64,000 bases of DNA from Chloroflexota bacterium (GTDB taxonomy: Bacteria; Chloroflexota; Anaerolineae; B4-G1; DUEL01), in the NCBI GenBank assembly GCA_014874475.1, contig JADBJJ010000027.1, positions 283,793 through 347,792 on the forward strand, read 5' to 3'. The notes beneath the pieces are model-generated. The model did no database searches and was not told the origin of the DNA. It was given only the letters and a program-made list of their open reading frames with translations. The position numbers were made by a program, and so were the translations under genes. Numbering within the stretch: the stretch's first letter is position 1; the number at the start of each line of letters is the position of its first letter. Shown one piece after another: positions 1 to 64,000 of this stretch.

Positions 1-93
1 AGTTATAGCGTATGATAATCCGAGGTACAATAACTTGCAACCGGCCTGTTTTGCCTCCTGGGGGGTGGTCCCTGTAGTTTCGCGCAATCTGTG

Positions 94-1785
94 TCATTGG
101 GTGCTATTCCTCATTGGGAACAACCGGGTAGCCAGGCGCTGGAAGAGGATGGCGGCGGTCTGGGAAGCCCAGGGCGAGGTGCGGGGACGATCCAGCCGCA
201 CCAGGATCAGCAGGTGCGGCTCCTCCACCGGCCCGTACCCCACGAACGACGCGATGGTCCAGCGCGGGTCATATCCCCCGGGGACCGGAATCTGCGCCGT
301 GCCGGTCTTCCCGGCGATCCGATAGCCCGGGACAGTGGCCTGCGGTAAATACTGCTCCACTGCCTGGGCCAGAATCTCTGAGACAGATCGCGCGGTCTCG
401 GGAGAAATGGGTTGCCCCCGGACGACGGGGCGGGATTCCAGCACCGATCCGTCGGGCCGAATCTGCCGGGCGACCACGTAGGGCCGCATCAGTCGGCCTC
501 CGTTGGCCACCGCCGCCACTGCCGACGCCATCTGTATCGGCGTCACCGCGATCGCCTGCCCGTAAGCGTTGGTCCCCAGATACGAATCGTGCCAGTCCAG
601 GTCCCCCACCATATGCACCGTCCCGCCGATCTCTCCCTGCAGGTCTACTCCGGTGGATTGCCCGAAGCCGAAAGCCCGGATATACCGGTAGAACATCTCC
701 GGCCCCGTCCGGGTCGCCAGCCAGGCGGCGCCGACGTTCAGGGAGTGTCCCATTAACCCGACCAGGTTCTGCTCCCCGTAGGCCTTCCCGTCCCAGTTCG
801 TAATGACATGTCCACCGACCTCAATCCGTCCGGTGTCCACATACGTCTGCTGGGGAGATACGGCGCCGCTATCCAGCGCCCCTGCCAGAGTGATGATTTT
901 AAAGATGGAGCCGGGTTCGTACTGGGTGTTGACGGCCGGGTTCAGAAAAACCTCTTCTCCTTTCTCCTCCATGTACATTTCATACTGGTTCGGGTCAAAG
1001 GACGGCTGGACAGCCAACGCCAGGATGGCCCCTGTTCGGGGGTCCATCACCAGAACCAGGCCGCTATCCGCCCGGTACTCTTCCAGAGCGCGGGCCAGTT
1101 CTTCCTCGGCGGCCATCTGCATAGCCAGGTTCAGCGTCAACACCAGATGGTTGCCCCGTTGAGGAATGGGAACCCGGTCTTCTTCCTGGGGGAGCGGCTG
1201 CGTGCCGGACGCATCTGCCTCGGCGACCAATTGCGCTGCCTGGGGGCGGAGCACGCGGTTGTAATACCCCTCCAGTCCATAGAACCCTTCCCCGCTGTAA
1301 GCGGTGAAACCCAATAGAAAAGATGCCACGGTCCTGTGAGGGTACTGTCGCAGCCAGCGCAAGCGTGCCCAGACTCCAGATAGTTTCAACTCTTTGACGG
1401 TTTCCCCCTGCTCCCACGAGACGTAAGGGGCCAGAATGACGCCCTGGGAGGTATGCCCCATCGTTGCGGAGAGGGTCTCGGCGGGAATCTGGAGGATCGG
1501 AGAGAGGGCTTTTGCGACTTCCGTCACATCCGTAATGTACGCGGGGCTGGCCCCGATGGTGTAGTAGGGTTCGCTGAAGGCCAGAGGGAATCCGTTGGCA
1601 TCGGAAATGGACCCCCGGGGAGGTTCGGGAAGCGAGAGGTTTCGGAGTCGTTCCTGGGTTGCCTGCTGGCGATACGCAGTGCCGTGAACGACTTGGACGT
1701 CCAGCAGGCGCCAGAGGAGGAGCAGGACCAGAGGCACCAGCAGAAACACGATAAGCGTCAGCCGGGGACGGATATAGACGGGCAT
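94..1785 (-). CDS. ftsI: Peptidoglycan transpeptidase FtsI / class B penicillin-binding protein
   Basis: A 563-residue class B PBP that cross-links septal peptidoglycan from the outer face of the membrane. One N-terminal membrane anchor (about residues 10-28) is followed by the dimerisation region and the transpeptidase domain. The three active-site motifs are all visible: SxxK at S293-K296 (SIFK), SxN at S348-N350 (SLN), and KTG at K493-G495 within AGKTGTAQIP. No PASTA repeats follow the catalytic domain. It starts 2 bases after the ftsL-like stop codon, so it is the fourth gene of a mraZ-rsmH-ftsL-ftsI unit; later cell-wall genes would lie beyond position 1. PBP2/SpoVD-type naming is the alternative, but the position in the division cluster favours FtsI. 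Confidence 0.93.
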   Translation of the reverse strand: MPVYIRPRLTLIVFLLVPLVLLLLWRLLDVQVVHGTAYRQQATQERLRNLSLPEPPRGSISDANGFPLAFSEPYYTIGASPAYITDVTEVAKALSPILQIPAETLSATMGHTSQGVILAPYVSWEQGETVKELKLSGVWARLRWLRQYPHRTVASFLLGFTAYSGEGFYGLEGYYNRVLRPQAAQLVAEADASGTQPLPQEEDRVPIPQRGNHLVLTLNLAMQMAAEEELARALEEYRADSGLVLVMDPRTGAILALAVQPSFDPNQYEMYMEEKGEEVFLNPAVNTQYEPGSIFKIITLAGALDSGAVSPQQTYVDTGRIEVGGHVITNWDGKAYGEQNLVGLMGHSLNVGAAWLATRTGPEMFYRYIRAFGFGQSTGVDLQGEIGGTVHMVGDLDWHDSYLGTNAYGQAIAVTPIQMASAVAAVANGGRLMRPYVVARQIRPDGSVLESRPVVRGQPISPETARSVSEILAQAVEQYLPQATVPGYRIAGKTGTAQIPVPGGYDPRWTIASFVGYGPVEEPHLLILVRLDRPRTSPWASQTAAILFQRLATRLFPMRNSTQ

Positions 1786-1787
1786 AG

Positions 1788-2168
1788 TCAGGGACTCACC
1801 GTTTCCGTCTGCAAGGCGGGGACAAAACCCCGCTGGATGGCTTGCTGGAATAGGTTCTGTTGCTTCTCCCCGATTTGCTTTTCCAGGGCTGCGTTGATTG
1901 TCTGGATTTGAAGGAGTGCTTCCCGAAGGTCCTGAACGCGTCGGGCTTCAAGATATGTGTAACTGACCAGTCCCAGATAGAATGACGCCAGCAGCCCGCT
2001 GACAATCAGCAAACCGAACAGGAGCAACGCCCCCTGGTGGTTCAGGTCCCCGCCCTTGCGGAAACCGAAATCCCAGCCCTTTCTGCGCTGACGGGGATGG
2101 AGAGGGCTGACGGGACGGCCGTTGCTGGACGACCGGACATCCTCAGGTTTCTGCTGAGTCCAAGTCAT
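1788..2168 (-). CDS. ftsL: FtsL/DivIC-like cell-division membrane protein
   Basis: A 126-residue bitopic protein with a basic cytoplasmic N-terminus (about 45 residues), one membrane helix (about 47-68), and an extracytoplasmic heptad-like segment rich in Leu, Glu and Gln that should form a coiled coil. This is the layout of FtsL/DivIC, which bridge FtsQ/FtsB to the FtsWI synthase. The sequence itself is poorly conserved, as is usual in this family, so the call rests on topology plus position between rsmH and ftsI. An AGAGGT ribosome-binding site precedes the ATG. The N-terminal extension is longer than in many FtsL proteins. Confidence 0.75.
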   Translation of the reverse strand: MTWTQQKPEDVRSSSNGRPVSPLHPRQRRKGWDFGFRKGGDLNHQGALLLFGLLIVSGLLASFYLGLVSYTYLEARRVQDLREALLQIQTINAALEKQIGEKQQNLFQQAIQRGFVPALQTETVSP

Positions 2169-2210
2169 TGGACCTCTGACGATGGATCACTGACGGCTAC
2201 CAACTGACCC

Positions 2211-3122
2211 CTACCGGCTGATCTTCTCCGCCGCTCGCAGGCGGGCCGAGCGGGCCCGGGGATTGGCGGCGACTTCTGCTGCGTCGGGCCGGACCGGTTT
2301 GGGAGTCAGCACTCGCACCTGCGCCCGATGTCCGCAGACGCAGATCGGAACTTCTGGCGGACAGATACAATCCCGCGCTTCCCGATGGAGGAACTGTTTG
2401 ACAATACGGTCTTCCAGAGAATGGAAACTGATGACGACCAGCCGCCCACCGGAACGGAGGGCTTCCAGTGCCTGGGGAAGGGCCGCCTCCAGCGCCTCCA
2501 GTTCCCGGTTGACCGCGATGCGCAGTGCCTGGAACGTTCGCGTGGCAGGGTGAATTCGCTCCCGCCGCCCCACTGTCCGCTCTATCAGTGAGGCCAGTTC
2601 CGCGGTACGATAGATAGGACGGGCGGCGACAATGGCTTCGGCGATCCGCCGCGCTTGCTTTTCTTCGCCATATCGGTACAATAGGTCTATCAGTTCCCGG
2701 ACCGAAAGGGTATTGACCAGGTCGGCGGCGGTGGGCCCCTCCGATGGATCAAACCGCATATCCAGCGGGCCGTCCTGGGAGAACGAAAACCCCCGGGCAG
2801 GGTCGGCCAACTGCAGAGAGGAAAGTCCCAGGTCCAGCAACACGCCGTCGGCGGGAATAAAACCCTCGGCCAGGCGCAGCAGGTCGGCGAAGGATCCTCT
2901 GCGGAGAACTGCCCGATCTCCGTAGGGCGCCAGGCGCTCCCGGGCGACTTGGAGTGCCGCCGGATCCCGGTCCAGGCCCAGCAGGCGACCGTCGGGGACG
3001 GAGGCGGCAAGGATCGCCGCCGCGTGTCCCCCTCCGCCCACCGTCCCGTCAATATAAACGCCGCCGGGCTGGACCTGCAAAAACGATAGCACTGTTTGTA
3101 AAAGGACAGGAATATGGAGCAC
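2211..3122 (-). CDS. rsmH: 16S rRNA (cytosine-1402 N4) methyltransferase RsmH
   Basis: RsmH (MraW) transfers a methyl group from S-adenosylmethionine to C1402 of 16S rRNA. The N-terminal IPVLL and the [12 protein letters not shown]-binding loop, the LGLDRDP motif, [10 protein letters not shown], and [14 protein letters not shown] are characteristic of the family, as is the C-terminal [14 protein letters not shown] start at 3122 is preferred because CAGGAG lies just upstream and it gives the family's usual length (303 residues). It also leaves a 26-base gap after mraZ, whereas an ATG at 3170 would begin inside mraZ. It is the second gene of the division operon. Confidence 0.93.
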
Positions 3123-3148
3123 AGGGCTGGGCTCCTGAAGGGAGGGGG

Positions 3149-3577
3149 TTACACTCCCAGGGTGGCCCATCGCTCGGCGTTTCCTTCGTCCTGCGTCATA
3201 CGGGCTTGTACTTTGGCCCACTCTTCGGGATTCCAGATTTCAATATAAGTGTCGCAGCCGGCGATGACCACCTGTCCATCCAGGCCAGCGTACTCCCGCA
3301 GCGATTGGGGGATGACAAAGCGGCCCTGAGAGTCGGGCACAATGTCCACCGCGCCAGCGAAGATCAGCCGCCGAAGGTCCCTTGCGCCCCGGTCCATCGT
3401 CGGAAGGGATGAGATACGCTCCCGATATGCCTGCCACTCATCCATAGAATAGATAACCAGGCACCGGTCTACTCCTTTGGTGATGACCATCCCTCCGGCC
3501 AGGGCGTTGCGGAACTTCGCTGGGACGACTAAGCGACCTTTTTCGTCTATGGTGTGGATGTACTCGCCCAGGAACAT
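3149..3577 (-). CDS. mraZ: Transcriptional regulator MraZ
   Basis: A 142-residue double AbrB-like (SpoVT/MazE-fold) regulator. The two repeats carry the family signatures [13 protein letters not shown] near residue 13 and [18 protein letters not shown] in the second half. MraZ binds tandem boxes upstream of its own gene and controls the division and cell-wall cluster. The ATG at 3577 is chosen over 3598 because GGAAGGAG sits 8 bases upstream and the protein then begins MFLGEYIHT, the normal family start. It is the first gene of the operon and lies directly downstream of the predicted operator. Confidence 0.95.
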
Positions 3578-3636
3578 TTGTTCTACTCCTTCCCCCACTG
3601 GCGCGGCGAAAATTGGGCAAAATGGGGAATTTTATT

Positions 3637-3673
3637 CCACTTTGTACCACTATGTGCCATTATACACCACTTT
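3637..3673 (-). promoter_or_regulatory. Four tandem MraZ-binding boxes
   Basis: On the minus strand four 7-base boxes (AAAGTGG, ATAATGG, ATAGTGG, AAAGTGG) are separated by exactly 3 bases, giving a strict 10-bp period. MraZ operators are known as short direct repeats containing GTG/TGGG cores with about 10-bp spacing. The second box overlaps the -10 element, so bound MraZ would be expected to block RNA polymerase. Confidence 0.8.
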
Positions 3674-3687
3674 TTTCAATTTGTCCA
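3659..3687 (-). promoter_or_regulatory. Promoter of the mraZ-rsmH-ftsL-ftsI operon
   Basis: On the minus strand a TGGACA -35 element (3682-3687) is separated by 17 bases from a perfect TATAAT -10 element (3659-3664), about 80 bases upstream of the mraZ start codon. This matches a housekeeping sigma-factor promoter. Confidence 0.8.
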
Positions 3688-3715
3688 GTATCTGGCGAAA
3701 ATTTTAAGGTTTTTT

Positions 3716-5341
3716 ATGGGAGCAGATGGGATTCGGCGGGGGCGAAATCCCGGTAAAATCCGACGCCTGGTCCTTCTTCTCGTAGCGGTCTTCCTTGCTA
3801 TCGGATGGCTGGCGCCGACGGTCGGAGCCGCCATCGCACCGGACCCTCGCTTCGGCGTCGTCGCGGCCCACGAGGCCCCCTGGGCCGCCGCTGACCTGGG
3901 GGTCGGCTGGACTCTCATCCCATTCCGCTGGGACCACATCCAGCCCACCGGCCCCGCCGACTGGAACCTTCCTCTCTCCGACGAGCAACTGGCCCTGGAA
4001 TTCGCCCTGGGCCGCCAGGTGGTGGGAGTGCTGACGGGTATCCCCTCCTGGGCCGCCGATCCTGTCACTGGCCTGCCCCGGGGCCTGGAGACCGATCCCG
4101 ATAACCCCGAAAACCTCTGGGCAGTCTTCGTATGGACGGTGGTCCGGCAATACGCGGGTCGGATTGACCACTGGGTGGTCTGGGAGGGGCCGGACCGGCC
4201 GGAGAACTGGCCGGGGTCGGCGGCGGACTTCGCCGGACTCCTGCGCGCGGCCTGGACGGCGGCCCGGCGGGCCAACTCCCACGCCGTTATCCACCTGGGC
4301 GGTGTATCCCACTGGCCCGACGTTCTCCAGGGCAATCCCCCTTTCGTCCGCCGCCTTCTGGACGCGCTGGCGGCGGATCCTCATGCCCGCGCTTACGGCT
4401 TCTACTTTGACATCCTGACGCTGGATGTTTACGACCAGCCGGAGAGTATCTACGACCTCACCGTCTTTTACCGTCGCCTGCTGGGGGAGTATGGCCTTCA
4501 AAAGAAGATATGGGTGGAGACCGGTCGCGCGGTATCGGAAGGGGGTGGGGAAGACGGGCTGCTGGAGGAGCAGGCGGTCTTTCTCCTTCAGGCGCTGACG
4601 TTGGGGATTGCGGGCGGGGTTGAACGAATAGCCGTCTATCGGATGGTGGATGGGGTGGGGGAGGCCCCGTATGGCCTGATAAGTACGGATGGCGTTCCTC
4701 GTCCGGCCTTCGCGGCTTGCCAGGTAGCCGCAACGTATCTGGGCGGTTTCCGCTCCGCTCGTTGGGAACAGCGGGACGATGTCAGCGTGGTGGTGGTGGA
4801 CCGGGGGCCGCAGGTGACGACGGTCGCGTGGGCTCGCACCCCTATCACCCAGACCCTTGTGCTGCCCGCCCAGACGACGCGGGCCTTGCTGGTCAACGCG
4901 CGCGGCGAGGCCTGGATTGTCCATCCCGATCGGGGCTACTACTGGCTCTCCCTCCCGGGCTGTGTCGGAGAGGACATCTGCCGGGTGGGTGGGATGCCGC
5001 TTCTGCTGGTGGAAGAGAACGGTGAGAGAGTTGCCGTGTCTCCGTCGCCTTCTCCCACCGCGCCGGGGGTGGAGCCGCCCCCTCCCCCCACGGCGACTCC
5101 CCGCCCAACGCCGACCCCTATCCCGGCAGCGACGTTCACCCTCACGCCCACTCCAATTCCTACAGCGATGGCTTCTCCTGCTGCCTCTCCCACTCCCACC
5201 CCCACTCCTGCGGCTATGCCTCCGGCGACGGTCCCGGAGCCCGTTTCTGTCCTTCTGGCCGGGGCGTTGCTGGGCGGGTTGAGCATCGTGGGGTTGGCAG
5301 CGAACCGGAAACCTCGTCGCCGAAAAAGAAAAAGCCCATAG
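3716..5341 (+). CDS. Secreted glycoside-hydrolase-like TIM-barrel protein with Thr/Pro linker and C-terminal anchor
   Basis: A 541-residue exported protein. It has a basic N-terminus and signal/anchor helix (about 15-36), then a clan GH-A-like TIM-barrel region (about 40-420). A VWEGPD segment resembles the acid/base strand and KIWVETG resembles the nucleophile strand of GH39/GH5-type enzymes. A Pro/Thr-rich linker (about 445-505) follows, then a hydrophobic helix and an RKPRRRKRK tail. The linker ends with VPEP directly before the helix, as in PEP-CTERM-type sorting signals. The ATG at 3716 is chosen because upstream codons run through the mraZ promoter. Substrate is unknown, and the acid/base motif is not the standard NEP, so it could be a carbohydrate-binding or inactive homologue. 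Confidence 0.7.
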   Translation: MGADGIRRGRNPGKIRRLVLLLVAVFLAIGWLAPTVGAAIAPDPRFGVVAAHEAPWAAADLGVGWTLIPFRWDHIQPTGPADWNLPLSDEQLALEFALGRQVVGVLTGIPSWAADPVTGLPRGLETDPDNPENLWAVFVWTVVRQYAGRIDHWVVWEGPDRPENWPGSAADFAGLLRAAWTAARRANSHAVIHLGGVSHWPDVLQGNPPFVRRLLDALAADPHARAYGFYFDILTLDVYDQPESIYDLTVFYRRLLGEYGLQKKIWVETGRAVSEGGGEDGLLEEQAVFLLQALTLGIAGGVERIAVYRMVDGVGEAPYGLISTDGVPRPAFAACQVAATYLGGFRSARWEQRDDVSVVVVDRGPQVTTVAWARTPITQTLVLPAQTTRALLVNARGEAWIVHPDRGYYWLSLPGCVGEDICRVGGMPLLLVEENGERVAVSPSPSPTAPGVEPPPPPTATPRPTPTPIPAATFTLTPTPIPTAMASPAASPTPTPTPAAMPPATVPEPVSVLLAGALLGGLSIVGLAANRKPRRRKRKSP

Positions 5342-5351
5342 GCGAAAAAAG

Positions 5352-5390
5352 GGGAGTGCGACGGGCGGCGAAGTCGCCCGCCGCACTCCC
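5352..5390. terminator. Bidirectional rho-independent terminator
   Basis: A GC-rich stem (GGGAGTGCG and CGGGCG pairing with CGCCCG and CGCACTCCC) is flanked by six A on the left (5345-5350) and TTTAATTT on the right. It lies between the converging ends of the glycosidase-like gene and hppA, and can serve both strands. Confidence 0.8.
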
Positions 5391-5412
5391 TTTAATTTGC
5401 AAGACAGACGAC

Positions 5413-7761
5413 CTACTCCCCGTTGCCTCCACTGCCCGGAAGAGCCGCGACCGCGGTCTCTGCCGGGGCGCCGCCTGGCGCCTCCAGGCTCCGCCGGCTC
5501 TGCCCGATGGCCCAGACCAGCAGGACCAGCAGGATGGCCGCAGCGATCGCCAGCGGGACAGGGTGATCCCGGTACTGCACCAGCAGAGGCGCGGCCAGCA
5601 GGCTCACCAGGTTCACCACCTTGATCATCGGGTTGAGGGCCGGCCCGGCTGTATCTTTCAGCGGGTCGCCCACGGTATCGCCGACCACGCAGGCCTTGTG
5701 GCAATCCGACCCCTTCCCGCCCAAGTAGCCGTCCTCCACGTACTTCTTGGCATTGTCCATCGCGCCACCGGCGATGGCCATGAAGACCGCCAGCAACTGC
5801 CCGGAGAGGATGACCCCGGCCAGGAATGCTCCCAGCGCCTCCACCTGGAATAGGATGCCCACCAGGAGCGGCAGCGTCACTGAGAGGACGACCAGGCTGA
5901 CCAGTTCCTTCTGCGCGGCGGCGGTGGTGATGGCGACGACCTTCCCGTAGTCGGGCTTGACTTTGCCCTCCATCACCCCGGGGATGCGGAACTGCCGCCG
6001 GACTTCCTCCACCACCAGCGACGCGCCCCGGCTGACAGCCCGCAGCGCGAAGGCAGAGAAAAGGAAGGGCAGCGCTCCACCAACGAGGAACCCGATGACC
6101 CCCTCCAGCAGGGAGACCCGGATGCCGGTAGAGAGCAGCCACTGCTGCATGGGAATTCCCAGCCGATCCTGAACCAGCGAGACATCGGTGACGAAGGAGA
6201 AGAACAGACTGGTTGCGGCGATGACGGCGGAAGCAATGGCGATCTGCTTGGTGATGGCCTTCGTTGTGTTCCCCACCGCGTCCAGTTCGGCCATAATGTG
6301 CATCGCCTTGGGGTCTACACCGACCATCTCAGCGATGCCGTTGGCGTTATCCGCAATGGGTCCATAGGAGTCCATCGCCACGTTGTTGCCGGTGTGGGAG
6401 AGCATACCGATGCCGATCATCGCCACACCGTAGAGCATATAGAGCAGGATGCCCTGTTCACCCAGCGCCTGGATGTTGGCGGGCGGGAAGAGATGGGCGA
6501 GCAGGAAGGAGATGCCCATCGTGATGCAGATGACCAGCACGCTCCAGACGCTGGTTTCCATCCCCACTGAGAGGCCGGAGAGGACCGTCGTGGCGGAGCC
6601 GGTGCGGGAGGATTGGACAATCTCCTGCACGGGTTTGCGTTTGGCGGAGGTGAAGTACGATGTGATCGGGTTGAAACTGACCGCCAGCCCGACGCCGATC
6701 GCGTTCAGGAGAGCCAGCCGCCAGTCATTGGCGTACCACCAGGCGAAGAGGAAGGACCAAACGATGGTGTTGATGCTGGAGACCTCGTAGGAGCGGAACA
6801 TGGCCTCCTCTGCGTCTCGGGCGCGGAGGAATTTTAGCGGGAACCGCTCCCAGACCGGAACGGTGAACGTCCCCAGGATGGAAGAGATGACGCCGATGGC
6901 CCGCACAATGAGCGGATAGACGATCCAGATAATCTCCCCGGTCACGTGGGCCAGGGCGATGCCCAGGATCAGGGTAGAGACGATGGTGACCTCGTAGGAC
7001 TCAAAGATGTCGGCGGCCATCCCGGCGCAGTCGCCAACGTTATCCCCCACCAGGTCGGCGACGACGGCCGCATTGCGGGGGTCATCCTCCGGGACCCCGA
7101 CCTCCACCTTCCCCACCAGGTCGGCCCCGACGTCGGCGGCTTTGGTGTAGATGCCGCCGCCGATCCGCATAAAGAGGGCCAGCAGGGTGCCACCGAAGCC
7201 GAAGCCCAGGAGAGCATCGGGCGCGGCGCGGCCGAAAATCATAAAGATGACGGTGCCGCCCAGGAGCCCCAGGCCGTCGGTGAGCATGCCGGTGAAGGTG
7301 CCGGCCCGGTAGGCGACGGTGAGTGCGCCGTTGTAACTGCCGCGCACCGCCTCAGCGGCTACCCGGACGTTGCCCTCAATGGCGACCCGCATCCCCAGTT
7401 GGCCCACCAGCAGGGAGAAGACGGCCCCTAGGATGAAGGCGCCCGCCCGACCCAACCCCAGGGCCAGTCGGGCCCGCTCGCCGAAGAGTTCGTAGGCTTC
7501 GCGGGAGGGCGCAATCACGTAGACACTGAGGAAGAGGAGGACAACCAGCAATCCGAGGATGGGGAGGATGGTCTTGAGTTGGCGTCGCAGGTAGGCCTCG
7601 GCACCCACCTTAATCGCCTGCCATACATCTTGCATCTTCTGGCTCCCCTTGTCCCGGCGCATTGTATCGCGCCAGAGCCAGAGGGCGTAGAGGAGGCCGA
7701 TGATGGCGGTGGCAATGACGCCATAGAGCATACCTTGTTCCAGGGTGCTCAATTCGTTCAC
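5413..7761 (-). CDS. hppA: Membrane-bound proton-translocating pyrophosphatase (K+-independent type)
   Basis: A 782-residue polytopic membrane enzyme that couples pyrophosphate hydrolysis to cation pumping. The catalytic loop is intact: DVGADLVGKVE, EDDPRNAAVVADLVGDNVGD, and a second acidic cluster near the C-terminus (GKGSDCHKACVVGDTVGDP). The GNTTKA motif carries Lys where potassium-dependent enzymes carry Ala, which in this family marks the K+-independent, proton-pumping class. A GTG start at 7761 is preferred because GGAGG lies 5 bases upstream; an ATG at 7773 has no visible ribosome-binding site. It is transcribed alone and ends at a shared bidirectional terminator. The leader contains a strong hairpin. 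Confidence 0.95.
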   Translation of the reverse strand: MNELSTLEQGMLYGVIATAIIGLLYALWLWRDTMRRDKGSQKMQDVWQAIKVGAEAYLRRQLKTILPILGLLVVLLFLSVYVIAPSREAYELFGERARLALGLGRAGAFILGAVFSLLVGQLGMRVAIEGNVRVAAEAVRGSYNGALTVAYRAGTFTGMLTDGLGLLGGTVIFMIFGRAAPDALLGFGFGGTLLALFMRIGGGIYTKAADVGADLVGKVEVGVPEDDPRNAAVVADLVGDNVGDCAGMAADIFESYEVTIVSTLILGIALAHVTGEIIWIVYPLIVRAIGVISSILGTFTVPVWERFPLKFLRARDAEEAMFRSYEVSSINTIVWSFLFAWWYANDWRLALLNAIGVGLAVSFNPITSYFTSAKRKPVQEIVQSSRTGSATTVLSGLSVGMETSVWSVLVICITMGISFLLAHLFPPANIQALGEQGILLYMLYGVAMIGIGMLSHTGNNVAMDSYGPIADNANGIAEMVGVDPKAMHIMAELDAVGNTTKAITKQIAIASAVIAATSLFFSFVTDVSLVQDRLGIPMQQWLLSTGIRVSLLEGVIGFLVGGALPFLFSAFALRAVSRGASLVVEEVRRQFRIPGVMEGKVKPDYGKVVAITTAAAQKELVSLVVLSVTLPLLVGILFQVEALGAFLAGVILSGQLLAVFMAIAGGAMDNAKKYVEDGYLGGKGSDCHKACVVGDTVGDPLKDTAGPALNPMIKVVNLVSLLAAPLLVQYRDHPVPLAIAAAILLVLLVWAIGQSRRSLEAPGGAPAETAVAALPGSGGNGE

Positions 7762-7789
7762 AGGTGCCTCCATTTGGGAATAGAATTCA

Positions 7790-7828
7790 CAAGGTGCAAC
7801 GGGAAGAAAGTCCCTGTTGCACCTTTGT
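7790..7828 (-). promoter_or_regulatory. Strong hairpin in the hppA leader
   Basis: An 11-base arm (CAAGGTGCAAC) and its complement near 7818-7828 flank an inner GGGA/TCCC pairing around an AGAAAG loop. The stem lies about 30 bases upstream of the hppA start codon on the transcribed strand. There is no T-run, so a translational or RNA-stability role is more likely than termination. No known riboswitch was recognised. Confidence 0.5.
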
Positions 7829-8085
7829 TTCAAAGGGGAATAACGAGATTTTACCGGATTTCCGGTTTTTCGTCAAGCGGCTCAATCTTTCCGGGGTGTG
7901 CCCCCATTTCCTCGGAAACGGCCTTTGGGGCTGGGGTGTAGAGGGAAGCCCGACAATTTTGGGACATACCCTCTCCCCTAGCCCCGGGTTTAAGGAGGGG
8001 AATTGAGAGGATAAGGGGAGCAATGGGACCCTTGCAGACATCGGAGGCATCAGTGTTGATCAGCCCTCCAAAAACGGCTTTTTGG
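7829..8085. other. Intergenic stretch between hppA and tRNA-Ser
   Basis: No convincing gene is present. The stretch holds the presumed hppA promoter region (not clearly resolved) and a C/T-rich versus G/A-rich imperfect palindrome at 7969-8010. Short open frames here lack ribosome-binding sites. Confidence 0.5.
7969..8010. repeat. C/T-rich versus G/A-rich palindromic element
   Basis: CCCTCTCCCC at the left pairs imperfectly with GGGGAATTGAGAGG at the right. Similar elements occur at 41701-41748 and 47555-47587. Confidence 0.45.
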
Positions 8086-8113
8086 TTGCAGACTCTCTAT
8101 ACTGTGCTATAAT
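8086..8113 (+). promoter_or_regulatory. Promoter of tRNA-Ser
   Basis: TTGCAG (8086-8091), a 16-base spacer and a perfect TATAAT (8108-8113) lie 9 bases upstream of the tRNA. The same TTGCAG -35 precedes tRNA-Leu at 41375. Confidence 0.75.
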
Positions 8114-8122
8114 GTCTCCACC

Positions 8123-8210
8123 GGAGGGATGCCGGAGTGGACGATCGGGGCGGTCTCGAAAACCGCTGTGGCCTTTATGGTCACCGTGGGTTCGAATCCC
8201 ACTCCCTCCG
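8123..8210 (+). tRNA. tRNA-Ser (anticodon CGA)
   Basis: The acceptor stem GGAGGGA/TCCCTCC, anticodon stem GCGGT/ACCGC with loop CTCGAAA, T-arm GTGGG-TTCGAAT-CCCAC and a long variable arm identify a class II tRNA reading UCG. The 3' CCA is not encoded (CCT follows). Confidence 0.95.
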
Positions 8211-8393
8211 CCTGCTCACCATCCCTTGCCTGGTGGTCCAAACTGGTGAATGAGACGGCCTCTCTTCTCCAAAGATAATCTCGGCCTGCTCAACCATTCC
8301 ACATCGCAAAGGAGGTGATGTCTGGCTCAATAGAATGCCCATCGCTACCATCCCTGTACTGTAAACCCGTTTACTTATTGAAAAGGAGGAGAC

Positions 8394-10031
8394 ATGAAAA
8401 GGAGCCGCGTTTTCCTGGCAGTAGCCGTCGTCATTGCTGCCCTGTTGCTGGCGGCGTGCAGGCCTCCCGCTACTCCCACTACACCCAAGGTTGCTACCTT
8501 CATCTGGACCCAGGAGTTTGACGTCCTCAACCCCCTCTACACCAACATGTGGTTCTCCTCTATCACCCAGCAAATCTGGAACTGCTGGGCCTGGGATTTT
8601 GACGACCAGAATAACCCCCGGCCGGTCCTGGTCAAGGAAATGCCCAGCGAGGAGAACGGTGGCATTTCCCCGGATGGCCGGGTCATCACCCTGAAACTCA
8701 GGGATGATATCGTCTGGTCCGATGGCCAGCCCATCACTTCCGAGGACTTCGTCTTCACCTACGAGATGACGATGAGCCCCAAGAACACCGTCGCTTCCAC
8801 CTTCCCGTACGACAAACTGGAGAAGGTAGAAGCGCCCGACGCTCAGACGGTGGTGATGACTTTCAAGGAACCCTTCGCCGCCTGGCAGGCCACTCTCTGG
8901 CGCGGCCTTCTGCCCGCCCACATCCTGCGCCCCATCTTTGAGAAAGAAGGGACCATTGACAACGCTGAGTGGAACCGCGCGCCCACCGTCGGCTGCGGCC
9001 CCTTCGTCTTCAAAGAATGGGAGTCCGGCTCCTTCGCTCGCTTCGTCGCCAACGACAAGTACTGGCTGGGCCGCCCCAAGATTGACGAAATCTTCATCCG
9101 CTTTGTCCCCGACGACGCTTCTCAGGTGGCGGCCCTGAAGGCCGGCGACGGCGATCTGGGCACCTTCATCGCCTACTCGGACATTCCCACTCTGGAGCAG
9201 GCCGGCGTCAAAATGATCAAGGTCTTCTCCGGCTACAACGAGGGCTGGTACTTCTACCTCCATCCGGAGAAAGGACATCCGGCACTGAAAGATGTTAAGG
9301 TCCGGCAGGCCATCGCGCTGGCCTTTGACCGCTTCTCTGTCTGTAAGGACCTCCTGCTGGGCTTGACCAAGCCTCCGGCGACCTACTGGGCCAATACCCC
9401 TTGGCAGGACCCGACGTTGGAGCCCTGGCCTTATGACCCGGAGCAGGCCAAGCAACTTCTGGACGAGGCTGGCTGGAAGGACACCAACGGCGACGGCGTG
9501 CGGGATAAGGACGGCGTGGAACTGGTCCTGACCCTGGGCACCACGACCCGCGAGATTCGCCGGGACGTCCAGGCGGTGGCCCAGCAGCAACTGGCCCAGG
9601 TGGGCATCAAACTGGAACTGGCCAATGCCGACTCGGACATTTTCTTCGGCAGTTACGGCGAGGGCGGCCCCTGCGCGACGGGCCAGTACGACATCTTTGA
9701 GTACTCCACCGTCACCAACTACCCCGACCCGGATACCGCTGACTGGCTCTGCAGCGAAATCCCCAGCGACGAGAACCCTACCGGTGTTAACTGGCAGGCC
9801 GTCTGCGACGAGGAACTGGACGGGCTCTTTAAACTGCAGGCCACCCAGGTGAACCCCACCGAGCGGCAGCAGACTTTCCATAAGATCACCCGTCTCGTCT
9901 ACGAGAAGGTCTACTGGCTGGGCGTCTGGGAGGACCCGGACATCTGGGCGGTGGGCCCGCGCCTGAAGAACGTCCGCCTCTCCGGCGCGACGCCGTTCTT
10001 CAACATCGTGGAGTGGGAACTGAACCAGTAG
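8394..10031 (+). CDS. ABC importer substrate-binding lipoprotein, peptide/nickel (SBP_bac_5) family
   Basis: A 545-residue extracytoplasmic binding protein. The N-terminus has a basic start, a hydrophobic stretch and the lipobox LLAAC (Cys at about residue 22), so it should be lipid-anchored. The mature part has the SBP_bac_5 fold pattern, including the LRDDIVWSDGQPITSEDFVFTYE-type region near residue 100 and a PYDPEQAKQLLDEAGW-type motif near 350. It captures oligopeptides or a similar solute for the membrane subunits encoded next. AAAAGGAGGAG precedes the ATG. A strong hairpin follows the stop codon before the permease gene. The exact substrate cannot be read from sequence. Confidence 0.9.
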   Translation: MKRSRVFLAVAVVIAALLLAACRPPATPTTPKVATFIWTQEFDVLNPLYTNMWFSSITQQIWNCWAWDFDDQNNPRPVLVKEMPSEENGGISPDGRVITLKLRDDIVWSDGQPITSEDFVFTYEMTMSPKNTVASTFPYDKLEKVEAPDAQTVVMTFKEPFAAWQATLWRGLLPAHILRPIFEKEGTIDNAEWNRAPTVGCGPFVFKEWESGSFARFVANDKYWLGRPKIDEIFIRFVPDDASQVAALKAGDGDLGTFIAYSDIPTLEQAGVKMIKVFSGYNEGWYFYLHPEKGHPALKDVKVRQAIALAFDRFSVCKDLLLGLTKPPATYWANTPWQDPTLEPWPYDPEQAKQLLDEAGWKDTNGDGVRDKDGVELVLTLGTTTREIRRDVQAVAQQQLAQVGIKLELANADSDIFFGSYGEGGPCATGQYDIFEYSTVTNYPDPDTADWLCSEIPSDENPTGVNWQAVCDEELDGLFKLQATQVNPTERQQTFHKITRLVYEKVYWLGVWEDPDIWAVGPRLKNVRLSGATPFFNIVEWELNQ

Positions 10032-10038
10032 GATCAGC

Positions 10039-10073
10039 GACGTGCCAGGTACTTTGAAAGTGCCTGGCACGTC
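10039..10073. repeat. Intercistronic hairpin after the peptide-type binding-protein gene
   Basis: A near-perfect 16-bp inverted repeat (GACGTGCCAGGTACTT with its complement, loop TGA) lies 8 bases after the stop codon. There is no T-run. A closely related hairpin occupies the same place after the liv binding-protein gene at 20835-20869. Confidence 0.75.
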
Positions 10074-10089
10074 ACCCGCACTGACGAAC

Positions 10090-11121
10090 ATGCTGCGCTA
10101 CGTCATCCGTCGGCTTCTTCAGGCTATCCCGTTGTTGTTCTTCATCAGCATTATCCTATTCGTGCTGATGCAGAACATGGGGGACCCGCTGGCGACGCTG
10201 GGCGGGCGTCAGGTCACCCGCTCCGAGGACCGGCAGCGGCTGGCCCGCCAGTTGGGCCTGGACCAGCCCCTCTATATGCAGTACCTCTACTGGCTGGTCG
10301 GCAACGACTGGACGAAGATGGACATGGACGGCGACGGCGTCCCGGAGACGCCGGGCCGCCGCAAAGGAGTCCTGCGCGGCGATTTCGGCGTCTCCCTGGT
10401 CGCCAAAAAGCCGGTGGTGCAGGTCATCTGGGACCGCCTGCCCAACACCCTCTTGCTGATGGGCACCACCGAACTGGTTATCATCGTTGGCTCCCTGGTC
10501 ATCGGGATGTATTCCGCGCTCCGGCAGTATTCCTTCCTGGATCACCTGGTCACGGCCATCTCCTTCATCGGCTACTCTATGCCCATCTTCTTCATCGCCT
10601 TGCTCTCCATGTACATCTTCGCCGTCAACTTCAAGCGATGGGGACTGCCGTATCTGCCCACCGTCGGGATGTTTGACCCCGAGGTGGGCAAGACCCCCGG
10701 CCAGGTGGCGCTCCATATGATTCTGCCCGTCTTCAGCCTCTCGTTCATCTACTTCGCCGCGTATAGCCGCTACATCCGCAGCGCGATGCTGGAGGTGCTG
10801 AGCCAGGACTACATCCGTACGGCCCGCGCGAAGGGGCTCCCCCGCCCGACCATCATCTTCGTCCACGCACTGAAGAATGCCTCGCTCCCCATTGTGACCG
10901 TCGTCGGGCTGGACCTGCCCTTTCTGCTGGCGGGAGCCATCGTCACAGAGCGGATTTTCGCCTGGCCCGGGATGGGCCGTCTGTTTATAGACCACGTCTC
11001 CCGGGGCGACACGCCGGTGGTGATGGGCATTCTGATGATGATCGCCGTCGCCGTGGTGGTCTTCCAGATTCTCACGGATATTGTCTACGCCTGGCTGGAC
11101 CCGAGAATCCGGTATGAGTAG
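10090..11121 (+). CDS. ABC importer permease, DppB/OppB type
   Basis: A 343-residue inner-membrane permease of the dipeptide/oligopeptide/nickel family with about six membrane helices. The BPD_transp_1 region includes the EAA-type loop around YIRTARAKGLPRPTIIFVHALKNA, which docks to the ATPase subunits. The ATG at 10090 is chosen because the protein then starts MLRYVIRRLLQAIPLLF, the normal N-terminus for this family; a frame beginning at 10042 would start within the hairpin. No strong ribosome-binding site is visible. It pairs with the DppC-type permease downstream. Confidence 0.92.
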   Translation: MLRYVIRRLLQAIPLLFFISIILFVLMQNMGDPLATLGGRQVTRSEDRQRLARQLGLDQPLYMQYLYWLVGNDWTKMDMDGDGVPETPGRRKGVLRGDFGVSLVAKKPVVQVIWDRLPNTLLLMGTTELVIIVGSLVIGMYSALRQYSFLDHLVTAISFIGYSMPIFFIALLSMYIFAVNFKRWGLPYLPTVGMFDPEVGKTPGQVALHMILPVFSLSFIYFAAYSRYIRSAMLEVLSQDYIRTARAKGLPRPTIIFVHALKNASLPIVTVVGLDLPFLLAGAIVTERIFAWPGMGRLFIDHVSRGDTPVVMGILMMIAVAVVVFQILTDIVYAWLDPRIRYE

Positions 11122-11138
11122 GGTGAGCAGAGGGTATT

Positions 11139-11252
11139 ATGGGGGAGAAGATTCTGGAAAAGCCGGCCCCTATCACCTGGGACTACGATGAGAAGAAGTT
11201 CTTAGTTGTGCCTCATTGGCCGGAAATCCCCGAACGAGTGTCTGCTCTATGA
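11139..11252 (+). CDS. Small 37-residue ORF coupled to the DppC-type permease
   Basis: A short frame beginning MGEKILEKPAPITWDYDEKK and ending ERVSAL. Its TGA stop overlaps the ATG of the downstream permease (ATGA), the usual arrangement for translational coupling. An AGAGGG sequence lies just upstream. It has no membrane segment and no family was recognised. It may be a genuine small protein, a leader peptide that sets permease translation, or the detached cytoplasmic N-terminus of the permease. Confidence 0.5.
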   Translation: MGEKILEKPAPITWDYDEKKFLVVPHWPEIPERVSAL

Positions 11253-12193
11253 GTGCCGAAACCGCAGTCCCTGCCATTCTGCCGCTGGAAGAGGCCGAGG
11301 CGCCGCCTCTGACCCTGCGGGAGTTATTCTGGCGCCGCTTCCGCCGCCACAAAATGGCCCTCTTCGGCCTGGTCGTGCTCTTCCTGCTGGTCCTCTATTC
11401 CCTGGGCGGCACTCTGTTCTTCACCGAGGCATACGCGAACCGGACCGACACGGCGATGCGCCTCCAACCTCCTTCCCGTGCCCATCCCTTCGGTACCGAC
11501 ACCGTCGGACGGGACATCCTGGCCCGGACCATATACGGCGGGCAGATTTCCCTTCTCATCGGCCTGACTGCAGTGCTGGTGGAAGTGCTCATCGGTGTCA
11601 CCGTCGGCGCGCTGGCGGGCTACTACGGCGGCCGGCTGGATAGCATCCTGATGCGCTTCACGGAGGCGATGCTGAACATCCCTCAACTTTTCCTCCTCCT
11701 GGTGATGGCCAAATTCTTCGGTGGGAAGGTGCCCAACATCGTCCTTTTCGGACGTACCTTCAGCGGCAGCGTCGTCGTCATTGTCCTGATTATCGGAGCG
11801 ACCAGTTGGATGTACCTGGCGCGCATCGTCCGGGCGGAGTTTCTCTCCATCAAAGAGAACGAGTATATCCTGGCCGCCCGGGCGACTGGAACACCGACGG
11901 GGCAGATTATCTTCCAGCACATCCTCCCCAACGCCATCGCTCCGATCGTGGTCTCGGCGACCCTGGGCGTCGCCAACGCCATCACCCTGGAGGCCTACAT
12001 CAGTTTCCTGGGCCTGGGCGTCCAGCCGCCCACCGCCACCTGGGGCAACATGCTGGAGGGGGCCTACAACTACATAGAGACCGCCCCCTGGCTCTGGATT
12101 TTCCCCGGCACGCTGATTGTGCTGACGGTTCTGAGCATCAACTTTGTCGGCGATGGCCTGCGGGACGCTCTGGACCCCCGTTCCCTGGTCTGA
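11249..12193 (+). CDS. ABC importer permease, DppC/OppC type
   Basis: A 314-residue inner-membrane permease. The cytoplasmic N-terminus (LRELFWRRFRRHKMALFGLV) and the HPFGTDTVGRDILARTIYGG segment are hallmarks of DppC-type subunits. The EAA-type loop is at ENEYILAARATGTPTGQIIFQHILPN. It forms the heterodimeric channel with the DppB-type subunit. The ATG at 11249 overlaps the stop codon of the 37-residue ORF; a TTG at 11216 in the same frame is less likely. Confidence 0.92.
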   Translation: MSAETAVPAILPLEEAEAPPLTLRELFWRRFRRHKMALFGLVVLFLLVLYSLGGTLFFTEAYANRTDTAMRLQPPSRAHPFGTDTVGRDILARTIYGGQISLLIGLTAVLVEVLIGVTVGALAGYYGGRLDSILMRFTEAMLNIPQLFLLLVMAKFFGGKVPNIVLFGRTFSGSVVVIVLIIGATSWMYLARIVRAEFLSIKENEYILAARATGTPTGQIIFQHILPNAIAPIVVSATLGVANAITLEAYISFLGLGVQPPTATWGNMLEGAYNYIETAPWLWIFPGTLIVLTVLSINFVGDGLRDALDPRSLV

Positions 12194-12262
12194 GAAAGAA
12201 CCGTAGAGAACGCAAAGGGCGAGGGATTTTTTGCATTCTCTGCGAACTCTGCGGTTGGATTT
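12194..12262. repeat. CTCTGCGG-type intergenic repeat, copy A
   Basis: The segment contains GTAGAGAACGCAAAGG and, inverted, GCATTCTCTGCG followed by CTCTGCGG, so it can fold on itself. A related element with the same CTCTGCGGTT end and AAAGGGCG-AGGGATT core occurs at 48957-49053. Confidence 0.5.
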
Positions 12263-12273
12263 CAGGAGGTAGA

Positions 12274-13242
12274 TTGACCCCTCTGCTGGACGTCCGGGAC
12301 CTCACTGTGCGCTTCTACACGCTGGACGGCGTCGTCCACGCCGTCAACGGTATCTCCTACACTCTGAACGAAGGGGAGACGCTGGGGATTGTCGGTGAGA
12401 GCGGGTGCGGTAAAAGTGTCAGCGTCCTGGCCCTGATGCGGCTCATCCAGGAGCCGCCGGGCCGGATTGAGGCGGGGCAGGCCCTCTACCGGGGGGAGGA
12501 CCTGCTCCAACTGACCGAAGAGCAGATGGAGCAGGTGCGGGGAAAGGAAATCGCGATGGTCTTCCAGGACCCGATGACTGCCTTCAACCCCGTCCTGACC
12601 ATCGGGCGCCAGATCGCCGAGATGCTGGTCACCCATATGGGGATGTCCTGGAAAGAGGCCTATTCCCGGGTGGCAGAACTGCTGACGATGGTGGGCATCC
12701 CTCAGGCGGCAGAACGCTGCAAGGACTATCCCCACCAGTTCTCCGGGGGCATGCGCCAGCGGGCGATGATCGCCATGGCCCTGGCCTGCAACCCCAGCAT
12801 CCTCATCGCTGATGAGCCCACCACCGCGCTGGACGTCACCATCCAGGCCCAGATTATAGACCTGGTCAAGCGGTTGCGGGACCGACTGGGGATGTCCGTC
12901 ATCTGGATCACTCACGACCTGGGCATCATCGCGGGTCTGGCGGAGCGGGTGCTGGTGATGTATGCGGGCTTCATTGTGGAGAAAGGGCAGGTAGACGATA
13001 TTTACGGCAGCCCGCGCCATCCGTACACGCTGGCCCTCCTGCGCTCCCTCCCCCGGGTGGACCGTTCCATCGGGGACCGCCTGGCGACCATCGGCGGATT
13101 GCCGCCGGACCTGCTCCGCCTGCCCGAAGGGTGTCCCTTCGCGCCTCGGTGCGCGTTCGTGCAGGAGCGCTGTCGGTACGAGCGACCTTCTCTCCGCCCC
13201 GTTGGCCCCGAGCACGAGGTGGCCTGTTGGGTGGACACATAG
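12274..13242 (+). CDS. ABC importer ATPase, DppD/OppD type
   Basis: A 322-residue ATPase energising the importer. Walker A is GESGCGKS (about residue 39), the signature is FSGGMRQR, Walker B is [12 protein letters not shown], and the switch His lies in WITHDLG. The C-terminal oligopeptide/dipeptide extension ([15 protein letters not shown]) carries the conserved Cys residues that may bind an iron-sulphur cluster in this family. A TTG start at 12274 is preferred because AGGAGGT lies 4 bases upstream and no ATG gives a complete domain start. Confidence 0.9.
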
Positions 13243-13309
13243 GGTGGGGGGCCTTTGCGACGGTCTCCAGTCGCCGCAAAGGCCCGATTCTCCTCACATA
13301 AGGCAACGG

Positions 13310-14290
13310 ATGAGCAGAAACGACGCTCTGGTCCGAGTGGAAAATCTGAAAAAGCACTTCCCCATCACCCGGGGCATCCTCATCCAGCGCCGGGTAGGGG
13401 CAGTGCAGGCCGTGGACGGCATTACTTTTGATATCTACCGCGGGGAGACGCTGGGGTTGGTGGGAGAGAGTGGCTGCGGCAAGACCACCGCAGGCCGGAC
13501 CATCCTGCTGCTCTACTACCCCACCGCCGGGCGGGTGATTTTTGACGGGACCGACCTGACGGCCCTGAAGGGCGAGGCCCTGCGCCGGATGCGCCGCCGG
13601 ATGCAGATGGTCTTCCAGGACCCCTTCGCCTCGCTGAACCCGCGAATGACCATCGCCCGTATCATTGGCGAACCCATCCGGGTCCACCAATTAGCCGCCA
13701 ATCGTCGGGAGGAGATAGAGCGGGTTCAGGAACTGCTCCGTTTGGTGCAACTGAATCCCCGATTCATCAACCGCTACCCGCATGAATTCTCCGGCGGTCA
13801 GCGGCAGCGTATCGGTATCGCCCGCGCTCTGGCCTCTAACCCGGAGTTCATCGTCTGCGATGAGCCTATCTCGGCACTGGATGTCTCCATCCAGGCCCAG
13901 ATTGTAAACCTGCTGGAGGACCTCCAGGACCAATTGGGGCTGACCTACCTCTTCATCGCCCACGACCTGAGCATGGTGCGCCACATTTGCGATCGGGTGG
14001 CGGTGATGTACCTGGGCCGGATTGTGGAACTGGCCCCGAAGGACGAACTCTACGACCATCCCCTCCACCCGTACACCCAGGCGTTGCTCTCAGCGGTGCC
14101 GGTGCCGGACCCGGCAGTGGAGCGGCGCCGTCGGCGCATCATCCTGGAGGGGGATGTCCCCAGCCCGGTCAATCCGCCCCCCGGCTGCCGGTTCCGCACC
14201 CGCTGCCCCCTGGCCCCCCGGTGTCCGGATGAGGAGCCCGTTTGGCGGGATGTGGGAGGCGGGCACTGGGTGGCCTGTCATCAGGTATGA
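13310..14290 (+). CDS. ABC importer ATPase, DppF/OppF type
   Basis: A 326-residue second ATPase of the same importer. Walker A is GESGCGKTT, the signature [15 protein letters not shown], Walker [16 protein letters not shown], and the switch His is in FIAHDLS. The C-terminal extension [14 protein letters not shown] matches the Cys-rich tail of DppF/OppF. The ATG at 13310 has AAGG just upstream and avoids overlap with the DppD-type gene. It is the last gene of the five-part importer and ends 26 bases from the converging murJ stop. Confidence 0.92.
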
Positions 14291-14316
14291 CAGAACTTTT
14301 TCCCGGGGTCAGGAGG

Positions 14317-15894
14317 TCATAGCCGGCGAGAGGGCCGGGAGAGCAGCGCGCGAATGGCGCGCAGTTCTTCCATTCGCATCAGCGCGGCTGCCAGCAGATA
14401 GCCCCCGGCCCCCAGCAGGATGCCGCCGGCCCCCACCATTGCTCCGGACGCCCCCGGAAGCACCCTCTGCCAGAGCACCAGCAGTAGCCCCATCGCGCCG
14501 GCAGCCAGCCCGCTGCGTACCGCGGATACTCCCAGCAGTCCTCCCTCCAGACCACCCAAGCGGGGGCGGATCAGTGCCAGCAACCCGCCCATCTCTATCA
14601 GGGTGGCGACGGAGTTGGCCAGCGCCAGTCCTCCGTAGGGTGGCAACCCCATCCTGGCGAATCCGACCGGTAGAGTCAGGCTCAGTACCACGTTGAGCGA
14701 CATCGCCAGCACCCCCACCCACACCGGCGTCCAGGTGTCGTGGAGCGCGTAGAAGGCGCGGACGATCATCTCCACCCCCGCATGCCCCACCAGTCCCAGC
14801 GCGTAGAAGGCCAGCGCCCAGGCTACTGCGTCGGTGGAGGAGGCCTGAAACGCTCCTCGCTCAAAGAGCAACGCCACCAGCGGTCGCCGCAACACGATCA
14901 GCCCCACCGCCGCCGGGATGGTGACAAAAAAGACGGTACGGAGCGTGGTTACCAGGGTATGGCGCAGGGACTCCCGCTCCCCCCGAGCGGCTTGGTCGGC
15001 GAAAGTCGGGAACGCCGCCGTCGCTACGGCCTGGGCGAAGACCCCCTGGGGCAGGAGCATCAGCAGCCAGGCGTAGTTCAGCGCCGAGACGGCCCCTTCC
15101 CCCAGGCGTGAGGCGATATTCGTATTGACCAGGAAGTTCAGGTGGACCGCCGCCAGCCCCAGGACGCGGGGGGCCATCAGCCGTAGCACCTCCCGCACGC
15201 CGGGATCGCGCAGGGTGAGGACGGGATGATAGCGAGTCCCCACTCGGGGCAGAGCGGGCAACTGGACCGTCAGGTGGAGCACGGCGCCCAGGACGTACCC
15301 CAGCGCCAGTGCGCGGGCGCCCAGTCGGGACGCCAGAAGCCCCGCCGCCGCGATGAGGGAGAGATTCAGGAGGCTGGGGGCCAGCGCAGGGAGGACGAAA
15401 TGCTGGCGGGTATTGAGAATTCCCATAATGACGCCGCTGACCCCGAAGAGGATAGGGGCCACCAGCATCGTCCGCATCAGGGAGACGGTGAGGGCCTGCT
15501 GGGCAGGGGGGAACCCGGGGGCCAGTATGGCCGATACCAGGGCCGGGGCGGCTATCCCGGCTAGGCCCGCTGCCAGGACGAGCGCGATCAGCACCAGGTT
15601 GACCACAGCGCTGGCCAACCGCCATCCGCCCTCAGCGTCGTCGCGGGCGAAATATCCGGCGAGGGTGGGGATGAAGGCCGAGGCCAGCGCCCCGCCTGCC
15701 ATCAATGAGAAGATGAGGTCCGGGATGCGCGCGGCGGCCAGGTACGCGTCGTACTCCGCGCGGGTGCCGAACATCGCCCCGATGACCATCTCCCGGGCCA
15801 GTCCCAGCGCGCGGGAGAGAACGAAGAGGGCCATAATCTGAGTGGCAGCCCGGGCGATGCGGGTGCCCGGCGGTGGCTGCTCTATCCTACTCAT
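14317..15894 (-). CDS. murJ: Lipid II flippase MurJ
   Basis: A 525-residue MOP/MATE-superfamily protein with about 14 membrane helices that moves lipid II across the membrane for peptidoglycan synthesis. The N-terminal pattern SRALGLAREMVIGAMFG and RIPDLIFSLMAGGALASAFIP are typical of MurJ/MviN. The later PQGVFAQAVATAAFPTFADQAARGE region is also family-typical. It is the last gene of a minus-strand run with prsW-like and PHP genes. ATG start; the ribosome-binding site is weak. Confidence 0.92.
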   Translation of the reverse strand: MSRIEQPPPGTRIARAATQIMALFVLSRALGLAREMVIGAMFGTRAEYDAYLAAARIPDLIFSLMAGGALASAFIPTLAGYFARDDAEGGWRLASAVVNLVLIALVLAAGLAGIAAPALVSAILAPGFPPAQQALTVSLMRTMLVAPILFGVSGVIMGILNTRQHFVLPALAPSLLNLSLIAAAGLLASRLGARALALGYVLGAVLHLTVQLPALPRVGTRYHPVLTLRDPGVREVLRLMAPRVLGLAAVHLNFLVNTNIASRLGEGAVSALNYAWLLMLLPQGVFAQAVATAAFPTFADQAARGERESLRHTLVTTLRTVFFVTIPAAVGLIVLRRPLVALLFERGAFQASSTDAVAWALAFYALGLVGHAGVEMIVRAFYALHDTWTPVWVGVLAMSLNVVLSLTLPVGFARMGLPPYGGLALANSVATLIEMGGLLALIRPRLGGLEGGLLGVSAVRSGLAAGAMGLLLVLWQRVLPGASGAMVGAGGILLGAGGYLLAAALMRMEELRAIRALLSRPSRRL

Positions 15895-15909
15895 CGGTTC
15901 AAGAGAGGC

Positions 15910-16914
15910 TCAGAGGACTGCGCGAAGCCGTTTCAGTTCCCGGCGCAGCGCGTTGACCCGCTGTACGGTCTCCTTCTCCCGCTCAACGGTCACCAGGTGA
16001 TAGCGGGCAAAGGCCAGTTCGGAGGCCAGCCGGTAGTATGTCCCCAGGCGCCGCCAGCGGCCTATGTCCCCCCGCAGCAGGGCCTCCAGTCGTTGCTCCA
16101 CTCGTCGCCAGTAGGAGCAGATGACCGAGTAGTCTTCCTGCGCGAGGGTCCCTTTCTCCACTTCATCGGTCAGGTAGCGGGCCAGGATGTGCTGTTCGCG
16201 GACGGAGAAGTAGATGAGCAGTCCCAGTAACGCCAGAGCACCGCCCCAGTCTGAGGCCAGACTGACCAGCAGCGCCCAGCAGGTCAGGCTGGCGATGGTG
16301 GCGCCGAAGTTGTGGAGGGCGTGGAGGGTGATCCCGACTGCCAGGCCGATGAACGGGGCAACGATACGGACGCTCCGTCGGGAGGATGTGCGCGCCAGCG
16401 CAATGCCTAAACCGGTGCATCCGGTGAAAAGCGCATGGTTCAGGCCGAAGAGGACGGCGCGGAAGAAGGCCAGTACCAGCAATTGGCCCGATCCGCCCAT
16501 TTCGTAGGCGCTGAGAAAGTAAAAGAAGTTTTCGGTGGTGGCGAACCCGAAGCCCACCAGTCCCCCGTAGAGAATGCCGTCCACCGGCGTATCTATCTCC
16601 CGGCGGAAAAACCAGAAAAGCAGGAGCAGCATCAAGCCTTTGAACGGTTCCTCGGTGATCGGAGCAATCAGGCTGGCCCCAATCAGTTCGGTCCCCAGAT
16701 CGGAGCCGAGGAGGTCAGAGACCGGGATGTCCAGGATAATCTGGGCGATCAGGGACAGGATGATGGCGGGAATGGCACCCCACAAGAACGCGGCCAGAAT
16801 CAGGCTCAGCGGCTCCTTCTCGTAGCGGTCCATCCACCAGAGGAACAGTGCATAGAGGAGCATGGGCACGACGGCCAGGACGAGGATGATCAGCATGGCG
16901 ATCAGGTTATCCAC
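15910..16914 (-). CDS. PrsW-family intramembrane metalloprotease
   Basis: A 334-residue protein with about eight membrane helices. The PrsW motifs are present: EEPFKG (EExxK) near residue 92, the FATTENFFYF helix, HALFTG, and HALHN. PrsW proteins cleave membrane-anchored substrates such as anti-sigma factors. A cytoplasmic C-terminal tail (about residues 245-334) is rich in Arg/Glu and likely helical. The GTG start at 16914 has AAGGAGG upstream. It lies between the PHP gene and murJ, so envelope-stress signalling is possible, but no anti-sigma gene is visible nearby. Confidence 0.82.
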   Translation of the reverse strand: MDNLIAMLIILVLAVVPMLLYALFLWWMDRYEKEPLSLILAAFLWGAIPAIILSLIAQIILDIPVSDLLGSDLGTELIGASLIAPITEEPFKGLMLLLLFWFFRREIDTPVDGILYGGLVGFGFATTENFFYFLSAYEMGGSGQLLVLAFFRAVLFGLNHALFTGCTGLGIALARTSSRRSVRIVAPFIGLAVGITLHALHNFGATIASLTCWALLVSLASDWGGALALLGLLIYFSVREQHILARYLTDEVEKGTLAQEDYSVICSYWRRVEQRLEALLRGDIGRWRRLGTYYRLASELAFARYHLVTVEREKETVQRVNALRRELKRLRAVL

Positions 16915-16982
16915 AATTTAGCCTCCTTGTGAGCAGAGCGCAGGTCACAGGGCGCCAGTGGCGGTTCGCAAGGCGCAGGGCT

Positions 16983-17651
16983 TTATCTCTGCGGTAGCGG
17001 GGCCAATCCGGTCCGGCGGAGGATTTTGGCCAGGGTGGAGAGGGTATGAACCCACGCCGGAGAGACCCGGCCTTCGATCTGGGCTGATCGCAGTGCCTCC
17101 AGGAACGCCGCTGGTGAGTCAAAAGGCGGCATCCGGGTGACTGCCCGGCCCAGTTCCCAGAGGGAGTGGGCATCGCTTCCAGCGGTCATGGGGAGGTTGC
17201 GGGCTCGGGCCAGGGCTTGGGCGGCCTGATTGTCGGCTGCAAAGAGACATCGGGCATTGAATCCTTCCAGAAAGTCCACCTCCTCCAGCCAGGTTTCCAC
17301 TCTGGCCCGGCCCATAGCCTCCCGCCGGGCCCGGTCCAGGGGATGGGAGATACCGACAATGCCTCCCTGCGCCCGCACGGCTGCGATGGCTTCCCGGGGC
17401 GGGAGGTCCGGCGGGACCGGTTCGGTTAGAAAGTAGGCGATAAGTTCGCCGCACGTCGTGCGAATCTCCTGGCCCACGATGATGCGCTCTGGGTCCATCT
17501 CCTTCAGTCGCAGCGCACCGGCGATCGTATTGTGGTCGGTCACTGCGACCCGATCCAGCCCCTTCCGGCGGCATGCCCTCAGGAACTGCTCCGGGGAGAC
17601 CAGACAGTCGCGGGAGTAGATGGTATGTGTATGCAGGTCACAAAGCCACAT
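16983..17651 (-). CDS. PHP-domain metal-dependent phosphoesterase
   Basis: A 222-residue PHP protein. Metal-binding motifs are DLHTHT at the N-terminus, VTDHNT near residue 38, ISHPLD near residue 105, and GSDAHS near residue 155. These match stand-alone PHP phosphoesterases such as YciV/trpH-type enzymes acting on nucleoside phosphates. The ATG at 17651 (MWLCDLHTHT) is chosen because upstream codons overlap the preceding small ORF. Its substrate cannot be assigned from sequence. Confidence 0.85.
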   Translation of the reverse strand: MWLCDLHTHTIYSRDCLVSPEQFLRACRRKGLDRVAVTDHNTIAGALRLKEMDPERIIVGQEIRTTCGELIAYFLTEPVPPDLPPREAIAAVRAQGGIVGISHPLDRARREAMGRARVETWLEEVDFLEGFNARCLFAADNQAAQALARARNLPMTAGSDAHSLWELGRAVTRMPPFDSPAAFLEALRSAQIEGRVSPAWVHTLSTLAKILRRTGLAPLPQR

Positions 17652-17769
17652 AGTGCGTGATGTACCGCTTATGGCCGGGGATGCGCAACCGGTCAAAATT
17701 CACGTCCCAGAAAAGGGGGCGGAGAAAGTCGGGTGGAGGGCCTTTTTCAGGGGAGTGTTTCGCGTTCAT
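17638..17769 (-). CDS. Small DUF6922-like protein, C-terminally short
   Basis: A 43-residue ORF whose FLRPLFWDVNFDRL segment resembles the start of the DUF6922 domain, found in small proteins linked with nucleotidyltransferase and toxin-antitoxin loci. The usual second half (an IERVLEYG-type helix and following region) is replaced by ITHYVAL and a stop. Its ATG overlaps the GH4 gene stop by ATGA and its end overlaps the PHP start by 14 bases, so it sits in a translationally coupled chain. It could be a degraded remnant or a functional mini-protein. Confidence 0.5.
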   Translation of the reverse strand: MNAKHSPEKGPPPDFLRPLFWDVNFDRLRIPGHKRYITHYVAL

Positions 17770-19052
17770 CGGTGTTCGCCGGGAAAGAATTGGGGGAGAT
17801 GCTCCCGGTTCGCTTCCAGCATCTCTTCCAGGAGAACGCGCGCCAGTTCGACCGAACTGACCAGGGGGTTGATGGCCATCGCCAGCAGCGCCGTGCGACG
17901 GGAGCCGGTCACTCCGGCGTCCACCGTCCAGGTCTCCCATGCTTTCACCGTATGGCAGAGGGGACGGATCGTCTCCGGGAGCGGCCCCATTTGCAGGGGG
18001 GTGAGGCCATGTGCCCCGATAACGCAGGGGACCTCCACGACTCCATTCGCAGGGAGGTCGGGAATGGCTCCGCCGTTGCGGACGTCCACAATTTGCACGT
18101 CCCGCCGGTCCAGCACCAGCGAGAGGATGAGCCGCACCGCCGCTTCGGAGTACAGCGCGCCACCCCGCAGGCTCAGTTCCGGCGGCTTGACGGCCAGGGA
18201 GGGGTCAGCGTACTTCCGAAGCAGGTCTCGCTCCACTTCCGCTATCACCTCGCCCCGCGTTTTCCCGGCCTGGCGCATTTCCTCCACCTTCCGATGGGGA
18301 TAATAGTAGTACTGGAGATACCAGGTCGGGAAGACGCCCAGTGCTTCTACCAGGTCGGCGTCAAAGGGGTAGAAAGGAAGCCCTTCCCGCACCCGTGCCA
18401 TCAGGTCGGCAGAGACGTCCCGGCCCTGTACGTAGACCCGCCGAATCCAGTTGACATGGTTCAGCCCCATCCACTCCAGGAAGACGGCCTCATCGGGCAC
18501 GCCGAAGAGTCCGGCGATCAGTCGGGTGAAGTTGATGGGGTTGTTGCAGAGTCCCACCACTTTCAGGGATGTATACTTGAGGAGAGTCTCGGTGATGATG
18601 CCGGAGGGGTTGGTAAAGTTAATCAGCCAGGCGTTCGGCGCCAACCGCTCCACGTCCCGGGCGATATCCAACACAACGGGGATCGTGCGCCATGCCTTCA
18701 GCGTGCCACCTGGCCCGGTGGTCTCCTGCCCAACGACGCCGTGGGCCAGGGGGATTTTCTCGTCCCGGATGCGGGCCGCCATCCCGCCCACCCGAATCTG
18801 GGAGACGACGAAGGCGGCGCCCTCCAGCGCCGCCGCGCGGTCTGTCGTCCGCGTGACGCGGGTGGGGAGATCGGCATGGCGGACCATTCGCTCCACCAGC
18901 CCGCCGACGATGTCCAGCCGCTCCGGGTCTACATCATGGAGCGCGATTTCCTCTACCTGGACCTTATCCCGGTGGATGAGGAAGCCATCCACCAGTTCCG
19001 GCGTGTAGGTGCTGCCGCCCCCGATGACGGCGATTTTCCCGATGATGGCCAT
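17766..19052 (-). CDS. GH4-family NAD-dependent 6-phospho-glycosidase
   Basis: A 428-residue GH4 enzyme. The N-terminal Rossmann motif VIGGGSTYTPEL, the INFTNPSGIITE segment and the metal-binding VGLCNNPINFT segment are characteristic. GH4 enzymes hydrolyse phosphorylated or plain disaccharides by a redox mechanism needing NAD+ and Mn2+. The similarity is nearest to 6-phospho-beta-glucosidases (LicH/BglT type). No phosphotransferase system is visible here to supply phosphorylated sugars. GGAGGTAG lies 2 bases before the ATG. Confidence 0.87.
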   Translation of the reverse strand: MAIIGKIAVIGGGSTYTPELVDGFLIHRDKVQVEEIALHDVDPERLDIVGGLVERMVRHADLPTRVTRTTDRAAALEGAAFVVSQIRVGGMAARIRDEKIPLAHGVVGQETTGPGGTLKAWRTIPVVLDIARDVERLAPNAWLINFTNPSGIITETLLKYTSLKVVGLCNNPINFTRLIAGLFGVPDEAVFLEWMGLNHVNWIRRVYVQGRDVSADLMARVREGLPFYPFDADLVEALGVFPTWYLQYYYYPHRKVEEMRQAGKTRGEVIAEVERDLLRKYADPSLAVKPPELSLRGGALYSEAAVRLILSLVLDRRDVQIVDVRNGGAIPDLPANGVVEVPCVIGAHGLTPLQMGPLPETIRPLCHTVKAWETWTVDAGVTGSRRTALLAMAINPLVSSVELARVLLEEMLEANREHLPQFFPGEHR

Positions 19053-19115
19053 CTCTACCTCCAGGAAGCAGAATCATAAATGACGGATTTGCTGCTCCTA
19101 TGATTCCGCGATTTT

Positions 19116-19313
19116 TCATACCGGACGGTTGCCGATGCGGATAAGGATGAGACCGACGATCAGCAGGAGCAGAGCGCCGCCCAGGCCGATTTGCTGAAGT
19201 GGCCCGAAACCGCCCCACTCCCCCATCCCGATGCGGTCTGTGACTCCAGTCCAGAGCAGGACCAGGACAGCGATAGCGGAAAGGAAGATACCCAGTTGTC
19301 GTTTTGTCACCAT
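19116..19313 (-). CDS. Small two-helix membrane protein
   Basis: A 65-residue protein with two predicted membrane helices (about residues 7-23 and 40-58) joined by a short Gly-rich loop, ending IRIGNRPV. GGGAG lies just before the ATG at 19313. It is the first gene upstream of the GH4 gene on the same strand (63-base gap). No family was recognised. Confidence 0.6.
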   Translation of the reverse strand: MVTKRQLGIFLSAIAVLVLLWTGVTDRIGMGEWGGFGPLQQIGLGGALLLLIVGLILIRIGNRPV

Positions 19314-19355
19314 ATTCTCCCAAAGTGTACCAGAAATTGGATAGTTGTCCAGCCC

Positions 19356-19488
19356 GGTCGTCTCTCCAGAGAGGGTTGCTGAATATTCGCCGCCGCGCAA
19401 GAATGCCGGGTTCCGTTTCTGGATAAGGGCGGGCGTACCATCCAGCATATTGGCCCCCCTTGCTCCCTCCCTCCACGGCTGCGCCGCC
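19356..19488. repeat. Half-copy of the MITE-like repeat
   Basis: About 130 bases here match 47395-47525 with roughly 85-90% identity by eye. The best-conserved core covers GCCGCGCAAGAATGCCGGGTT and CGTACCATCCAGCATAT. Only the left half of the 47.4-kb element is present; the right inverted arm was not found. It lies just upstream of the liv promoter. Confidence 0.75.
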
Positions 19489-19548
19489 TTTTGTCAGGAT
19501 CATCTCCGTCACCTGGTAACGATCTCCTGGCGCAAGCGCCGCTCTTAC
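19489..19548. other. Remaining intergenic stretch upstream of the liv promoter
   Basis: No gene or strong structure is recognised. This is the non-repeat part of the 350-base gap between the small membrane protein and the liv operon. Confidence 0.4.
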
Positions 19549-19576
19549 TTGACAAAACCGAAGGTGGGGTTATACT
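19549..19576 (+). promoter_or_regulatory. Promoter of the liv operon
   Basis: A perfect TTGACA (19549-19554), a 16-base spacer and TATACT (19571-19576) lie about 88 bases upstream of the binding-protein start codon. Confidence 0.8.
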
Positions 19577-19663
19577 ATTCTTATAAGGTGTCCCCTATTC
19601 GTGCCCGTTCCTGACTCTATTTTATCGTTCCGCCAGCCACAATGGAGAAAGGAGAACATCACG

Positions 19664-20824
19664 ATGAAACGCCTCTCGCTGCTTATAGGTCTGCTGGTTG
19701 TGATGGGCCTTCTGGTCACTGCGTGCCGGCCCAGAGGGCCCGAAACCATCAAAATCGGGCTGAACGCGGAGTTGACCGGCGGCGTCCCCGTAGTCGGGGC
19801 CTCCTGTAAGAACGGGGCCGAACTGGCGGTAGAGGAAATCAATAACGCTGGTGGGCTGGAGGTCGGCGGGAAGAAATACAAGATTGAACTCCTCATTGAG
19901 GACAATGAGGATAAGGCCGAGTCCGCCGCCGCCGCTGCCCAGAAACTGAACGCCGCGGGCGTCCTCCTGATGATCGGCCCTAATGCCAGCCGCAATGCCA
20001 TCCCCGCCGCCGAGGTGGCCGAGGCCAACAAGATGCCCATGATTTCCCCCTGGTCCACCAACCCCAAGACCACCATTGACGCCGCCACCGGTCAGCCCAA
20101 GAAGTACGTGATGCGGGCCTGCTTCATTGACGACTTCCAGGGCGTCGTCGCCGCGAAATTCGCCATAACCGAACTGGGCAGCAAGAAGCCGGCCGTTCTC
20201 TACGACGTCGCCTCGGAGTACAACAAGGGTATCGCCGAAATCTTCAAGCGGACGATGGAGGAGAACGGTATCCAGGTGGTGGCCTTTGAGAGTTACACCA
20301 CCGGCGACAAGGACTTCTCCGCCCAGTTGACCAAGATTATCCAGTCCGGTGCCGACTCCCTTTTCCTGCCCAACTACTACACCGAGGTCCCGTTGCAGGT
20401 GCAGCAGGCCCACAAACTGGGCTTCACTGGTGTCATCTTCGGGAGCGACTCGTGGGGTGCTGCTGAACTCATTGACCTCTGCGGCCCTGACTGCGAGGGC
20501 TACTTCTTCACCACCCACTACGCGGCGGACATCGCTACTCCGAAGGCCCAGGCTTTCATCAAGGCCTACGAGGCCAAGTATGGCAAGACGCCGGACGACG
20601 TGGCCGCGCTCACCTACGACGCCTTTGGTCTGGCCTTCCAGGCTATTCAGGCTGCCGGGAAGATTGACCGGGAAGCCGTCAACCAGGCGTTGCATAATAT
20701 CGCCCGCTACGAGGGCGTCACCGGTATCATGCAGTTTAAGGGCACCGGAGACCCGGTGAAGAGCGCCGTCGTCTTGCAGATCAAGGGCGGAAAGTTCGTC
20801 TACTACTCCACAGCCCAGCCGTAG
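19664..20824 (+). CDS. Branched-chain amino-acid ABC importer binding lipoprotein (LivJ-like)
   Basis: A 386-residue periplasmic-binding-fold lipoprotein with signal peptide and lipobox LVTAC (Cys about residue 21). The mature part follows the Peripla_BP_6 pattern: IKIGLNAELTGG, GASCKNGAELAVEEINNAGG, and LIEDNEDKAESAA near the N-terminus. It binds leucine-type amino acids or related solutes. The ATG at 19664 is preceded by GAGAAAGGAG. It is first in a liv operon with its own promoter, and a stable hairpin follows its stop codon. Confidence 0.92.
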   Translation: MKRLSLLIGLLVVMGLLVTACRPRGPETIKIGLNAELTGGVPVVGASCKNGAELAVEEINNAGGLEVGGKKYKIELLIEDNEDKAESAAAAAQKLNAAGVLLMIGPNASRNAIPAAEVAEANKMPMISPWSTNPKTTIDAATGQPKKYVMRACFIDDFQGVVAAKFAITELGSKKPAVLYDVASEYNKGIAEIFKRTMEENGIQVVAFESYTTGDKDFSAQLTKIIQSGADSLFLPNYYTEVPLQVQQAHKLGFTGVIFGSDSWGAAELIDLCGPDCEGYFFTTHYAADIATPKAQAFIKAYEAKYGKTPDDVAALTYDAFGLAFQAIQAAGKIDREAVNQALHNIARYEGVTGIMQFKGTGDPVKSAVVLQIKGGKFVYYSTAQP

Positions 20825-20834
20825 GATCGCCACG

Positions 20835-20869
20835 ATGTGCCGGGCACTTCTGGAGAGTGCCCGGCACAT
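20835..20869. repeat. Intercistronic hairpin after the liv binding-protein gene
   Basis: A perfect 14-bp inverted repeat (ATGTGCCGGGCACT and its complement, 7-base loop) begins 11 bases after the stop codon. Both this hairpin and the one at 10039 are preceded by TAGGATC, including the stop codon, and share a GTGCC-GG-CACTT-like core. Confidence 0.78.
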
Positions 20870-20980
20870 TCCTCAATGGGGGCGGGCATAGAGGGACTCT
20901 CTGGGGGGAGAGGGAGATTCTCCTGGCTCCCCCCTCCCATTGGGGCGAACGGTCATCCTTTCCGAAGGGGGAAGCAACCG

Positions 20981-21886
20981 ATGCAAACCCTGGTCCAGCA
21001 AGTCCTGAACGCCCTTCAACTGGGCAGCGTCTATGCTCTTATCGCCCTGGGCTACACGATGGTTTACGGCATCATCACCCTCATCAACTTCGCCCACGGC
21101 GATATCTTCATGGTCAGCACCTATGTGGCGTTCTTCGTCGGCACGGCGCTGATGAGTCAACTCCTCCGCCTTCCCGGCATCGTTGTCTTCGTGCTGACTG
21201 TGCTGGCCGCGATGTTCGCCACGGCGCTGCTGGCCGTCCTGATAGAGCGCTTCGCCTATAAGCCCCTGCGTCAGGCGCCGCGCGTCTCCGCGGTGATCAC
21301 CGCCCTGGGGGTGGGGCTCTTCCTGGAAAATTTCACGCTGGCAACCATTGGCCCCGATCCCCGCTTCCTGCCAAAGTTCTTCCCGGTTGTCACATTTACT
21401 ATGGGAGGAGTGGCCTTCTCTAACATCCAGATCATTATCATCGCGGTCTCGGCGGTGGTGATGCTCCTCCTGGACACGATTGTGCGTCGGACGATGGTGG
21501 GTATGGCCATGCGGGCCGTCTCCTGGGATAAATTCACCGCCCCGCTGATGGGCGTGCCGGTGGACCGTATTATTTCCATCACCTTTGCTATTGGCGCCTC
21601 TATCGCTGCCATTGGTGGAACGCTCTTCGGGATGGTCTACACGGTGGACCCGTATATGGGCATCCGCATCGGCTGGTGGGCCTTCATCTCCGCCGTCGTC
21701 GGCGGAATTGGCAACATTCGGGGAGCGATGATTGGAGGCTATATCCTGGGCTTCGTGGAGATTTTCACCCCGGTCATCCTGCCCGCCTCCACCTATCGGG
21801 ACTTCGTCGCCTTTTCATTGCTCCTGGTCCTGCTCATCTTCCGCCCTTATGGCATCCTGGGCCGCCCGGTGGCGCAAAAAGTGTGA
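20981..21886 (+). CDS. livH: Branched-chain amino-acid ABC permease LivH
   Basis: A 301-residue membrane subunit with about eight helices. The N-terminal QLGSVYALIALGYTMVYGII and LINFAHGDIFM motifs are diagnostic of LivH. The ATG at 20981 follows GGGGGAAG; the longer frame from 20837 would run through the intercistronic hairpin. It forms the channel with LivM. Confidence 0.95.
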   Translation: MQTLVQQVLNALQLGSVYALIALGYTMVYGIITLINFAHGDIFMVSTYVAFFVGTALMSQLLRLPGIVVFVLTVLAAMFATALLAVLIERFAYKPLRQAPRVSAVITALGVGLFLENFTLATIGPDPRFLPKFFPVVTFTMGGVAFSNIQIIIIAVSAVVMLLLDTIVRRTMVGMAMRAVSWDKFTAPLMGVPVDRIISITFAIGASIAAIGGTLFGMVYTVDPYMGIRIGWWAFISAVVGGIGNIRGAMIGGYILGFVEIFTPVILPASTYRDFVAFSLLLVLLIFRPYGILGRPVAQKV

Positions 21887-21896
21887 GGAGGCCGGC

Positions 21897-23000
21897 ATGA
21901 AACGACCATCGCTCTCTTTCCTCTCTCGCGTCCTGGCACCCCTTCGCGCCGCGTACGAATCGCTCCCTCCGCCGGTCCGCCGCTGGACTACGCCGATGCT
22001 GCTGGCTGTCTTCTTCGTCATTGCCCTATTTTCTCCCTCTTTCATCAATCTCTACTGGCAGCAGGTGCTCATCTACGTGGGCATCAATATCATTCTGACG
22101 GCCAGCCTCAATCTGGTGAACGGGTATATGGGGGAGTTCTCCGTGGGCCATGCCGGATTTATGGCCGTTGGCGCCTACGTTGCCTCTATCTTGACGGTGT
22201 GGGTCTTCCCCCGCTGGGGACTGGGGGAGTACGTCCCCTACCTCTTTCCTCTTGCCCTGCTGATTGGCGGACTGGCGGCTGGTCTGACGGGCCTGGTCAT
22301 CGCCTTCCCCTCCTTCCGCACCCGGGGTGATTATCTGGCCATCGTCACGCTCGCCTGGAACATGATTGTCAAGAGCGTCTTGGAGAACATAGATGCCATC
22401 GGCGGCCCTCGGGGCTTTATGGGGATGCAGAAGTTGACCTCCGTTGCGTGGGTCTATGTCTGGGTCATTATCACGATTTATCTCCTGCGCAACCTGGTCT
22501 ATTCCAACTTCGGACGGGGCACCCTCTCCATTCGGGAGGATGAGATTGCCTCCTCGCTGGTCAGCGTGGATACCCGGAAGGTGAAAATCACCGTTTTCGT
22601 CGTCGCCGCGTTCTTCGCCGGAATCGCCGGTGGGCTTTTTGCCCATATCATCCAGTTCATCAACCCCCGCTCCTTCTCCATCCTGAAGTCCACAGATGTG
22701 CTGGTGATGGTCTACCTGGGCGGCATCGGCAGTCTGGGCGGCTCCATTCTGGGCGCGACGGTCTACACAGTACTCCTGGAGTTGCTGCGGCCGCTGCAGG
22801 TCTGGCGCTGGGTGGTCGGCCCCCTGCTCCTGGTCCTGCTGATGATTTTCCGGCCGTACGGGATTATGGGCATGCGGGAATGGCGCTTCCTGATCCCTCC
22901 TGAGGAGCGGGTAGAGACCGTCGCGGCTCTGATGGAGCGGATTCGGCGGAAGAGAGAAGCCGTTGCCGCACCGGCTCCGGCCGGCGGATCCTCGGGTTGA
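21897..23000 (+). CDS. livM: Branched-chain amino-acid ABC permease LivM
   Basis: A 367-residue permease with about nine helices. The ASLNLVNGYMGEFSVGHAGFM and FRTRGDYLAIVTLAWNMI segments are typical of LivM, as is the IREDEIASSLVSVDTRKVK cytoplasmic loop that contacts the ATPases. A basic Arg/Pro-rich cytoplasmic N-terminus of about 30 residues precedes the first helix. GAGGAGG lies 4 bases before the ATG. Confidence 0.95.
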   Translation: MKRPSLSFLSRVLAPLRAAYESLPPPVRRWTTPMLLAVFFVIALFSPSFINLYWQQVLIYVGINIILTASLNLVNGYMGEFSVGHAGFMAVGAYVASILTVWVFPRWGLGEYVPYLFPLALLIGGLAAGLTGLVIAFPSFRTRGDYLAIVTLAWNMIVKSVLENIDAIGGPRGFMGMQKLTSVAWVYVWVIITIYLLRNLVYSNFGRGTLSIREDEIASSLVSVDTRKVKITVFVVAAFFAGIAGGLFAHIIQFINPRSFSILKSTDVLVMVYLGGIGSLGGSILGATVYTVLLELLRPLQVWRWVVGPLLLVLLMIFRPYGIMGMREWRFLIPPEERVETVAALMERIRRKREAVAAPAPAGGSSG

Positions 23001-23012
23001 CGGAGGGGCCAT

Positions 23013-23779
<767 letters not shown>

Positions 23780-23783
<4 letters not shown>

Positions 23784-24499
23784 CGGACGACGTAGTTCTC
23801 TCGGTACAGGACCTGTATGTCTCCTACGGGATGATCCGCGCGCTCAAGGGGATTTCCTTTGAGGTGCGACGCGGGGAAATTGTCACCCTGATCGGAGCCA
23901 ACGGGGCGGGGAAATCCACCACTCTGCGGGCCATCTCCCGCCTGGTGTCCATCCAGCAGGGGAGCATCATCTTTGAGGACGTGGACCTGCGCACCGTCCC
24001 GCCCCATGAGGTGACGGCTATGGGCATCTCCCACGTGCCGGAGGGCCGGGGGATTTTTGCCAACCTGACGGTGCAGGAAAACCTGAAACTGGCCACCTGG
24101 GGGCGGAAGGACCCGAAGGAAATCCAGCGGGCCTACGATCGGGTTTTCTCCCTCTTCCCCCGTCTGGCGGAGCGGCGGAATCAGTTGGCGGGCACCCTCT
24201 CCGGGGGCGAGCAACAGATGCTGGCAGTGGGGCGGGCGCTGATGCGCGGCGGACGGCTGATGCTTCTGGACGAGCCGTCTATGGGGCTGGCGCCTGTGCT
24301 GGTGCGGGAGATTTTTGACGTCCTGCGGGAAATCAATGCCGCCGGGACCACCATCCTGCTGGTGGAGCAGAATGCCCGCCAGGCCCTCAAACTGGCCCAT
24401 CGGGGCTATGTTCTGGAGACCGGCACCATCACCCTGGCAGGTACATCGCAGGAACTGATGGATAACCCCCGGGTGAAAGAAGCGTACCTGGGTGGATGA
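23780..24499 (+). CDS. livF: Branched-chain amino-acid ABC ATPase LivF
   Basis: A 239-residue second ATPase of the liv importer. Walker A is GANGAGKST, the signature LSGGEQQMLAVGRALM, Walker B LMLLDEPSMGLAP, and the end NPRVKEAYLGG is the LivF tail. Its ATG overlaps the livG stop codon (ATGA). It completes the five-gene J-H-M-G-F set. Confidence 0.95.
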
Positions 24500-24570
24500 A
24501 TTTGACGGGAAGGATGTTGGGGGCGCGGCTTTGTCCCTGCTACAACCCTCCTCATTTTCTCGGAGCGCCT

Positions 24571-25836
24571 ATGTCCATCCCTGGTCCTGAAGATATCCTT
24601 CGTCACGAGTTTTCCAACGGTATCATCCTCCTGGCGCGGGAAAACTTCACCAGCCCCACGGTGGTCGTCAGCGGCTACCTGGAGGTTGGCTCCTGCGACG
24701 AGATGCCCCTGCAGGCTGGCCTGGCCGCCTTCACCGCCTCCGCTCTCTCCCGGGGCACCGTCCACCGTACTTTTGACCAGATTTACGAGGAGGTGGAGTC
24801 GGTGGGGGCCACCATCGGCATCTCTGCTGGGGTCTATGAGACTGGCTTCGGCATCAAGTGCCTGGCCGAAGACTTCCCCCGCCTCCTGGACGTCCTGGCG
24901 GACGTTCTTCGCTATCCGACCTTCCCGCCCCAGGAAGTGGACAAACTGCGGGGGGAAATCATCACCGACTTGGAGGAGCGCGCCCACGACACCCGCCGAA
25001 TGGCGGCGCTCACCTTTCGGGAACTGGTCTACCCGCCCGGCCATCCCTACGGCCGCAGTGTGAACGGCTACATAGAGACCGTGTCCCCGCTGACTGCCGA
25101 TGACCTGGCTGCCTTCTACCGTGCCCACTACACGCCTCGCGGGATGGTCATTGCCGTCGTGGGGGCCGTGCAAGCGCAGGAGGCGGTGGATTGGGTGGAG
25201 CGGGCCTTCGGCGATTGGAATGGCCCCGAACCCCAGCGTGCTCCGTCTCCGCCCGTCTCTCCGCCGCAGGAGGTCCGGCAGAAATTCGTCCCCATCCCCG
25301 GCAAGACCCAGACGGACATTGTCCTGGGTTACCCTGGCCCCGCCCGCACCGACCCGGCCTTTCTGGACGCGCTGCTTTGCAACACCATTCTGGGCGTTTT
25401 CGGGATGATGGGGCGCCTGGGCGATAAGGTCCGGGACGAGCAGGGACTGGCTTACTACTCCTACAGTCGGGTGGAGGGGGGTAGGGGGCCTGGTCCCTGG
25501 ACCGTTATCGCCGGGGTGAATCCCGTCAACGTGGAGCGGGCGCTGGAGAGCATCCGGGCCGAAATCCGCCGCATCTGCCAGGAGCCGGTGCTGCCGAAGG
25601 AACTGGCGGATAGTCAGTCCTTCCTGGTCGGCAGTCTCCCTCTGCGGCTGGAGACCAACGAGGGGGTCGCAGCCGCCATCCTGGATATGGAGCGGTATGG
25701 CCTGGGGCTGGATTACCTCCAGCGCTATAGCGACCTGATCTGGGCCATCACCCCGGAGCGGGTGCTGGCGGCCGCGCAGCGCTGGCTGAATCCGGATGCC
25801 TACGTTCTGGCCCTGGCTGGTCCGCCCCCATCGTAG
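24571..25836 (+). CDS. M16-family peptidase-fold protein lacking the HxxEH zinc motif
   Basis: A 421-residue protein with the two-domain M16 (insulinase) fold pattern: GIILLARENFTSPTVVVSGYLE at the start, DDLAAFYRAHYTPRGMVIAVVG in the middle, and LGDKVRDEQGLAYYSYSRVE in the second half. The inverted zinc motif HxxEH expected near residue 50 is replaced by QAGLAAF. It therefore resembles the non-catalytic partner of paired M16 proteases, but no catalytic partner lies next to it. The ATG at 24571 (GGAG upstream) gives a normal family start; a longer start at 24496 overlapping the livF stop is possible. Confidence 0.8.
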   Translation: MSIPGPEDILRHEFSNGIILLARENFTSPTVVVSGYLEVGSCDEMPLQAGLAAFTASALSRGTVHRTFDQIYEEVESVGATIGISAGVYETGFGIKCLAEDFPRLLDVLADVLRYPTFPPQEVDKLRGEIITDLEERAHDTRRMAALTFRELVYPPGHPYGRSVNGYIETVSPLTADDLAAFYRAHYTPRGMVIAVVGAVQAQEAVDWVERAFGDWNGPEPQRAPSPPVSPPQEVRQKFVPIPGKTQTDIVLGYPGPARTDPAFLDALLCNTILGVFGMMGRLGDKVRDEQGLAYYSYSRVEGGRGPGPWTVIAGVNPVNVERALESIRAEIRRICQEPVLPKELADSQSFLVGSLPLRLETNEGVAAAILDMERYGLGLDYLQRYSDLIWAITPERVLAAAQRWLNPDAYVLALAGPPPS

Positions 25837-25885
25837 GGACAGGGCCTGACTTTGCTCCAATGGGGCCACCACAAGGGTTGCCCCT

Positions 25886-26785
25886 GTGAGAACCATGACT
25901 GTTACCGTTCGTCCGCTCTCTCCCACCGAAACCGAGCAATGGCTGGCCCTCCGCCGGAAACTCTGGCCCGATACCCCCATCCCTGCGCACCTGGCGGAAA
26001 TGGAGGCCATACTGGCGGACTCCGAACAGTACGCCGTCTTCGTCAGCGCGGACAATGAAGGCCATCTGAACGGGTTCGTAGAGGTCTCGCTGCGGTCCTG
26101 CGCCGAAGGCTGTGCCACTCGCCCCGTGGGCTACATTGAGGGCTGGTTTGTGGAGGAGGGCGCGCGCGCTCGGGGAATCGGACGGGCTCTGATAGATGCG
26201 GCGGAGGAGTGGGCCCGCGCGCGCGGATGCCGGGAACTGGCCTCCGATGCCGATATCGCCAATGAGGCGGGCCAGCAGGCCCATCTATCGATGGGTTTTG
26301 AGGAGGTGGGGCGAAACGTCCACTATCGGCGGGCCATCTCCCTGCCCCCCAAAGCCGACCCGACCGCCGCACCGGCCCCGGTCCGGGAGGAGAGGTTGCC
26401 GGTTCCGGCTCTGGCTGTGGGAGTGGACCTGATAGAGATTCCCCGGGTAGAGCGGGTGCTGAATCGCTACGGAGAGCGCTTCCTGCGCCGGGTTTTTACC
26501 CCGGCGGAGGTTATCTACAGTCGGGGGCGGGTGCCCGAACTGGCAACGCGCTTTGCGGCCAAAGAGGCCGTCGCTAAGGCGCTGGGGGTGGGGATGCGCA
26601 TGCTGGCGCCGGACGGGGTGGAGTGGCATGAGGTGGAGATTCTGGGGGACTGGCGGGGCCGTCCGGAGGTCTACCTGCACGGACGGGCCGCCCGCCGGGC
26701 GGCCCAACTGGGCCTGACCCAATGGGCCGTCAGCCTCTCCCACGAGCGGGAGTACGCCATCGCGTTCGTCGTGGCGATGGGGTGA
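25886..26785 (+). CDS. Fusion of GNAT acetyltransferase and holo-ACP synthase (AcpS)
   Basis: A 299-residue two-domain protein. Residues about 1-150 form a GNAT domain, with the acetyl-CoA loop in EGARARGIGRALIDAAEEWA. The overall pattern, including the N-terminal RPLSPTETEQWLALRRKLW region, is like aminoglycoside 6'-N-acetyltransferases. Residues about 178-299 form AcpS, which transfers 4'-phosphopantetheine from CoA to acyl carrier protein. The Mg-binding pair is seen as D181 (GVDLIEI) and E227 (FAAKEAVAKALG). A Pro/Ala linker joins them. The frame is continuous with no sign of a shift. A GTG start at 25886 is used; an ATG at 25895 is also possible. Confidence 0.85.
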   Translation: MRTMTVTVRPLSPTETEQWLALRRKLWPDTPIPAHLAEMEAILADSEQYAVFVSADNEGHLNGFVEVSLRSCAEGCATRPVGYIEGWFVEEGARARGIGRALIDAAEEWARARGCRELASDADIANEAGQQAHLSMGFEEVGRNVHYRRAISLPPKADPTAAPAPVREERLPVPALAVGVDLIEIPRVERVLNRYGERFLRRVFTPAEVIYSRGRVPELATRFAAKEAVAKALGVGMRMLAPDGVEWHEVEILGDWRGRPEVYLHGRAARRAAQLGLTQWAVSLSHEREYAIAFVVAMG

Positions 26786-26815
26786 GAGTTTCGCCTGCCA
26801 ATTAGGTGGCTCCTG

Positions 26816-28930
26816 ATGTCTATTCGTCTCAAAACAGCCCTGCTGATTACTATCGTTACTGCTACCCTCATCGCGGTCCTCTATCTGCTTTTCTCCACCA
26901 ACTTGCTTCGCCGGTTCTCCCAACTGGAGCGTCAGGAGGTGGAAGAGGACACTCGCAGGGCAGTAAATATCCTCATGAACGAGTTGGAGGACCTGAATAC
27001 GAAAGCAGAGGACTGGGCACCCTGGGACGACACCTATCAGTTTATAGAAGACAGAAATCCGGAATACATCACTCATAACCTGACCAATGAGGTCTTTACG
27101 AACCTGCGGCTGAACCTGATGCTTTTCGTTCACTCCTCCGGACGGCTGGTCTATGGCAAGGCCTTTGACCTGGAAACCGGCCAGGAAGTTCCTCTCCCGA
27201 GTGCTGCGAACGTTTTGGCAGGCGACCCTGCAATTATCCATCATACGAATCCGAGAGAAGGGCGAACAGGCATTTTTCTGACGTCGGAGGGCCCCCTGCT
27301 GTTCAGTTCCTGGCCCATTGTAACCAGCCTTTACCAGGGACCGATCCGGGGAACCCTGATCATCGGGCGTTGCCTGACCTCGACGGAGGTTCAGCGCTTC
27401 TCTGCTCTGTTGGGGGTTACCCTTTCCGTCTATCGGCTGGATCGGCCCGAGCAAATGCCGGGGGATGTCCATTTAGTCCGCTCTACTTTGTCGGATGAGT
27501 CATCCATTCTGGTCCGCCCCCTGAGCGATACCAGTGTTGCTGGTTACGCTCTTTTGAAGGACGTCCACGGAGACCCTGCTATCATTTTGCGGGTCCAATT
27601 ACCCCGGACCATTTACCGGGAGGGAGAGAGCGCCATTCGCAATTATTTCCTTTCTCTGCTAGCCATTGGCATTTTTTTCGGCTCTCTCACCATGATACTC
27701 CTGGAGCGGTTTGCCATTTCCCGTCTGGTCCGAATGAGTGCCGAAGTGGATGCTATTGGGGTCAAGAGCGATCCCTCTCAAAGGGTACAGGTCCGGGGGA
27801 AGGATGAACTCTCCCGATTGGGAGAGGCGGTCAATCGGATGCTGGAAGCGATCCAGAGTGCGCAGGCAGCGCGGGCGGAGAGCGAGGCCCGTTATCGGAT
27901 TGTCGTAGAACAGGCCTCTGAAGGAATTGCCCTATTGGATGGCGCGACAAAACGGTTCGTAGAGGCTAACGCGGCCCTCCTGAGTATGCTGGGATACACC
28001 GAGGAGGAACTGTATCAACGCACTCTTTACGACATCGTGGGTGATGGAACCGATTGGGGAGACCAGGAAATACGGCAGGGACTGGAGGAAGGAGGACTTC
28101 TGCTCAGCGACCAGACCTGGCGGCGAAGGGACGGTTCACCCATTGTTGTGGAGGCTGCCGTCAGCCGAATCTACCACCAGGGGCGCGAAGTTCTGTGTCT
28201 GCTGGTCCGGGATATTACCGAGCGGAAACGTATGGAGCAGTATCTGATCCAGACAGAGCGGATGACGGCAATGGGACAACTGGCTGCCACCCTTGCCCAT
28301 GAGATCAATAACCCACTCCATTCTATCTGGACAATGCTGGAACTGGTGATGGATTTCCCGGTGAGTGAAGCGGAGAAAGGGGAGTATCTGGAAGCGATTC
28401 GGAGAGAAGTCTGGCGACTGATGAAACTGACCCGGCAGGTGTTGGAGTTTGCTCGTCCGATGGACCGGGTAGCGGTGCCGATCAATCTTGTTGAACCCCT
28501 CCGCTACGCGCTCAGCCTGGCTGACTGGCGGCTCAGGAACCATAATATTCGGGTCTCTCTGAAGTTTTCGGATGATCTTCCTCCTGTGTTGGGTTCTCCA
28601 GACCAATTGGCTCAAGTCTTTTTGAATCTGATCCTGAACGCGGCGGACTCTATGCCAAACGGGGGAGAACTGGACATTCACGTCACCAGGCAGGACTGGC
28701 AGGTCATTTTAACCTTCGCCGACACAGGGCCCGGGATCCCGCCGGAAATTCTAGAACGTCTTTTTGAGCCCTTCGTCACAACCAAAAAGGGCGGTACCGG
28801 CCTAGGTCTGGCCGTTTCTCAGAGCATCATCCGGCGCCACGGAGGCACCATCACCGCTGCGAATGCTCCTCAAGGAGGAGCGATTTTCACCATCACTTTG
28901 CCGATATCGGAACCGCGAATAGAGCGTTGA
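26816..28930 (+). CDS. CHASE4-HAMP-PAS sensor histidine kinase
   Basis: A 704-residue membrane kinase. It has a first membrane helix (about 7-27), an extracytoplasmic CHASE4-type sensor (about 50-190, with the WAPWDDTYQFI pattern), and a second helix (about 283-305). HAMP (about 305-355), PAS (about 360-475), a dimerisation domain with phospho-accepting H495 in AHEINNPLHS, and an ATPase domain ending near 700 (DTGPGIPPE, GTGLGLAVS) follow. The HEINNPL box is of the NtrB class. It is followed after 17 bases by its likely partner response regulator. Confidence 0.9.
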   Translation: MSIRLKTALLITIVTATLIAVLYLLFSTNLLRRFSQLERQEVEEDTRRAVNILMNELEDLNTKAEDWAPWDDTYQFIEDRNPEYITHNLTNEVFTNLRLNLMLFVHSSGRLVYGKAFDLETGQEVPLPSAANVLAGDPAIIHHTNPREGRTGIFLTSEGPLLFSSWPIVTSLYQGPIRGTLIIGRCLTSTEVQRFSALLGVTLSVYRLDRPEQMPGDVHLVRSTLSDESSILVRPLSDTSVAGYALLKDVHGDPAIILRVQLPRTIYREGESAIRNYFLSLLAIGIFFGSLTMILLERFAISRLVRMSAEVDAIGVKSDPSQRVQVRGKDELSRLGEAVNRMLEAIQSAQAARAESEARYRIVVEQASEGIALLDGATKRFVEANAALLSMLGYTEEELYQRTLYDIVGDGTDWGDQEIRQGLEEGGLLLSDQTWRRRDGSPIVVEAAVSRIYHQGREVLCLLVRDITERKRMEQYLIQTERMTAMGQLAATLAHEINNPLHSIWTMLELVMDFPVSEAEKGEYLEAIRREVWRLMKLTRQVLEFARPMDRVAVPINLVEPLRYALSLADWRLRNHNIRVSLKFSDDLPPVLGSPDQLAQVFLNLILNAADSMPNGGELDIHVTRQDWQVILTFADTGPGIPPEILERLFEPFVTTKKGGTGLGLAVSQSIIRRHGGTITAANAPQGGAIFTITLPISEPRIER

Positions 28931-28947
28931 AATCTCATGGAGGTGTA

Positions 28948-29751
28948 ATGGAGGAATCGGCTGCTCGAATCCTCATCGTGGATGACGAGCCAACGACCTG
29001 CAAGGCGCTCACTCGCGCGCTGACGTTGATGGGCTATCAGGTGGATAGTGCGCTTTCCGGACAGGAAGCGCTGGCCCGATTAAATGCCTCTCCTTACGAT
29101 GTGATGGTGCTGGACCTGCGGTTGCCGGATATTCAGGGCGAAGAGATCCTTCAGCAGGCCCAACAGATTCAGCCGGACCTGCTGGTCATCATCCTGACGG
29201 CCTATGCTTCGCTGGAGAGCGCGATCGCGGCCGTAAAAGCCGGGGCGATAGATTATCTCCTCAAACCCTATAGCGTCCACGCTCTGGAGGAGGCCATTGC
29301 CAAGGCTCTTTACCGCCGCCGTGAACAGACGCGTCGGGAGCGCCTCTTGCGGGTCATCGCGGAGGCCGTGGAGCAACTGGGCCTGGAGGAGCCGGCAGGG
29401 ACTCCGGCAGTGATCTCGCCTGGACGATTCCTCCGCCAGGGACGCATAACGCTGGACCGGGAAAAGCGGATGGTCATCATCGCGGGGCTTCCCGATCAGG
29501 AAGAGGCCGAAATCCCGTTGACCAACAGCGAAGCCGCATTGCTGGAGTATCTGATGGAGCGTCCGGAGATAGTGGTCTCCTGTCGGGAACTGGCGCAGAA
29601 TGTCCTGGGATACCGGGACCTGACCGAGCGGGAGGCGGAAGTCATTATCCGTCCCCTCGTTTTTCGGCTGCGCAAAAAGATTGAGCCAGACTCCGAACAG
29701 CCCACATGGATCCGCACCGTGCGGGGTAAAGGGTACTTTTTCTCCGCCTAA
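28948..29751 (+). CDS. Response regulator with winged-helix DNA-binding domain
   Basis: A 267-residue regulator. The receiver (about 8-125) has the acidic pocket DDE near residue 15, phospho-acceptor D56 (VLDLRLPD), the LTAYASLESA segment, and K in LLKPYS. The C-terminal half (about 150-265) is an OmpR/PhoB-type winged helix (LTNSEAALLEYLM, RPLVFRLRKKIEPD, IRTVRGKGYFF). The ATG at 28948 has GGAGGT 3 bases upstream. It is probably phosphorylated by the CHASE4 kinase encoded just upstream and could control the following TadE-type cluster. Confidence 0.9.
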   Translation: MEESAARILIVDDEPTTCKALTRALTLMGYQVDSALSGQEALARLNASPYDVMVLDLRLPDIQGEEILQQAQQIQPDLLVIILTAYASLESAIAAVKAGAIDYLLKPYSVHALEEAIAKALYRRREQTRRERLLRVIAEAVEQLGLEEPAGTPAVISPGRFLRQGRITLDREKRMVIIAGLPDQEEAEIPLTNSEAALLEYLMERPEIVVSCRELAQNVLGYRDLTEREAEVIIRPLVFRLRKKIEPDSEQPTWIRTVRGKGYFFSA

Positions 29752-29780
29752 AGAAACACAGAACATCTTCCGGAGAGATG

Positions 29781-29809
29781 GGGGGCAGGCGACAGCATCG
29801 CCTGCCCCC
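29781..29809 (+). terminator. Terminator-like hairpin after the response regulator
   Basis: A perfect 12-bp stem GGGGGCAGGCGA/TCGCCTGCCCCC with a 5-base loop lies 29 bases after the stop codon. The following AAATGTTT gives only a weak T-rich tail. Confidence 0.6.
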
Positions 29810-29957
29810 AAATGTTTATGCCTGGGGAACAACCAGTCCCCGGTGACCGATTCCCAATTTGTTTACAACAAAGGTGCAATATCCAGCCCGACTTTTTCGT
29901 TTAGAATAAAGGTGAGCGAATTTGTGAAAGGACAATGGCAGTGGGGAGAGATGCGGC

Positions 29958-31820
29958 ATGCTGATCCGTAAATATCGCCCTCTATTCCGATCTATTCGGG
30001 GTCAGGGACTGGTGGAGTTTGCCCTGATCCTGCCGGTGCTGTTGCTGCTGATTTTTGGCATCCTGGAATTCGGGCGGATGCTATTCATTTACGCCAATCT
30101 CTTCAACGCGGCCAGAGAGGCCTCCCGCTATGCCCTCACGGATCCCGGAAACCAGGTTGCGATCCAGTATGAGGCCCGCCACCGCATCGTTCTGGTGCCA
30201 CCGGAGGATGTCCAGATCAACATCTGGTACGATAAAGGGCCGCCCACTTACCGGGGCGTCACCGACCCCAACCACCTGGTCGTGGGGGATCGGGTGATCA
30301 TAGACCTTCGTTACAATGCGGAGTTCATCACTCCACTGATTCAGCCTTTTGCTCCTTCCCTGCCCATTCAGGTGGTGGCCCGGCGGACCATCCAGCGCGT
30401 CCACGTCATTCAAACTCCAACGCCGGCGCCGCCCACTTTTACACCGACGCCGACCAACACCCCCACGCCCGGGCCATCGCCGACGCCGACGCCGGTCCGC
30501 AACACTCCCACGCCGCCGCCCAGCGCTACACCGACCATCACACCTGTTCCCAGCCCGACGCCGTCGCCCACGCCTACCCCGATACCCATCGTCATCCAAA
30601 AACCTCTGCTGGCGGGGCAGACGGTAGTCTCCGGGACGGCTCAGCCGGGCCAGAATCTCATCCTGCGGAATATCCAGACCGGTTTCCAGATGGAAACCAC
30701 CGTGGGGCCGGATGGTCGTTTCACCTTCCAATTGCCTGCGCCTCTGGTTGTTGGGCACACCATCGTCGTGCAAGGGTATGGCACCCAGGATGTCGCCGTT
30801 GTCCAGGGCGGGATGTCGACCCCCACGCCAACCCCCACCCCCAGTGGGCCCTCTCTGACCGTCAGTCCGGCGTGCATGCCGGAGGGGAACCGGAGCGTTA
30901 CCGTGCGCGGTGATAGATGGTCCACTGGAGGGCAAATCAAACAAATCGGCATCTATTGGGACGGAACCCGTGTCCTGACCCTGCAGCCGGCTCAAACCTT
31001 CACCGCTACCTTCACTATCAACGCTACTCGTGGCACTCACACCGTCCTGGCCCGCACTGAAAAGAGCAACGGACAGCCCACCGGCAATGTCTCCTTGACG
31101 AAGACAGTAGAAGTGCCATGCCAGGGCCAGTTCCCCAACTTGCGCATTACTTCTCTGCGTCTGCTGAACCCCGAGCCTCTGGGCACTTACCAGACCGTCC
31201 ACGTAGAGGTCACCCTGGCCAATACCGGCACCGCCGACATCGCCTCGCTCTTCTGGGTGGACCTTTACGCCGACCCCCGGCTGGATGTCCCGCTGGAGCA
31301 GCAGGCCAGTGTGGATTGGGTCGCCGTCAACGGCCTGGCGGCCGGCACTTCTATCACCTTCACGATGTGGGTGGACGGCGGATTCAAGACCGTGGGGAAT
31401 CACACCCTGCTGGCCATCGCAGATACCTGGAACCAGATTGCCGAGAGCGAGGAAACCGATAATGCCAGCGACGTGCTGACGGTCACGGTGATGGTGCAGA
31501 ACCCGGAGCCCACGCCGACTCCTACTCCCACGCCCACAACGACGCCCATTGCACCAGGGGGTATCTCCGGCACCACTTACGTGGAAGGCGTGCCCCAGAG
31601 CGGGGTAGATGTCTACCTCTACGATAGCAACGGTCGGTTGATCGCTTCGGTCCGCAGCGGCACGAGGGGTGTCTATTCCTTCTCCAATCTGGCGCCGGGG
31701 GACTATTCTCTGGTCGCTCAGATGCGCGTGGGGGACGTGCTGTATCGGGGGGCCAATGTGGCAACCGTCTATCCCGGTACGACCACCCAGGGAGTGGACA
31801 TTACGCTGTATCCTTTTTAG
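29958..31820 (+). CDS. TadE-like pseudopilin fused to a Thr/Pro linker and adhesin-like modules
   Basis: A 620-residue surface protein. The N-terminus has the TadE pattern RGQGLVEFALILPVLLLLIFG with a membrane helix (about 19-42), then a TadE-like region to about 150. A long Thr/Pro-rich linker (about 153-215) leads to beta-rich modules: an Ig-like region, a second PT stretch near 290, a CARDB-like domain (about 395-515; LRLLNPEPLGTYQTVHVEV), a third PT stretch, and a carboxypeptidase-regulatory/SdrD-like repeat at the end (ISGTTYVEGVPQSGVDVYLYD). It looks like a long stalked surface protein anchored by a TadE-type segment. Confidence 0.8.
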   Translation: MLIRKYRPLFRSIRGQGLVEFALILPVLLLLIFGILEFGRMLFIYANLFNAAREASRYALTDPGNQVAIQYEARHRIVLVPPEDVQINIWYDKGPPTYRGVTDPNHLVVGDRVIIDLRYNAEFITPLIQPFAPSLPIQVVARRTIQRVHVIQTPTPAPPTFTPTPTNTPTPGPSPTPTPVRNTPTPPPSATPTITPVPSPTPSPTPTPIPIVIQKPLLAGQTVVSGTAQPGQNLILRNIQTGFQMETTVGPDGRFTFQLPAPLVVGHTIVVQGYGTQDVAVVQGGMSTPTPTPTPSGPSLTVSPACMPEGNRSVTVRGDRWSTGGQIKQIGIYWDGTRVLTLQPAQTFTATFTINATRGTHTVLARTEKSNGQPTGNVSLTKTVEVPCQGQFPNLRITSLRLLNPEPLGTYQTVHVEVTLANTGTADIASLFWVDLYADPRLDVPLEQQASVDWVAVNGLAAGTSITFTMWVDGGFKTVGNHTLLAIADTWNQIAESEETDNASDVLTVTVMVQNPEPTPTPTPTPTTTPIAPGGISGTTYVEGVPQSGVDVYLYDSNGRLIASVRSGTRGVYSFSNLAPGDYSLVAQMRVGDVLYRGANVATVYPGTTTQGVDITLYPF

Positions 31821-31834
31821 ACCGCAGGAAGACT

Positions 31835-33178
31835 ATGAAGAATACGAACCCTATCGGGTCAGCGATGACGGAGCGGAAAGCCCCGCGGGTTGTCTGGGGA
31901 GTCGGAACAGCGTTGGCACTGGCTCTGATTACTGTCGGAGCAGTCCACGCTGTGGTGGCCTGGCTTCCCGCTGAGACCGCCAACGTCTCCCAGAGCCAAG
32001 AGGCGAAAAATGTGGCTCTGGCCGTGGGGAATGATGAGAAAGCCGCTGCCTGGTGGGTCAACGTGCCGGTCGGCGAACGGCGTGGCGATCTGATCCTGGC
32101 CCGGAAATCCGGAAGCGGCGCCTGGACGACCCAAACAGTCACCACCACCCTGGAAGCCCGCTGGCCTACTCTGGCGTATTCGGGCACCGATCTCTTTCTG
32201 GCCTGGTTTCAGGGGCGACTCTACACCCAGCCGGTCACGGCTTTGGGCGGATGGTTTTGGGAACAGAAGGTCGGAGAGGCGCCTCGTCGCGTGACCGACT
32301 CCCAGTTCTTCAGTGGGGAGTGGGTCCGTCCCCGGCTGCGAGTCGGGCCGGACGGGTGGCATATGGTGTTTGCGGTCGCCGTCCTCTCTACCTATAATGC
32401 GCGCGGTGATCTGTATTACCTGCATCGCGATGCGTCCGGGCCGTGGTTTTCCACTGTTGTGGTGACCCGCGACCAGTTTGCGGTCGGCGGAAGCGGGGGT
32501 GTTTTCTATCCGGACCTGGTTGTTGCTAACAGGCAGGTCCATCTGGTTTGGGAGCAGCGGAGCCAATCCGGAGATGTCGTATCGAACACGGTTTTCTACG
32601 TTTCCGCAACGCTGGGAGCGGAGGGACCTGTGTGGGCGGTGCCTCTCCCCCTTTCACCTCCAGGCAAGAGTGCCCAGCGGCCATCTATCGCCGCCGACGG
32701 CGCCGGAAGGATCCACGTGGCCTGGACTGACTACATCACGGATACCGAGCAGTATGTCCACTACCGGCGGTTGGACTCCAATGGCTGGTCTGATGTTCAG
32801 ACGATCAGCGGTGACGAGCCGCTAAAGGTGAACCAAATTCGTCCCACCGTTGTCTGGCCGGCCATTGCCGCCCAGGGCGACCTGGTCTGCGTTGTCTGGC
32901 ATGGGTTCTATCCGGATGCGGTAAAGGAAGCGGAAGAGATTTACCTGCGCTGCTCCCGGGATGGGGGTCAGACCTGGGGGATGATCCAGAATGTCTCCCG
33001 TTCACCAGACTTTCTGTCCCTGATGCCCGTCATTGCTATCGGGACAGACAGAACCGTCCATGTGTTGTGGGAGGAACTTCAGGGAGACTCTTACTTATAC
33101 GAATACGATGCTCTGTACGCCGCTGGGCCGCCGGAGGTCCACGCCGTCTTTCTGCCCATCGTGCTGCGGAATTGGTAA
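31835..33178 (+). CDS. Secreted beta-propeller (BNR/sialidase-like) protein
   Basis: A 447-residue exported protein with an N-terminal membrane/signal helix (about 19-41). Repeated blade-like patterns follow, with Asp-box-like features such as SRDGGQTWG near residue 375 and WTDYITDTEQYVHYRRLD near 300. This suggests a six-bladed propeller as in BNR/sialidase-like proteins, though no sialidase active-site set is evident. It ends HAVFLPIVLRNW, a tail often seen in secreted Chloroflexota proteins (recollection, not checked). It lies 14 bases after the TadE-type gene and probably belongs to the same unit. Confidence 0.65.
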   Translation: MKNTNPIGSAMTERKAPRVVWGVGTALALALITVGAVHAVVAWLPAETANVSQSQEAKNVALAVGNDEKAAAWWVNVPVGERRGDLILARKSGSGAWTTQTVTTTLEARWPTLAYSGTDLFLAWFQGRLYTQPVTALGGWFWEQKVGEAPRRVTDSQFFSGEWVRPRLRVGPDGWHMVFAVAVLSTYNARGDLYYLHRDASGPWFSTVVVTRDQFAVGGSGGVFYPDLVVANRQVHLVWEQRSQSGDVVSNTVFYVSATLGAEGPVWAVPLPLSPPGKSAQRPSIAADGAGRIHVAWTDYITDTEQYVHYRRLDSNGWSDVQTISGDEPLKVNQIRPTVVWPAIAAQGDLVCVVWHGFYPDAVKEAEEIYLRCSRDGGQTWGMIQNVSRSPDFLSLMPVIAIGTDRTVHVLWEELQGDSYLYEYDALYAAGPPEVHAVFLPIVLRNW

Positions 33179-33183
33179 GAGAA

Positions 33184-33777
33184 ATGAAGGGGAAGACCAT
33201 TGGCCTGTTCTTGGTACTGATGGGATTGCTGATGCTGGGGATTGTGGGATTTTTGAGCGGTTCCCCTTCCTCCGCACCCGATACGACAGCCCGATGGACG
33301 GGGATAACGGCCCCGTTGCCGCTGGAGCAGGCGGCTCAAAAGGGGCAGGAGCGAGCATCTGCCTGGCAGCCGGATGCGGTGCTGGTGCGGGTGGAGGCCT
33401 CCTGGCGGCCCAGTGAACGCTGGCTGGAAATCCGCACCCTGCCGGTGATGTGGGTCTTTACTTACTACTCGCCCTCCGGGAAGGCAATCGCAACAGTCTC
33501 CGTGGGCGCAGAGAAGATGCACTGGGTTCCGCCGATGGAGGTGGTCCGTCCGCCCCGAGCGCTCTCGGCGTTTCCTCCTCCCTACGGAGTGGACCAAATG
33601 TGGTTGACCTTTCTGGGTGCCGGTGGAGAGGAGTTCGTTCGCCAGCACCCCGATGCTCTGGTCCACATCCTTCTGCAAATGGAGGAAACAGGACCCATCT
33701 GGCAGGTCAGCGCAGTGGGGGAGGAGGGATCCATCAAAGTGCGGATCAACGCGGAGACCGGTGTAGTGATCCCATAG
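33184..33777 (+). CDS. Membrane-anchored protein with PepSY-like pattern
   Basis: A 197-residue protein with one N-terminal helix (about 5-25) and an extracytoplasmic remainder. The C-terminal IWQVSAVGEEGSIKVRINAETGVVI has the PepSY-like W-V-x-x-N-A-x-TG pattern. The first half (AAQKGQERASAWQPDAVLVRVEA) may be a second such unit. The ATG at 33184 follows the propeller gene by 5 bases. No specific family assigned; likely part of the Tad-like surface cluster. Confidence 0.6.
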   Translation: MKGKTIGLFLVLMGLLMLGIVGFLSGSPSSAPDTTARWTGITAPLPLEQAAQKGQERASAWQPDAVLVRVEASWRPSERWLEIRTLPVMWVFTYYSPSGKAIATVSVGAEKMHWVPPMEVVRPPRALSAFPPPYGVDQMWLTFLGAGGEEFVRQHPDALVHILLQMEETGPIWQVSAVGEEGSIKVRINAETGVVIP

Positions 33778-33787
33778 GAGGTGGAGA

Positions 33788-34192
33788 ATGAACATGCAAC
33801 ACAAACAAAAAGGGCAAAGCCTGGTGGAACTCGCCCTGGTCCTACCCCTGCTGGTTCTCATCCTCTCCGGCCTGGTGGACCTGGGACGGGTATATTATGT
33901 GCTGGTCACTCTGGAGGATATGGCCGCTGAAGGCGCGGCCTATGCGGCCATTCACCCCTACGATGCCAGCGGGATATGGGATCGGGCCGCTCAGGCCAGT
34001 GGGGGAATGATCACCGTATCTCCCAACGATGTGGATGTGGACTATCCGCCGGTGATGTACCTCGGAGCCCCGATAACGGTGACCGTTCGTTACTCTTTCC
34101 GCTGCATTACCCCATTTGTGGGGGACATGTTCCCTGACGGAGTGATCCCCCTGCGGGGCACTGCAACGCAGGCCGTGGTTTCTCTCCGATGA
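33788..34192 (+). CDS. TadE-like pseudopilin
   Basis: A 134-residue TadE-family protein. KGQSLVELALVLPLLVLILSG forms the prepilin-like cleavage and membrane segment, with the conserved Glu after the small residues. A short extracytoplasmic domain ends in VVSLR. GGAGGTGGAG lies just before the ATG. TadE proteins are minor pseudopilins of tight-adherence pili, but no Tad ATPase or platform gene is in the window. Confidence 0.85.
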   Translation: MNMQHKQKGQSLVELALVLPLLVLILSGLVDLGRVYYVLVTLEDMAAEGAAYAAIHPYDASGIWDRAAQASGGMITVSPNDVDVDYPPVMYLGAPITVTVRYSFRCITPFVGDMFPDGVIPLRGTATQAVVSLR

Positions 34193-34235
34193 GGGAGACC
34201 CGCTCTTACATTTATGTTTTTTGAGAGGTGAGACG

Positions 34236-35462
34236 ATGAAGGAAGAGAAAGGACAAGCCGTAGTGCTGGTCGCTATTGCACTGGTGGCCTTGCTGGCTTT
34301 GACCGGACTGGCGATTGATGGAGGGCAACTGTTAGCCTTACGACGGTCCACCCAGAACGCGGCTGATGCCGCGGCCCTGGCCGGAGTTCGGGAACTGGCC
34401 CAGGTGGTTGCCCGGTGTCAGTCGGGCTCCGCGGCAAATGACCAGAGAGTATGGAACGCAATCGTTCAGTTTGCGATCCAGAACGGCATTCAGCCCGAGG
34501 CTGGGGATGAGATTGCTGCGGCCTATATAGACCGGAACGAGCGGTATCTCGGGCCGGTGGGGAGAGGCTATATCCCGACGGGAGCAACCGGTGTGACCGT
34601 TGCTATGACGGCTACCCGACAGACGTCTTTCTTGCAACTGGTTGGGGAGCCGCAGATGCGGGCGCCTGCCGGAGCGGTAGCGATGTCCGGCCCCGTCGCT
34701 CAGTTCCCTGGCGGCATTCTGCCCATCGCCGTCCCTCTCCAGGTGGTTCAGGCCCTCTCTCCCAACCAGCAGTTTGTGGTCATAGAGACGAATCAGCAAA
34801 ACGGGGGGATGTTCTGCACCGACCAAAATGGTAACGGACGGTTTGATGAGGGGATTGACGTTTGCATCGGGGACCCGGCTTCGCATAATGCTCACCGGGG
34901 ATGGCTGAACCTGAACTACATTTACAATACTCAGCACCTGCAACGGGCGGACCCGAACTACCGCACGTTTGAGCAAGAGGTCCCCAACCGGCCCTGCGGT
35001 CCGAATCCTAACACCTCTACCGACGACGGCCTCCAGGGTTGGGCCAGTGGGGAATGCCCTTATCCTTTCCCCGTTTTTGCCGGGAATGTCGGGTATACGA
35101 ATGGGGATTTCATCCACGGTAGCCCCGGTGCCCGCCAGAGTTCGCTGATGGATATAGAGAACTACGCTGGCCAAACTGCATATGTTCCCATTTTTGATTA
35201 CATTTATATGAGTAACTATATGGAGGCGAACTTTCCGGCTCCCGAAGGGATTGGCTGGCCCCGGTCAGGTGGTGGTGGGCATGCCTTCCTGTACCATATT
35301 GTTGGATTCACCGCTGTTCGGATAGGGGGTGTGCAGGGGCATACACTGGTCGGAGCGTTCCAGGAGGCGATGATCGGCGAGGGAGCCATTCAGCCAGGCT
35401 ACGGGGTAGGCTCGGGGGTCTGTCAGCCGCTGGTCACTCAGGGCATCGCGCTATGGCGGTGA
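34236..35462 (+). CDS. TadG-like protein (putative Flp pilus-assembly, Tad domain)
   Basis: A 408-residue protein beginning with a GQAVVLVAIALVALLALTG membrane segment followed by AIDGGQLLALRRSTQNAADAAALAGV, the hallmark of TadG/Tad-domain proteins. The remainder is extracytoplasmic, with a DQNGNGRFDEG Asp-rich loop resembling a calcium site near residue 205. The ATG at 34236 has GAGAGGTGAG upstream. Its last 12 bases overlap the converging murI gene. Confidence 0.82.
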   Translation: MKEEKGQAVVLVAIALVALLALTGLAIDGGQLLALRRSTQNAADAAALAGVRELAQVVARCQSGSAANDQRVWNAIVQFAIQNGIQPEAGDEIAAAYIDRNERYLGPVGRGYIPTGATGVTVAMTATRQTSFLQLVGEPQMRAPAGAVAMSGPVAQFPGGILPIAVPLQVVQALSPNQQFVVIETNQQNGGMFCTDQNGNGRFDEGIDVCIGDPASHNAHRGWLNLNYIYNTQHLQRADPNYRTFEQEVPNRPCGPNPNTSTDDGLQGWASGECPYPFPVFAGNVGYTNGDFIHGSPGARQSSLMDIENYAGQTAYVPIFDYIYMSNYMEANFPAPEGIGWPRSGGGGHAFLYHIVGFTAVRIGGVQGHTLVGAFQEAMIGEGAIQPGYGVGSGVCQPLVTQGIALWR

Positions 35463-36290
35463 GGCCCGACGCAGCGGGTCTGTTTCATCGGGAAGAGCCT
35501 TTATCTCATCGCCATCCCAGCGGAGGGGGCGTACCTCTGACCGTACCCTGACCAGTCGCTCTATTGCGCCGGCGAACTGCGTCGGATCGCCGGTGGTGTA
35601 GAAGGTATGTGGCGCAGGCGATTCGCCTGCGCCATATTTGTTTTCCAGCACCCGCCGGACCTGCTGGGCTACCGCGGGGGCCGGGTCTATGATCTCCACC
35701 TTCGGCCCCACGATGCGCTCCATCAGCGGGCGCAGGAACGGGTAGTGGGTGCAGCCCAGCACCAGTTCATCTATCCCCGCCGTCAGCAGCGGCTCCAGGC
35801 AGGCCCGCAGCAGCGTCTCTGTCTCCGGCGTGTCCAGCGCGCCGGCCTCCACTGCCTCCACCAGCCCCGGGCAGACCTGCGGGATCACGTGCACATCCCG
35901 GGCGAAGCGCTCCAGCAGTGAGGCGAAGAGTTCTCCCTGAAATGTGGCTGGGGTGGCGATGACACCCACCCGACCGTTGCGCGTCCGCTGTACCGCTGGT
36001 TTGACCGCCGGTTCCATGCCCACAAATGGCACCTGGGAGAAGACTGCTCGCAGGTAATGGAGCGCAGCGGCGGAGGCAGTGTTGCAGGCCAGGACAACTA
36101 CCGTCGCGTCCTGGGCCAGCAGGAAGCGGGTGATGCCCTCGGCGAACTGGCGCACCTCCTCCAGAGGGCGCAACCCGTAGGGAACATGGGCCTGGTCTGC
36201 CAGATAGAGGGTGGGGACGTCGGGCAGTTCCCGGACAATTTCTCTCCAGACCGAAAGCCCACCGACGCCGGAATCAAAGACACCGATCAT
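35451..36290 (-). CDS. murI: Glutamate racemase
   Basis: A 279-residue cofactor-independent racemase that makes D-glutamate for peptidoglycan. DSGVGGLSV near the N-terminus, LACNTAS with the first catalytic Cys (near residue 69), and LGCTHYP with the second (near residue 180) are all present. It starts one base after the metalloprotease stop codon and ends inside the converging tadG-like gene. The last about 25 residues are not conserved in the family. Confidence 0.95.
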   Translation of the reverse strand: MIGVFDSGVGGLSVWREIVRELPDVPTLYLADQAHVPYGLRPLEEVRQFAEGITRFLLAQDATVVVLACNTASAAALHYLRAVFSQVPFVGMEPAVKPAVQRTRNGRVGVIATPATFQGELFASLLERFARDVHVIPQVCPGLVEAVEAGALDTPETETLLRACLEPLLTAGIDELVLGCTHYPFLRPLMERIVGPKVEIIDPAPAVAQQVRRVLENKYGAGESPAPHTFYTTGDPTQFAGAIERLVRVRSEVRPLRWDGDEIKALPDETDPLRRASPP

Positions 36291-36291
36291 A

Positions 36292-38265
36292 TCACCGAAC
36301 AGAGTACTGATACGATGCTACCTCTGTTGTCACCGGCGCGTAGGCGGAGACGGCCACCACCGCCCGCTCCACGCCCCCGCCCAGTGGAATCTCCCACTCC
36401 CCCGTCTGGTCGGAGTTCAGTTCCAGCCGCTGGACGGTCGTCTGGGGCCCGAAGAGGACCAGTTGCACCAGCCATCGCTGAGGGAGAACGTTGGCATGGC
36501 GAACAAAGCCCGCGGCCTCCCATCCTCCACCGTCGGCCTCAAAATCGCTGAAGTAGCCAATCTCGGGGACGGCCACATCGTCCAGCGCGAAGCCCGGACG
36601 GTTGACCGCGTCGTCGGTGATGTACTCAAAGCGCACCAGCACCTTCTTCCCGGCATAAGGCGTCAGGTCCACCCGCTCCTGAATCCACTGGGCTTTGCTC
36701 TCTCCCCCACTGCGGCCCGTGTAGGCCCAGCCGAAAGAGTTGCCGTTGGGGTTCTCCGGCGTCCCAGAGGGGGTGGTCAGGATCTCCCAGGTCCTCCCGC
36801 CGTCAGCGGAGACCTCCACGTAGGCGTAGTCCCAGTCCTCTTCTATGTCGTACCAGCACCAGTATTCCAGCGTCGCCTTCTGGACGCCGGTCAGGTCAAA
36901 CTCACGCGTCAGGGTCATGTTGGAGTCGTCGCCCCGGTTGGACCACCAGAGGTACTTGCCGCTGTGGGCGCGGGTATCCATCAGCCCGACCTGAGTGGAG
37001 CCAGCGAAGGAGAAGCGCAGGGGACGGTCGCCTTTCAGTTCTATATAGTCGGCAGCATATTGGTGAACAGTAGCCCGGCGGTTCACCGGGTAGGATTCCA
37101 GACGGGTCTCTATCTTGAAGGGCGGCGGATTGATCTCCCGGTAACCGTATCGCCCGTCTGCCAGTTTGGGGTTATCCAGCAAATTGGCGACCACCCAATC
37201 GGCAAAGAGGTCTACGTGGGTCAGGCCGGTGCCCAGGTCGGCCAGGATCGCGTCCACGGCGGCGAAGCCGTTCTCATCGTGGGCCACCAGCGCCCTCGTC
37301 GCCTCTGCGCCGAAGCGGTCCAGGAAGTAGGCCATAAAGAGGTACGACGCGCCGTAGTTGGCCCCGGCGGCCCCTGGGCCCTCGGGCCAGGAGTTCAATT
37401 GGGTATCGGGTAGGCGAGAGAAGACGTAGTCGGCGCCACCCGTATCGTAGCCGTTCAGGTACGAGGCCAGTTCCGACGAGCCCTCGTTCAGCCAGGTGTC
37501 CTCGTTCCGGTCGTTGTACCAGTGAATCATGTGCTGGAACTCGTGGGCCAGAACACCGTTGTAGAAGTTGTCGTTGACGTTGACATTCTCAATATGGATG
37601 TAGAACATCTCCATCGCGTTGGAGTCCTCGCGAACGGCGGGGACAAACTCGTCGGCGGAGGAGTAGTAGCCCGCAACGCTATCCCCCAGGTTGCGGGCGT
37701 GGAGGATGTGGAGGCGGGGATCGTTGTCCACGCCGGGGTTCCATTCAGAGCCGAAAAAGTGGCGATTGGTGGGGTAGGTCTTCTGGGCGAAGAGGTCCGC
37801 TGCCGTCTTAAGGGCTCTCTCGTCCACTTCCACGCCCTCTTCTACCCACATGTAGACGACATCGTTCTTGTAACGGAGGCAGGCGGTCAGGTCAAACTGT
37901 TCGTTCGTATCCACGTTGGAAGCGTGGAAGACGCGGCAGGTGCCGACGGGGTAATCCGGCGCGCCTTCCGGGTGGATGGTACGGGGGATGTCTGGCGGGA
38001 CGCCCCGCAGGCGAATCGCCAGTTCGTGGAGGTCACGGACGGGGATGAGGGTCGTCTCCAGCAACCGCTCCGTCTCGGGTGCTTCCGGGGGCAGCGGCTC
38101 ACGGGTCAGTTGGGGGGTGATAGGTGGCTCCTGTGTGGGTTCTACCGCGCTGAGAAGGGGCTCCAGCAAGGACTCCCAGTTGATGGTGGAAATCCACGAA
38201 CAGCAAGCGCAGGCTATGAGCAGAAGCAGCACAGAGGTCGCCAGTACAATTTGTAGAGGTTTCAT
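36292..38265 (-). CDS. Secreted lipoprotein zinc metalloprotease, immune-inhibitor-A-like
   Basis: A 657-residue exported protease. The N-terminus is a signal peptide with lipobox LIAC, so it should be lipid-anchored. The zinc motif HEFQH (H241 and H245) is followed by NEGSSE with the likely third ligand E261. The C-terminal half has jelly-roll-like modules resembling the M6 InhA VEG/MAM-like region (SGKYLWWSNRGDDSNM, LEYWCWYDIEEDWDYAYVE, FALDDVAVPE). The ATG at 38265 has GGAGAG upstream. It lies directly upstream of murI but a functional link is not obvious. Confidence 0.85.
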   Translation of the reverse strand: MKPLQIVLATSVLLLLIACACCSWISTINWESLLEPLLSAVEPTQEPPITPQLTREPLPPEAPETERLLETTLIPVRDLHELAIRLRGVPPDIPRTIHPEGAPDYPVGTCRVFHASNVDTNEQFDLTACLRYKNDVVYMWVEEGVEVDERALKTAADLFAQKTYPTNRHFFGSEWNPGVDNDPRLHILHARNLGDSVAGYYSSADEFVPAVREDSNAMEMFYIHIENVNVNDNFYNGVLAHEFQHMIHWYNDRNEDTWLNEGSSELASYLNGYDTGGADYVFSRLPDTQLNSWPEGPGAAGANYGASYLFMAYFLDRFGAEATRALVAHDENGFAAVDAILADLGTGLTHVDLFADWVVANLLDNPKLADGRYGYREINPPPFKIETRLESYPVNRRATVHQYAADYIELKGDRPLRFSFAGSTQVGLMDTRAHSGKYLWWSNRGDDSNMTLTREFDLTGVQKATLEYWCWYDIEEDWDYAYVEVSADGGRTWEILTTPSGTPENPNGNSFGWAYTGRSGGESKAQWIQERVDLTPYAGKKVLVRFEYITDDAVNRPGFALDDVAVPEIGYFSDFEADGGGWEAAGFVRHANVLPQRWLVQLVLFGPQTTVQRLELNSDQTGEWEIPLGGGVERAVVAVSAYAPVTTEVASYQYSVR

Positions 38266-38479
38266 GGTTTTTCTTTCTCTCCTCTCTTCATCCAGCAAGA
38301 GTTGCTGGAGCAGGGGGCGAAGGGCGGGAATATCCCGCTTTGCTGCTTTCCGTACGATGTGCAGGTCATCCCATCATAACCGTGGATTATCTTATCCCGT
38401 CTTCCGGCCCTCTCTTTCCAGAATAGAGCAAAGGCTTCCGCCTTGTTCCGTGCGTCCTATGATGAATCTTGGGCTACGT

Positions 38480-39721
38480 TCATCGTCCTTCTCCGTGGCC
38501 TTCCCGCATGACTCCTGCCATCAGGACGGCGGCCAGGAGCGCCGTCGCCGCACCGAAAAGGAAGGGAGCGGAAGGGCCGAATCCCTGCCAGAGGCCGACC
38601 CCCTGCCAGAGGACTCCCGCAATGAGGGACGCCGGGAAGTCCAGGATGCCCAGGACGGCGTTGTAGGTGCCGTAGGCGGAGCCGCGCAGGTGCGGGGGCA
38701 CGATATCGGCGACCATAGCCTTGGCAGTCCCATAGGCCATGCCGTAGTATACTCCGTAAAGGGCATAGAGCAACCAGACCTGCCAGCCGGTACGGGCCAG
38801 CGCCACTCCCAGATAGATGGCCCCGTAAACCAGCCATCCGCCCATGATAACCCGTTTCCGACCGATACGGTCGGATAGGGAGCCCGCCGGAGTGGAGACC
38901 AGGGTGTAGACCAGGTTGAAAGTCGCTAACATTCCCAGCACGCCGACCACGCTCAGCCCCCGCTCCTGGGCGCGAAGGATGAGGAACGCGTCCGACGAGT
39001 TGCCCAGGTCAAAAAGGCCGACGATGAGCATAAAGAGGGCGAACTGCCGCCCCAGGCCCCGGAAGGTGATCCGGGGCCGCTCCGCCCCGCCTGTCACCGG
39101 CACATCCTGCGCGCCCAGTACCAGTACCAGGACCCCCAGGATGCCCGGAATGATGCTGATGAGGACAACGGTCTGGAAGGTGCTCCGGCTCAGTTGGACG
39201 GTCCCGCCCTGGGCCAGCCAGACGACTATCAGGGCGATGAGAATCCCTATCAGCGCGCCCGCCGTGTCGGCGGCGCGGTGGAATCCGAAGGCCAGGCCCC
39301 GGTTCTCCTCCTGGACGGAATCGGCAACCAGCGCATCCCGGGGGGCGGTCCGGATGCCCTTGCCGACTCGGTCGGCCCAGCGGATCGCCGCGACCAGGCC
39401 CCAGGAGTTGGCAAAGTAGAAAAGCGGTTTGGAGACAGCCGAGAGCGCATATCCGGCCACCGCCAACCCTTTGCGGGCCCGCAGCCGGTCAGATAACCAT
39501 CCGGAGAAGACTTTGAGCAGGCTGGACGTGGCCTCAGCGACGCCCTCTATCAGGCCGATGATGCTGGTGCGGATACCCAGGACGTTGGCCATAAAGAGGG
39601 GCAGGAGGTTCAGGATCATCTCGCTGGAGATGTCCGTAAAGAAACTGGTCAGGCCGGTGGCCCAGACATTGCGGGGAAGGGAACGCAATCCCGTGTGAGG
39701 TTGCGGGGTGGTTTCGCTCAT
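38480..39721 (-). CDS. Major facilitator superfamily transporter
   Basis: A 413-residue MFS protein with about 12 membrane helices. SSEMILNLLPLFMANVLG and the loop GWLSDRLRARKG (MFS motif A-like) are visible near the N-terminus. RVGKGIRTAPRDALVADSV near residue 105 is typical of a bacterial MFS subgroup often annotated as permease of unknown substrate. The ATG at 39721 is used because upstream codons overlap the HEAT-repeat gene. It is the last of a five-gene minus-strand run. Confidence 0.87.
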   Translation of the reverse strand: MSETTPQPHTGLRSLPRNVWATGLTSFFTDISSEMILNLLPLFMANVLGIRTSIIGLIEGVAEATSSLLKVFSGWLSDRLRARKGLAVAGYALSAVSKPLFYFANSWGLVAAIRWADRVGKGIRTAPRDALVADSVQEENRGLAFGFHRAADTAGALIGILIALIVVWLAQGGTVQLSRSTFQTVVLISIIPGILGVLVLVLGAQDVPVTGGAERPRITFRGLGRQFALFMLIVGLFDLGNSSDAFLILRAQERGLSVVGVLGMLATFNLVYTLVSTPAGSLSDRIGRKRVIMGGWLVYGAIYLGVALARTGWQVWLLYALYGVYYGMAYGTAKAMVADIVPPHLRGSAYGTYNAVLGILDFPASLIAGVLWQGVGLWQGFGPSAPFLFGAATALLAAVLMAGVMREGHGEGR

Positions 39722-39743
39722 AGAGTCTGTGCTCCAACGGGCT

Positions 39744-40328
39744 CTAATCGGGTGAGAAGAACACCATCCCAACCCCCATCTGCTCCAGCGCCTCCTCGGC
39801 GTAATAGGTGACCAGCGCGCTGGGGTCGTCCAGCGCGGCGCAGAGGGCGGGGATGGCCTCCTCGGGTTGAATGGCGCAGAGGGCGCGGGCGGCACCGGCG
39901 CGGGTAGCCGCGTTCTCGTCCCCCAGCGCAGCGATCAGGGCCGGGACGGCGGGGGGCCCAATCCGGGCCAGCGCGTCGGCAGCCAGGCGGGCCACGTAGG
40001 CCGAAGGGTCAGAAAGGCGGGCCACCAGGGAGTCCACAGCCTCCGGCGGTCGGAGACCGGCCAGTCCCACTATCGTACAGGCCCGCACGTCCGGATCGGG
40101 GTCTTCTAGGGCGGCGATGAGCGCGGCCACCGCCCGAGGGGTACCGACCGCTGCCAGAGCGCGGACGGCCCACCAGCGGCGGTCCCGGTCCGGGGCGGTC
40201 TGCCATTCCATCAGGGTGGGCAGAGCCGCGTCTCCCAATGGCCCGACGCGCTGGGCCGCCTCCTCTGCCCGCGGGTCATCGTCAGCGGCGATGGCTTCTT
40301 CCAGAGCACGCAGTGGGTCCATATCCAT
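39744..40328 (-). CDS. HEAT-repeat protein
   Basis: A 194-residue all-helical protein built of about five HEAT/PBS-lyase-type repeats, each with a pattern like RWWAVRALAAVGTPRAVAALIAALEDPDPDVR. Such proteins are protein-protein interaction scaffolds. It ends 23 bases from the MFS gene start and follows the DUF123 gene by 28 bases. No partner can be named. Confidence 0.85.
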   Translation of the reverse strand: MDMDPLRALEEAIAADDDPRAEEAAQRVGPLGDAALPTLMEWQTAPDRDRRWWAVRALAAVGTPRAVAALIAALEDPDPDVRACTIVGLAGLRPPEAVDSLVARLSDPSAYVARLAADALARIGPPAVPALIAALGDENAATRAGAARALCAIQPEEAIPALCAALDDPSALVTYYAEEALEQMGVGMVFFSPD

Positions 40329-40356
40329 GATAGTGTGCGGGGCAACTCCGCAGAGG

Positions 40357-40779
40357 CTACTCCACCCCGCTCAGCCGGACAAACCGTTCCCGGTCCGGGG
40401 GGTCGGGGAAGTGATACAGGTGAGCCGGGCACCGGCAGTCCGATGATCCGAATCCCGGAATGAGGCAAGACGCGCCGGGCATCTGGGCCAGCACGCCCGC
40501 CCAGAGGCATTCCCGCCGGTCCGTCCCCGTTGCCCACCATACAGCAGTGGGCCGGGCAGCGGGCTGGAGAAAATCCACGTGCCAGACCGGAGTTTTGGGG
40601 TAGCGGAGGTGGCGGGCCAGTCGGGCGGATAGTCCACCCGGCCCTCGGGCACTGCCCACATAGGCCAGCCAGCCAGCCGGAATCTGGAATTCCCCTAACC
40701 GCCCGATCTGCACCCGTTGCGTTTTCTCCATTCGGAGGACCAACACATATGTGCCGGGCAGACGGGGTATGACCTTCAT
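40357..40779 (-). CDS. DUF123 / GIY-YIG-like family protein
   Basis: A 140-residue protein starting MKVIPRLPGTYVLVL, with YVGSARGPGGLSARLARHLR near residue 42 and WHVDFLQP near 67. These match DUF123, a GIY-YIG-related family sometimes fused to endonuclease III. Four Cys and a C-terminal CRCPAHLYHF motif are visible. The ATG at 40779 has AAGGAGAG upstream and overlaps the stop of the small membrane protein (ATGA). Confidence 0.8.
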   Translation of the reverse strand: MKVIPRLPGTYVLVLRMEKTQRVQIGRLGEFQIPAGWLAYVGSARGPGGLSARLARHLRYPKTPVWHVDFLQPAARPTAVWWATGTDRRECLWAGVLAQMPGASCLIPGFGSSDCRCPAHLYHFPDPPDRERFVRLSGVE

Positions 40780-41027
40780 CGCCCTCTCCTTGCCGGATCC
40801 TGACCCCTCCCCACCTTCTTCTGCCACAGTATGCCCGCCCACCATGCGACAACTCCCCCCAGGGCAGCCAGCGCCAGGCCGAGCAGATCCATTCGGGAGA
40901 TGGAGTGGGAAGCGTTCATTGTGTACAGGATGCTCCCTTCATAGGGGTCAGGGAGGGCCATCACCACAAGGCCGACCAGAATGCCTAGGAAACTAATGGC
41001 GGCCAGAACAAATACCCGCCAGTCCAT
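40776..41027 (-). CDS. Small two-helix membrane protein
   Basis: An 83-residue protein with two membrane helices (about 6-25 and 48-67) and a basic C-terminal tail (KKVGRGQDPARRGR). Its end overlaps the DUF123 start by 4 bases, and it begins 11 bases after the Trm112-like gene. The start at 41027 (MDWRVFVLAA) avoids overlap with that gene. No family recognised. Confidence 0.6.
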   Translation of the reverse strand: MDWRVFVLAAISFLGILVGLVVMALPDPYEGSILYTMNASHSISRMDLLGLALAALGGVVAWWAGILWQKKVGRGQDPARRGR

Positions 41028-41038
41028 TGACTTTTGTG

Positions 41039-41284
41039 CTATTCTCCTGGTGGCGGTACTGGCAAGTCCTCCACCGCGACGTGAATCCATTTATCCCCTT
41101 CTTCAATGAGCATAACGGGGATGTCGTCGCGGATGGGATACTTGCGGCCACAATCCGGCTCCTGGCAGACCAGCCAGTAGCCGTGGACCAGTTCCAGCCG
41201 TCCCGGGTCATCGCCGGGTTTTCGGGTCTCCCCGCTCACACAGTAGGGGCATCGGAGGATCGCCAGCAGTTCCGGGTCTACCAT
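41039..41284 (-). CDS. Trm112-like zinc-ribbon protein
   Basis: An 81-residue protein beginning MVDPELLAILRCPYC, with Cys12/Cys15 and Cys40/Cys45 forming a zinc-ribbon pattern and ending with YPIRDDIPVMLIEE, the Trm112/UPF0434 signature. Family members are small partners or stabilisers of methyltransferases. AGGAGG precedes the ATG. It is the first gene of the minus-strand run Trm112 - membrane protein - DUF123 - HEAT - MFS. Confidence 0.9.
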   Translation of the reverse strand: MVDPELLAILRCPYCVSGETRKPGDDPGRLELVHGYWLVCQEPDCGRKYPIRDDIPVMLIEEGDKWIHVAVEDLPVPPPGE

Positions 41285-41374
41285 CAGAGCCTCCTGTTTC
41301 CTGTATCTTTTATCTTGCTTCTTACTTCGCTTCTTGTCCGCAATCATACACCAAAACGGGAAAACCGCCAATTC

Positions 41375-41403
41375 TTGCAGGAAACCCCGCTTCGGTTTAT
41401 AAT
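41375..41403 (+). promoter_or_regulatory. Promoter of tRNA-Leu
   Basis: TTGCAG (41375-41380), a 17-base spacer and TATAAT (41398-41403) lie about 44 bases upstream of the tRNA. Confidence 0.75.
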
Positions 41404-41447
41404 AGGCCACAAGCCATAGATCACTGATGGCTGACTTTCCTTTATCT

Positions 41448-41529
41448 GGGGAAGTGTCGGAATGGGCAGACGAGCGTGACTTAGGATCACGTGGGTACTC
41501 CCGTGCGGGTTCGAGTCCCGCCTTCCCCA
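41448..41529 (+). tRNA. tRNA-Leu (anticodon UAG)
   Basis: Acceptor stem GGGGAAG/CTTCCCC with A73, anticodon stem CGTGA/TCACG with loop CTTAGGA, long variable arm, and T-arm GCGGG-TTCGAGT-CCCGC. The 3' CCA is not encoded. Confidence 0.95.
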
Positions 41530-41850
41530 CTGGGGCGAATGATCCAGTACGTGTGTGCAACTTGATTTTCAGGAGACGAAGGTGCGCCGGTGCCTGTCCC
41601 CACTCTTGCTCCTCCTCGTCCGCTTGCCTCTCGGCGGCGGGAGGGGAAGGGGGCATATCAGGGTTCTGAGAGGCGACGGCTTCATTGTCGTCTCTCAAAA
41701 CTCCCTCACCTCCTCTTTCCACCCCAACTGCAGGGAGGAGAAGGGGGGCCAAAGGCCTGTAGCGCGAAGAGTATGAGCCTCTCAAAGGCGTTACCCATAG
41801 CGTCCGATGATCAATTGACCAGTACCCAATTTCCCATATCTGGAGGATGA
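41530..41850. other. Intergenic stretch between tRNA-Leu and tig
   Basis: About 320 bases with no convincing gene. Open frames here have no ribosome-binding sites and no recognisable product. The stretch contains a hairpin (41667-41697, TGAGAGGCGAC with its near-complement) and a C/T- versus G/A-rich palindrome (41701-41748). The tig ribosome-binding site is at 41841-41845 (GGAGG). Confidence 0.5.
41701..41748. repeat. C/T-rich versus G/A-rich palindromic element
   Basis: CTCCCTCACCTCCTCTTTCC at the left pairs imperfectly with GGGAGGAGAAGG at the right around a CAACTGCA centre. Confidence 0.45.
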
Positions 41851-43179
41851 ATGGAGCAATCAGCAATACTGGTGACGACAAAGCCCGTTGGGAAACGGGA
41901 CCTGCGGTTGACTGTGGAAATTCCCGAAGAGCGAGTGCAGCAAGAGATGCGCCGGGTCGCGCGGGAGATTTCAGCGCAGGTCACCATCCCGGGCTTCCGG
42001 AAGGGAAAGGCTCCCTATAGCGTGGTCCTGCAACAATATGGCGAGAAGCGTTTGCGGGAGCAAGTAGCGGAGGATCTGAGCCGCGAGTTTTACCAGGCCG
42101 CTCTGCAGCAAGAGAAGATCACCCCCTACGGGCCGGCCAGTCTGGAAGATATTCAGTTAAGCCCGATGCGGCTTACTTTCACCCTGCCCCTTCCGCCCAT
42201 TGTCCGCCTGGGAGACTATCGCTCTTTGCGGGTGGAATTTCCCTCGGTGGAGGTGAAGGAAGAGGAAATTCAGGATATACTGGAGGACATCCGCAAGGAA
42301 AACGCCGTATCGGAACCAGTGGAAGGACGGGGCGCTCAGCCAGGAGACCTCCTGCACATCTGGGTAGAGGGTCGTACAGACCAGGGTGAACTGTTTCTGG
42401 AGGATGATGACGTTGAGGTCATTCTGGACCCCGATGATATCTATCCGGCGCCCGGCTTCTACAGTGCCCTGGAAGGGATGATGCCCGGCGAGGAGCGCAC
42501 TTTCCGCCTCAAAGCGCCCGATGGGCAACCCTCCGAAGAAGTGGAGTTTCGCGTTCGGTTGCGGGCGCTGTATAACCGCATTCTCCCCGATCTGGATGAC
42601 GATCTGGCCCGGGCGGCGGGTCCCTACTCCAGCCTGGAAGCGTTGAAGGAGGACATTCGGGAGCGACTTGTGCGGATAAAGCAGGAAGCCGCGCAAAATG
42701 AGTATGTTACCACTGTCGTCCAACAACTGGTGGAACAATCCGAAGTGGAATATCCCTCCACTCTGTTGGAGGAGCAACTGCAGAACCTGTTAGAGCAGCT
42801 TGAGGAGAGGGTGCGGGAAGAGCAACGGATGAGTCTCCAGGACTACCTGAAAGTCACCGGGCGGACTATGGAAGACCTCTACGAGCGTCTGTTTCCCATT
42901 GCGGATTATCGGGTCCGTCGGATACTGGTTCTGGGAGAACTTGTGCTGGCGGAAGGGTTGATGGTGAGCGACGAGGAAGTGGAGCAGCGCATTCAGACCG
43001 TTTGTGAGGCGTGGCCGGACCAGGCCGAAGCCATACGGGCTCAACTGGAAGAGCCGGAGAATCGGGAGCATCTGAGAGTCCGGATGCTCTATGATAAGGT
43101 GATGGATCGATTGGTTGCGATCGCCCAGGGCAAGGCGGTATCTGAACCGCCGACAGGAGGAGAGAATGAGACCCCATAA
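41851..43179 (+). CDS. tig: Trigger factor
   Basis: A 442-residue ribosome-associated chaperone and prolyl isomerase. The ribosome-docking signature is seen at [16 protein letters not shown] (about residue 44). A FKBP-like region (about 160-245) and a long helical C-terminal domain follow. Length is normal for the family. GGAGG lies 6 bases upstream of the ATG. It overlaps clpP by 14 bases, the standard tig-clpP pairing for protein folding and turnover. Confidence 0.95.
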
Positions 43180-43777
43180 CCTGATTCCGATGGTCATTGA
43201 GTCCACCAGTCGGGGAGAAAGGGCCTACGATATTTTCTCCCTGCTGTTGCGGGAACGCATTGTTTTCCTTGGCACCCCCATCACTGACCAGATTGCAAAC
43301 CTGGTCATTGCCCAGTTGCTCTTTCTGGACCGAGAGGATTCGGAACGGGAGATTTCCCTCTACATTCACTCCCCGGGCGGGGTTATCTCGGCGGGGCTGG
43401 CGATATACGACACAATGCAACTCATCCGGCCTCCCCTCTCCACGATTGCAGTGGGGATGGCGGCCAGCATGGCCACTGTCCTGCTGGCGGCGGGGACCAA
43501 GGGGCGGCGTTTTGCCCTGCCCCATGCCACCATCCACCTGCATCAGCCTCTGGGTGGTGTGGAGGGCCAGGCAGCGGACATAGAGATTGCCGCGCGGGAG
43601 ATTCTCCGCCAGCGGGCTCTACTGAATGACCTGCTGAAGAAACACACCGGCCTCTCCGACAGCCAGATAGAGCGCCTTACCGACCGGGATTTCTACATGA
43701 CCGCTGAACAGGCTGTCCAGTACGGCATCGTTGACGCCGTACTGAGTCTACCGGAAGAAAGGAAGAAACCGGAATAA
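43166..43777 (+). CDS. clpP: ATP-dependent Clp protease proteolytic subunit
   Basis: A 203-residue ClpP. The catalytic Ser101 is in [14 protein letters not shown], and His126 is in HLHQPLGG, 25 residues later as expected. The acidic member lies near TDRDFYM. The ATG at 43166 is preceded by AGGAGGAGAG within the end of tig. It assembles as a tetradecamer with Clp ATPases, none of which is encoded nearby. Confidence 0.95.
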
Positions 43778-43929
43778 CCCCCCTTTTGTATCCGTTGAAA
43801 TAAGGGCCAACAATACGGAGTTTCGCGAGGTCGTACCGGTGGCAAGCCCCGCAAAGTTGCTGTTTTTTACTTCTCCTTGATGAGATTCAACCGATTCGTT
43901 GAAGTAACGGACATGTCGTAAACAGCACT

Positions 43930-45567
43930 ATGCCGAAAAACGATAATGTTCCCCGGGTCCTCATCGCCGATGATGACCCCCAGATTGCCGGCCTGATTCG
44001 GGAAGTCCTGGAACTGACCGATTGCGAGGTCTTGGAGGCCCGTTCCGGCGAAGAAGCGCTGGAGATACTGCGCCGCGAAAATGCTTCTGACCGACCGGTG
44101 GATGTCCTTTTGCTGGACATCCTGATGCCCGGCATCAGCGGTTACGAGGTCATCTCCCGCGTCAAATCCGATCCCCTTCTGGCGATCACTTCCATCATTG
44201 TCACCACTGCCCTGGCCTCCATCACCGACAAAACCTTGGGGTTGGGGATGGGGGCGGATGACTATCTCACCAAACCCTTTGACCCCCGGGAACTGGTGGC
44301 CCGCATTCAGGTCATCATGCGCATCCGCAACACGGAGCAGATCCTGCGCCAACGCAACCGGGAACTGGCCATTCTGACGGAGGTGAGCCGCACCATCATC
44401 TCCAGCCTGGACCTGGAAGAGGTGTTGAAAGCCGCCGTAGAGGGGGTTCGGGAAATCCTCCCGACTGCTGCAGGTGTCCTGGTGCTGATGGATGAGGAGA
44501 CCGGAGACATGACCTTTTACAAGGATGTCGCGGGGAGCCATCCACTGATGGGCCATCCGCTCCCCACAGAGCGGAGCATCATCCGTCACGTAGTGACAAC
44601 CGGGCAGCCGTACCTGACAAATAATGCGCCCCAAGACCCGCTTTTCTCCCCTCTGGTGGACGGGTGGGGGCTGCAGACGCGCGCTATTCTCTGCGTTCCT
44701 CTGCTGGTGCGGGAGCAGGTCATTGGCGCGTTGGAACTGGCGGATAAGGTGGGGGGGCCGTTCACGGAGACCGACCGAGACCTCCTGCAGATGCTGGCAG
44801 GCTCTGTCGCCGTGGCCGTGGAGAATGCTCAGTTGTACGCTGAGGTGAATGATTACGCTCGGGCTCTGGAACGCTCCCATGCCCAACTGATCCAGGCTGA
44901 GAAGATGGCAGCCATTGGCCGTCTGGCGGCCTCTATCGCCCACGAGATCAACAACCCCCTTCAGGCTATCCACAACACCATCCACCTGGCGATGACGGAC
45001 CGTCTCCCCGCGGAGAAGAGAGGGGAATACCTGGGGATGGCCCAGAAGGAAGTGGAGCGTCTGATTGAGATTGTCCAGCGGATGCTGGAATTCTATCGCC
45101 CCTCTAAGGGAGGAGTTGTTCGGGTAGACCTGAACCATCTCCTGCAAGACGCTCTGGCTATCGCCGACAAACGACTCCAGCATGGACATGTCCGGGTTTT
45201 CGCTCGCTTTGCAGAAAATTTGCCACCCGTTCTCGGCATCCCCGACCAGTTGACCCAGGTTTTCCTGAACATTATCATCAATGCAGTGGAGGCGATGCCG
45301 GATGGCGGGGATTTACGGGTGGGTACCCTGCTGGCCAAAGATCAGCGCTCGGTCCTGGTTGCCTTTCATGATTCTGGCCCTGGCCTGACGGCTGATCAGA
45401 TTGCTCATATCTTTGAGCCTTTCTACACCACCAAGCCCAGTGGTACCGGATTGGGTCTGGCTATCAGTTACGGCATCATAGAACGGCACGGCGGCACTAT
45501 AGAGGTCTCCAGCCAGCCGGGACAGGGCGCGACCTTTGTCGTCCGCCTGCCTGTTCCACTGCCATAG
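43930..45567 (+). CDS. Receiver-GAF histidine kinase
   Basis: A 545-residue soluble kinase. An N-terminal receiver (about 8-128; D63 in LLLDILMPG, K in YLTKPFD) is followed by a GAF domain (about 145-300). The dimerisation domain has H338 in IAHEINNPLQ, and the ATPase domain ends the protein (DSGPGLTAD, GTGLGLAIS). The HEINNPL box matches the CHASE4 kinase at 26.8 kb, suggesting duplicated modules. No clear ribosome-binding site is visible at the ATG. The likely partner regulator starts 36 bases downstream. Confidence 0.9.
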   Translation: MPKNDNVPRVLIADDDPQIAGLIREVLELTDCEVLEARSGEEALEILRRENASDRPVDVLLLDILMPGISGYEVISRVKSDPLLAITSIIVTTALASITDKTLGLGMGADDYLTKPFDPRELVARIQVIMRIRNTEQILRQRNRELAILTEVSRTIISSLDLEEVLKAAVEGVREILPTAAGVLVLMDEETGDMTFYKDVAGSHPLMGHPLPTERSIIRHVVTTGQPYLTNNAPQDPLFSPLVDGWGLQTRAILCVPLLVREQVIGALELADKVGGPFTETDRDLLQMLAGSVAVAVENAQLYAEVNDYARALERSHAQLIQAEKMAAIGRLAASIAHEINNPLQAIHNTIHLAMTDRLPAEKRGEYLGMAQKEVERLIEIVQRMLEFYRPSKGGVVRVDLNHLLQDALAIADKRLQHGHVRVFARFAENLPPVLGIPDQLTQVFLNIIINAVEAMPDGGDLRVGTLLAKDQRSVLVAFHDSGPGLTADQIAHIFEPFYTTKPSGTGLGLAISYGIIERHGGTIEVSSQPGQGATFVVRLPVPLP

Positions 45568-45603
45568 ATGAGAGCAGCCCCGAGATAAAGCAGGAGAGGC
45601 GCT

Positions 45604-46440
45604 ATGCCGGAGACCCGAACCTCTCGCATTCTGGTGGTAGACGACGAAGCAACAACCCGGATTTCCCTGGCGGAGTTGTTGCGTCTGGAGGGGTACGACG
45701 TGAGCGTAGCGGCCAGTGGTGAGGATGCACTGGATCTCATTGACCGCAACCCTCCGTTTGACCTGATGGTCGTGGATATTAAGATGCCGGGCATGGATGG
45801 CCTGCAGTTGACCGAGGCGGTCCAGCGGCGTTCCCCGGCCACCGTAATTATCCTCCTCACCGCGTTTGGGACTCTGGAAACGGCTATCCAGGCGCTCCGT
45901 CGCGGGGCCCATGATTACCTCTTGAAGCCATGCCCGGTTTCTCAGATTCTGGAGAGCGTCCGGAAAGGCCTGAGCAAACGGTATCAGGATCGACAGCGAA
46001 GAGAATTGGTCTCCCGTCTGGAGCAAACCCTTTCTGAATTGCGGGCGATTGAGCAGCCGGATGTTGCCATTGTGCCGCCGGCCCTGGAGAAAGAGCAATA
46101 TCAGGAGGTTCAGGATGTGCGCTTGGACCGGGAGCGCCACCAGGTCTGGGTTGGAGACCGACTGGTAGACCTCACCCCGACCGAATTCAAATTGCTTTCC
46201 TACCTGATGGAGCGAGCAGACCAGGTCTGCAGCCCGCAGCAACTGGTTCGCCAGGCCCAGGGGTATGAGACGGATCCATGGGGGGCCCGGGCCATCGTCC
46301 GCGTGCATATTCGGCGTCTGCGACGCAAACTGGAACCCGATCCTGCCCAGCCCCGCTATATCGTCAATGTGCGTGGGGTAGGGTATACGTTCCCCAGAGT
46401 CCCTCCGGAGTCGTCCGAACCGGAAGAGGACGACCTGTAA
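45604..46440 (+). CDS. Response regulator with winged-helix DNA-binding domain
   Basis: A 278-residue regulator. The receiver has DDE near residue 14, phospho-acceptor D58 (VVDIKMPGMDG), an NtrC-like LTAFGTLETA segment and K in LLKPCPV. The C-terminal winged helix is of the OmpR/PhoB type (LTPTEFKLLSYLM, VRVHIRRLRRKLEPD, YIVNVRGVGYTF). GGAGAGG precedes the ATG. It is organised like the regulator at 28.9 kb, and probably partners the kinase directly upstream. Confidence 0.92.
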   Translation: MPETRTSRILVVDDEATTRISLAELLRLEGYDVSVAASGEDALDLIDRNPPFDLMVVDIKMPGMDGLQLTEAVQRRSPATVIILLTAFGTLETAIQALRRGAHDYLLKPCPVSQILESVRKGLSKRYQDRQRRELVSRLEQTLSELRAIEQPDVAIVPPALEKEQYQEVQDVRLDRERHQVWVGDRLVDLTPTEFKLLSYLMERADQVCSPQQLVRQAQGYETDPWGARAIVRVHIRRLRRKLEPDPAQPRYIVNVRGVGYTFPRVPPESSEPEEDDL

Positions 46441-46552
46441 CCAAACCGTAACGGCTTCGCAATCCCCCGCTCGCTCATTCTGTGGTACGCTACAGGCGGT
46501 ATCGCTGCCCAGTCGGCGCGAACCAACCGATCCTTTTAGGAGTCCATACAGA

Positions 46553-47059
46553 ATGAGCGAGGGGCCTCTGTTTACCTCTCGGTTATCCTCGGGTTGGATG
46601 GAAACTGTTCAGCAATCCCTGGCTACCCTTCAGCGGGGTATTGGAGGGGAGTGCGTCCTGCTGGCCGGTAGGCATGGAGAGGTCATTGCCCAGACTGGAA
46701 TTGCGGAGGACCTCCTGATGGAGGACCTGCTGCCTCTTTTTGCGGAGGAAGCGTCTCTGACGGCTCGCCTGGGATATTCCATTGGGGACGGGACAGGCAT
46801 CAGTTTGCATCATTATGAAGGGAGCCAGCGCCAGATTTACGTGGGGGTGTCGTCCCAGAGCCACTTGCTGTTGATTGTGATCAGCCGTCAGCCTCCCCCG
46901 CGTCGCCTGGGCGTCATATGGCTCTTCCTGCGGCGCACCTTGCAGGAACTGAGCCGCCTTTTATCCCCTCCCGAGGAACCAGCGGCGCGGCAAGGCAGAA
47001 TGGCCAGTCCCCTGACCTCAGAGCAGGCCCGTGCACTGGGGCTCTGGCCAGAGGAGTGA
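46553..47059 (+). CDS. Roadblock/LC7-like protein
   Basis: A 168-residue protein. Residues about 17-110 follow the Roadblock/LC7 (MglB-like) pattern: a helix, GGECVLLAGRHGEVIAQTG, a helix with LLPLFAEEASLTARLG, and the strand pair QIYVGVSSQSHLLLIVI. Such proteins regulate small Ras-like GTPases. A small GTPase is encoded at 52.7 kb, so a partnership is possible. The C-terminal third is unassigned. TTTTAGGAG lies about 9 bases upstream of the ATG. Confidence 0.6.
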   Translation: MSEGPLFTSRLSSGWMETVQQSLATLQRGIGGECVLLAGRHGEVIAQTGIAEDLLMEDLLPLFAEEASLTARLGYSIGDGTGISLHHYEGSQRQIYVGVSSQSHLLLIVISRQPPPRRLGVIWLFLRRTLQELSRLLSPPEEPAARQGRMASPLTSEQARALGLWPEE

Positions 47060-47100
47060 TTGCGCTGCTATCGTCTGGTAAGTCTGCGGAAGGAGGAATT

Positions 47101-47265
47101 GTGAGTTCTTTGACGGCGATGTTCCGACGACGGCGATGGGCAGACATGTCTTCCGGCGATACTGCCGGGGAACGGCCTGGAAATCTCTCGCGGGTTCAGC
47201 GTCTGCGACGGTTCTTGCAGCGGACCATCCATCGGCGCCGTTCCCGTCGGCATCCCTCGCAGTAA
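47101..47265 (+). CDS. Small Arg-rich basic protein
   Basis: A 54-residue ORF with about 15 Arg residues (MFRRRRWADM, RTIHRRRSRRH). A GTG start at 47101 has an excellent ribosome-binding site, AAGGAGGAATT. It begins 41 bases after the Roadblock-like gene on the same strand. No family recognised; a nucleic-acid- or membrane-surface-binding role is possible from charge alone. Confidence 0.5.
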   Translation: MSSLTAMFRRRRWADMSSGDTAGERPGNLSRVQRLRRFLQRTIHRRRSRRHPSQ

Positions 47266-47374
47266 AGGGCCCCTTTCTCTGGGAACAGATTGCCTCTCGC
47301 AACGGTCAGGTCTTCAAGAAGGGCTGACTTATCCCCTTGCTATCTCTGGCGGGGGAAAGGGGAATAAGAGGGAT
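47266..47374. other. Intergenic stretch upstream of the MITE-like element
   Basis: No gene or clear regulatory structure recognised. Together with the MITE-like element and the tRNA-Glu promoter it makes a 500-base stretch without protein-coding genes. Confidence 0.4.
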
Positions 47375-47707
47375 TTCAGGGCGGGCGGCAAAGCGGTAGT
47401 CTCCCCATAGAAGGTTACTGAATCTTCACCGCCGCGCAAGAATGCCGGGTTCCGTTTTCGGGATTAGGGCCGGCGTACCATCCAGCATATGGCCCCCCTG
47501 CCCCCATTCTCCCACGGCTGCGCCGTGCGGGGAGGGGGATTTGGGACTCTTCCCCCTTCTCCCCCGCCGCAGCGGGGGAGGAGAAGGCCCAGGGGATGAG
47601 GGGCGCTGAAAGCCCCATTCTGGGCCAGCATAAACTCGGCGACCAACAGCGTTATATTTTCAGCAACCCTCAGGAGGGAGACCACTGGCAAAGCTGCCCG
47701 CCCTGAA
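47375..47707. mobile_element. MITE-like non-autonomous element with long imperfect inverted termini
   Basis: The 333-base element begins TTCAGGGCGGGC and ends with the exact complement. About 45-50 bases at each end pair imperfectly, covering a GTAGTCTCC/GTGGTCTCC segment and GGTTACTGAA/GGTTGCTGAA. The inside holds a second palindrome (47555-47587) and no protein-coding gene. Its left half is repeated at 19356-19488. No unambiguous target-site duplication was seen. The tRNA-Glu promoter begins 17 bases after it. Confidence 0.7.
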
Positions 47708-47723
47708 TTTCATGAAAGCGCGC

Positions 47724-47751
47724 TTGACGGTAAAGAGCTTTGTGATAGAAT
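47724..47751 (+). promoter_or_regulatory. Promoter of tRNA-Glu
   Basis: TTGACG (47724-47729), a 16-base spacer and TAGAAT (47746-47751) lie 15 bases upstream of the tRNA. Confidence 0.7.
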
Positions 47752-47765
47752 AAAGATACCATAAC

Positions 47766-47839
47766 GCCCCCATCGTCTAGCCAGGTTAGGACACAGGCCT
47801 TTCAAGCCTGAAACACGGGTTCAAATCCCGTTGGGGGTA
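47766..47839 (+). tRNA. tRNA-Glu (anticodon UUC)
   Basis: Acceptor stem GCCCCCA/TGGGGGT, anticodon stem CAGGC/GCCTG with loop CTTTCAA, T-arm ACGGG-TTCAAAT-CCCGT. The 3' end reads ACCT, so CCA is not encoded. Confidence 0.95.
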
Positions 47840-47842
47840 CCT

Positions 47843-47875
47843 CCCCCTGACCCTCCTGGTCGGGGGGCTTTTTAT
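47843..47875 (+). terminator. Rho-independent terminator of tRNA-Glu
   Basis: CCCCCTGACC pairs with GGTCGGGGG around a CTCCT loop and is followed by a T-run (TTTTT). Confidence 0.85.
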
Positions 47876-48026
47876 ATGAGGAGTTACGCGCGGATCCTGC
47901 AGCACTTTTCCAGGCCGTCCAGACGGACTGGATAGCCTGTCCACAAGTCAATTGTGTAAGTCCCGTATATTTCCGGCACCATTTGGGCCACTTTCTCATC
48001 AACCCCTGTTTCTGGAAGGAGGCGGG

Positions 48027-48956
48027 ATGGCGCGATGGCTGGTAACCGGTGGGGCCGGCTTCATCGGTTCCCATCTGGTGGAGGCCTTGGTCGCCCGGGG
48101 CGAGCGGGTGCGAGTGCTGGATAATTTCTCTACAGGTCGGTGGGAAAATCTCTCCGCTGTCCGGGATCGGATAGAGGTCATAGAAGGCGATATCCGCGAC
48201 CCACTGATCGTCCGTCAGGCTGTGGATGGGGTGGAGGTGGTGGCCCACCTGGCCGCGGTCGTTTCGGTGGAGTGGTCCCTGCGGAATCCCCTTGAGACGA
48301 TGGATGTGAATACTGGGGGAACTCTGCACCTCCTGGAGGCGGCTCGTCAGGTGAACGTGTCCCGCTTCCTGTTTGCCTCTTCCGCCGCCGTCTATGGCGA
48401 CGCTTCCGAACTTCCCCTTCGCGAGGACCTGCCCCTTCGCCCGCTCTCCCCGTATGCCGCAAGTAAAGTCGCTGGAGAGGCCATCTGTTATGCCTATTAC
48501 GCCGCTTACGGCTTCCCCGCAGTTATCATGCGGTTTTTTAATATCTACGGCCCCCGACAGGATCCCCACAGCCCATATTCAGGGGTGATCAGCATCTTTT
48601 GGGGACGCATGCGGCAGGGGTTGCCCCCGGTGGTGTACGGAGATGGCCTACAGACCCGGGATTTCGTCTATGTGGGGGATGTGGTGGCGGCCCTGATTCG
48701 GGCGGGGGAGCAGGACGGAGCCGCCGGGACAGTGGTGAATCTTGCCCGCGGTGAAGAGACCAGCGTGTTGCATCTGGTTACGCTTCTCAATCAGGCCCTG
48801 GGTACCGCTCTGGAGCCCGTGTTTGCCCCGCCCCGCGCTGGAGAAATCCGTCATTCCGCGGGAGACCCCCGCCGGGCTCAATTGGTCCTGGGCTGGCAGC
48901 CGACCGTTGGGCTGGCAGAGGGCCTGTCTCGCCTGGTACATTCAGAGCCTATCTGA
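48027..48956 (+). CDS. NAD-dependent sugar-nucleotide epimerase/dehydratase (GalE-like SDR)
   Basis: A 309-residue extended SDR. GGAGFIGSHL (residues 8-17) binds NAD, and the catalytic YAASK motif is near residue 147, with Ser upstream in SSAAVYG. FFNIYGPRQDP and TRDFVYVGDVV are typical of UDP-glucose 4-epimerases and related enzymes. The ATG at 48027 has GGAAGGAGG upstream. The sugar substrate is not determinable from sequence. It stands alone downstream of tRNA-Glu. Confidence 0.88.
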   Translation: MARWLVTGGAGFIGSHLVEALVARGERVRVLDNFSTGRWENLSAVRDRIEVIEGDIRDPLIVRQAVDGVEVVAHLAAVVSVEWSLRNPLETMDVNTGGTLHLLEAARQVNVSRFLFASSAAVYGDASELPLREDLPLRPLSPYAASKVAGEAICYAYYAAYGFPAVIMRFFNIYGPRQDPHSPYSGVISIFWGRMRQGLPPVVYGDGLQTRDFVYVGDVVAALIRAGEQDGAAGTVVNLARGEETSVLHLVTLLNQALGTALEPVFAPPRAGEIRHSAGDPRRAQLVLGWQPTVGLAEGLSRLVHSEPI

Positions 48957-49053
48957 AAATCCATTCGTGGCGAGGCACAGGACGAAAAGGGCGCAGGGAT
49001 TGTGGCAATTTGTCTTTGCCTTCTCTGCGGCTCTGCGGTTAGGATGTTCGCGG
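48957..49053. repeat. CTCTGCGG-type intergenic repeat, copy B
   Basis: The sequence contains AAAGGGCGCAGGGATT and ends TTCTCTGCGGCTCTGCGGTT, closely resembling the end of the element at 12194-12262. Confidence 0.5.
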
Positions 49054-49101
49054 CCAGTAGTACCAGTCGCAATCGCACAAAAGTATAGCAAGGAGGCGAC
49101 G

Positions 49102-49578
49102 ATGACGGAGAGAGTAGAAGCCTTGAAGGAACGGCTGCAGAGAGGTTTAGATAAGACCCTGGCCATCTTCAACTCCATCCAGCCCGGTCAGTGGGAAGCA
49201 GTCCTCTACGAGCAGCCGTACCCCTGGACTGTGCGGGACCTCCTGGCCCATTTCGTCTCCTCTGAGGAGGGGTTACGGCAACTGGCTCAAGACATCGCCG
49301 CCGGGAAGCCGGGCGCGCCGGAGGGGTTTGACTATAACGCATATAATGAGGCCGAACAGCGGCGACTGGCAGGTATTCCCCCGGCGCAACTCCTGGCTGA
49401 CCTGAAATCCGCCCGGCGGCGCACCCTGGAATGGGTAGCCACGCTGACCGATGAAGACCTGGACCGGGTGGGCCGCCATCCGGCTCTGGGAGAGGTCTCC
49501 CTGGAAACCTTCATCAACGCTATCTACGGTCATCAGTTGATGCATATGCGCGACCTGATGAATGCTTTGGGGGGATAG
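49102..49578 (+). CDS. DinB-fold protein
   Basis: A 158-residue four-helix protein resembling the DinB/DUF664 superfamily, with YPWTVRDLLAHFVSSEEGL near residue 42 and the C-terminal INAIYGHQLMHMRDL. His residues in LLAHF and GHQLMH fit the metal triad seen in this fold. Many members are thiol-S-transferases; substrate unknown here. AAGGAGGCGACG precedes the ATG. It ends 3 bases before xpt. Confidence 0.75.
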   Translation: MTERVEALKERLQRGLDKTLAIFNSIQPGQWEAVLYEQPYPWTVRDLLAHFVSSEEGLRQLAQDIAAGKPGAPEGFDYNAYNEAEQRRLAGIPPAQLLADLKSARRRTLEWVATLTDEDLDRVGRHPALGEVSLETFINAIYGHQLMHMRDLMNALGG

Positions 49579-49581
49579 GTT

Positions 49582-50154
49582 ATGGAGGAACTGAAGCGCC
49601 GCATTCTGACCGAGGGAATGGACCTGGGGAACGGCATCCTCAAGGTAGATGGGTTCATCAATCATCAAATAGACCCGGGGCTTATGCAGCGGGCCGGGAC
49701 GGAATTGGCCCGTCGCTTCCGGGGGGTGGGGGCGACCAAGATTCTGACCGCCGAAATCTCTGGCATCGCGCCGGCCCTGGCGGCCGGGCTGGCGTTGGGG
49801 ATTCCCGTCATCTATGCTCGGAAACGGAAACCCATCACGATGATGGAGCCCGTCTACGTAGAGAGTGCCCCGTCTCACACCAAAGGGCTGGAGGTCTTGC
49901 TGATGGTCTCCCCAGAGTATCTGAGGCCGGGCGACCGGGTCCTCATCATAGACGACTTCCTGGCGACGGGCCTGACCATCGCCGCACTGGTCCGGCTGGT
50001 CCAGAAGGCCGGTGGGGAGGTTGTCGGCATCGGTGTGTTGATAGAGAAACGGTTTGAGGGCGGCCGGGACGTTCTGGCCCCCCTGGGCGTTCCCATAGAG
50101 GCCCTCGTGACGATCGCCGAGATGCGGGATGGCCGAATTACGATCGCCGACTGA
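49582..50154 (+). CDS. xpt: Xanthine phosphoribosyltransferase
   Basis: A 190-residue type I phosphoribosyltransferase. [15 protein letters not shown] near residue 25 and the PRPP-binding [11 protein letters not shown] near residue 125 match Xpt, which converts xanthine plus PRPP to [25 protein letters not shown] is also family-typical. It overlaps guaA by 26 bases, so the pair would turn xanthine into GMP. No purine riboswitch was recognised upstream. Confidence 0.92.
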
Positions 50155-51694
50155 GTTCCACGACACCATTGTCATCCTGGATTACGGCTCTCAGACGACC
50201 CAACTCATCGCCCGGCGAATCCGGGAGGTCCAAATCTACTGCGAACTGTTTCCGTGGGATACACCGGCGGAGCGGGTGATGGCCCTGCGGCCGCGCGGGT
50301 TCATTCTTTCCGGCGGGCCTGCCAGCGTTTACGAACCCGGCGCGCCGACTCTCCCCGCATACGTACTGGAGAGCCGCCGCCCCATCCTGGGCATCTGCTA
50401 CGGGATGCAACTCCTGGCCCACGCGCTGGGGGGACGGGTCACCCCTGCGCCTCAGCGGGAGTACGGCCCCACCCGAGTAGAACTCTCTCATCCGACGCCT
50501 CTGCTGGCCCCGCTGGCGGATCAGCCCCAGGTCTGGATGAGCCACGGTGATCGGGTGGAGGTTATGCCCCCGGGCTTTGCCGTCCTGGCCTGCAGCCCCA
50601 ATTCCCCCATCGCCGCGATGGGAGATCCTCAGCGGCTCCTTTACGGCGTCCAGTTCCATCCCGAGGTCGTTCATACCCCCGCCGGGGGAGAGATTCTCCG
50701 CCGATTCGCCACCGAAATCTGCGGTTGCGCTCCTACCTGGACCCCCGCGGCTTTCATTGAGGAGACTGTTGCCTCCATTCGGTGTCGGGTGGGGGATGGG
50801 ATGATTCTCTGTGCGCTCAGCGGTGGGGTGGACTCTGTCGTCACTGCTGCTCTGGTTCACCGCGCTGTCGGCGACCGGCTCACCTGTATCTTCGTCAACA
50901 CGGGTCTGATGCGCCGGGGGGAGCCGGAGCAGGTGGTACGCACATTTCGGGACCAGTTGGGAATGCCACTGATCGCGGTGGATGCCACTGAGGAGTTCCT
51001 GGCGGCGCTGGAGGGGGTGACCGATCCGGAGGAGAAGCGGCGCATTGTCGGCGAGAAGTTCATTCGGGTCTTTGAGCGAGAGGCGGCAAGGGTAGGGCGG
51101 GTAGATTTTCTGGCCCAGGGCACCCTCTACCCCGATGTTATTGAGTCGGCGGCGCCGGACCGTCCCGGAGCCCGTCGGATCAAGACCCATCACAACGTCG
51201 GGGGGCTTCCGGAGCGGATGCAGTTACGGCTGATAGAGCCATTGCGGTATCTCTTCAAGGACGAAGTCCGCGCGGTGGGGGAGGCGCTGGGGTTGCCGCC
51301 GGGGGTGGTCTGGCGGCAACCGTTCCCCGGGCCCGGGTTGGCGGTCCGCGTGGTCGGCGCAGTGACATGGGAGCGGCTGGAGCGGCTGCGTGCCGCCGAT
51401 GCCATTCTGCAGGAGGAACTGGGCCGGGCTGGTCTTCTGCGGACCACCCAGCAGGCCTTCGCCGTGCTCTTGCCGGTCCGCAGTGTCGGCGTAATGGGAG
51501 ACAGTCGCTCTTATGAGGAGGTGGTTGCCCTGCGGGTGGTGACCACCGAAGATTTTATGACCGCCGATTGGGCGCGGTTGGATCCCGACTTGCTGGCCCT
51601 TCTCAGCCATCGCATCGTCAACGAGGTTGCTGGAGTGAACCGGGTGGTCTATGATATCACATCTAAGCCCCCAGCGACCATTGAATGGGAGTAG
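50129..51694 (+). CDS. guaA: GMP synthase (glutamine-hydrolysing)
   Basis: A 521-residue enzyme converting XMP to GMP. The amidotransferase domain has C90 (GICYGMQ) and a His-Glu pair in QFHPE. The ATP-pyrophosphatase domain has SGGVDSVV (about residue 231), and the C-terminal dimerisation domain has [12 protein letters not shown] and ends in PATIEWE, the standard GuaA terminus. It overlaps the end of xpt, consistent with coupled expression. Confidence 0.97.
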
Positions 51695-51752
51695 GGTTCA
51701 GTCCCATTACCTGTGGCTATGAAATTGAAACACACTTGTTGCCGAAGGGCGG

Positions 51753-51780
51753 TTGACTTGTAGGCAGGAAAAGGTATAAT
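51753..51780 (+). promoter_or_regulatory. Promoter of the DUF4388-GTPase pair
   Basis: TTGACT (51753-51758), a 16-base spacer and a perfect TATAAT (51775-51780) lie 53 bases upstream of the start codon. Confidence 0.8.
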
Positions 51781-51833
51781 AGTATCGCTATTTGGCTTCT
51801 ATGGTCTGTCGTTTACCCTAAGGGCAGGGATAT

Positions 51834-52670
51834 ATGGCACTGAAAGGTAACCTGCAAGACTTTAGTGCTACCCAGTTACTCCATCTCATCAATCTGGCGC
51901 GCAAGACGGGGACCCTGGCGGTAGAGACGCCGCAGGACCAGGCTCGCTTCTGCTTCCGCGAGGGCAAACTCATCTATGCCAGCCTGGACGGGCAGGATGA
52001 CCGTCTGGTCTCCATCCTGCAGCGGTCGGGGAAAATCACCGAAGAACTGGCCCGCACGATCCGGGCCCGTTCGGACATTAAAGACGACCGCGAACTGGGT
52101 GTATTGCTGAGCAACGCTGGCTATGTCACCCAGAAAGACATTGTGGATAGTGTCCGGAACTATGTTCTGGAGGTCGTCTATAAACTCTTTACATGGCCTG
52201 AGGGAACATTCCGATTTGAGCCCAATATGCTTCCGGTAGAGGGGCGGATCACGGTCTCCATTGACCTGGAGAACGTGATAATGGAAGGGAGCCGCCGCCT
52301 CCGGGAGTGGGAGCGGCTTCAAGAGGAATTGCCCAATCTGGATATGGCCCTTCGCTTTACCGACCGTCCCGACGCTCGCCTGCGCACCATCAACTTGACG
52401 GTGGAGGAGTGGAGGGTTGTTTCATTTATTAACCCCCGCAACACGATTCGCCAGATTGCTCAGTATAATCATATGAGCGATTTCCAGATTCGGCGGATCG
52501 TCTACGGACTTCTTCAGGCCGGATTGGTGGAATTGGTTCCGCCGGAAGGTATGGAAATCAAACCGCCACCAGGTGCTCCTGCTCCTGTTGGGTTACCGCC
52601 CATACAACGACGCCCGGCCGTCAAGCGCAGCATCGTCCAACGACTGATAGATCGCATCCGGGAGTTGTAA
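51834..52670 (+). CDS. DUF4388-domain protein
   Basis: A 278-residue protein. The N-terminal MALKGNLQDFSATQLLHLIN and TGTLAVETPQDQARFCFREGKLIYA match DUF4388 (PatA-like N-terminal domain). This domain is common in bacteria with complex signalling and often linked with small GTPases. The C-terminal region (about 185-245) resembles a winged helix (NTIRQIAQYNHMSDFQIRRIVYGLLQAGLVEL). It is directly followed, with no gap, by the GTPase gene. Confidence 0.82.
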   Translation: MALKGNLQDFSATQLLHLINLARKTGTLAVETPQDQARFCFREGKLIYASLDGQDDRLVSILQRSGKITEELARTIRARSDIKDDRELGVLLSNAGYVTQKDIVDSVRNYVLEVVYKLFTWPEGTFRFEPNMLPVEGRITVSIDLENVIMEGSRRLREWERLQEELPNLDMALRFTDRPDARLRTINLTVEEWRVVSFINPRNTIRQIAQYNHMSDFQIRRIVYGLLQAGLVELVPPEGMEIKPPPGAPAPVGLPPIQRRPAVKRSIVQRLIDRIREL

Positions 52671-53210
52671 ATGCAGATCGTCAAAATGGTGGTGACGGGC
52701 CCCTTTGCTGCGGGCAAGACGCAGTTCATTCGTTCTATCAGCGAGATAGACGTGGTGGCCACCGAGGCGAAAATCAGCCGCCCAGAGGAGCGGATTAAAG
52801 AGGAAACCACGGTGGCGATGGACTTTGGGCGAATCACGGTAGATGATGACTTGGTCCTTTACCTTTTTGGTACTCCGGGTCAACGTCGCTTTGAGTTTAT
52901 GTGGGAAATTCTCTCGGAAGGGATGCTGGGCTTCGTGGTGGTCGTGGATAGCACCCGTCCGGAGACCTTCCGTGAGGCTCGCGTGATTCTGGATACGTTT
53001 CGGAGTTATGCTCCGACGCCTTATGTGGTGGCGGCAAACAAGCAGGATATGGAGGACGCCTGGTCCCCGGAGGACCTGCGGATTGCCCTGCGGATTGATC
53101 CGGCGGTGAAAGTCCTTCCCTGTGTTGCTACTGATAAGGAGAGTGTCAAGAGCGTCCTTCTGGAATTGTTGTATTCTATTCTGGAGACAATGGACGGCGA
53201 GGAAGGATAG
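52671..53210 (+). CDS. Small Ras-like GTPase (MglA/Arf-like)
   Basis: A 179-residue GTPase. G1 is GPFAAGKT (about residue 10), G2-like TTVAMDFG, G3 FGTPGQ, and G4 ANKQD. The FGTPGQ form and overall length fit the bacterial Rab/Arf-like family found beside DUF4388 and Roadblock proteins. It starts at the base after the DUF4388 stop codon, so the pair should act together. The Roadblock-like protein at 46.6 kb may be its regulator. Confidence 0.87.
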   Translation: MQIVKMVVTGPFAAGKTQFIRSISEIDVVATEAKISRPEERIKEETTVAMDFGRITVDDDLVLYLFGTPGQRRFEFMWEILSEGMLGFVVVVDSTRPETFREARVILDTFRSYAPTPYVVAANKQDMEDAWSPEDLRIALRIDPAVKVLPCVATDKESVKSVLLELLYSILETMDGEEG

Positions 53211-53220
53211 TCGGCGATCT

Positions 53221-53286
53221 CAAGGCGGGCACCGCCGTCCGTGGGGTCGGTCTGTTCGGACCACGGCCATGGGTGTCCCGCCTTTG
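53221..53286. terminator. Long imperfect hairpin after the GTPase gene
   Basis: CAAGGCGGGCACC near the left end pairs with GGTGTCCCGCCTTTG at the right, with further pairing inside (CCGTGG/CCACGG). There is no long T-run, so it may be a terminator or another intergenic element. Confidence 0.45.
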
Positions 53287-53345
53287 TGTTATATAAGCCA
53301 GCGGAGAATTGTAACTCCCTCTTAACCTACTTGCAACGCATTGTT

Positions 53346-53375
53346 TTGAGGCAGGTATCGGTTTTGTGATAAGAT
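53346..53375 (+). promoter_or_regulatory. Possible promoter of the hydrolase-V4R run
   Basis: TTGAGG (53346-53351), an 18-base spacer and TAAGAT (53370-53375) lie 33 bases upstream of the hydrolase start codon. Confidence 0.55.
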
Positions 53376-53407
53376 AACAGGGGTGACCATACCCGAGGAG
53401 AAGGACA

Positions 53408-54193
53408 ATGAGTTCCATCGTCACAGATCGGGGAGTCATCCACTATGAGACATATGGTCGGGGACAGCCGGTTATTCTTCTCCATTGCTGGCTGGGCTCG
53501 TGGAACTATTGGCTGAGCACGATGGAAGTGCTGGCCAATGGGTATAAGACCTACGCGCTGGATTTCTGGGGATTTGGTGAATCGGGAAAGAAGGGTTTAC
53601 AGTTCCGGGTGACGGATTATGTGGAAATGGTGACCCAATTTATGGACCAGTTGGGCATCTATCGGGCGCGGGTGATGGGGCATTCTATGGGCGGTACGGT
53701 CTCCCTGAGCCTGGCGTTGGCCCATCCGGAACGGGTGCAGCGGGTGGCGATGGTGGGTTCCCCTGTTACCGGAGACGGTCTGGCACTGATGTTGAAACTG
53801 GCCGCAAAAAAACCTCTGGCTGCTCTGGCATATAGCATTCCTGGGGCTCTGCTCCTGGGGGTCCGTATGGCTTCTCCTTTCCTGACCCGTGACTGGCAGC
53901 GCTGGTCGGAGATGTTTCAGCAAGACCTTTCCCGCACGACCCTTGAATCTTTTCACTATAGTATCGCTTCTCTCCGCCGTACCAACTTGCGCCCTCGCCT
54001 ACGGGAGATTAGAATCCCGGTATTGGGTATCTATGGTCGGAATGATCGGATTGTGAATCCCAACCAGGGAGAAATCCTTGCCAGCGGGATTCCTCTGGCT
54101 CAGGTTTCGTATTTTGAGAATTCCGGACATTTCCCGATGCTGGACGAGCCGGAACGGTTTCATCAGACCCTGAGAGAGTTTCTGGATCGGTGA
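53408..54193 (+). CDS. Alpha/beta-fold hydrolase
   Basis: A 261-residue hydrolase. The nucleophile elbow GHSMGG (Ser near residue 95), the acid in YGRNDRIV (near 218) and His in NSGHFPMLDEP (near 241) form the expected triad. The oxyanion region is LLHCWLGS. ACCCGAGGAGAAGG precedes the ATG. It overlaps the V4R gene by one base, so a linked role with a hydrophobic ligand is plausible. Substrate unknown. Confidence 0.9.
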   Translation: MSSIVTDRGVIHYETYGRGQPVILLHCWLGSWNYWLSTMEVLANGYKTYALDFWGFGESGKKGLQFRVTDYVEMVTQFMDQLGIYRARVMGHSMGGTVSLSLALAHPERVQRVAMVGSPVTGDGLALMLKLAAKKPLAALAYSIPGALLLGVRMASPFLTRDWQRWSEMFQQDLSRTTLESFHYSIASLRRTNLRPRLREIRIPVLGIYGRNDRIVNPNQGEILASGIPLAQVSYFENSGHFPMLDEPERFHQTLREFLDR

Positions 54194-54798
54194 TGGAAGA
54201 AACGTATATCCCTAACCGATTCGGGCGTTTTCTCCTGATGGCTTTGGAGCAATCGTTGGGCACTCCTGGCTTTCAGGCAGTGTTGGGTCGCGCCGGCCTC
54301 CGCCATCTATCTGTCTACCCGGCCGACAACCTGGAGAGGAAGTTTCCGGTTGGCCTCATTCCCCGGCTGATGACCGCTCTGGAGGAGATGTACGGGGTGG
54401 AAAAGGGACGGGATCTGGCATTTCAGACCGGACGCGTCTGTTTCCATCTGGGGATTTCCGACTTTGGCCTCCTGGCTGACGCAGTGAGCCTGGTATTTCC
54501 TCTCCTCCCGTCTCCGGTCCGGGCCCGGGTTGGGATAGAGATAGTGGCGGAAGTGTTCAACCGGTTCACCGACGGGAACATTCAGGTCCGGAAGGAAGGC
54601 GACCATTTCCTCTGGGTGGTAGAGCGTTGCGGTATATGCCAGGGACGGACGTCCTCTTCTCCTTGTTGCTATCTCCTGACCGGTCTGCTCCATGAGACAG
54701 TCCATTGGGCGATCGGCAGGGATTCCGTCCACGTCACGGAGGTGGCTTGCGCGGCGGCTGGCGGACCCCACTGTGCGATGGAGATAGACCTGGGATGA
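54193..54798 (+). CDS. V4R-domain (hydrocarbon-binding) protein
   Basis: A 201-residue protein. The C-terminal region has the V4R Cys pattern: ERCGICQGR, SPCCYLLTGLL, VTEVACAAAGGPHCAMEIDLG. V4R domains bind small hydrophobic molecules and possibly zinc, and occur in sensors and in bacteriochlorophyll 4-vinyl reductases. The N-terminal half has the helical region that usually precedes V4R. Its ATG lies on the last base of the hydrolase stop codon; a GTG 3 bases earlier is also possible. Confidence 0.8.
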   Translation: MEETYIPNRFGRFLLMALEQSLGTPGFQAVLGRAGLRHLSVYPADNLERKFPVGLIPRLMTALEEMYGVEKGRDLAFQTGRVCFHLGISDFGLLADAVSLVFPLLPSPVRARVGIEIVAEVFNRFTDGNIQVRKEGDHFLWVVERCGICQGRTSSSPCCYLLTGLLHETVHWAIGRDSVHVTEVACAAAGGPHCAMEIDLG

Positions 54799-54846
54799 AA
54801 ACGTCCCGCAGGTGAAATCTGCGGGAGGTAGATCATCTGGAGCCTT

Positions 54847-56121
54847 ATGCGGAAGATTATCCTGAGAGACCGTAGGTTTATCCACCCATTCAACGAGCCA
54901 GCCCGCGAACTGCGAGTGCTGAATAAGCCCCTTTGGCTCTATCAGCGGGACCTTCTGGCGCCGTACGTTACCCAGGAGCGGGAGGTGGATTCCTTCAGCG
55001 AAATCGGTCCGGAGCGGGTGGAGACCCTGGTCTATCGGGAGAACCTCTTCTTTGACAAGCCCTTCATTGATACCTTTATCCAGAAAGCCCGCAAACTGGG
55101 CAAGGCCTGCCAGGTTGCTTTTCCTCTGGATGATAAGGCCATCGTCGCCCATGTCCTCCCCCTCCAGCAGACTGTCCGCCGGGAGGGCGACCTCTATGTG
55201 GCGGATATGTGGTACTTTCCCCACGGCGTTGAGGAAACCGTTCGGCCACTGATTATGCACACCGAGCCCCGCGAGATGGGGTACTATCGGGTCCCCACCC
55301 ATATGTCCAACGTCCTGGGGGACCTGGTCTATCAGGTGCCCACGCGAGCGTTCCTGGCGATTGAATCGTGGGTTCATGTCTTGCTGGCCAATATTATCTT
55401 CGGCATTTTCGCTGAAGCGGCCCGTCTGGATAAGGCCATTGAGGAGAACGTCTGGCTGCAATTGAAACTCTTCTGGCGAGCCCTGCTGGAACAAAAGCAG
55501 GTCCTCTCTTCGTCCGCCGTCGTCAAAATTGGCAAGAACTGCTCTATTGATCCCAGTGCGATCATTCGGGGGCCGACCATTATCGGCGACAATGTGGACA
55601 TCGGCCCGGGCGCAGTGGTGGATATTTGTGTCATTGGCAATAACGTCACCATCTCCGATGGTTGCCATTTGATGCTGAGCGTCGTCAGCGATCGTTGTTT
55701 CCTGCCCTTCCGCGCCTCTCTCTTTGAGACTGTCCTGATGGAAGATACGATGGTTGCCCAAAACACCTGCCTGCAATTAGCGTGTGTGGGGCGGAGCAGT
55801 TTCATCGGCGCCGGGACCACCTTTACTGACTTTAACCTGATTCCCAATCCGCTGCGGACCATACGCGGCGACCGCCTGGCGCCAACGGGGATGGCCGTCC
55901 TGGGCGGATGCGTGGGACACCATTGCCGCATCGGTTCGGGGCTGGTTATCTATCCGGCCCGGACCATAGAGTCGGATAGCATTCTGCTGGCCTCGCCCCG
56001 GCGGCGGGTGGTGATGAAAAATGTCTCCTACGAGGAGAGCGACGCTCAACGCATCCCTGGGGCGACCCGAATGCACCCGCGCCTGTACCCGCGCCTGGAT
56101 GAAATCCGGAGGCAGAAATAA
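54847..56121 (+). CDS. Left-handed beta-helix protein with a conserved N-terminal region
   Basis: A 424-residue protein. The first about 235 residues have no recognised domain but contain FIHPFNEPARELRVLNKPLW and VADMWYFPHG segments. I recall similar proteins in Chloroflexota genomes, sometimes misleadingly annotated as transporters. Residues about 235-400 are a hexapeptide-repeat left-handed beta-helix (GKNCSIDPSAII, GDNVDIGPGAVV, GNNVTISDGC), as in acyl- and nucleotidyl-transferases. One hydrophobic segment lies near residue 180. It is placed between the V4R and acyl-reductase-like genes. Confidence 0.7.
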   Translation: MRKIILRDRRFIHPFNEPARELRVLNKPLWLYQRDLLAPYVTQEREVDSFSEIGPERVETLVYRENLFFDKPFIDTFIQKARKLGKACQVAFPLDDKAIVAHVLPLQQTVRREGDLYVADMWYFPHGVEETVRPLIMHTEPREMGYYRVPTHMSNVLGDLVYQVPTRAFLAIESWVHVLLANIIFGIFAEAARLDKAIEENVWLQLKLFWRALLEQKQVLSSSAVVKIGKNCSIDPSAIIRGPTIIGDNVDIGPGAVVDICVIGNNVTISDGCHLMLSVVSDRCFLPFRASLFETVLMEDTMVAQNTCLQLACVGRSSFIGAGTTFTDFNLIPNPLRTIRGDRLAPTGMAVLGGCVGHHCRIGSGLVIYPARTIESDSILLASPRRRVVMKNVSYEESDAQRIPGATRMHPRLYPRLDEIRRQK

Positions 56122-56182
56122 CGGGCACGAAGGACGCTGATGGCGCTGGACAGGATACGCAGACCCCACTCCGGAGCCTGAT

Positions 56183-57268
56183 ATGGACTCGTTTGCCTTC
56201 ATTCTGCACCCATTGGACCCTAAGGCGGACGTGGCGCGGAAATATCCGAACCTGGCCCGCTTGTTGCCGGTGAGGGCGATCCACTTCCTTTCGCTCTACT
56301 GGCCCCCACTGGTGCTTTCCCATGTCCGGGGTGTTCGCTCCGCTGCCACCGGCCGGGAAGTGGAGGGCTGGCTGCTGGCCTGTCCGCTGACCGCGCGGCG
56401 GATGCTGGAGGTGCCGCCCCGGGTTGCCTACCGGAAAATCATCCAGACCGGGCGTCTGGCGGAGCGGCTGGGGGCCCGCATCCTGGGCCTGGGTGCCTAC
56501 ACTTCTGTGGTGGGTGATGGCGGGCTGACGGTCGCCCGGGCGTTGCAGATTCCGGTGACCACCGGGGATAGTTATACCGCTGCTCTTTCGGTCCAATCCC
56601 TTCTGGATGCAGCGGCCCAGGTGGGCATTGACCCGGAGCAAGCCATCGTCGCGGTCGTCGGCGCGACAGGGGCCATTGGTAAGGCCTGTGCTCGGTTGTT
56701 GGTTCCTCGGGTGGGCCGCCTGATCCTGGTAGGCCGCCGGGCCGATGCCCTGGAGGCCACGCAGGCTCAACTGGCCGGTGAGGCTGGCCTTCCGGTGGAA
56801 GTCGCCACCGACATCGCCGCTATCCGCTCCGCCGACCTGGTGCTCAGCGCGACCAGCGCGGGGCGTCCTATTATCTTCCCGGAGCACTTGAAGCCGGGGG
56901 CTGTCGTCTGTGATGTAGCCCGCCCCCGGGATGTCTCTATGCGGGTTCACCGGGAGCGGGAGGACGTGCTGGTGGTGGACGGGGGCCTGGTCCAGACCCC
57001 TGGCGGGGTTGGGCTGGGGTTTGATTACGGCCTGCCGCCCGGACTGACCTTCGGCTGTATGGCTGAGACGATAACCCTGGCGCTGGAAGGCCGGTTTGAG
57101 GATTACACTGTCGGGAAGGAGTTGGATATAGAGCGGGTGCGGGAAATTCAGAAGATAGCGGCTCGGCATGGATTCCACCCAGCCTCATTGCATTGCCTGG
57201 ACCATCCGCTCCCGCCCGAACGGGTTCGCACTGTCGCAGCGTACCGAAAGACAGGGCCGCTGCAGTAG
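56183..57268 (+). CDS. Acyl-ACP-reductase-like NAD(P)-dependent dehydrogenase
   Basis: A 361-residue Rossmann-fold enzyme. The order of motifs resembles cyanobacterial long-chain acyl-ACP reductase (AAR): LGLGAYTSVVGD with TTGDSYTAA, the nucleotide loop VAVVGATGAIGKACARLL, VVDGGLVQTP, GCMAETITLALEGRFEDYTVGK, and RHGFHPASL at the end. AAR makes fatty aldehydes from acyl-ACP. A generic amino-acid/shikimate dehydrogenase-like annotation is the main alternative. The nucleophilic Cys should be checked by alignment. It precedes the receiver-GGDEF-like gene by 49 bases. Confidence 0.7.
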   Translation: MDSFAFILHPLDPKADVARKYPNLARLLPVRAIHFLSLYWPPLVLSHVRGVRSAATGREVEGWLLACPLTARRMLEVPPRVAYRKIIQTGRLAERLGARILGLGAYTSVVGDGGLTVARALQIPVTTGDSYTAALSVQSLLDAAAQVGIDPEQAIVAVVGATGAIGKACARLLVPRVGRLILVGRRADALEATQAQLAGEAGLPVEVATDIAAIRSADLVLSATSAGRPIIFPEHLKPGAVVCDVARPRDVSMRVHREREDVLVVDGGLVQTPGGVGLGFDYGLPPGLTFGCMAETITLALEGRFEDYTVGKELDIERVREIQKIAARHGFHPASLHCLDHPLPPERVRTVAAYRKTGPLQ

Positions 57269-57317
57269 AGGTCATCTCGCTTTTGCAGGTGTCCACCCGC
57301 GAACAGGGGAGGCAGAT

Positions 57318-58211
57318 ATGAGCAAGCCGAGAATTCTGGTGGTGGAAGACGATTTTGACATCTCCAACATGCTCCGCATCTATTTCCAGAGCCAGGGCTA
57401 TGAGGTTGCCGTGGCGCCACGGGGCGGGGACGCGCTGGAGATGTGTCGCCAGCAGTTGCCAAACATCGTCGTTCTGGACATTATGCTTCCGGACATAGAT
57501 GGCTACGAGGTCTGTCGGCAATTGCGGAGCAATTTGCGGACCAGCCACATCCCCATTATCTTCCTGACTCAGAGGGATGAGCGGTCGGACAAGATCCAGG
57601 GGTTGGAACTGGGGGCCGACGACTATATCACCAAGCCCTTTGATGTAGAGGAACTCCGGCTGCGGGTAAAGAACGCCATCGCCCGCGCCACCTACGAGAG
57701 TCTGACCAACCCCACCACAGGCCTTCCCAGCGCCCGCCTCATTGAGGACCAGTTGCGCCGACTGCTCCGCCGGGATAACTGGGGGATCATCTACATCGGC
57801 ATAGACCGTCTGGAAGCCTTCAAGGAAGCCTATGGTTTCGTCGCCGCCGATGAAGTGCTCCGGTACACCGCGATGATTCTCAGCGAAACCGCTGATACTG
57901 TTGGAACCCCTGACGATTTCATCGGTCACATCGGCGGGGACGATTTCCTGGTGATCACCCGCAAGGAATTGATTCGTCCGATGGTGCAGAATATGACCCG
58001 ACGCTTTTCTGAAGGGGTCGTCACCCATTATGATTTCAAGACCCGCCAGCAGGGATACCTGGTAGTTCGGGATGACCGGGGGAATGAGCAGCGGGTGGGG
58101 CTGATGGAAATGACCGTTGGAGCGATCTCCAGCGATGATGGCCCCTTTACAGACATCCGGGAGATCACCGAAGCGGCGGCAGCGGCGCGCCGGGAGCGGC
58201 GATTGCCATAG
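57318..58211 (+). CDS. Response regulator with degenerate GGDEF domain
   Basis: A 297-residue protein. The receiver (about 5-122) has EDD near residue 10, D-acceptor in VVLDIMLPDIDGYEV, and K in YITKPFD. The C-terminal half (about 130-285) is GGDEF-like (TGLPSARLIEDQL, IGIDRLEAFKEAYGFVAADEVLR), but the signature is GGDDF instead of GGDEF, so diguanylate cyclase activity is doubtful. GGGGAGG precedes the ATG at 57318. It lies between the acyl-reductase-like gene and the giant kinase. Confidence 0.87.
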   Translation: MSKPRILVVEDDFDISNMLRIYFQSQGYEVAVAPRGGDALEMCRQQLPNIVVLDIMLPDIDGYEVCRQLRSNLRTSHIPIIFLTQRDERSDKIQGLELGADDYITKPFDVEELRLRVKNAIARATYESLTNPTTGLPSARLIEDQLRRLLRRDNWGIIYIGIDRLEAFKEAYGFVAADEVLRYTAMILSETADTVGTPDDFIGHIGGDDFLVITRKELIRPMVQNMTRRFSEGVVTHYDFKTRQQGYLVVRDDRGNEQRVGLMEMTVGAISSDDGPFTDIREITEAAAAARRERRLP

Positions 58212-58292
58212 GGATAACAACATCCTCATCGCTATGGAAGACATTGGGATCAGCGAAACTCTGATGCGCCGTATATGAGATGAATTGAAGAG

Positions 58293-61200
58293 ATGACGTT
58301 ACCGGTCCCTATTCGCAAGTGGCTGGAATATTTGAACCGTGACGGAGATCGTCGCCGGAAAGGGTCTCTGACCCCCCAACCATCCTCCGCTTCTGTTTTC
58401 GCGCCCACTCCCGAAGAACTGGCCATCCTGGAAGAAATCACCCACACCCTCAGCGCCAGCCTGGAACTGGGGGTCGTCCTCCGAAATATTCTGACCTCCA
58501 CCCGGCGGCTGATAGGCTTTGATATGGCGGAAATCACTCTCTGGGACTCCGTCCGACGTTGTCTGGTGAGCCGGGGTTCCCTGGACGCGGAGGCCTACCA
58601 CGCTGAAGTCGGTATGGTGTATGGGCTGGACGAGGGATACTCAGGGTGGCTGGCCCGCCACCGCCAGCCTCTCTTGATTCCCGAGATTTCGGCTCGCCGC
58701 GATGTTCGCCCCAAACTGGACCGGCCTGACCTCCCCTATCATTCTTACCTGGGCATTCCCCTGGATAGCGGCGGTGAGTTTGTGGGGACGCTGGAACTGA
58801 TCAGTTACCGCCCGGCGGCTTTCTCGGAGCGAGACCTGGCGCTGCTTCAGCGCATCGGCCGGTACGCGGTCACCGCCATTTTGCATGCCCGACTCTATGA
58901 AGAAGCTCGCCGTCGGGCCCTGGAACTGACCACTCTCTCCCGCGTCGCTACCGCGTTGACCTCCACGCTGGAACTTTCACAGGTTCTGCAGACGATCGCG
59001 ACATCCGTTCTGGAGGTCATCGGCTGCGATGCCTCCGCCATTTTTGTTTTGGACGAGACGGAGGGGGTTCTGCGCCTGGCCGCGACCCATGGCCTGAGCC
59101 CGGAGTACGTGCGTCGCTCCACCGTCCTGCCAGTGGCAGTTGGGGGGCGGGGGCACGCGGTCGCCGTCCGGCAGCCCATTATTGTGGAAAACCTGGCTAT
59201 GCACCCGACGCTGAGGCGGATCGCTCCTCTGGCAGAGGAGGAAGGGTTCATCGCGTTTGCCGACCTCCCTTTGCAGGTGGGGGAGCGGGTTATCGGTATG
59301 CTGGCCGCCTTCTTCTCTCAGCCCCACCATTTTACGGAGGGGGAGCGGGAGTTGCTTTCTACATTCGCTGACCAGGCGGCGGTCGCGATAGAAAATGCCC
59401 ACCTGTATGCCCGGATGGACCGGCACCTGCGCAGGCAGCAGAGTGTGCTGGCCAGTCTGCAACGGGTCGCCAGGGAACTGAGCCTCACCTTTGATCCGGA
59501 TCAAATTCTCCGGCGGGTGCTGGAGGAGTCGTTGCGCATCGCCGATACCCCCTACGGGGTCGTCCTGCTGCGCGACGACGCCGGTGCCTGGGGACTGAGT
59601 CTCTGCGCGGGCTACCTGGAAGAAGAACAGGCAGCCCTCCGCCAGGAATTGCGAGAGATTCCCCCGCCGGACCTTTTGGCAGAGTTGGAACGCTCGGTGC
59701 AGACGGTCTACTGGGCGGATGTGACGGGTCGGCCTGTACTGGGCCGGGAGGATGCCCGTTCCGCACTGGTGGTGCCGATCCGGTTTGGCGAGAGTCTGGC
59801 TGGTGCCCTGGCCTTGATCAGCCGCCGGATAGACGCTTTTGACGCCGAGGTGCGCCAGTTCATTGAAACCATTGCCGCACAGGCGTCCATCGCTATCGCC
59901 AACGCCCGCTGGCATCGGGAACAACAGGAACGGGCCTCCCTTCTCCACCGGCGAACAGACCAGTTGAGCCGGGTGTTGGAGGTCAGCCGTGCCTTCCGCT
60001 CTGATCGTCCTCTGGAGGAAGTACTGGAAGAGATTGCCTACGCCGTCCAGGAGAGTGTGGGCTTTAACATGGTTCTCATCAGTATCCTGGAGGGTGACCC
60101 ACCGGTTCTGCGGCGTGTTGCTGGGGCGGGTATCCCTCTTGCGGCCTTGGAGCGTCTGAAGCGGACCCCCCAGTCCTGGAAGGCTGTGCAGGCGGTTCTG
60201 GAGGACCGCTTCCGCATCGGTCGGAGTTATTATATCCCCGCGGAGGAGCAGGCGCACTGGCGAGGACGGCTGGATGTATATGAAGATCGCCTGGAGATGG
60301 CTTCTCGCCAGCCCGGCCGATGGCATCCCCAGGACCTCCTGATGGTGCCGCTCATTGGCCCCAGTGGGCAGATTCAGGGCACCCTCTCGGTGGACGATCC
60401 CCGCAGCGGCCGTGTCCCGGATTATCCGACCATAGAGGCGCTGGAGATTTTTGCCGCTCAAGCGGCGGCTGCGATAGAGAATGCCCACTTGCTGGAAGAC
60501 CTCCAGCGGCGATTGGACATACTGGCGACCTTCAACGATCTCAACCGGGCCGTCACAGCCCGCCTGGACCTGCAGGGCGTACTCCAGACGGTAGTGGAGG
60601 CGGTGCTACGCCTTATGCAATGCCAGGGCAGCGTCGCCTTCCTGCGGAATCCGGAGACGGGACGGTACGAAGTGCACGCGGCCCGCGGGCATGACATCTT
60701 CTCTCTCTCAGAGTGCTCATTTGCCCCTGGTGAAGGCATAGTGGGGGCGGTCGTTCAAAGCAAGATGCCCCTGGCCGTGACGGACGCCGCTGAAGAGATG
60801 AGGGCCTGTTATATTCCCCAGGGCGCCGTGGCCCTCGCTCCGCTGACTATAGGAGATGAGATCGTCGGCGTTCTGGCTGCAGACCGTCCGACCCGCAAGA
60901 CCTTTACCCCGACTGACCTGGCTGTCCTCACCGCTCTGGCCGACCAGGTGGCTGTGGCTGTCCAGAATGCGCGCCTTTTTGAGGAGTCGGTGGGCCGGAC
61001 CCAGGAACTCTCCACGTTGCTGGAAGCCGCCAGCGCCCTCTCCTTCACCCTGGACCTGGATTGGGTCCTCTATGCCCTGGGCGAGCGCCTGCTGAACCTG
61101 ACCGGTGCCGATGGCTGCGTCATCGCCGAATGGAACCGGGAGACGGACCTGGTCACTGTCATCTGGGAGTCCCGAGGGGAGACATCGCCGCTGGCCTGTG

Positions 61201-63938
61201 TAGCGTACCTGTCTACAGAGCGTCCCGTTGTGCAGGAAGTGCTCCTGGTCCAGGAGCCGGCCATCCTGACGATGGATGACTCGGAGGGACTGCCGCTCCT
61301 GCAGGAGCGGGATGCCCGCTTACTTCTGCTGGTGCCGATGGTGGCCCGGGGGCAGACGGTGGGGCTGGTGGAACTGGAGCGGCGGGAAGCCCGGCCTTTC
61401 AGCCCCAATGAGGTCCGTCTGGCTCAGGCGCTGGCCAATTATGCCGCCACGGCCATCCAGAACGCCCGTCTCTACGAGGAAATCCGCCGCTTCACCGAGG
61501 AACTGGAGCAGCGGGTGGAGGAGCGCACCCGCGAACTGGCCCAGGCCCTCCAGGAACTGACGATGGAGCGGGATCGGATGGAGGCCCTCTACCACATCGC
61601 CAGCCAGGTCGCTTCCAGCCTGGATGTGGGGCAGGTGCTCCACCGGACACTGGAAACGGTCGTCCAGGTAACCGGATCCGATCAGGGTTTCATCCTGTTG
61701 TGGGATTCCCAGACCAACACCCTGGTCCGTCGGGCGGCTGTGGGTGTGCCTACCCAGATCCCGATCACGGGCTTGCCCACCCGCTTCCGGCGGGGAGAGG
61801 GACTGGCGGGGTGGGTGCTGGCCCATAACCAGCCTATCCTGCTCTCGGACCTCTCCGTTGACCCGCGCTGGGTCCCCGGACCCGAAAGTGGTGAGCAAAA
61901 ATCTGCTCTGGCTGTGCCCTTGAGCGTGGCTGGTGAGGTCCTGGGGGTTCTCCTCCTCCTCTCCACCATTCCCGCTTACTTTACCGAAGACCACCTGCGG
62001 CTGGTAGAGGCGGCCGCTGCCCAGATGGCGAACGCGGTGAATAATGCTGCCCTCTACGACCTGATCCGTCAGCAGGCCGCAGACCTGGGAGCAATGCTGA
62101 AACAACAGCAGGTGGAGGCGGCCAGGAACCAGGCCATCCTGGACGGCGTCGCTGATGGCGTGCTCTTCGCGGACGCTTCGGGGAAGATTGTCCTCTTTAA
62201 CCCGGCGGCCGAGCGGCTCCTGGAGATTCCTCGCCAGCAGGCGATCGGGCGGAGCATTCGGGAGATGCTGGGGCTCTACGGCGTGGAGGGCCGTAAATGG
62301 CTGAAGGCGCTGGAGGACTGGGCAGCCCACCCGGCAGATCGCACCCCAGAGGACTTCGTTGCGGAACGGCTCCAACTGGGCGACCGGATCGTCAGCGTCC
62401 ACGCCGCGCCGGTCATCCGGGGGACGGAGTACCTGGGCACGGTCTCGGTATTCCGGGACATCACTGCCGAGGTGGAGGCCGACCGGGCCAAGAGCGAGTT
62501 TATTTCCACCGTCTCCCACGAGTTGCGCACACCGATGACCTCCATCAAGGGCTATGCGGACCTGCTGATGCTGGGGATGGCCGGATCTCTGAGCGAGCAA
62601 CAGAGACATTTCGTCAGCATCATCCGCAACAATGCCGAACGGATGGTTGCTCTGGTCAACGACCTGCTGGACATTTCCCGCATTGAGTCCGGCCGGGTGC
62701 AGTTGGACCTGCGGGCCTTGCACATCCACGAGGTGGTGGAACAGGTGGCCCATACTCTCCTGGGACGGGCACAGAGTAAAGGGCTTACCCTTCAGATAGA
62801 AGTGCCCGCCGACCTGCCGCTCGTCTGGGGGGACGGTAACCGGGTAACCCAGATCCTTACCAATCTGATCAGTAACGCCATCCAGTACACCCCGCCGGGG
62901 GGCCGAGTGACCGTCTCCGCTCATCTCAACGGGGATATGCTGGAAATCTCCGTCGCCGACACCGGCATTGGGATTTCCAAAGAGAACCAGCGGAAAATCT
63001 TTGACCGCTTCTTTCGGGCTGATGACCCCCTGGTCCAGGAGACGCCGGGCACCGGCCTGGGATTGCCCATCACTGCATCCCTGGTGCAGATGCACGGCGG
63101 GCAAATCTGGGTGGAGAGCGAACTGGGCGAGGGGAGTACCTTTACCTTCACCCTCCCGCTGGCGACCGTCCGGACTGCTGCTCCGTTTTTGCCAACCCCT
63201 CCGGGCACGCTGGTACTGGTAGTGGAGGACGAGGTGGATATTGCCAATCTGCTCCGAATCCACCTGGAGCGCGAAGGTTATCGGGTGCAGATTGCTGGGC
63301 GGGGCGAAGAGGCGCTCCGGATGGCTCGTGAAATACAGCCCAACCTCATTACCCTGGATATCTTCCTGCCCGATATGGACGGGTTCACTATTCTGGAGCG
63401 GCTCAAGAAGGATTCCCAGACCGCTCATATCCCGGTCATCGTGGTCTCCGTTGTTCCCGAACGGGAGAAAGGGCTTCGGTTGGGGGCAGTGGATTACCTG
63501 GGTAAGCCCATAGACGAGGAGCGGCTCATCAAATTGGTGCGGCAAGTGCTCCATCAGCAAGGGCTTATCCTGGTCGTGGATGATGACCGGGACACTCTTG
63601 CGCTGATACGAGAGGCGCTTCGCCGCTATGGTTTCAATGTACAGACCACCGAGCAGGGGAAGCGGGCTCTCCAGATCGCGCGCGAAACTCATCCCGCGCT
63701 GATTTTGCTGGACCTGAAATTACAGGATGTGGATGGCTATCAGGTACTGCGGAATCTCAAGTCCGACCTGCGCACTCGGGATATTCCGGTGGTGGTGATG
63801 AGCGGGAGCGTGACGGACGATGAACTGAAAGAGCAGAAAGCACTGGCCCTGGGGGCGGTGCGATTTTTGCCCAAGCCGTTTGCCATAGAGGAATTTGTCC
63901 GGGAGATTTCTGTCCTGCTCCAGCCGGCAACGGCATAA
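58293..63938 (+). CDS. Giant hybrid histidine kinase with seven GAF domains
   Basis: An 1881-residue cytoplasmic sensor kinase with no membrane helix. About seven tandem GAF domains fill residues 45-1255, each opening with an L-x-x-L-x-x-V-x-x-L helix and ending IENAxLY-like. A coiled coil near 1065-1095 precedes the seventh. Then come PAS (about 1275-1395), the dimerisation domain with phospho-accepting H1409 (VSHELRTPMTSIKGY), the ATPase domain (about 1510-1630; GTGLGLPIT), and two receivers (from about 1640 and 1758; LDIFLPDMDGF and LDLKLQDVDGY). It should integrate many small-ligand or redox inputs. A receiver protein follows by 9 bases. Confidence 0.93.
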   Translation: MTLPVPIRKWLEYLNRDGDRRRKGSLTPQPSSASVFAPTPEELAILEEITHTLSASLELGVVLRNILTSTRRLIGFDMAEITLWDSVRRCLVSRGSLDAEAYHAEVGMVYGLDEGYSGWLARHRQPLLIPEISARRDVRPKLDRPDLPYHSYLGIPLDSGGEFVGTLELISYRPAAFSERDLALLQRIGRYAVTAILHARLYEEARRRALELTTLSRVATALTSTLELSQVLQTIATSVLEVIGCDASAIFVLDETEGVLRLAATHGLSPEYVRRSTVLPVAVGGRGHAVAVRQPIIVENLAMHPTLRRIAPLAEEEGFIAFADLPLQVGERVIGMLAAFFSQPHHFTEGERELLSTFADQAAVAIENAHLYARMDRHLRRQQSVLASLQRVARELSLTFDPDQILRRVLEESLRIADTPYGVVLLRDDAGAWGLSLCAGYLEEEQAALRQELREIPPPDLLAELERSVQTVYWADVTGRPVLGREDARSALVVPIRFGESLAGALALISRRIDAFDAEVRQFIETIAAQASIAIANARWHREQQERASLLHRRTDQLSRVLEVSRAFRSDRPLEEVLEEIAYAVQESVGFNMVLISILEGDPPVLRRVAGAGIPLAALERLKRTPQSWKAVQAVLEDRFRIGRSYYIPAEEQAHWRGRLDVYEDRLEMASRQPGRWHPQDLLMVPLIGPSGQIQGTLSVDDPRSGRVPDYPTIEALEIFAAQAAAAIENAHLLEDLQRRLDILATFNDLNRAVTARLDLQGVLQTVVEAVLRLMQCQGSVAFLRNPETGRYEVHAARGHDIFSLSECSFAPGEGIVGAVVQSKMPLAVTDAAEEMRACYIPQGAVALAPLTIGDEIVGVLAADRPTRKTFTPTDLAVLTALADQVAVAVQNARLFEESVGRTQELSTLLEAASALSFTLDLDWVLYALGERLLNLTGADGCVIAEWNRETDLVTVIWESRGETSPLACVAYLSTERPVVQEVLLVQEPAILTMDDSEGLPLLQERDARLLLLVPMVARGQTVGLVELERREARPFSPNEVRLAQALANYAATAIQNARLYEEIRRFTEELEQRVEERTRELAQALQELTMERDRMEALYHIASQVASSLDVGQVLHRTLETVVQVTGSDQGFILLWDSQTNTLVRRAAVGVPTQIPITGLPTRFRRGEGLAGWVLAHNQPILLSDLSVDPRWVPGPESGEQKSALAVPLSVAGEVLGVLLLLSTIPAYFTEDHLRLVEAAAAQMANAVNNAALYDLIRQQAADLGAMLKQQQVEAARNQAILDGVADGVLFADASGKIVLFNPAAERLLEIPRQQAIGRSIREMLGLYGVEGRKWLKALEDWAAHPADRTPEDFVAERLQLGDRIVSVHAAPVIRGTEYLGTVSVFRDITAEVEADRAKSEFISTVSHELRTPMTSIKGYADLLMLGMAGSLSEQQRHFVSIIRNNAERMVALVNDLLDISRIESGRVQLDLRALHIHEVVEQVAHTLLGRAQSKGLTLQIEVPADLPLVWGDGNRVTQILTNLISNAIQYTPPGGRVTVSAHLNGDMLEISVADTGIGISKENQRKIFDRFFRADDPLVQETPGTGLGLPITASLVQMHGGQIWVESELGEGSTFTFTLPLATVRTAAPFLPTPPGTLVLVVEDEVDIANLLRIHLEREGYRVQIAGRGEEALRMAREIQPNLITLDIFLPDMDGFTILERLKKDSQTAHIPVIVVSVVPEREKGLRLGAVDYLGKPIDEERLIKLVRQVLHQQGLILVVDDDRDTLALIREALRRYGFNVQTTEQGKRALQIARETHPALILLDLKLQDVDGYQVLRNLKSDLRTRDIPVVVMSGSVTDDELKEQKALALGAVRFLPKPFAIEEFVREISVLLQPATA

Positions 63939-63947
63939 AGGAGGAAT

Positions 63948-64000
63948 ATGTCTCGCATTCTGGTTGCTGAGGACGAGAAGGATATTCGGGAACTCATAGC
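63948..64000 (+). CDS. Response regulator, truncated by window end
   Basis: The frame opens MSRILVAEDEKDIRELI, a receiver-domain start with the acidic pair, and continues past the window. AAAGGAGGAAT precedes the ATG. It is 9 bases after the giant kinase and likely receives its phosphoryl group or belongs to the same relay. Confidence 0.85.
   Translation, partial: MSRILVAEDEKDIRELI

Follow-up and report, generated by a model that had tools for sequence, protein, structure and literature searches.

The window analyzed here, a 64,000-nucleotide stretch of a Chloroflexota bacterium genome (GenBank assembly GCA_014874475.1, contig JADBJJ010000027.1), carries a tRNA-Glu (ttc) gene at 47766–47841 on the forward strand, preceded by a promoter-like site (47724–47751, forward strand) that is conserved in two congeners. 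Upstream of this site, and not including it, lies a 292-bp MITE (47395–47686, forward strand), delimited by the ends that are common to dispersed copies and by a flanking 8-bp duplication. The MITE ends 37 bp ahead of the -35-like box of tRNA-Glu and both promoter and gene are intact, in agreement with a preliminary description of this DNA that had placed a repeat just before the tRNA-Glu promoter, in a region that we found to be shared with the same two congeners. The terminal inverted repeats are imperfect and span approximately 28 nt (GGTNGTCTCCC...TTGCTGAA). Both were located with the consensus and by pattern match, the left one (47395–47422, forward strand) with 2 mismatches (G000:C22:331187) and the right one (47659–47686, reverse strand) with 1 mismatch (G000:C22:331451-331478). 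Flanking them is the target duplication GGCAAAGC (47387–47394 on the left, 47687–47694 on the right), the 2 copies of which are identical at 8 of 8 positions. The ends of the 292-nt unit pair, and its folding was better than that of all 200 shuffled sequences (z -3.87). As had been described, the interior is non-coding and holds a further palindrome: among the ORFs of at least 40 amino acids, none longer than 75 amino acids falls within the element, which has no transposase gene, and the palindrome lies at 47556–47583. Folding, this inverted repeat and the alignment of copies define 2 internal hairpins in series (47506–47583), whose number and type differ among copies. An Rfam scan of the window returned three tRNAs and no other match.

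The outer arms and the empty site

The preliminary description had taken the element to be 333 bases long, with imperfect inverted ends of approximately 45 bases starting with TTCAGGGCGGGC. Pairing does extend outward from the MITE, because the 15-nt outer arms (47375–47389 and 47693–47707, the first two bases of the latter overlapping the right duplication) are 93% complementary. The pairing across approximately 45 bases is a composite of a 15-nt hairpin arm and the true terminal repeat of approximately 28 nt, and the direct 8-bp duplication lies where the two meet. Deleting the element and one GGCAAAGC in silico yields a 33-nt hairpin (15-bp stem, AAA loop), and the joined empty site, folded together with short flanks, reaches -34.4 kcal/mol (z -6.5). 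The TTCAGGGCGGGC arms belong to this older 33-nt hairpin, which the insertion split into two halves. When the 333-base sequence was used as query, the alignments of other copies began at position 20–26 or later and ended near position 311; we take for chance extension 2 slight overruns, one beginning at position 10 and one ending at position 315. Because these alignments stop at the inner ends and the sequence beyond is different in each copy when the copies are lined up by their ends, the outer arms are not part of the element. A 333-base MITE truly ending in TTCAGGGCGGGC would account for the pairing of the outer arms across 15 nt, but it is already refuted by the other copies found in the genome, which, apart from the 2 slight overruns, end at the inner ends. 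The direct duplication that separates the outer arms from the inner ends, and the two congeners with a hairpin but no element at the same position, also contradict it, and we consider it almost certainly wrong.

The genus was compared using 7 genomes, that of the window included, and the tRNA-Glu locus with its neighbours was found in 3 congeners. In 2 of them (G004 and G001), a hairpin precedes the conserved tRNA promoter, and the element is absent; the stems of these hairpins differ in sequence while pairing is kept. In the third (G003), the upstream gene is close to the tRNA and, according to the alignment coordinates, there is neither hairpin nor element. The remaining 3 congeners gave no usable locus, 2 of them matching only approximately 75 bases around the tRNA and one giving no match. 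Because the element is missing from the tRNA-Glu place in G004, G001 and G003, it would either have arrived after the split from these congeners or have been lost in them, and the duplication speaks for arrival. We rejected a general preference of the family for insertion into hairpins: the mean folding energy of 12 rebuilt empty sites was -18.8 kcal/mol, whereas local control windows averaged -24.9 kcal/mol. The empty site at 47387–47694 alone was more structured than nearly all of its local controls, and 6 of the 12 ranked in the least structured few per cent. Within the window, there was also no support for the target hairpin as a separate dispersed repeat, the outer arm not being in excess there (20 matches versus a shuffle mean of 16.9).

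Copies of the element in the genome

The 333-base query gave 49 matches in the genome of the window, and the consensus query gave 43, which we merged by hand into 37 places. Further copies with both ends, for which a genome search had been suggested, are indeed present: 12 places are two-ended, 14 retain only the left end, 9 only the right end and 2 are internal, 25 of the 37 thus being without at least one end. Copies are 70–97% identical to the consensus, and when aligned by their ends they share the left-end sequence GGTNGTCTCCCCATAGAGGGTTGCTGAAT... and the right-end sequence ...TTTTCAGCAACACTCAGGAGGGAGACNACC, with variation. The two-ended copies measure 132–292 bp and are distinguished by internal deletions and by which internal hairpins they contain, the window copy being the only one of the 12 with 2 hairpins in series. 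Conservation is high across the first approximately 70 nt of the left end, one-ended copies included, and the copies have many different truncation points. One truncated copy with only the left end is located in the window itself (19356–19486, forward strand, 86% identity) and has no right-end remnant above shuffles; it corresponds to the recurrence of the left half previously reported at 19356–19488, which our search recovered at approximately 19355–19486. The terminal pattern matched 39 times in this genome compared with 0 for the reversed pattern, which exceeds chance expectation, and it is present in 16 of 60 genomes, including that of the window. An exact long left-end pattern gave 0 matches in a contig collection that may omit records of or near this genome. 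Among the 6 other genomes of the genus, 2 gave no match to the element and 4 gave 13 weak matches, all to the internal hairpin part (query positions 111–230). The internal hairpins of the window copy (47506–47583) resemble G+C-rich palindromes in 4 of these 6 genomes, as though the MITE harboured another, nested palindromic repeat.

Target duplications were analyzed in the 12 two-ended copies by searching for the best 8-bp flank match, with each boundary free to move by up to 4 bases, and 132 mismatched pairs, in which the left flank of one copy was compared with the right flank of another, served as control. The duplication was perfect in 4 of the 12 copies and matched at 7 positions in 2, at 6 in 3 and at 5 in 3. 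In the mismatched pairs there was no perfect match, and 7 and 6 positions matched in 4 and 21 pairs, respectively. At least 7 of 8 positions were therefore duplicated in 6 of the 12 copies versus 4 of the 132 mismatched pairs, while the other 6 copies reached no more than 5 or 6 matching positions, little above the mismatched pairs. Thirteen left-only places, all but C1:96400, were checked for remnants of the right end; apart from a weak case in L028 (24 versus 22), none exceeded the shuffle maximum, and the flanking 8-mer had no second copy. We thus rejected one-ended transposition as the source of the one-ended copies, for which ordinary decay suffices.

IS1-like elements and other elements with the same ends

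The terminal repeat of the MITE also bounds IS1-like elements of approximately 1.17–1.20 kb. One is present in the genome of the window (C11:2276-3457, L052:2276-3457), where both ends enclose 2 open frames, and three in the named MAGs Chloroflexi bacterium HyVt-449 (L129:1653-2847), Caldilineae bacterium G439 (L130:2428-3619) and Anaerolineae bacterium SJ583 (L131:169-1333). A contig scan with an OrfA alignment had given 14 loci, of which these three have both ends, 1165–1195 bp apart. OrfA matches the NCBIfam IS1 transposase model NF033558 at 5.7e-16 to 2.9e-16 with 59–60 bits, below the cut-off of 100; the protein of the window's genome (5.7e-16) also matches the IS1/IS1595 zinc domain. OrfB did not match any family model. 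It resembles a plasmid gene named IS1 transposase (30.5% identity). Of 18 plasmid records with a relative, 12 were listed, and this is the single informative name among them, most other matches being unnamed. OrfB of L129 carries IERSHLTSRLFNGRQVRKTLAFSK, which we take to be typical of IS1 C-termini.

Members of the IS1 family generate target duplications of 8–9 bp and connect their 2 frames through a -1 shift at an A run. L129 is flanked by the perfect duplication CAATTCCA(G), and no clear one was found for L130, L131 or the C11 element (1 of the 4). In all 4 elements, OrfA and OrfB overlap at an A7 run, and OrfB lies in the -1 frame. The second frame of L127/L086 is displaced by one additional base, which indicates that this arrangement is not universal. 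The A7 run with the -1 frame, located inside the catalytic domain, may reflect programmed frameshifting. As we read it, the frame changes after the first catalytic D motif, and in this the elements differ from E. coli IS1. Two contig ends of the window's genome (C7:1-76, L050; C11:150929-151004, L051) are identical across 76 bases, open with a MITE-like terminal repeat and lead on to what are probably a promoter, a ribosome site and an ATG; they probably represent a multi-copy IS that was collapsed during assembly and interrupted it. Further IS1-like transposases of other subgroups are encoded at C6:28592-29550 (L102, L179), where L102 carries the related end GGTGGTCACTCCCTTGAGTATTG, and at C31:49526-49837 (L113).

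Short pairs of the same ends around other interiors occur in the genome of the window (L053:544-708, 165 bp) and in G003, G008, G011, G021, G030 and G053. Nine such pairs were tested, and 4 have a duplication of at least 7 of 8 positions (L077:754-904, 8/8; L076:1225-1392, 8/9; L083:1501-1650 and L081:1501-1686, both 7/8); in the other 5 the match is 5 to 7 of 8–9. The interiors of these small elements are unrelated. It is conceivable, as a tentative idea that we do not favour, that IS1-like elements repeatedly founded MITE families sharing only the ends of approximately 28 nt around arbitrary hairpin-rich DNA, the ends alone being sufficient, and that the conserved left 70 nt would here be an extra transposase-binding or RNA part.

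Origin of the element and relation to known systems

Judged by its sequence, 47395–47686 is a real non-autonomous transposable element, with ends that differ from those first read. This agrees with the class that the preliminary description had given it, and we base it on the dispersed copies, the defined ends, the 8-bp duplication, the congeners without the element and the IS with the same terminal repeat. It has the features by which MITEs are recognized, being short and without a transposase gene, with shared inverted ends, a constant 8-bp duplication, dispersed copies and an autonomous partner with the same ends. Very probably, this MITE was moved in trans by an IS1-family transposase into the hairpin upstream of tRNA-Glu, and the family then mostly decayed. 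The comparisons of sequence demonstrate a dispersed family with shared ends and 8-bp duplications, an element-free hairpin in two sister species and an IS with the same ends; from these we infer the movement in trans. The transposase, supplied by the same-ended elements of approximately 1.2 kb, would have bound both ends of the MITE and linked these to the hairpin at a staggered 8-bp break, and gap repair would have produced the GGCAAAGC duplication. The family would then have mostly ceased moving, decaying by internal deletion and end loss.

The MITE and the IS share only the terminal 28 nt or so, and the MITE interior matches no known source. This leaves some room for the same MITE having been mobilised by a transposase that is not IS1-like, of another DDE family making 8-bp duplications, since such duplications are also produced by families other than IS1. 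However, the same terminal repeat directly flanks IS1-like transposase genes in 4 elements, one of them in the genome of the window, so that we consider a mover of another family improbable. Slightly less probable still is that a structured RNA or a regulatory repeat has been retained for its function, its spread being only incidental. The folding in excess of shuffles and the conservation of the left-end 70 nt, also in one-ended copies, are compatible with such a role, but inverted ends and internal hairpins already predict excess folding, the Rfam scan of the window matched nothing besides the tRNAs, and the copies are truncated at many points. Movement by an IS1-like transposase remains our preferred reading.

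The present analysis identifies the repeat, corrects its ends and assigns a likely transposase, and the split hairpin, which mimics longer inverted ends, is a clean example of a trap for MITE annotation that relies on a single copy. IS1111 inserts into a GTAG-type REP of a MITE, as described in PMC10969869; the window copy likewise sits in a hairpin, but its family differs from such palindrome-targeting IS in having no general hairpin preference. Compared with the IS1 family as modelled by NF033558, the likeness lies in OrfA of L129–L131 and of the C11 element, which carry the MITE terminal repeat; the MITE itself differs by being without a transposase gene, and the partner OrfA by scoring under the family cut-off. 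PMC3852290 tabulates prokaryotic MITEs for which an autonomous IS partner is named, and the MITE resembles those of that table in size range, inverted ends, direct repeats and ends shared with an IS, while none of the 18 rows consulted has an IS1-family partner. The partners given in the relevant portions of PMC3718332, PMC10969869, PMC11448079 and PMC3852290 belong to IS4, IS5, IS1595, ISL3 and others, not IS1. A full-text literature search returned no report of an IS1-linked MITE, which is not proof of absence in print, and IS1-linked MITEs seem to be little described. The element represents a new MITE family of a well-known kind, the link to IS1 being its less common part.

Follow-up and report, generated by a model that had tools for sequence, protein, structure and literature searches.

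Extent and composition of the block

A preliminary description of a 64,000-nucleotide stretch of Chloroflexota DNA (hereafter, the window) singled out four adjacent genes at positions 53408-57268, encoding a hydrolase, a V4R protein, a left-handed beta-helix protein and an enzyme resembling acyl-ACP reductase (AAR), and raised the question of whether they form a lipid- or aldehyde-producing module tied to the signalling relay encoded just downstream. Every ORF named there is present on the + strand, and the reductase gene does sit with phosphorelay genes, including that of a kinase with the seven GAF domains originally reported. That interval does not cover the whole block, which runs from 51834 to about 1.2 kb past the end of the window, and the genes directly upstream for a DUF4388 protein and a Ras-like GTPase had been omitted. 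The full order is DUF4388 - MglA-like GTPase - hydrolase - V4R - beta-helix - reductase - receiver-GGDEF - multi-GAF kinase - receiver - second hydrolase (Table 1). From comparison of sequences, the best explanation of these ten genes is that they constitute one functional block of Chloroflexota. A literature search found no papers describing such a system. A promoter-like site lies about 53 nt upstream of the DUF4388 gene, the conserved first gene of the block; it is a consensus match only (11/12 positions), the best of 7 such sites found versus 3.2 expected by chance.

Table 1. Features of the ten-gene block, with positions in the window unless marked as belonging to locus L136
Feature	Position	Strand	Evidence or remark
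Promoter-like site TTGACT-16-TATAAT	51753..51780	+	
DUF4388 (PATAN-type) protein	51834..52670	+	Pfam PF14332, E=2e-31
Small Ras/MglA/CvnD-like GTPase	52671..53210	+	PF03029, Ras and Arf matches
Alpha/beta hydrolase 1	53408..54193	+	Pfam, E=6.6e-34
V4R protein	54190..54798	+	PF02830, 34.7 bits (cut-off 31)
Left-handed beta-helix protein	54847..56121	+	Hexapeptide repeats, Hexapep E=2.9e-14
AAR/PigE/TamH-like thioester reductase	56183..57268	+	NCBIfam PigE and AAR TIGR04058 profiles, AAR crystal structures
Receiver-GGDEF protein	57318 (likely start)..58211	+	Pfam Response_reg and GGDEF
Hybrid histidine kinase, multi-GAF	58293..63938	+	Pfam
Stand-alone receiver protein (start only)	63948..64000	+	Continues past window end, L136:741-1130
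Hydrolase 2 (tenth block gene)	L136:1167-1961		Outside window

Conservation of the block in Chloroflexota

Conservation was analyzed in 65 distinct (deduplicated) loci, with presence of the beta-helix gene as the selection criterion. The eight genes from DUF4388 to the kinase (DUF4388-GTPase-hydrolase-V4R-beta-helix-reductase-receiverGGDEF-kinase) occur all on one strand in 42 of them, and in most loci a kinase ortholog comes next, with a GAF content that varies between loci. Judged from these loci, the gene order is conserved far beyond chance, whereas none of the window ORFs that flank the block stands out as conserved. The expectation that gene order would be kept in other Chloroflexota genomes is thus borne out, and the contrast between the block and its flanks argues for one functional block.

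A different reading is that the genes have no functional link and represent an old gene order inherited vertically in slowly rearranging genomes, as most of the loci come from few Chloroflexota families and the counts are uncorrected for phylogeny. We consider this very improbable, because the flanks are not conserved alongside the block, the order is kept across families in which orthologs are only about 50% identical, and parts of the block co-occur even when split onto other contigs. Two genomes (G165 and G295) carry DUF4388-GTPase-hydrolase1-V4R at a different place from beta-helix-reductase-receiverGGDEF-kinase, a third (G143) is split in the same manner without V4R, and in Chloroflexia DUF4388-GTPase, V4R-beta-helix-receiverGGDEF-kinase and a fused reductase lie at three separate places. 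This persistence of the parts when unlinked likewise supports one functional block. In addition, among the genomes tested for the GTPase at 67% or higher identity, it was detected in 9/10 that carry the beta-helix gene and in 0/5 that lack it.

In the presence/absence matrix of the 65 loci, three parts of the block separate from one another: DUF4388-GTPase-hydrolase; V4R together with receiverGGDEF-kinase; and the reductase by itself. Hydrolase 1 always accompanies the DUF4388-GTPase pair, and V4R is found only where the receiver-GGDEF gene is present. This matrix rules out the hydrolase-V4R-beta-helix-reductase quartet of the preliminary description as a natural unit.

The separability of the reductase speaks against a single functional block. 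The gene is absent from 10/65 loci that keep the rest of the block, and its presence shows no association with V4R, the receiver-GGDEF gene or the kinase; a link with the kinase through joint loss, which looked suggestive in four loci (L166, L171, L174 and L206), disappeared over all loci. Relatives of the reductase also occur in some genomes without the beta-helix gene (G053, G074, G105, G131 and G139). It is therefore possible, although we would put it well short of even odds, that the reductase is a passenger with an ordinary role in lipid metabolism, providing the fatty aldehyde or alcohol needed for a membrane lipid while the signalling genes act elsewhere. Such a role would also fit a genome (G193) where the ortholog is found outside the block, amid PlsC/patatin genes, and the separate fused gene of Chloroflexia. 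It fits less well with the position of the reductase, which adjoins the beta-helix gene in 55/65 loci, often with a gap of just tens of bases, and with the genome-wide co-occurrence of the two genes even where they are unlinked: among 301 sampled Chloroflexota genomes, mostly MAGs, 49 had both the beta-helix gene and a reductase relative, 4 and 4 had a single one of the two, and 244 had neither (counts and Fisher test uncorrected for phylogeny).

The reductase and its probable substrate

The thioester-reductase family to which the reductase was compared is known chiefly for its part in the biosynthesis of alkanes, prodigiosin and tambjamine. By profile and structure matches, the 361 amino acid protein belongs to the AAR / PigE / TamH thioester-reductase superfamily. 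It matches NCBIfam PigE (NF053554; E=2.6e-67, 227.9 bits, below the cut-off of 850) over residues 51-356, AAR (TIGR04058; E=6.2e-29, 101.4 bits, below the curated cut-off of 449.7), and the AAR crystal structures over residues 41-336 (E about 1e-26). Cys292 (codon 57056-57058) aligns with the catalytic cysteines C294 of AAR (PMC7089970) and C296 of PigE (PMC8341465), and both Cys292 and Glu295 are invariant in 79/79 reductase relatives. By sequence, the reductase active site is intact. The GxxGxxG motif at residues 160-166 is similarly conserved (G160 and G163 in 79/79, G166 in 77/79). The proposed resemblance to AAR therefore holds as regards homology and the catalytic cysteine, and the profile search did not place the protein firmly in another dehydrogenase family, but by score the PigE-type thioester reductases are a closer match than AAR. 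A plain shikimate or semialdehyde dehydrogenase was rejected, as the corresponding Pfam matches (E=1.8e-8 and 3.3e-6) are far weaker than those to PigE and AAR. In the reductase tree, PigE, AAR and an aminotransferase-reductase fusion from the phylum (L130) sit on long branches that could not be placed with certainty, and we therefore do not propose an order of divergence for AAR, PigE and the window clade.

Like AAR (S. elongatus, PDB 6JZQ/6JZU/6JZY), the window protein is a predicted Rossmann-type thioester reductase with GxxGxxG and the catalytic cysteine; unlike it, it is distant in sequence, is not partnered by an aldehyde-deformylating oxygenase (ADO) and is embedded in a putative signalling operon. 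With PigE/TamH it shares the best-scoring named profile and the same catalytic cysteine; it differs in being stand-alone, without a fused class III aminotransferase, and in lying in a block without pyrrole or tambjamine pathway genes.

Three neighborhoods give genomic hints of an acyl substrate: an ortholog (48% identity) with a patatin gene on one side and two PlsC-type acyltransferase genes on the other (L128), a divergent relative whose neighbors are an AMP-ligase and an ACP (L247), and a fused relative that is followed directly by a WS/DGAT gene (L124). The reductase domain of TamH used acyl-ACP and yielded an aldehyde (PMC9594044). We propose that the block reductase probably converts fatty acids, in their activated form, to aldehydes. 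A non-fatty thioester substrate (carrying a polyketide, amino-acyl or another carrier-bound acyl group), whose aldehyde would pass, in the manner of PigE/TamH, to an amine or a small signal, appears unlikely: PigE is indeed the closest named profile, and relatives in the phylum include the aminotransferase-reductase fusion (L130) and one with a TPP-enzyme neighbor (L129), but the block genes include neither an aminotransferase nor a carrier protein, and the nearest ortholog in a lipid context lies beside acyltransferases. An alkane or wax-ester module, in which the aldehyde would feed a deformylating oxygenase or the derived alcohol a wax synthase, is hardly credible for this host. AAR homology and the WS/DGAT neighbor of the fused relative point toward it; however, the block has neither enzyme, and among 21 genomes of the host and its relatives ADO (PF11266) was absent (0/21; the S. 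elongatus control was positive) and no WS/DGAT match exceeded the family cut-off. The aldehyde of the lipid- or aldehyde-producing module first envisaged stands as a predicted product; in the host and its relatives, no enzyme was found that would carry it onward to alkanes or wax esters.

The V4R and beta-helix proteins

The suggestion that the V4R protein acts as a ligand sensor agrees with its AF2 model (pLDDT 93), which adopts a ligand-sensor fold with Foldseek matches to H-NOX, to the sensor domains of MopR/PoxR/DmpR and to the TRAPP subunit Bet3. Cys150, Cys160, Cys187 and Cys195 are invariant in an alignment of 42 sequences and likely form a metal site. The spacing of C160-C187-C195 (27, 8) is close to that of the zinc ligands C151-C177-C185 of DmpR (26, 8; PMC7264223), whereas the fourth ligand position differs (Cys150, or Glu184). 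In contrast to DmpR-type sensors, the block V4R protein has no AAA+ or DNA-binding domain. A literature search combining V4R domains with Chloroflexi gave nothing.

The beta-helix protein is modeled by AF2 (low confidence at residues 210-290) as a nucleotidyltransferase-like N-terminal domain followed by the left-handed beta-helix. Over its whole length, this model matches ST0452 (5z0a/2ggo; TM 0.58-0.60, E about 1e-12), an archaeal GlmU-like sugar-1-phosphate nucleotidylyltransferase/acetyltransferase. Unlike ST0452, the protein lacks the glycine-rich nucleotide loop, with glycine missing from residues 1-40 and likewise from the consensus, and the NTP_transferase family is not among its Pfam matches. 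It is probably not a working nucleotidyltransferase, its nucleotidyltransferase-like domain being likely degenerate.

Signalling proteins

The GTPase has intact motifs (P-loop GPFAAGKT and NKQD, at least 97% conserved in 106 orthologs), and MglA structures are among its PDB matches. The DUF4388 protein has a weak winged-helix-like C-terminus (MarR_2, E=1e-4, below cut-off); PATAN (DUF4388) genes have been described as neighbors of some MglA genes (PMC4316618). The combination of a histidine kinase and an MglA-type GTPase in one putative operon recalls the actinobacterial conservons and MglA Group 2/3 (PMC4316618), from which the block differs in having receivers, V4R, the beta-helix protein, hydrolases and the reductase. 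When eight of the block proteins were scanned with Pfam, none matched roadblock (MglB/CvnB) or CvnC, and the last two block genes encode, by sequence, a receiver and a hydrolase.

The kinase comprises seven GAF domains, PAS, HisKA, HATPase and two receivers (Pfam), and the stand-alone receiver conserves the phosphoacceptor D52 and K104. The protein originally described as receiver-GGDEF-like does contain both domains, with receiver residues D54 and K106, but its GGDEF domain is degenerate (GGDDF), and GGD(D/N)F prevails among 101 orthologs. As the GGDEF glutamate is absent, it is unlikely to be a cyclase, and a role as c-di-GMP synthase was rejected.

Proposed mechanism and significance

The reading that we favor, with a probability of roughly one half, is that a two-component/GTPase switch controls a small lipid-enzyme unit that includes the acyl-thioester reductase. 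In such a scheme, the GAF/PAS array of the kinase would sense a cytoplasmic signal and phosphate would pass from the kinase to its own receivers, the stand-alone receiver and the receiver-GGDEF protein, the latter serving as an adaptor rather than a cyclase. The receivers and the DUF4388-GTPase switch would then control the beta-helix protein and the reductase by protein contact. An acyl chain would move from acyl-ACP (or acyl-CoA) onto Cys292 and be reduced with NAD(P)H to the aldehyde, while V4R may read a hydrophobic ligand, possibly the pathway product. A more ambitious version, which we regard as quite doubtful, is a self-contained lipid-aldehyde signalling system in which the aldehyde, or a lipid derived from it, would be sensed by V4R and read out through the Ras-like GTPase and the phosphorelay; if true, it would loosely resemble, in bacteria, the lipid/GTPase coupling of TRAPP-Rab.

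Under the favored reading, the block would couple a thioester reductase with two-component and Ras-like GTPase signalling. That a large part of a phylum poor in model organisms has kept this ten-gene block suggests something basic in the control of the Chloroflexota envelope or lipids, and defined genes and residues (reductase C292, the V4R cysteines and the GTPase P-loop) make the question testable.

Hydrolases

The two hydrolases of the block differ in the state of their active sites. In most orthologs of hydrolase 2 the nucleophile position has changed from Ser to Gly/Ala, and this protein is likely degenerate. In hydrolase 1 the triad S93-D213-H241 is conserved (S93 in 108/108 sequences, D213 and H241 in 107/108), and the enzyme is likely active.

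Organization and conservation of the block

ORF calling on the window, which spans positions 283793-347792 of its contig, bore out the ORFs named in the preliminary description, and all ten block genes lie on the + strand. The hydrolase 1 and V4R genes overlap by 4 bases and intergenic gaps are mostly <90 bases (197 between the GTPase and hydrolase 1). By consensus match only, a promoter-like site (11/12) lies 53 nt 5' of the first gene, and the terminator-like sites on the + strand that our scan detected within the block are all weak.

Positions of the block genes in the window and of fused reductases in loci (L-numbers) of related genomes
Feature	Position	Strand	Basis
DUF4388 protein	51834-52670	+	Pfam/NCBIfam scans
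Small GTPase	52671-53210	+	Pfam/NCBIfam scans
Alpha/beta hydrolase (hydrolase 1)	53408-54193	+	Pfam/NCBIfam scans
V4R protein	54190-54798	+	Pfam/NCBIfam scans
Hexapeptide beta-helix protein	54847-56121	+	Pfam/NCBIfam scans
Reductase	56183-57268	+	Pfam/NCBIfam scans
Receiver-GGDEF protein	57318-58211	+	Pfam/NCBIfam scans
Kinase: seven GAF, PAS, HisKA, HATPase, two receivers	58293-63938	+	Pfam/NCBIfam scans
Stand-alone receiver, then hydrolase 2	past window edge	+	
Fused reductase	L115:8033-10087, L117:8794-10869, L124:9163-11385; similar in L116-L127		

The gene order proved to be conserved in Chloroflexota, with the eight genes scored (DUF4388 to kinase) present in 42 of 65 deduplicated loci with adequate flank; these loci were picked by the beta-helix gene, whose presence is thus by construction, and the kinase was scored as a downstream BLAST match, a count open to inflation by paralogs. 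Most of 40 relatives have a full-length reductase match, the V4R - beta-helix - reductase - receiver-GGDEF adjacency recurs, and comparison of larger regions showed the whole block order repeated across the class. When every window-flank ORF was compared with related loci, just the ten block genes and their antisense shadows stood out. The interval 43930-46440, which encodes a receiver-GAF-kinase protein distinct from the block kinase and then a receiver/Trans_reg_C response regulator, gave matches of only 27-33% identity for these two signalling genes, which appear paralog-like. Nearly all of the 80 loci returned from the named collection belong to Anaerolineae, Thermoflexales, Thermoflexia or unclassified Chloroflexi MAGs. 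A 5-kb contig labelled Archaeoglobales (L152), carrying V4R and a beta-helix gene at 65% identity, is probably a mis-binned Chloroflexota contig.

Sub-modules and the place of the reductase

Across the 65 loci, DUF4388, GTPase and hydrolase 1 are present or missing as a trio (57/57/57), receiver-GGDEF accompanies V4R in 48/48 loci and travels as a pair with the kinase. Where blocks are split, the separated pieces are kept elsewhere in the same genome: two genomes (G165, G295) carry DUF4388-GTPase-hydrolase 1-V4R at a different site, a third (G143) the same set without V4R, and Chloroflexia the DUF4388-GTPase pair (GTPase ~68% identity) apart from V4R-beta-helix-receiver-GGDEF-kinase. No GTPase at >=67% identity was found in the tested genomes lacking the beta-helix gene.

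The reductase, present in 55/65 loci, shows no association there with V4R, receiver-GGDEF or kinase. That it is a passenger in the block is a serious alternative, since in many cases the other genes are kept and the reductase is absent or lies elsewhere. Among 301 sampled Chloroflexota genomes, the beta-helix gene and a reductase relative occur together in 49 and singly in 4 and 4; the Fisher p is tiny, phylogeny being ignored, and is descriptive only. The beta-helix gene is often missing in Anaerolineae families with the fused reductase. One genome of the same genus (G006, ~94% complete) lacks the beta-helix and reductase genes and has a GTPase relative at 40% only, which may reflect whole-block loss or an incomplete MAG.

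Active site and putative substrate of the reductase

The alignment with cyanobacterial acyl-ACP reductase (AAR) covers residues 41-336, and the catalytic cysteine sought is present: counted along the alignment, Cys292 falls on AAR C294, which carries the acyl chain (PMC7089970) and whose described equivalent in PigE is Cys296 (PMC8341465). Across 79 sequences, AAR and PigE among them, Cys292 and Glu295 are invariant and GxxGxxG nearly so. In the tree, stand-alone block reductases split from a 24-row fused clade (support 100/100); the placement of PigE and AAR is unsure because of long branches. The fused form, common in Chloroflexia and some Anaerolineae, has a ~310-aa N-terminal domain with no Pfam match. 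The TamH reductase domain, of the same superfamily, uses acyl-ACP and NADH and releases aldehyde (PMC9594044); PigE reduced a thioester in lysate, but the purified enzyme did not (PMC8341465).

The gene neighbourhoods of reductase relatives suggest that the substrates are acyl groups bound to a carrier. An ortholog (48%) is flanked by patatin and two PlsC-type acyltransferases (L128), and divergent reductases adjoin an acyl carrier protein at L248:8827-9836 and, with an AMP-ligase, at L247:7985-11036, a possible small acyl-reduction pathway. A wax-ester synthase (WS/DGAT) gene lies directly 3' of the fused reductase in L124; neither aldehyde-deformylating oxygenase nor WS/DGAT above the cut-off was found in the host and sampled relatives. 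Other Chloroflexota genomes encode an aminotransferase-reductase fusion with TamH-like domain order (L130:7018-9567) and a PigD/PigE-like pairing of a TPP enzyme with an adjacent reductase (L129:793-4151).

Putative functions of the remaining proteins

The previously unassigned N-terminus of the beta-helix protein models as a nucleotidyltransferase-like domain, and the whole model (low confidence at residues 210-290) matches archaeal ST0452 (TM 0.58-0.60). The fold is shared, but residues 1-40 contain no glycine and the usual nucleotide loop is missing, so nucleotidyltransferase-type catalysis is unlikely. The V4R model (pLDDT 93) matches H-NOX, the MopR/PoxR/DmpR sensors and Bet3, and its C160-C187-C195 spacing resembles that of the DmpR zinc ligands C151-C177-C185 (PMC7264223).

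Hydrolase 1 keeps its catalytic triad. In most orthologs of hydrolase 2 (35% identity to hydrolase 1) Gly or Ala takes the place of the nucleophile, so this protein is unlikely to be a serine hydrolase. In the receiver-GGDEF protein the receiver is retained, and most orthologs have GGDDF or GGDNF. The GTPase retains P-loop and NKQD and resembles MglA, some genes for which neighbour PATAN genes (PMC4316618).

At the sequence level, then, the block is conserved, the residues of the reductase, hydrolase 1, the GTPase and the receivers are intact, and GGDEF and hydrolase 2 are degenerate. In the mechanism we propose, V4R would sense a ligand, the kinase would feed a phosphorelay to the receivers, GTPase-linked control would act through protein contact, and the reductase would convert acyl-ACP to aldehyde. 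None of the open-access papers searched describes a system of this kind. The block has parts similar to conservons and to AAR/PigE reductases, yet its make-up is that of neither, and we therefore regard it as a variant on known systems rather than categorically new.

Elsewhere in the window, 29958-31820 encodes a TadE and CARDB domain protein, perhaps surface or pilus-related.
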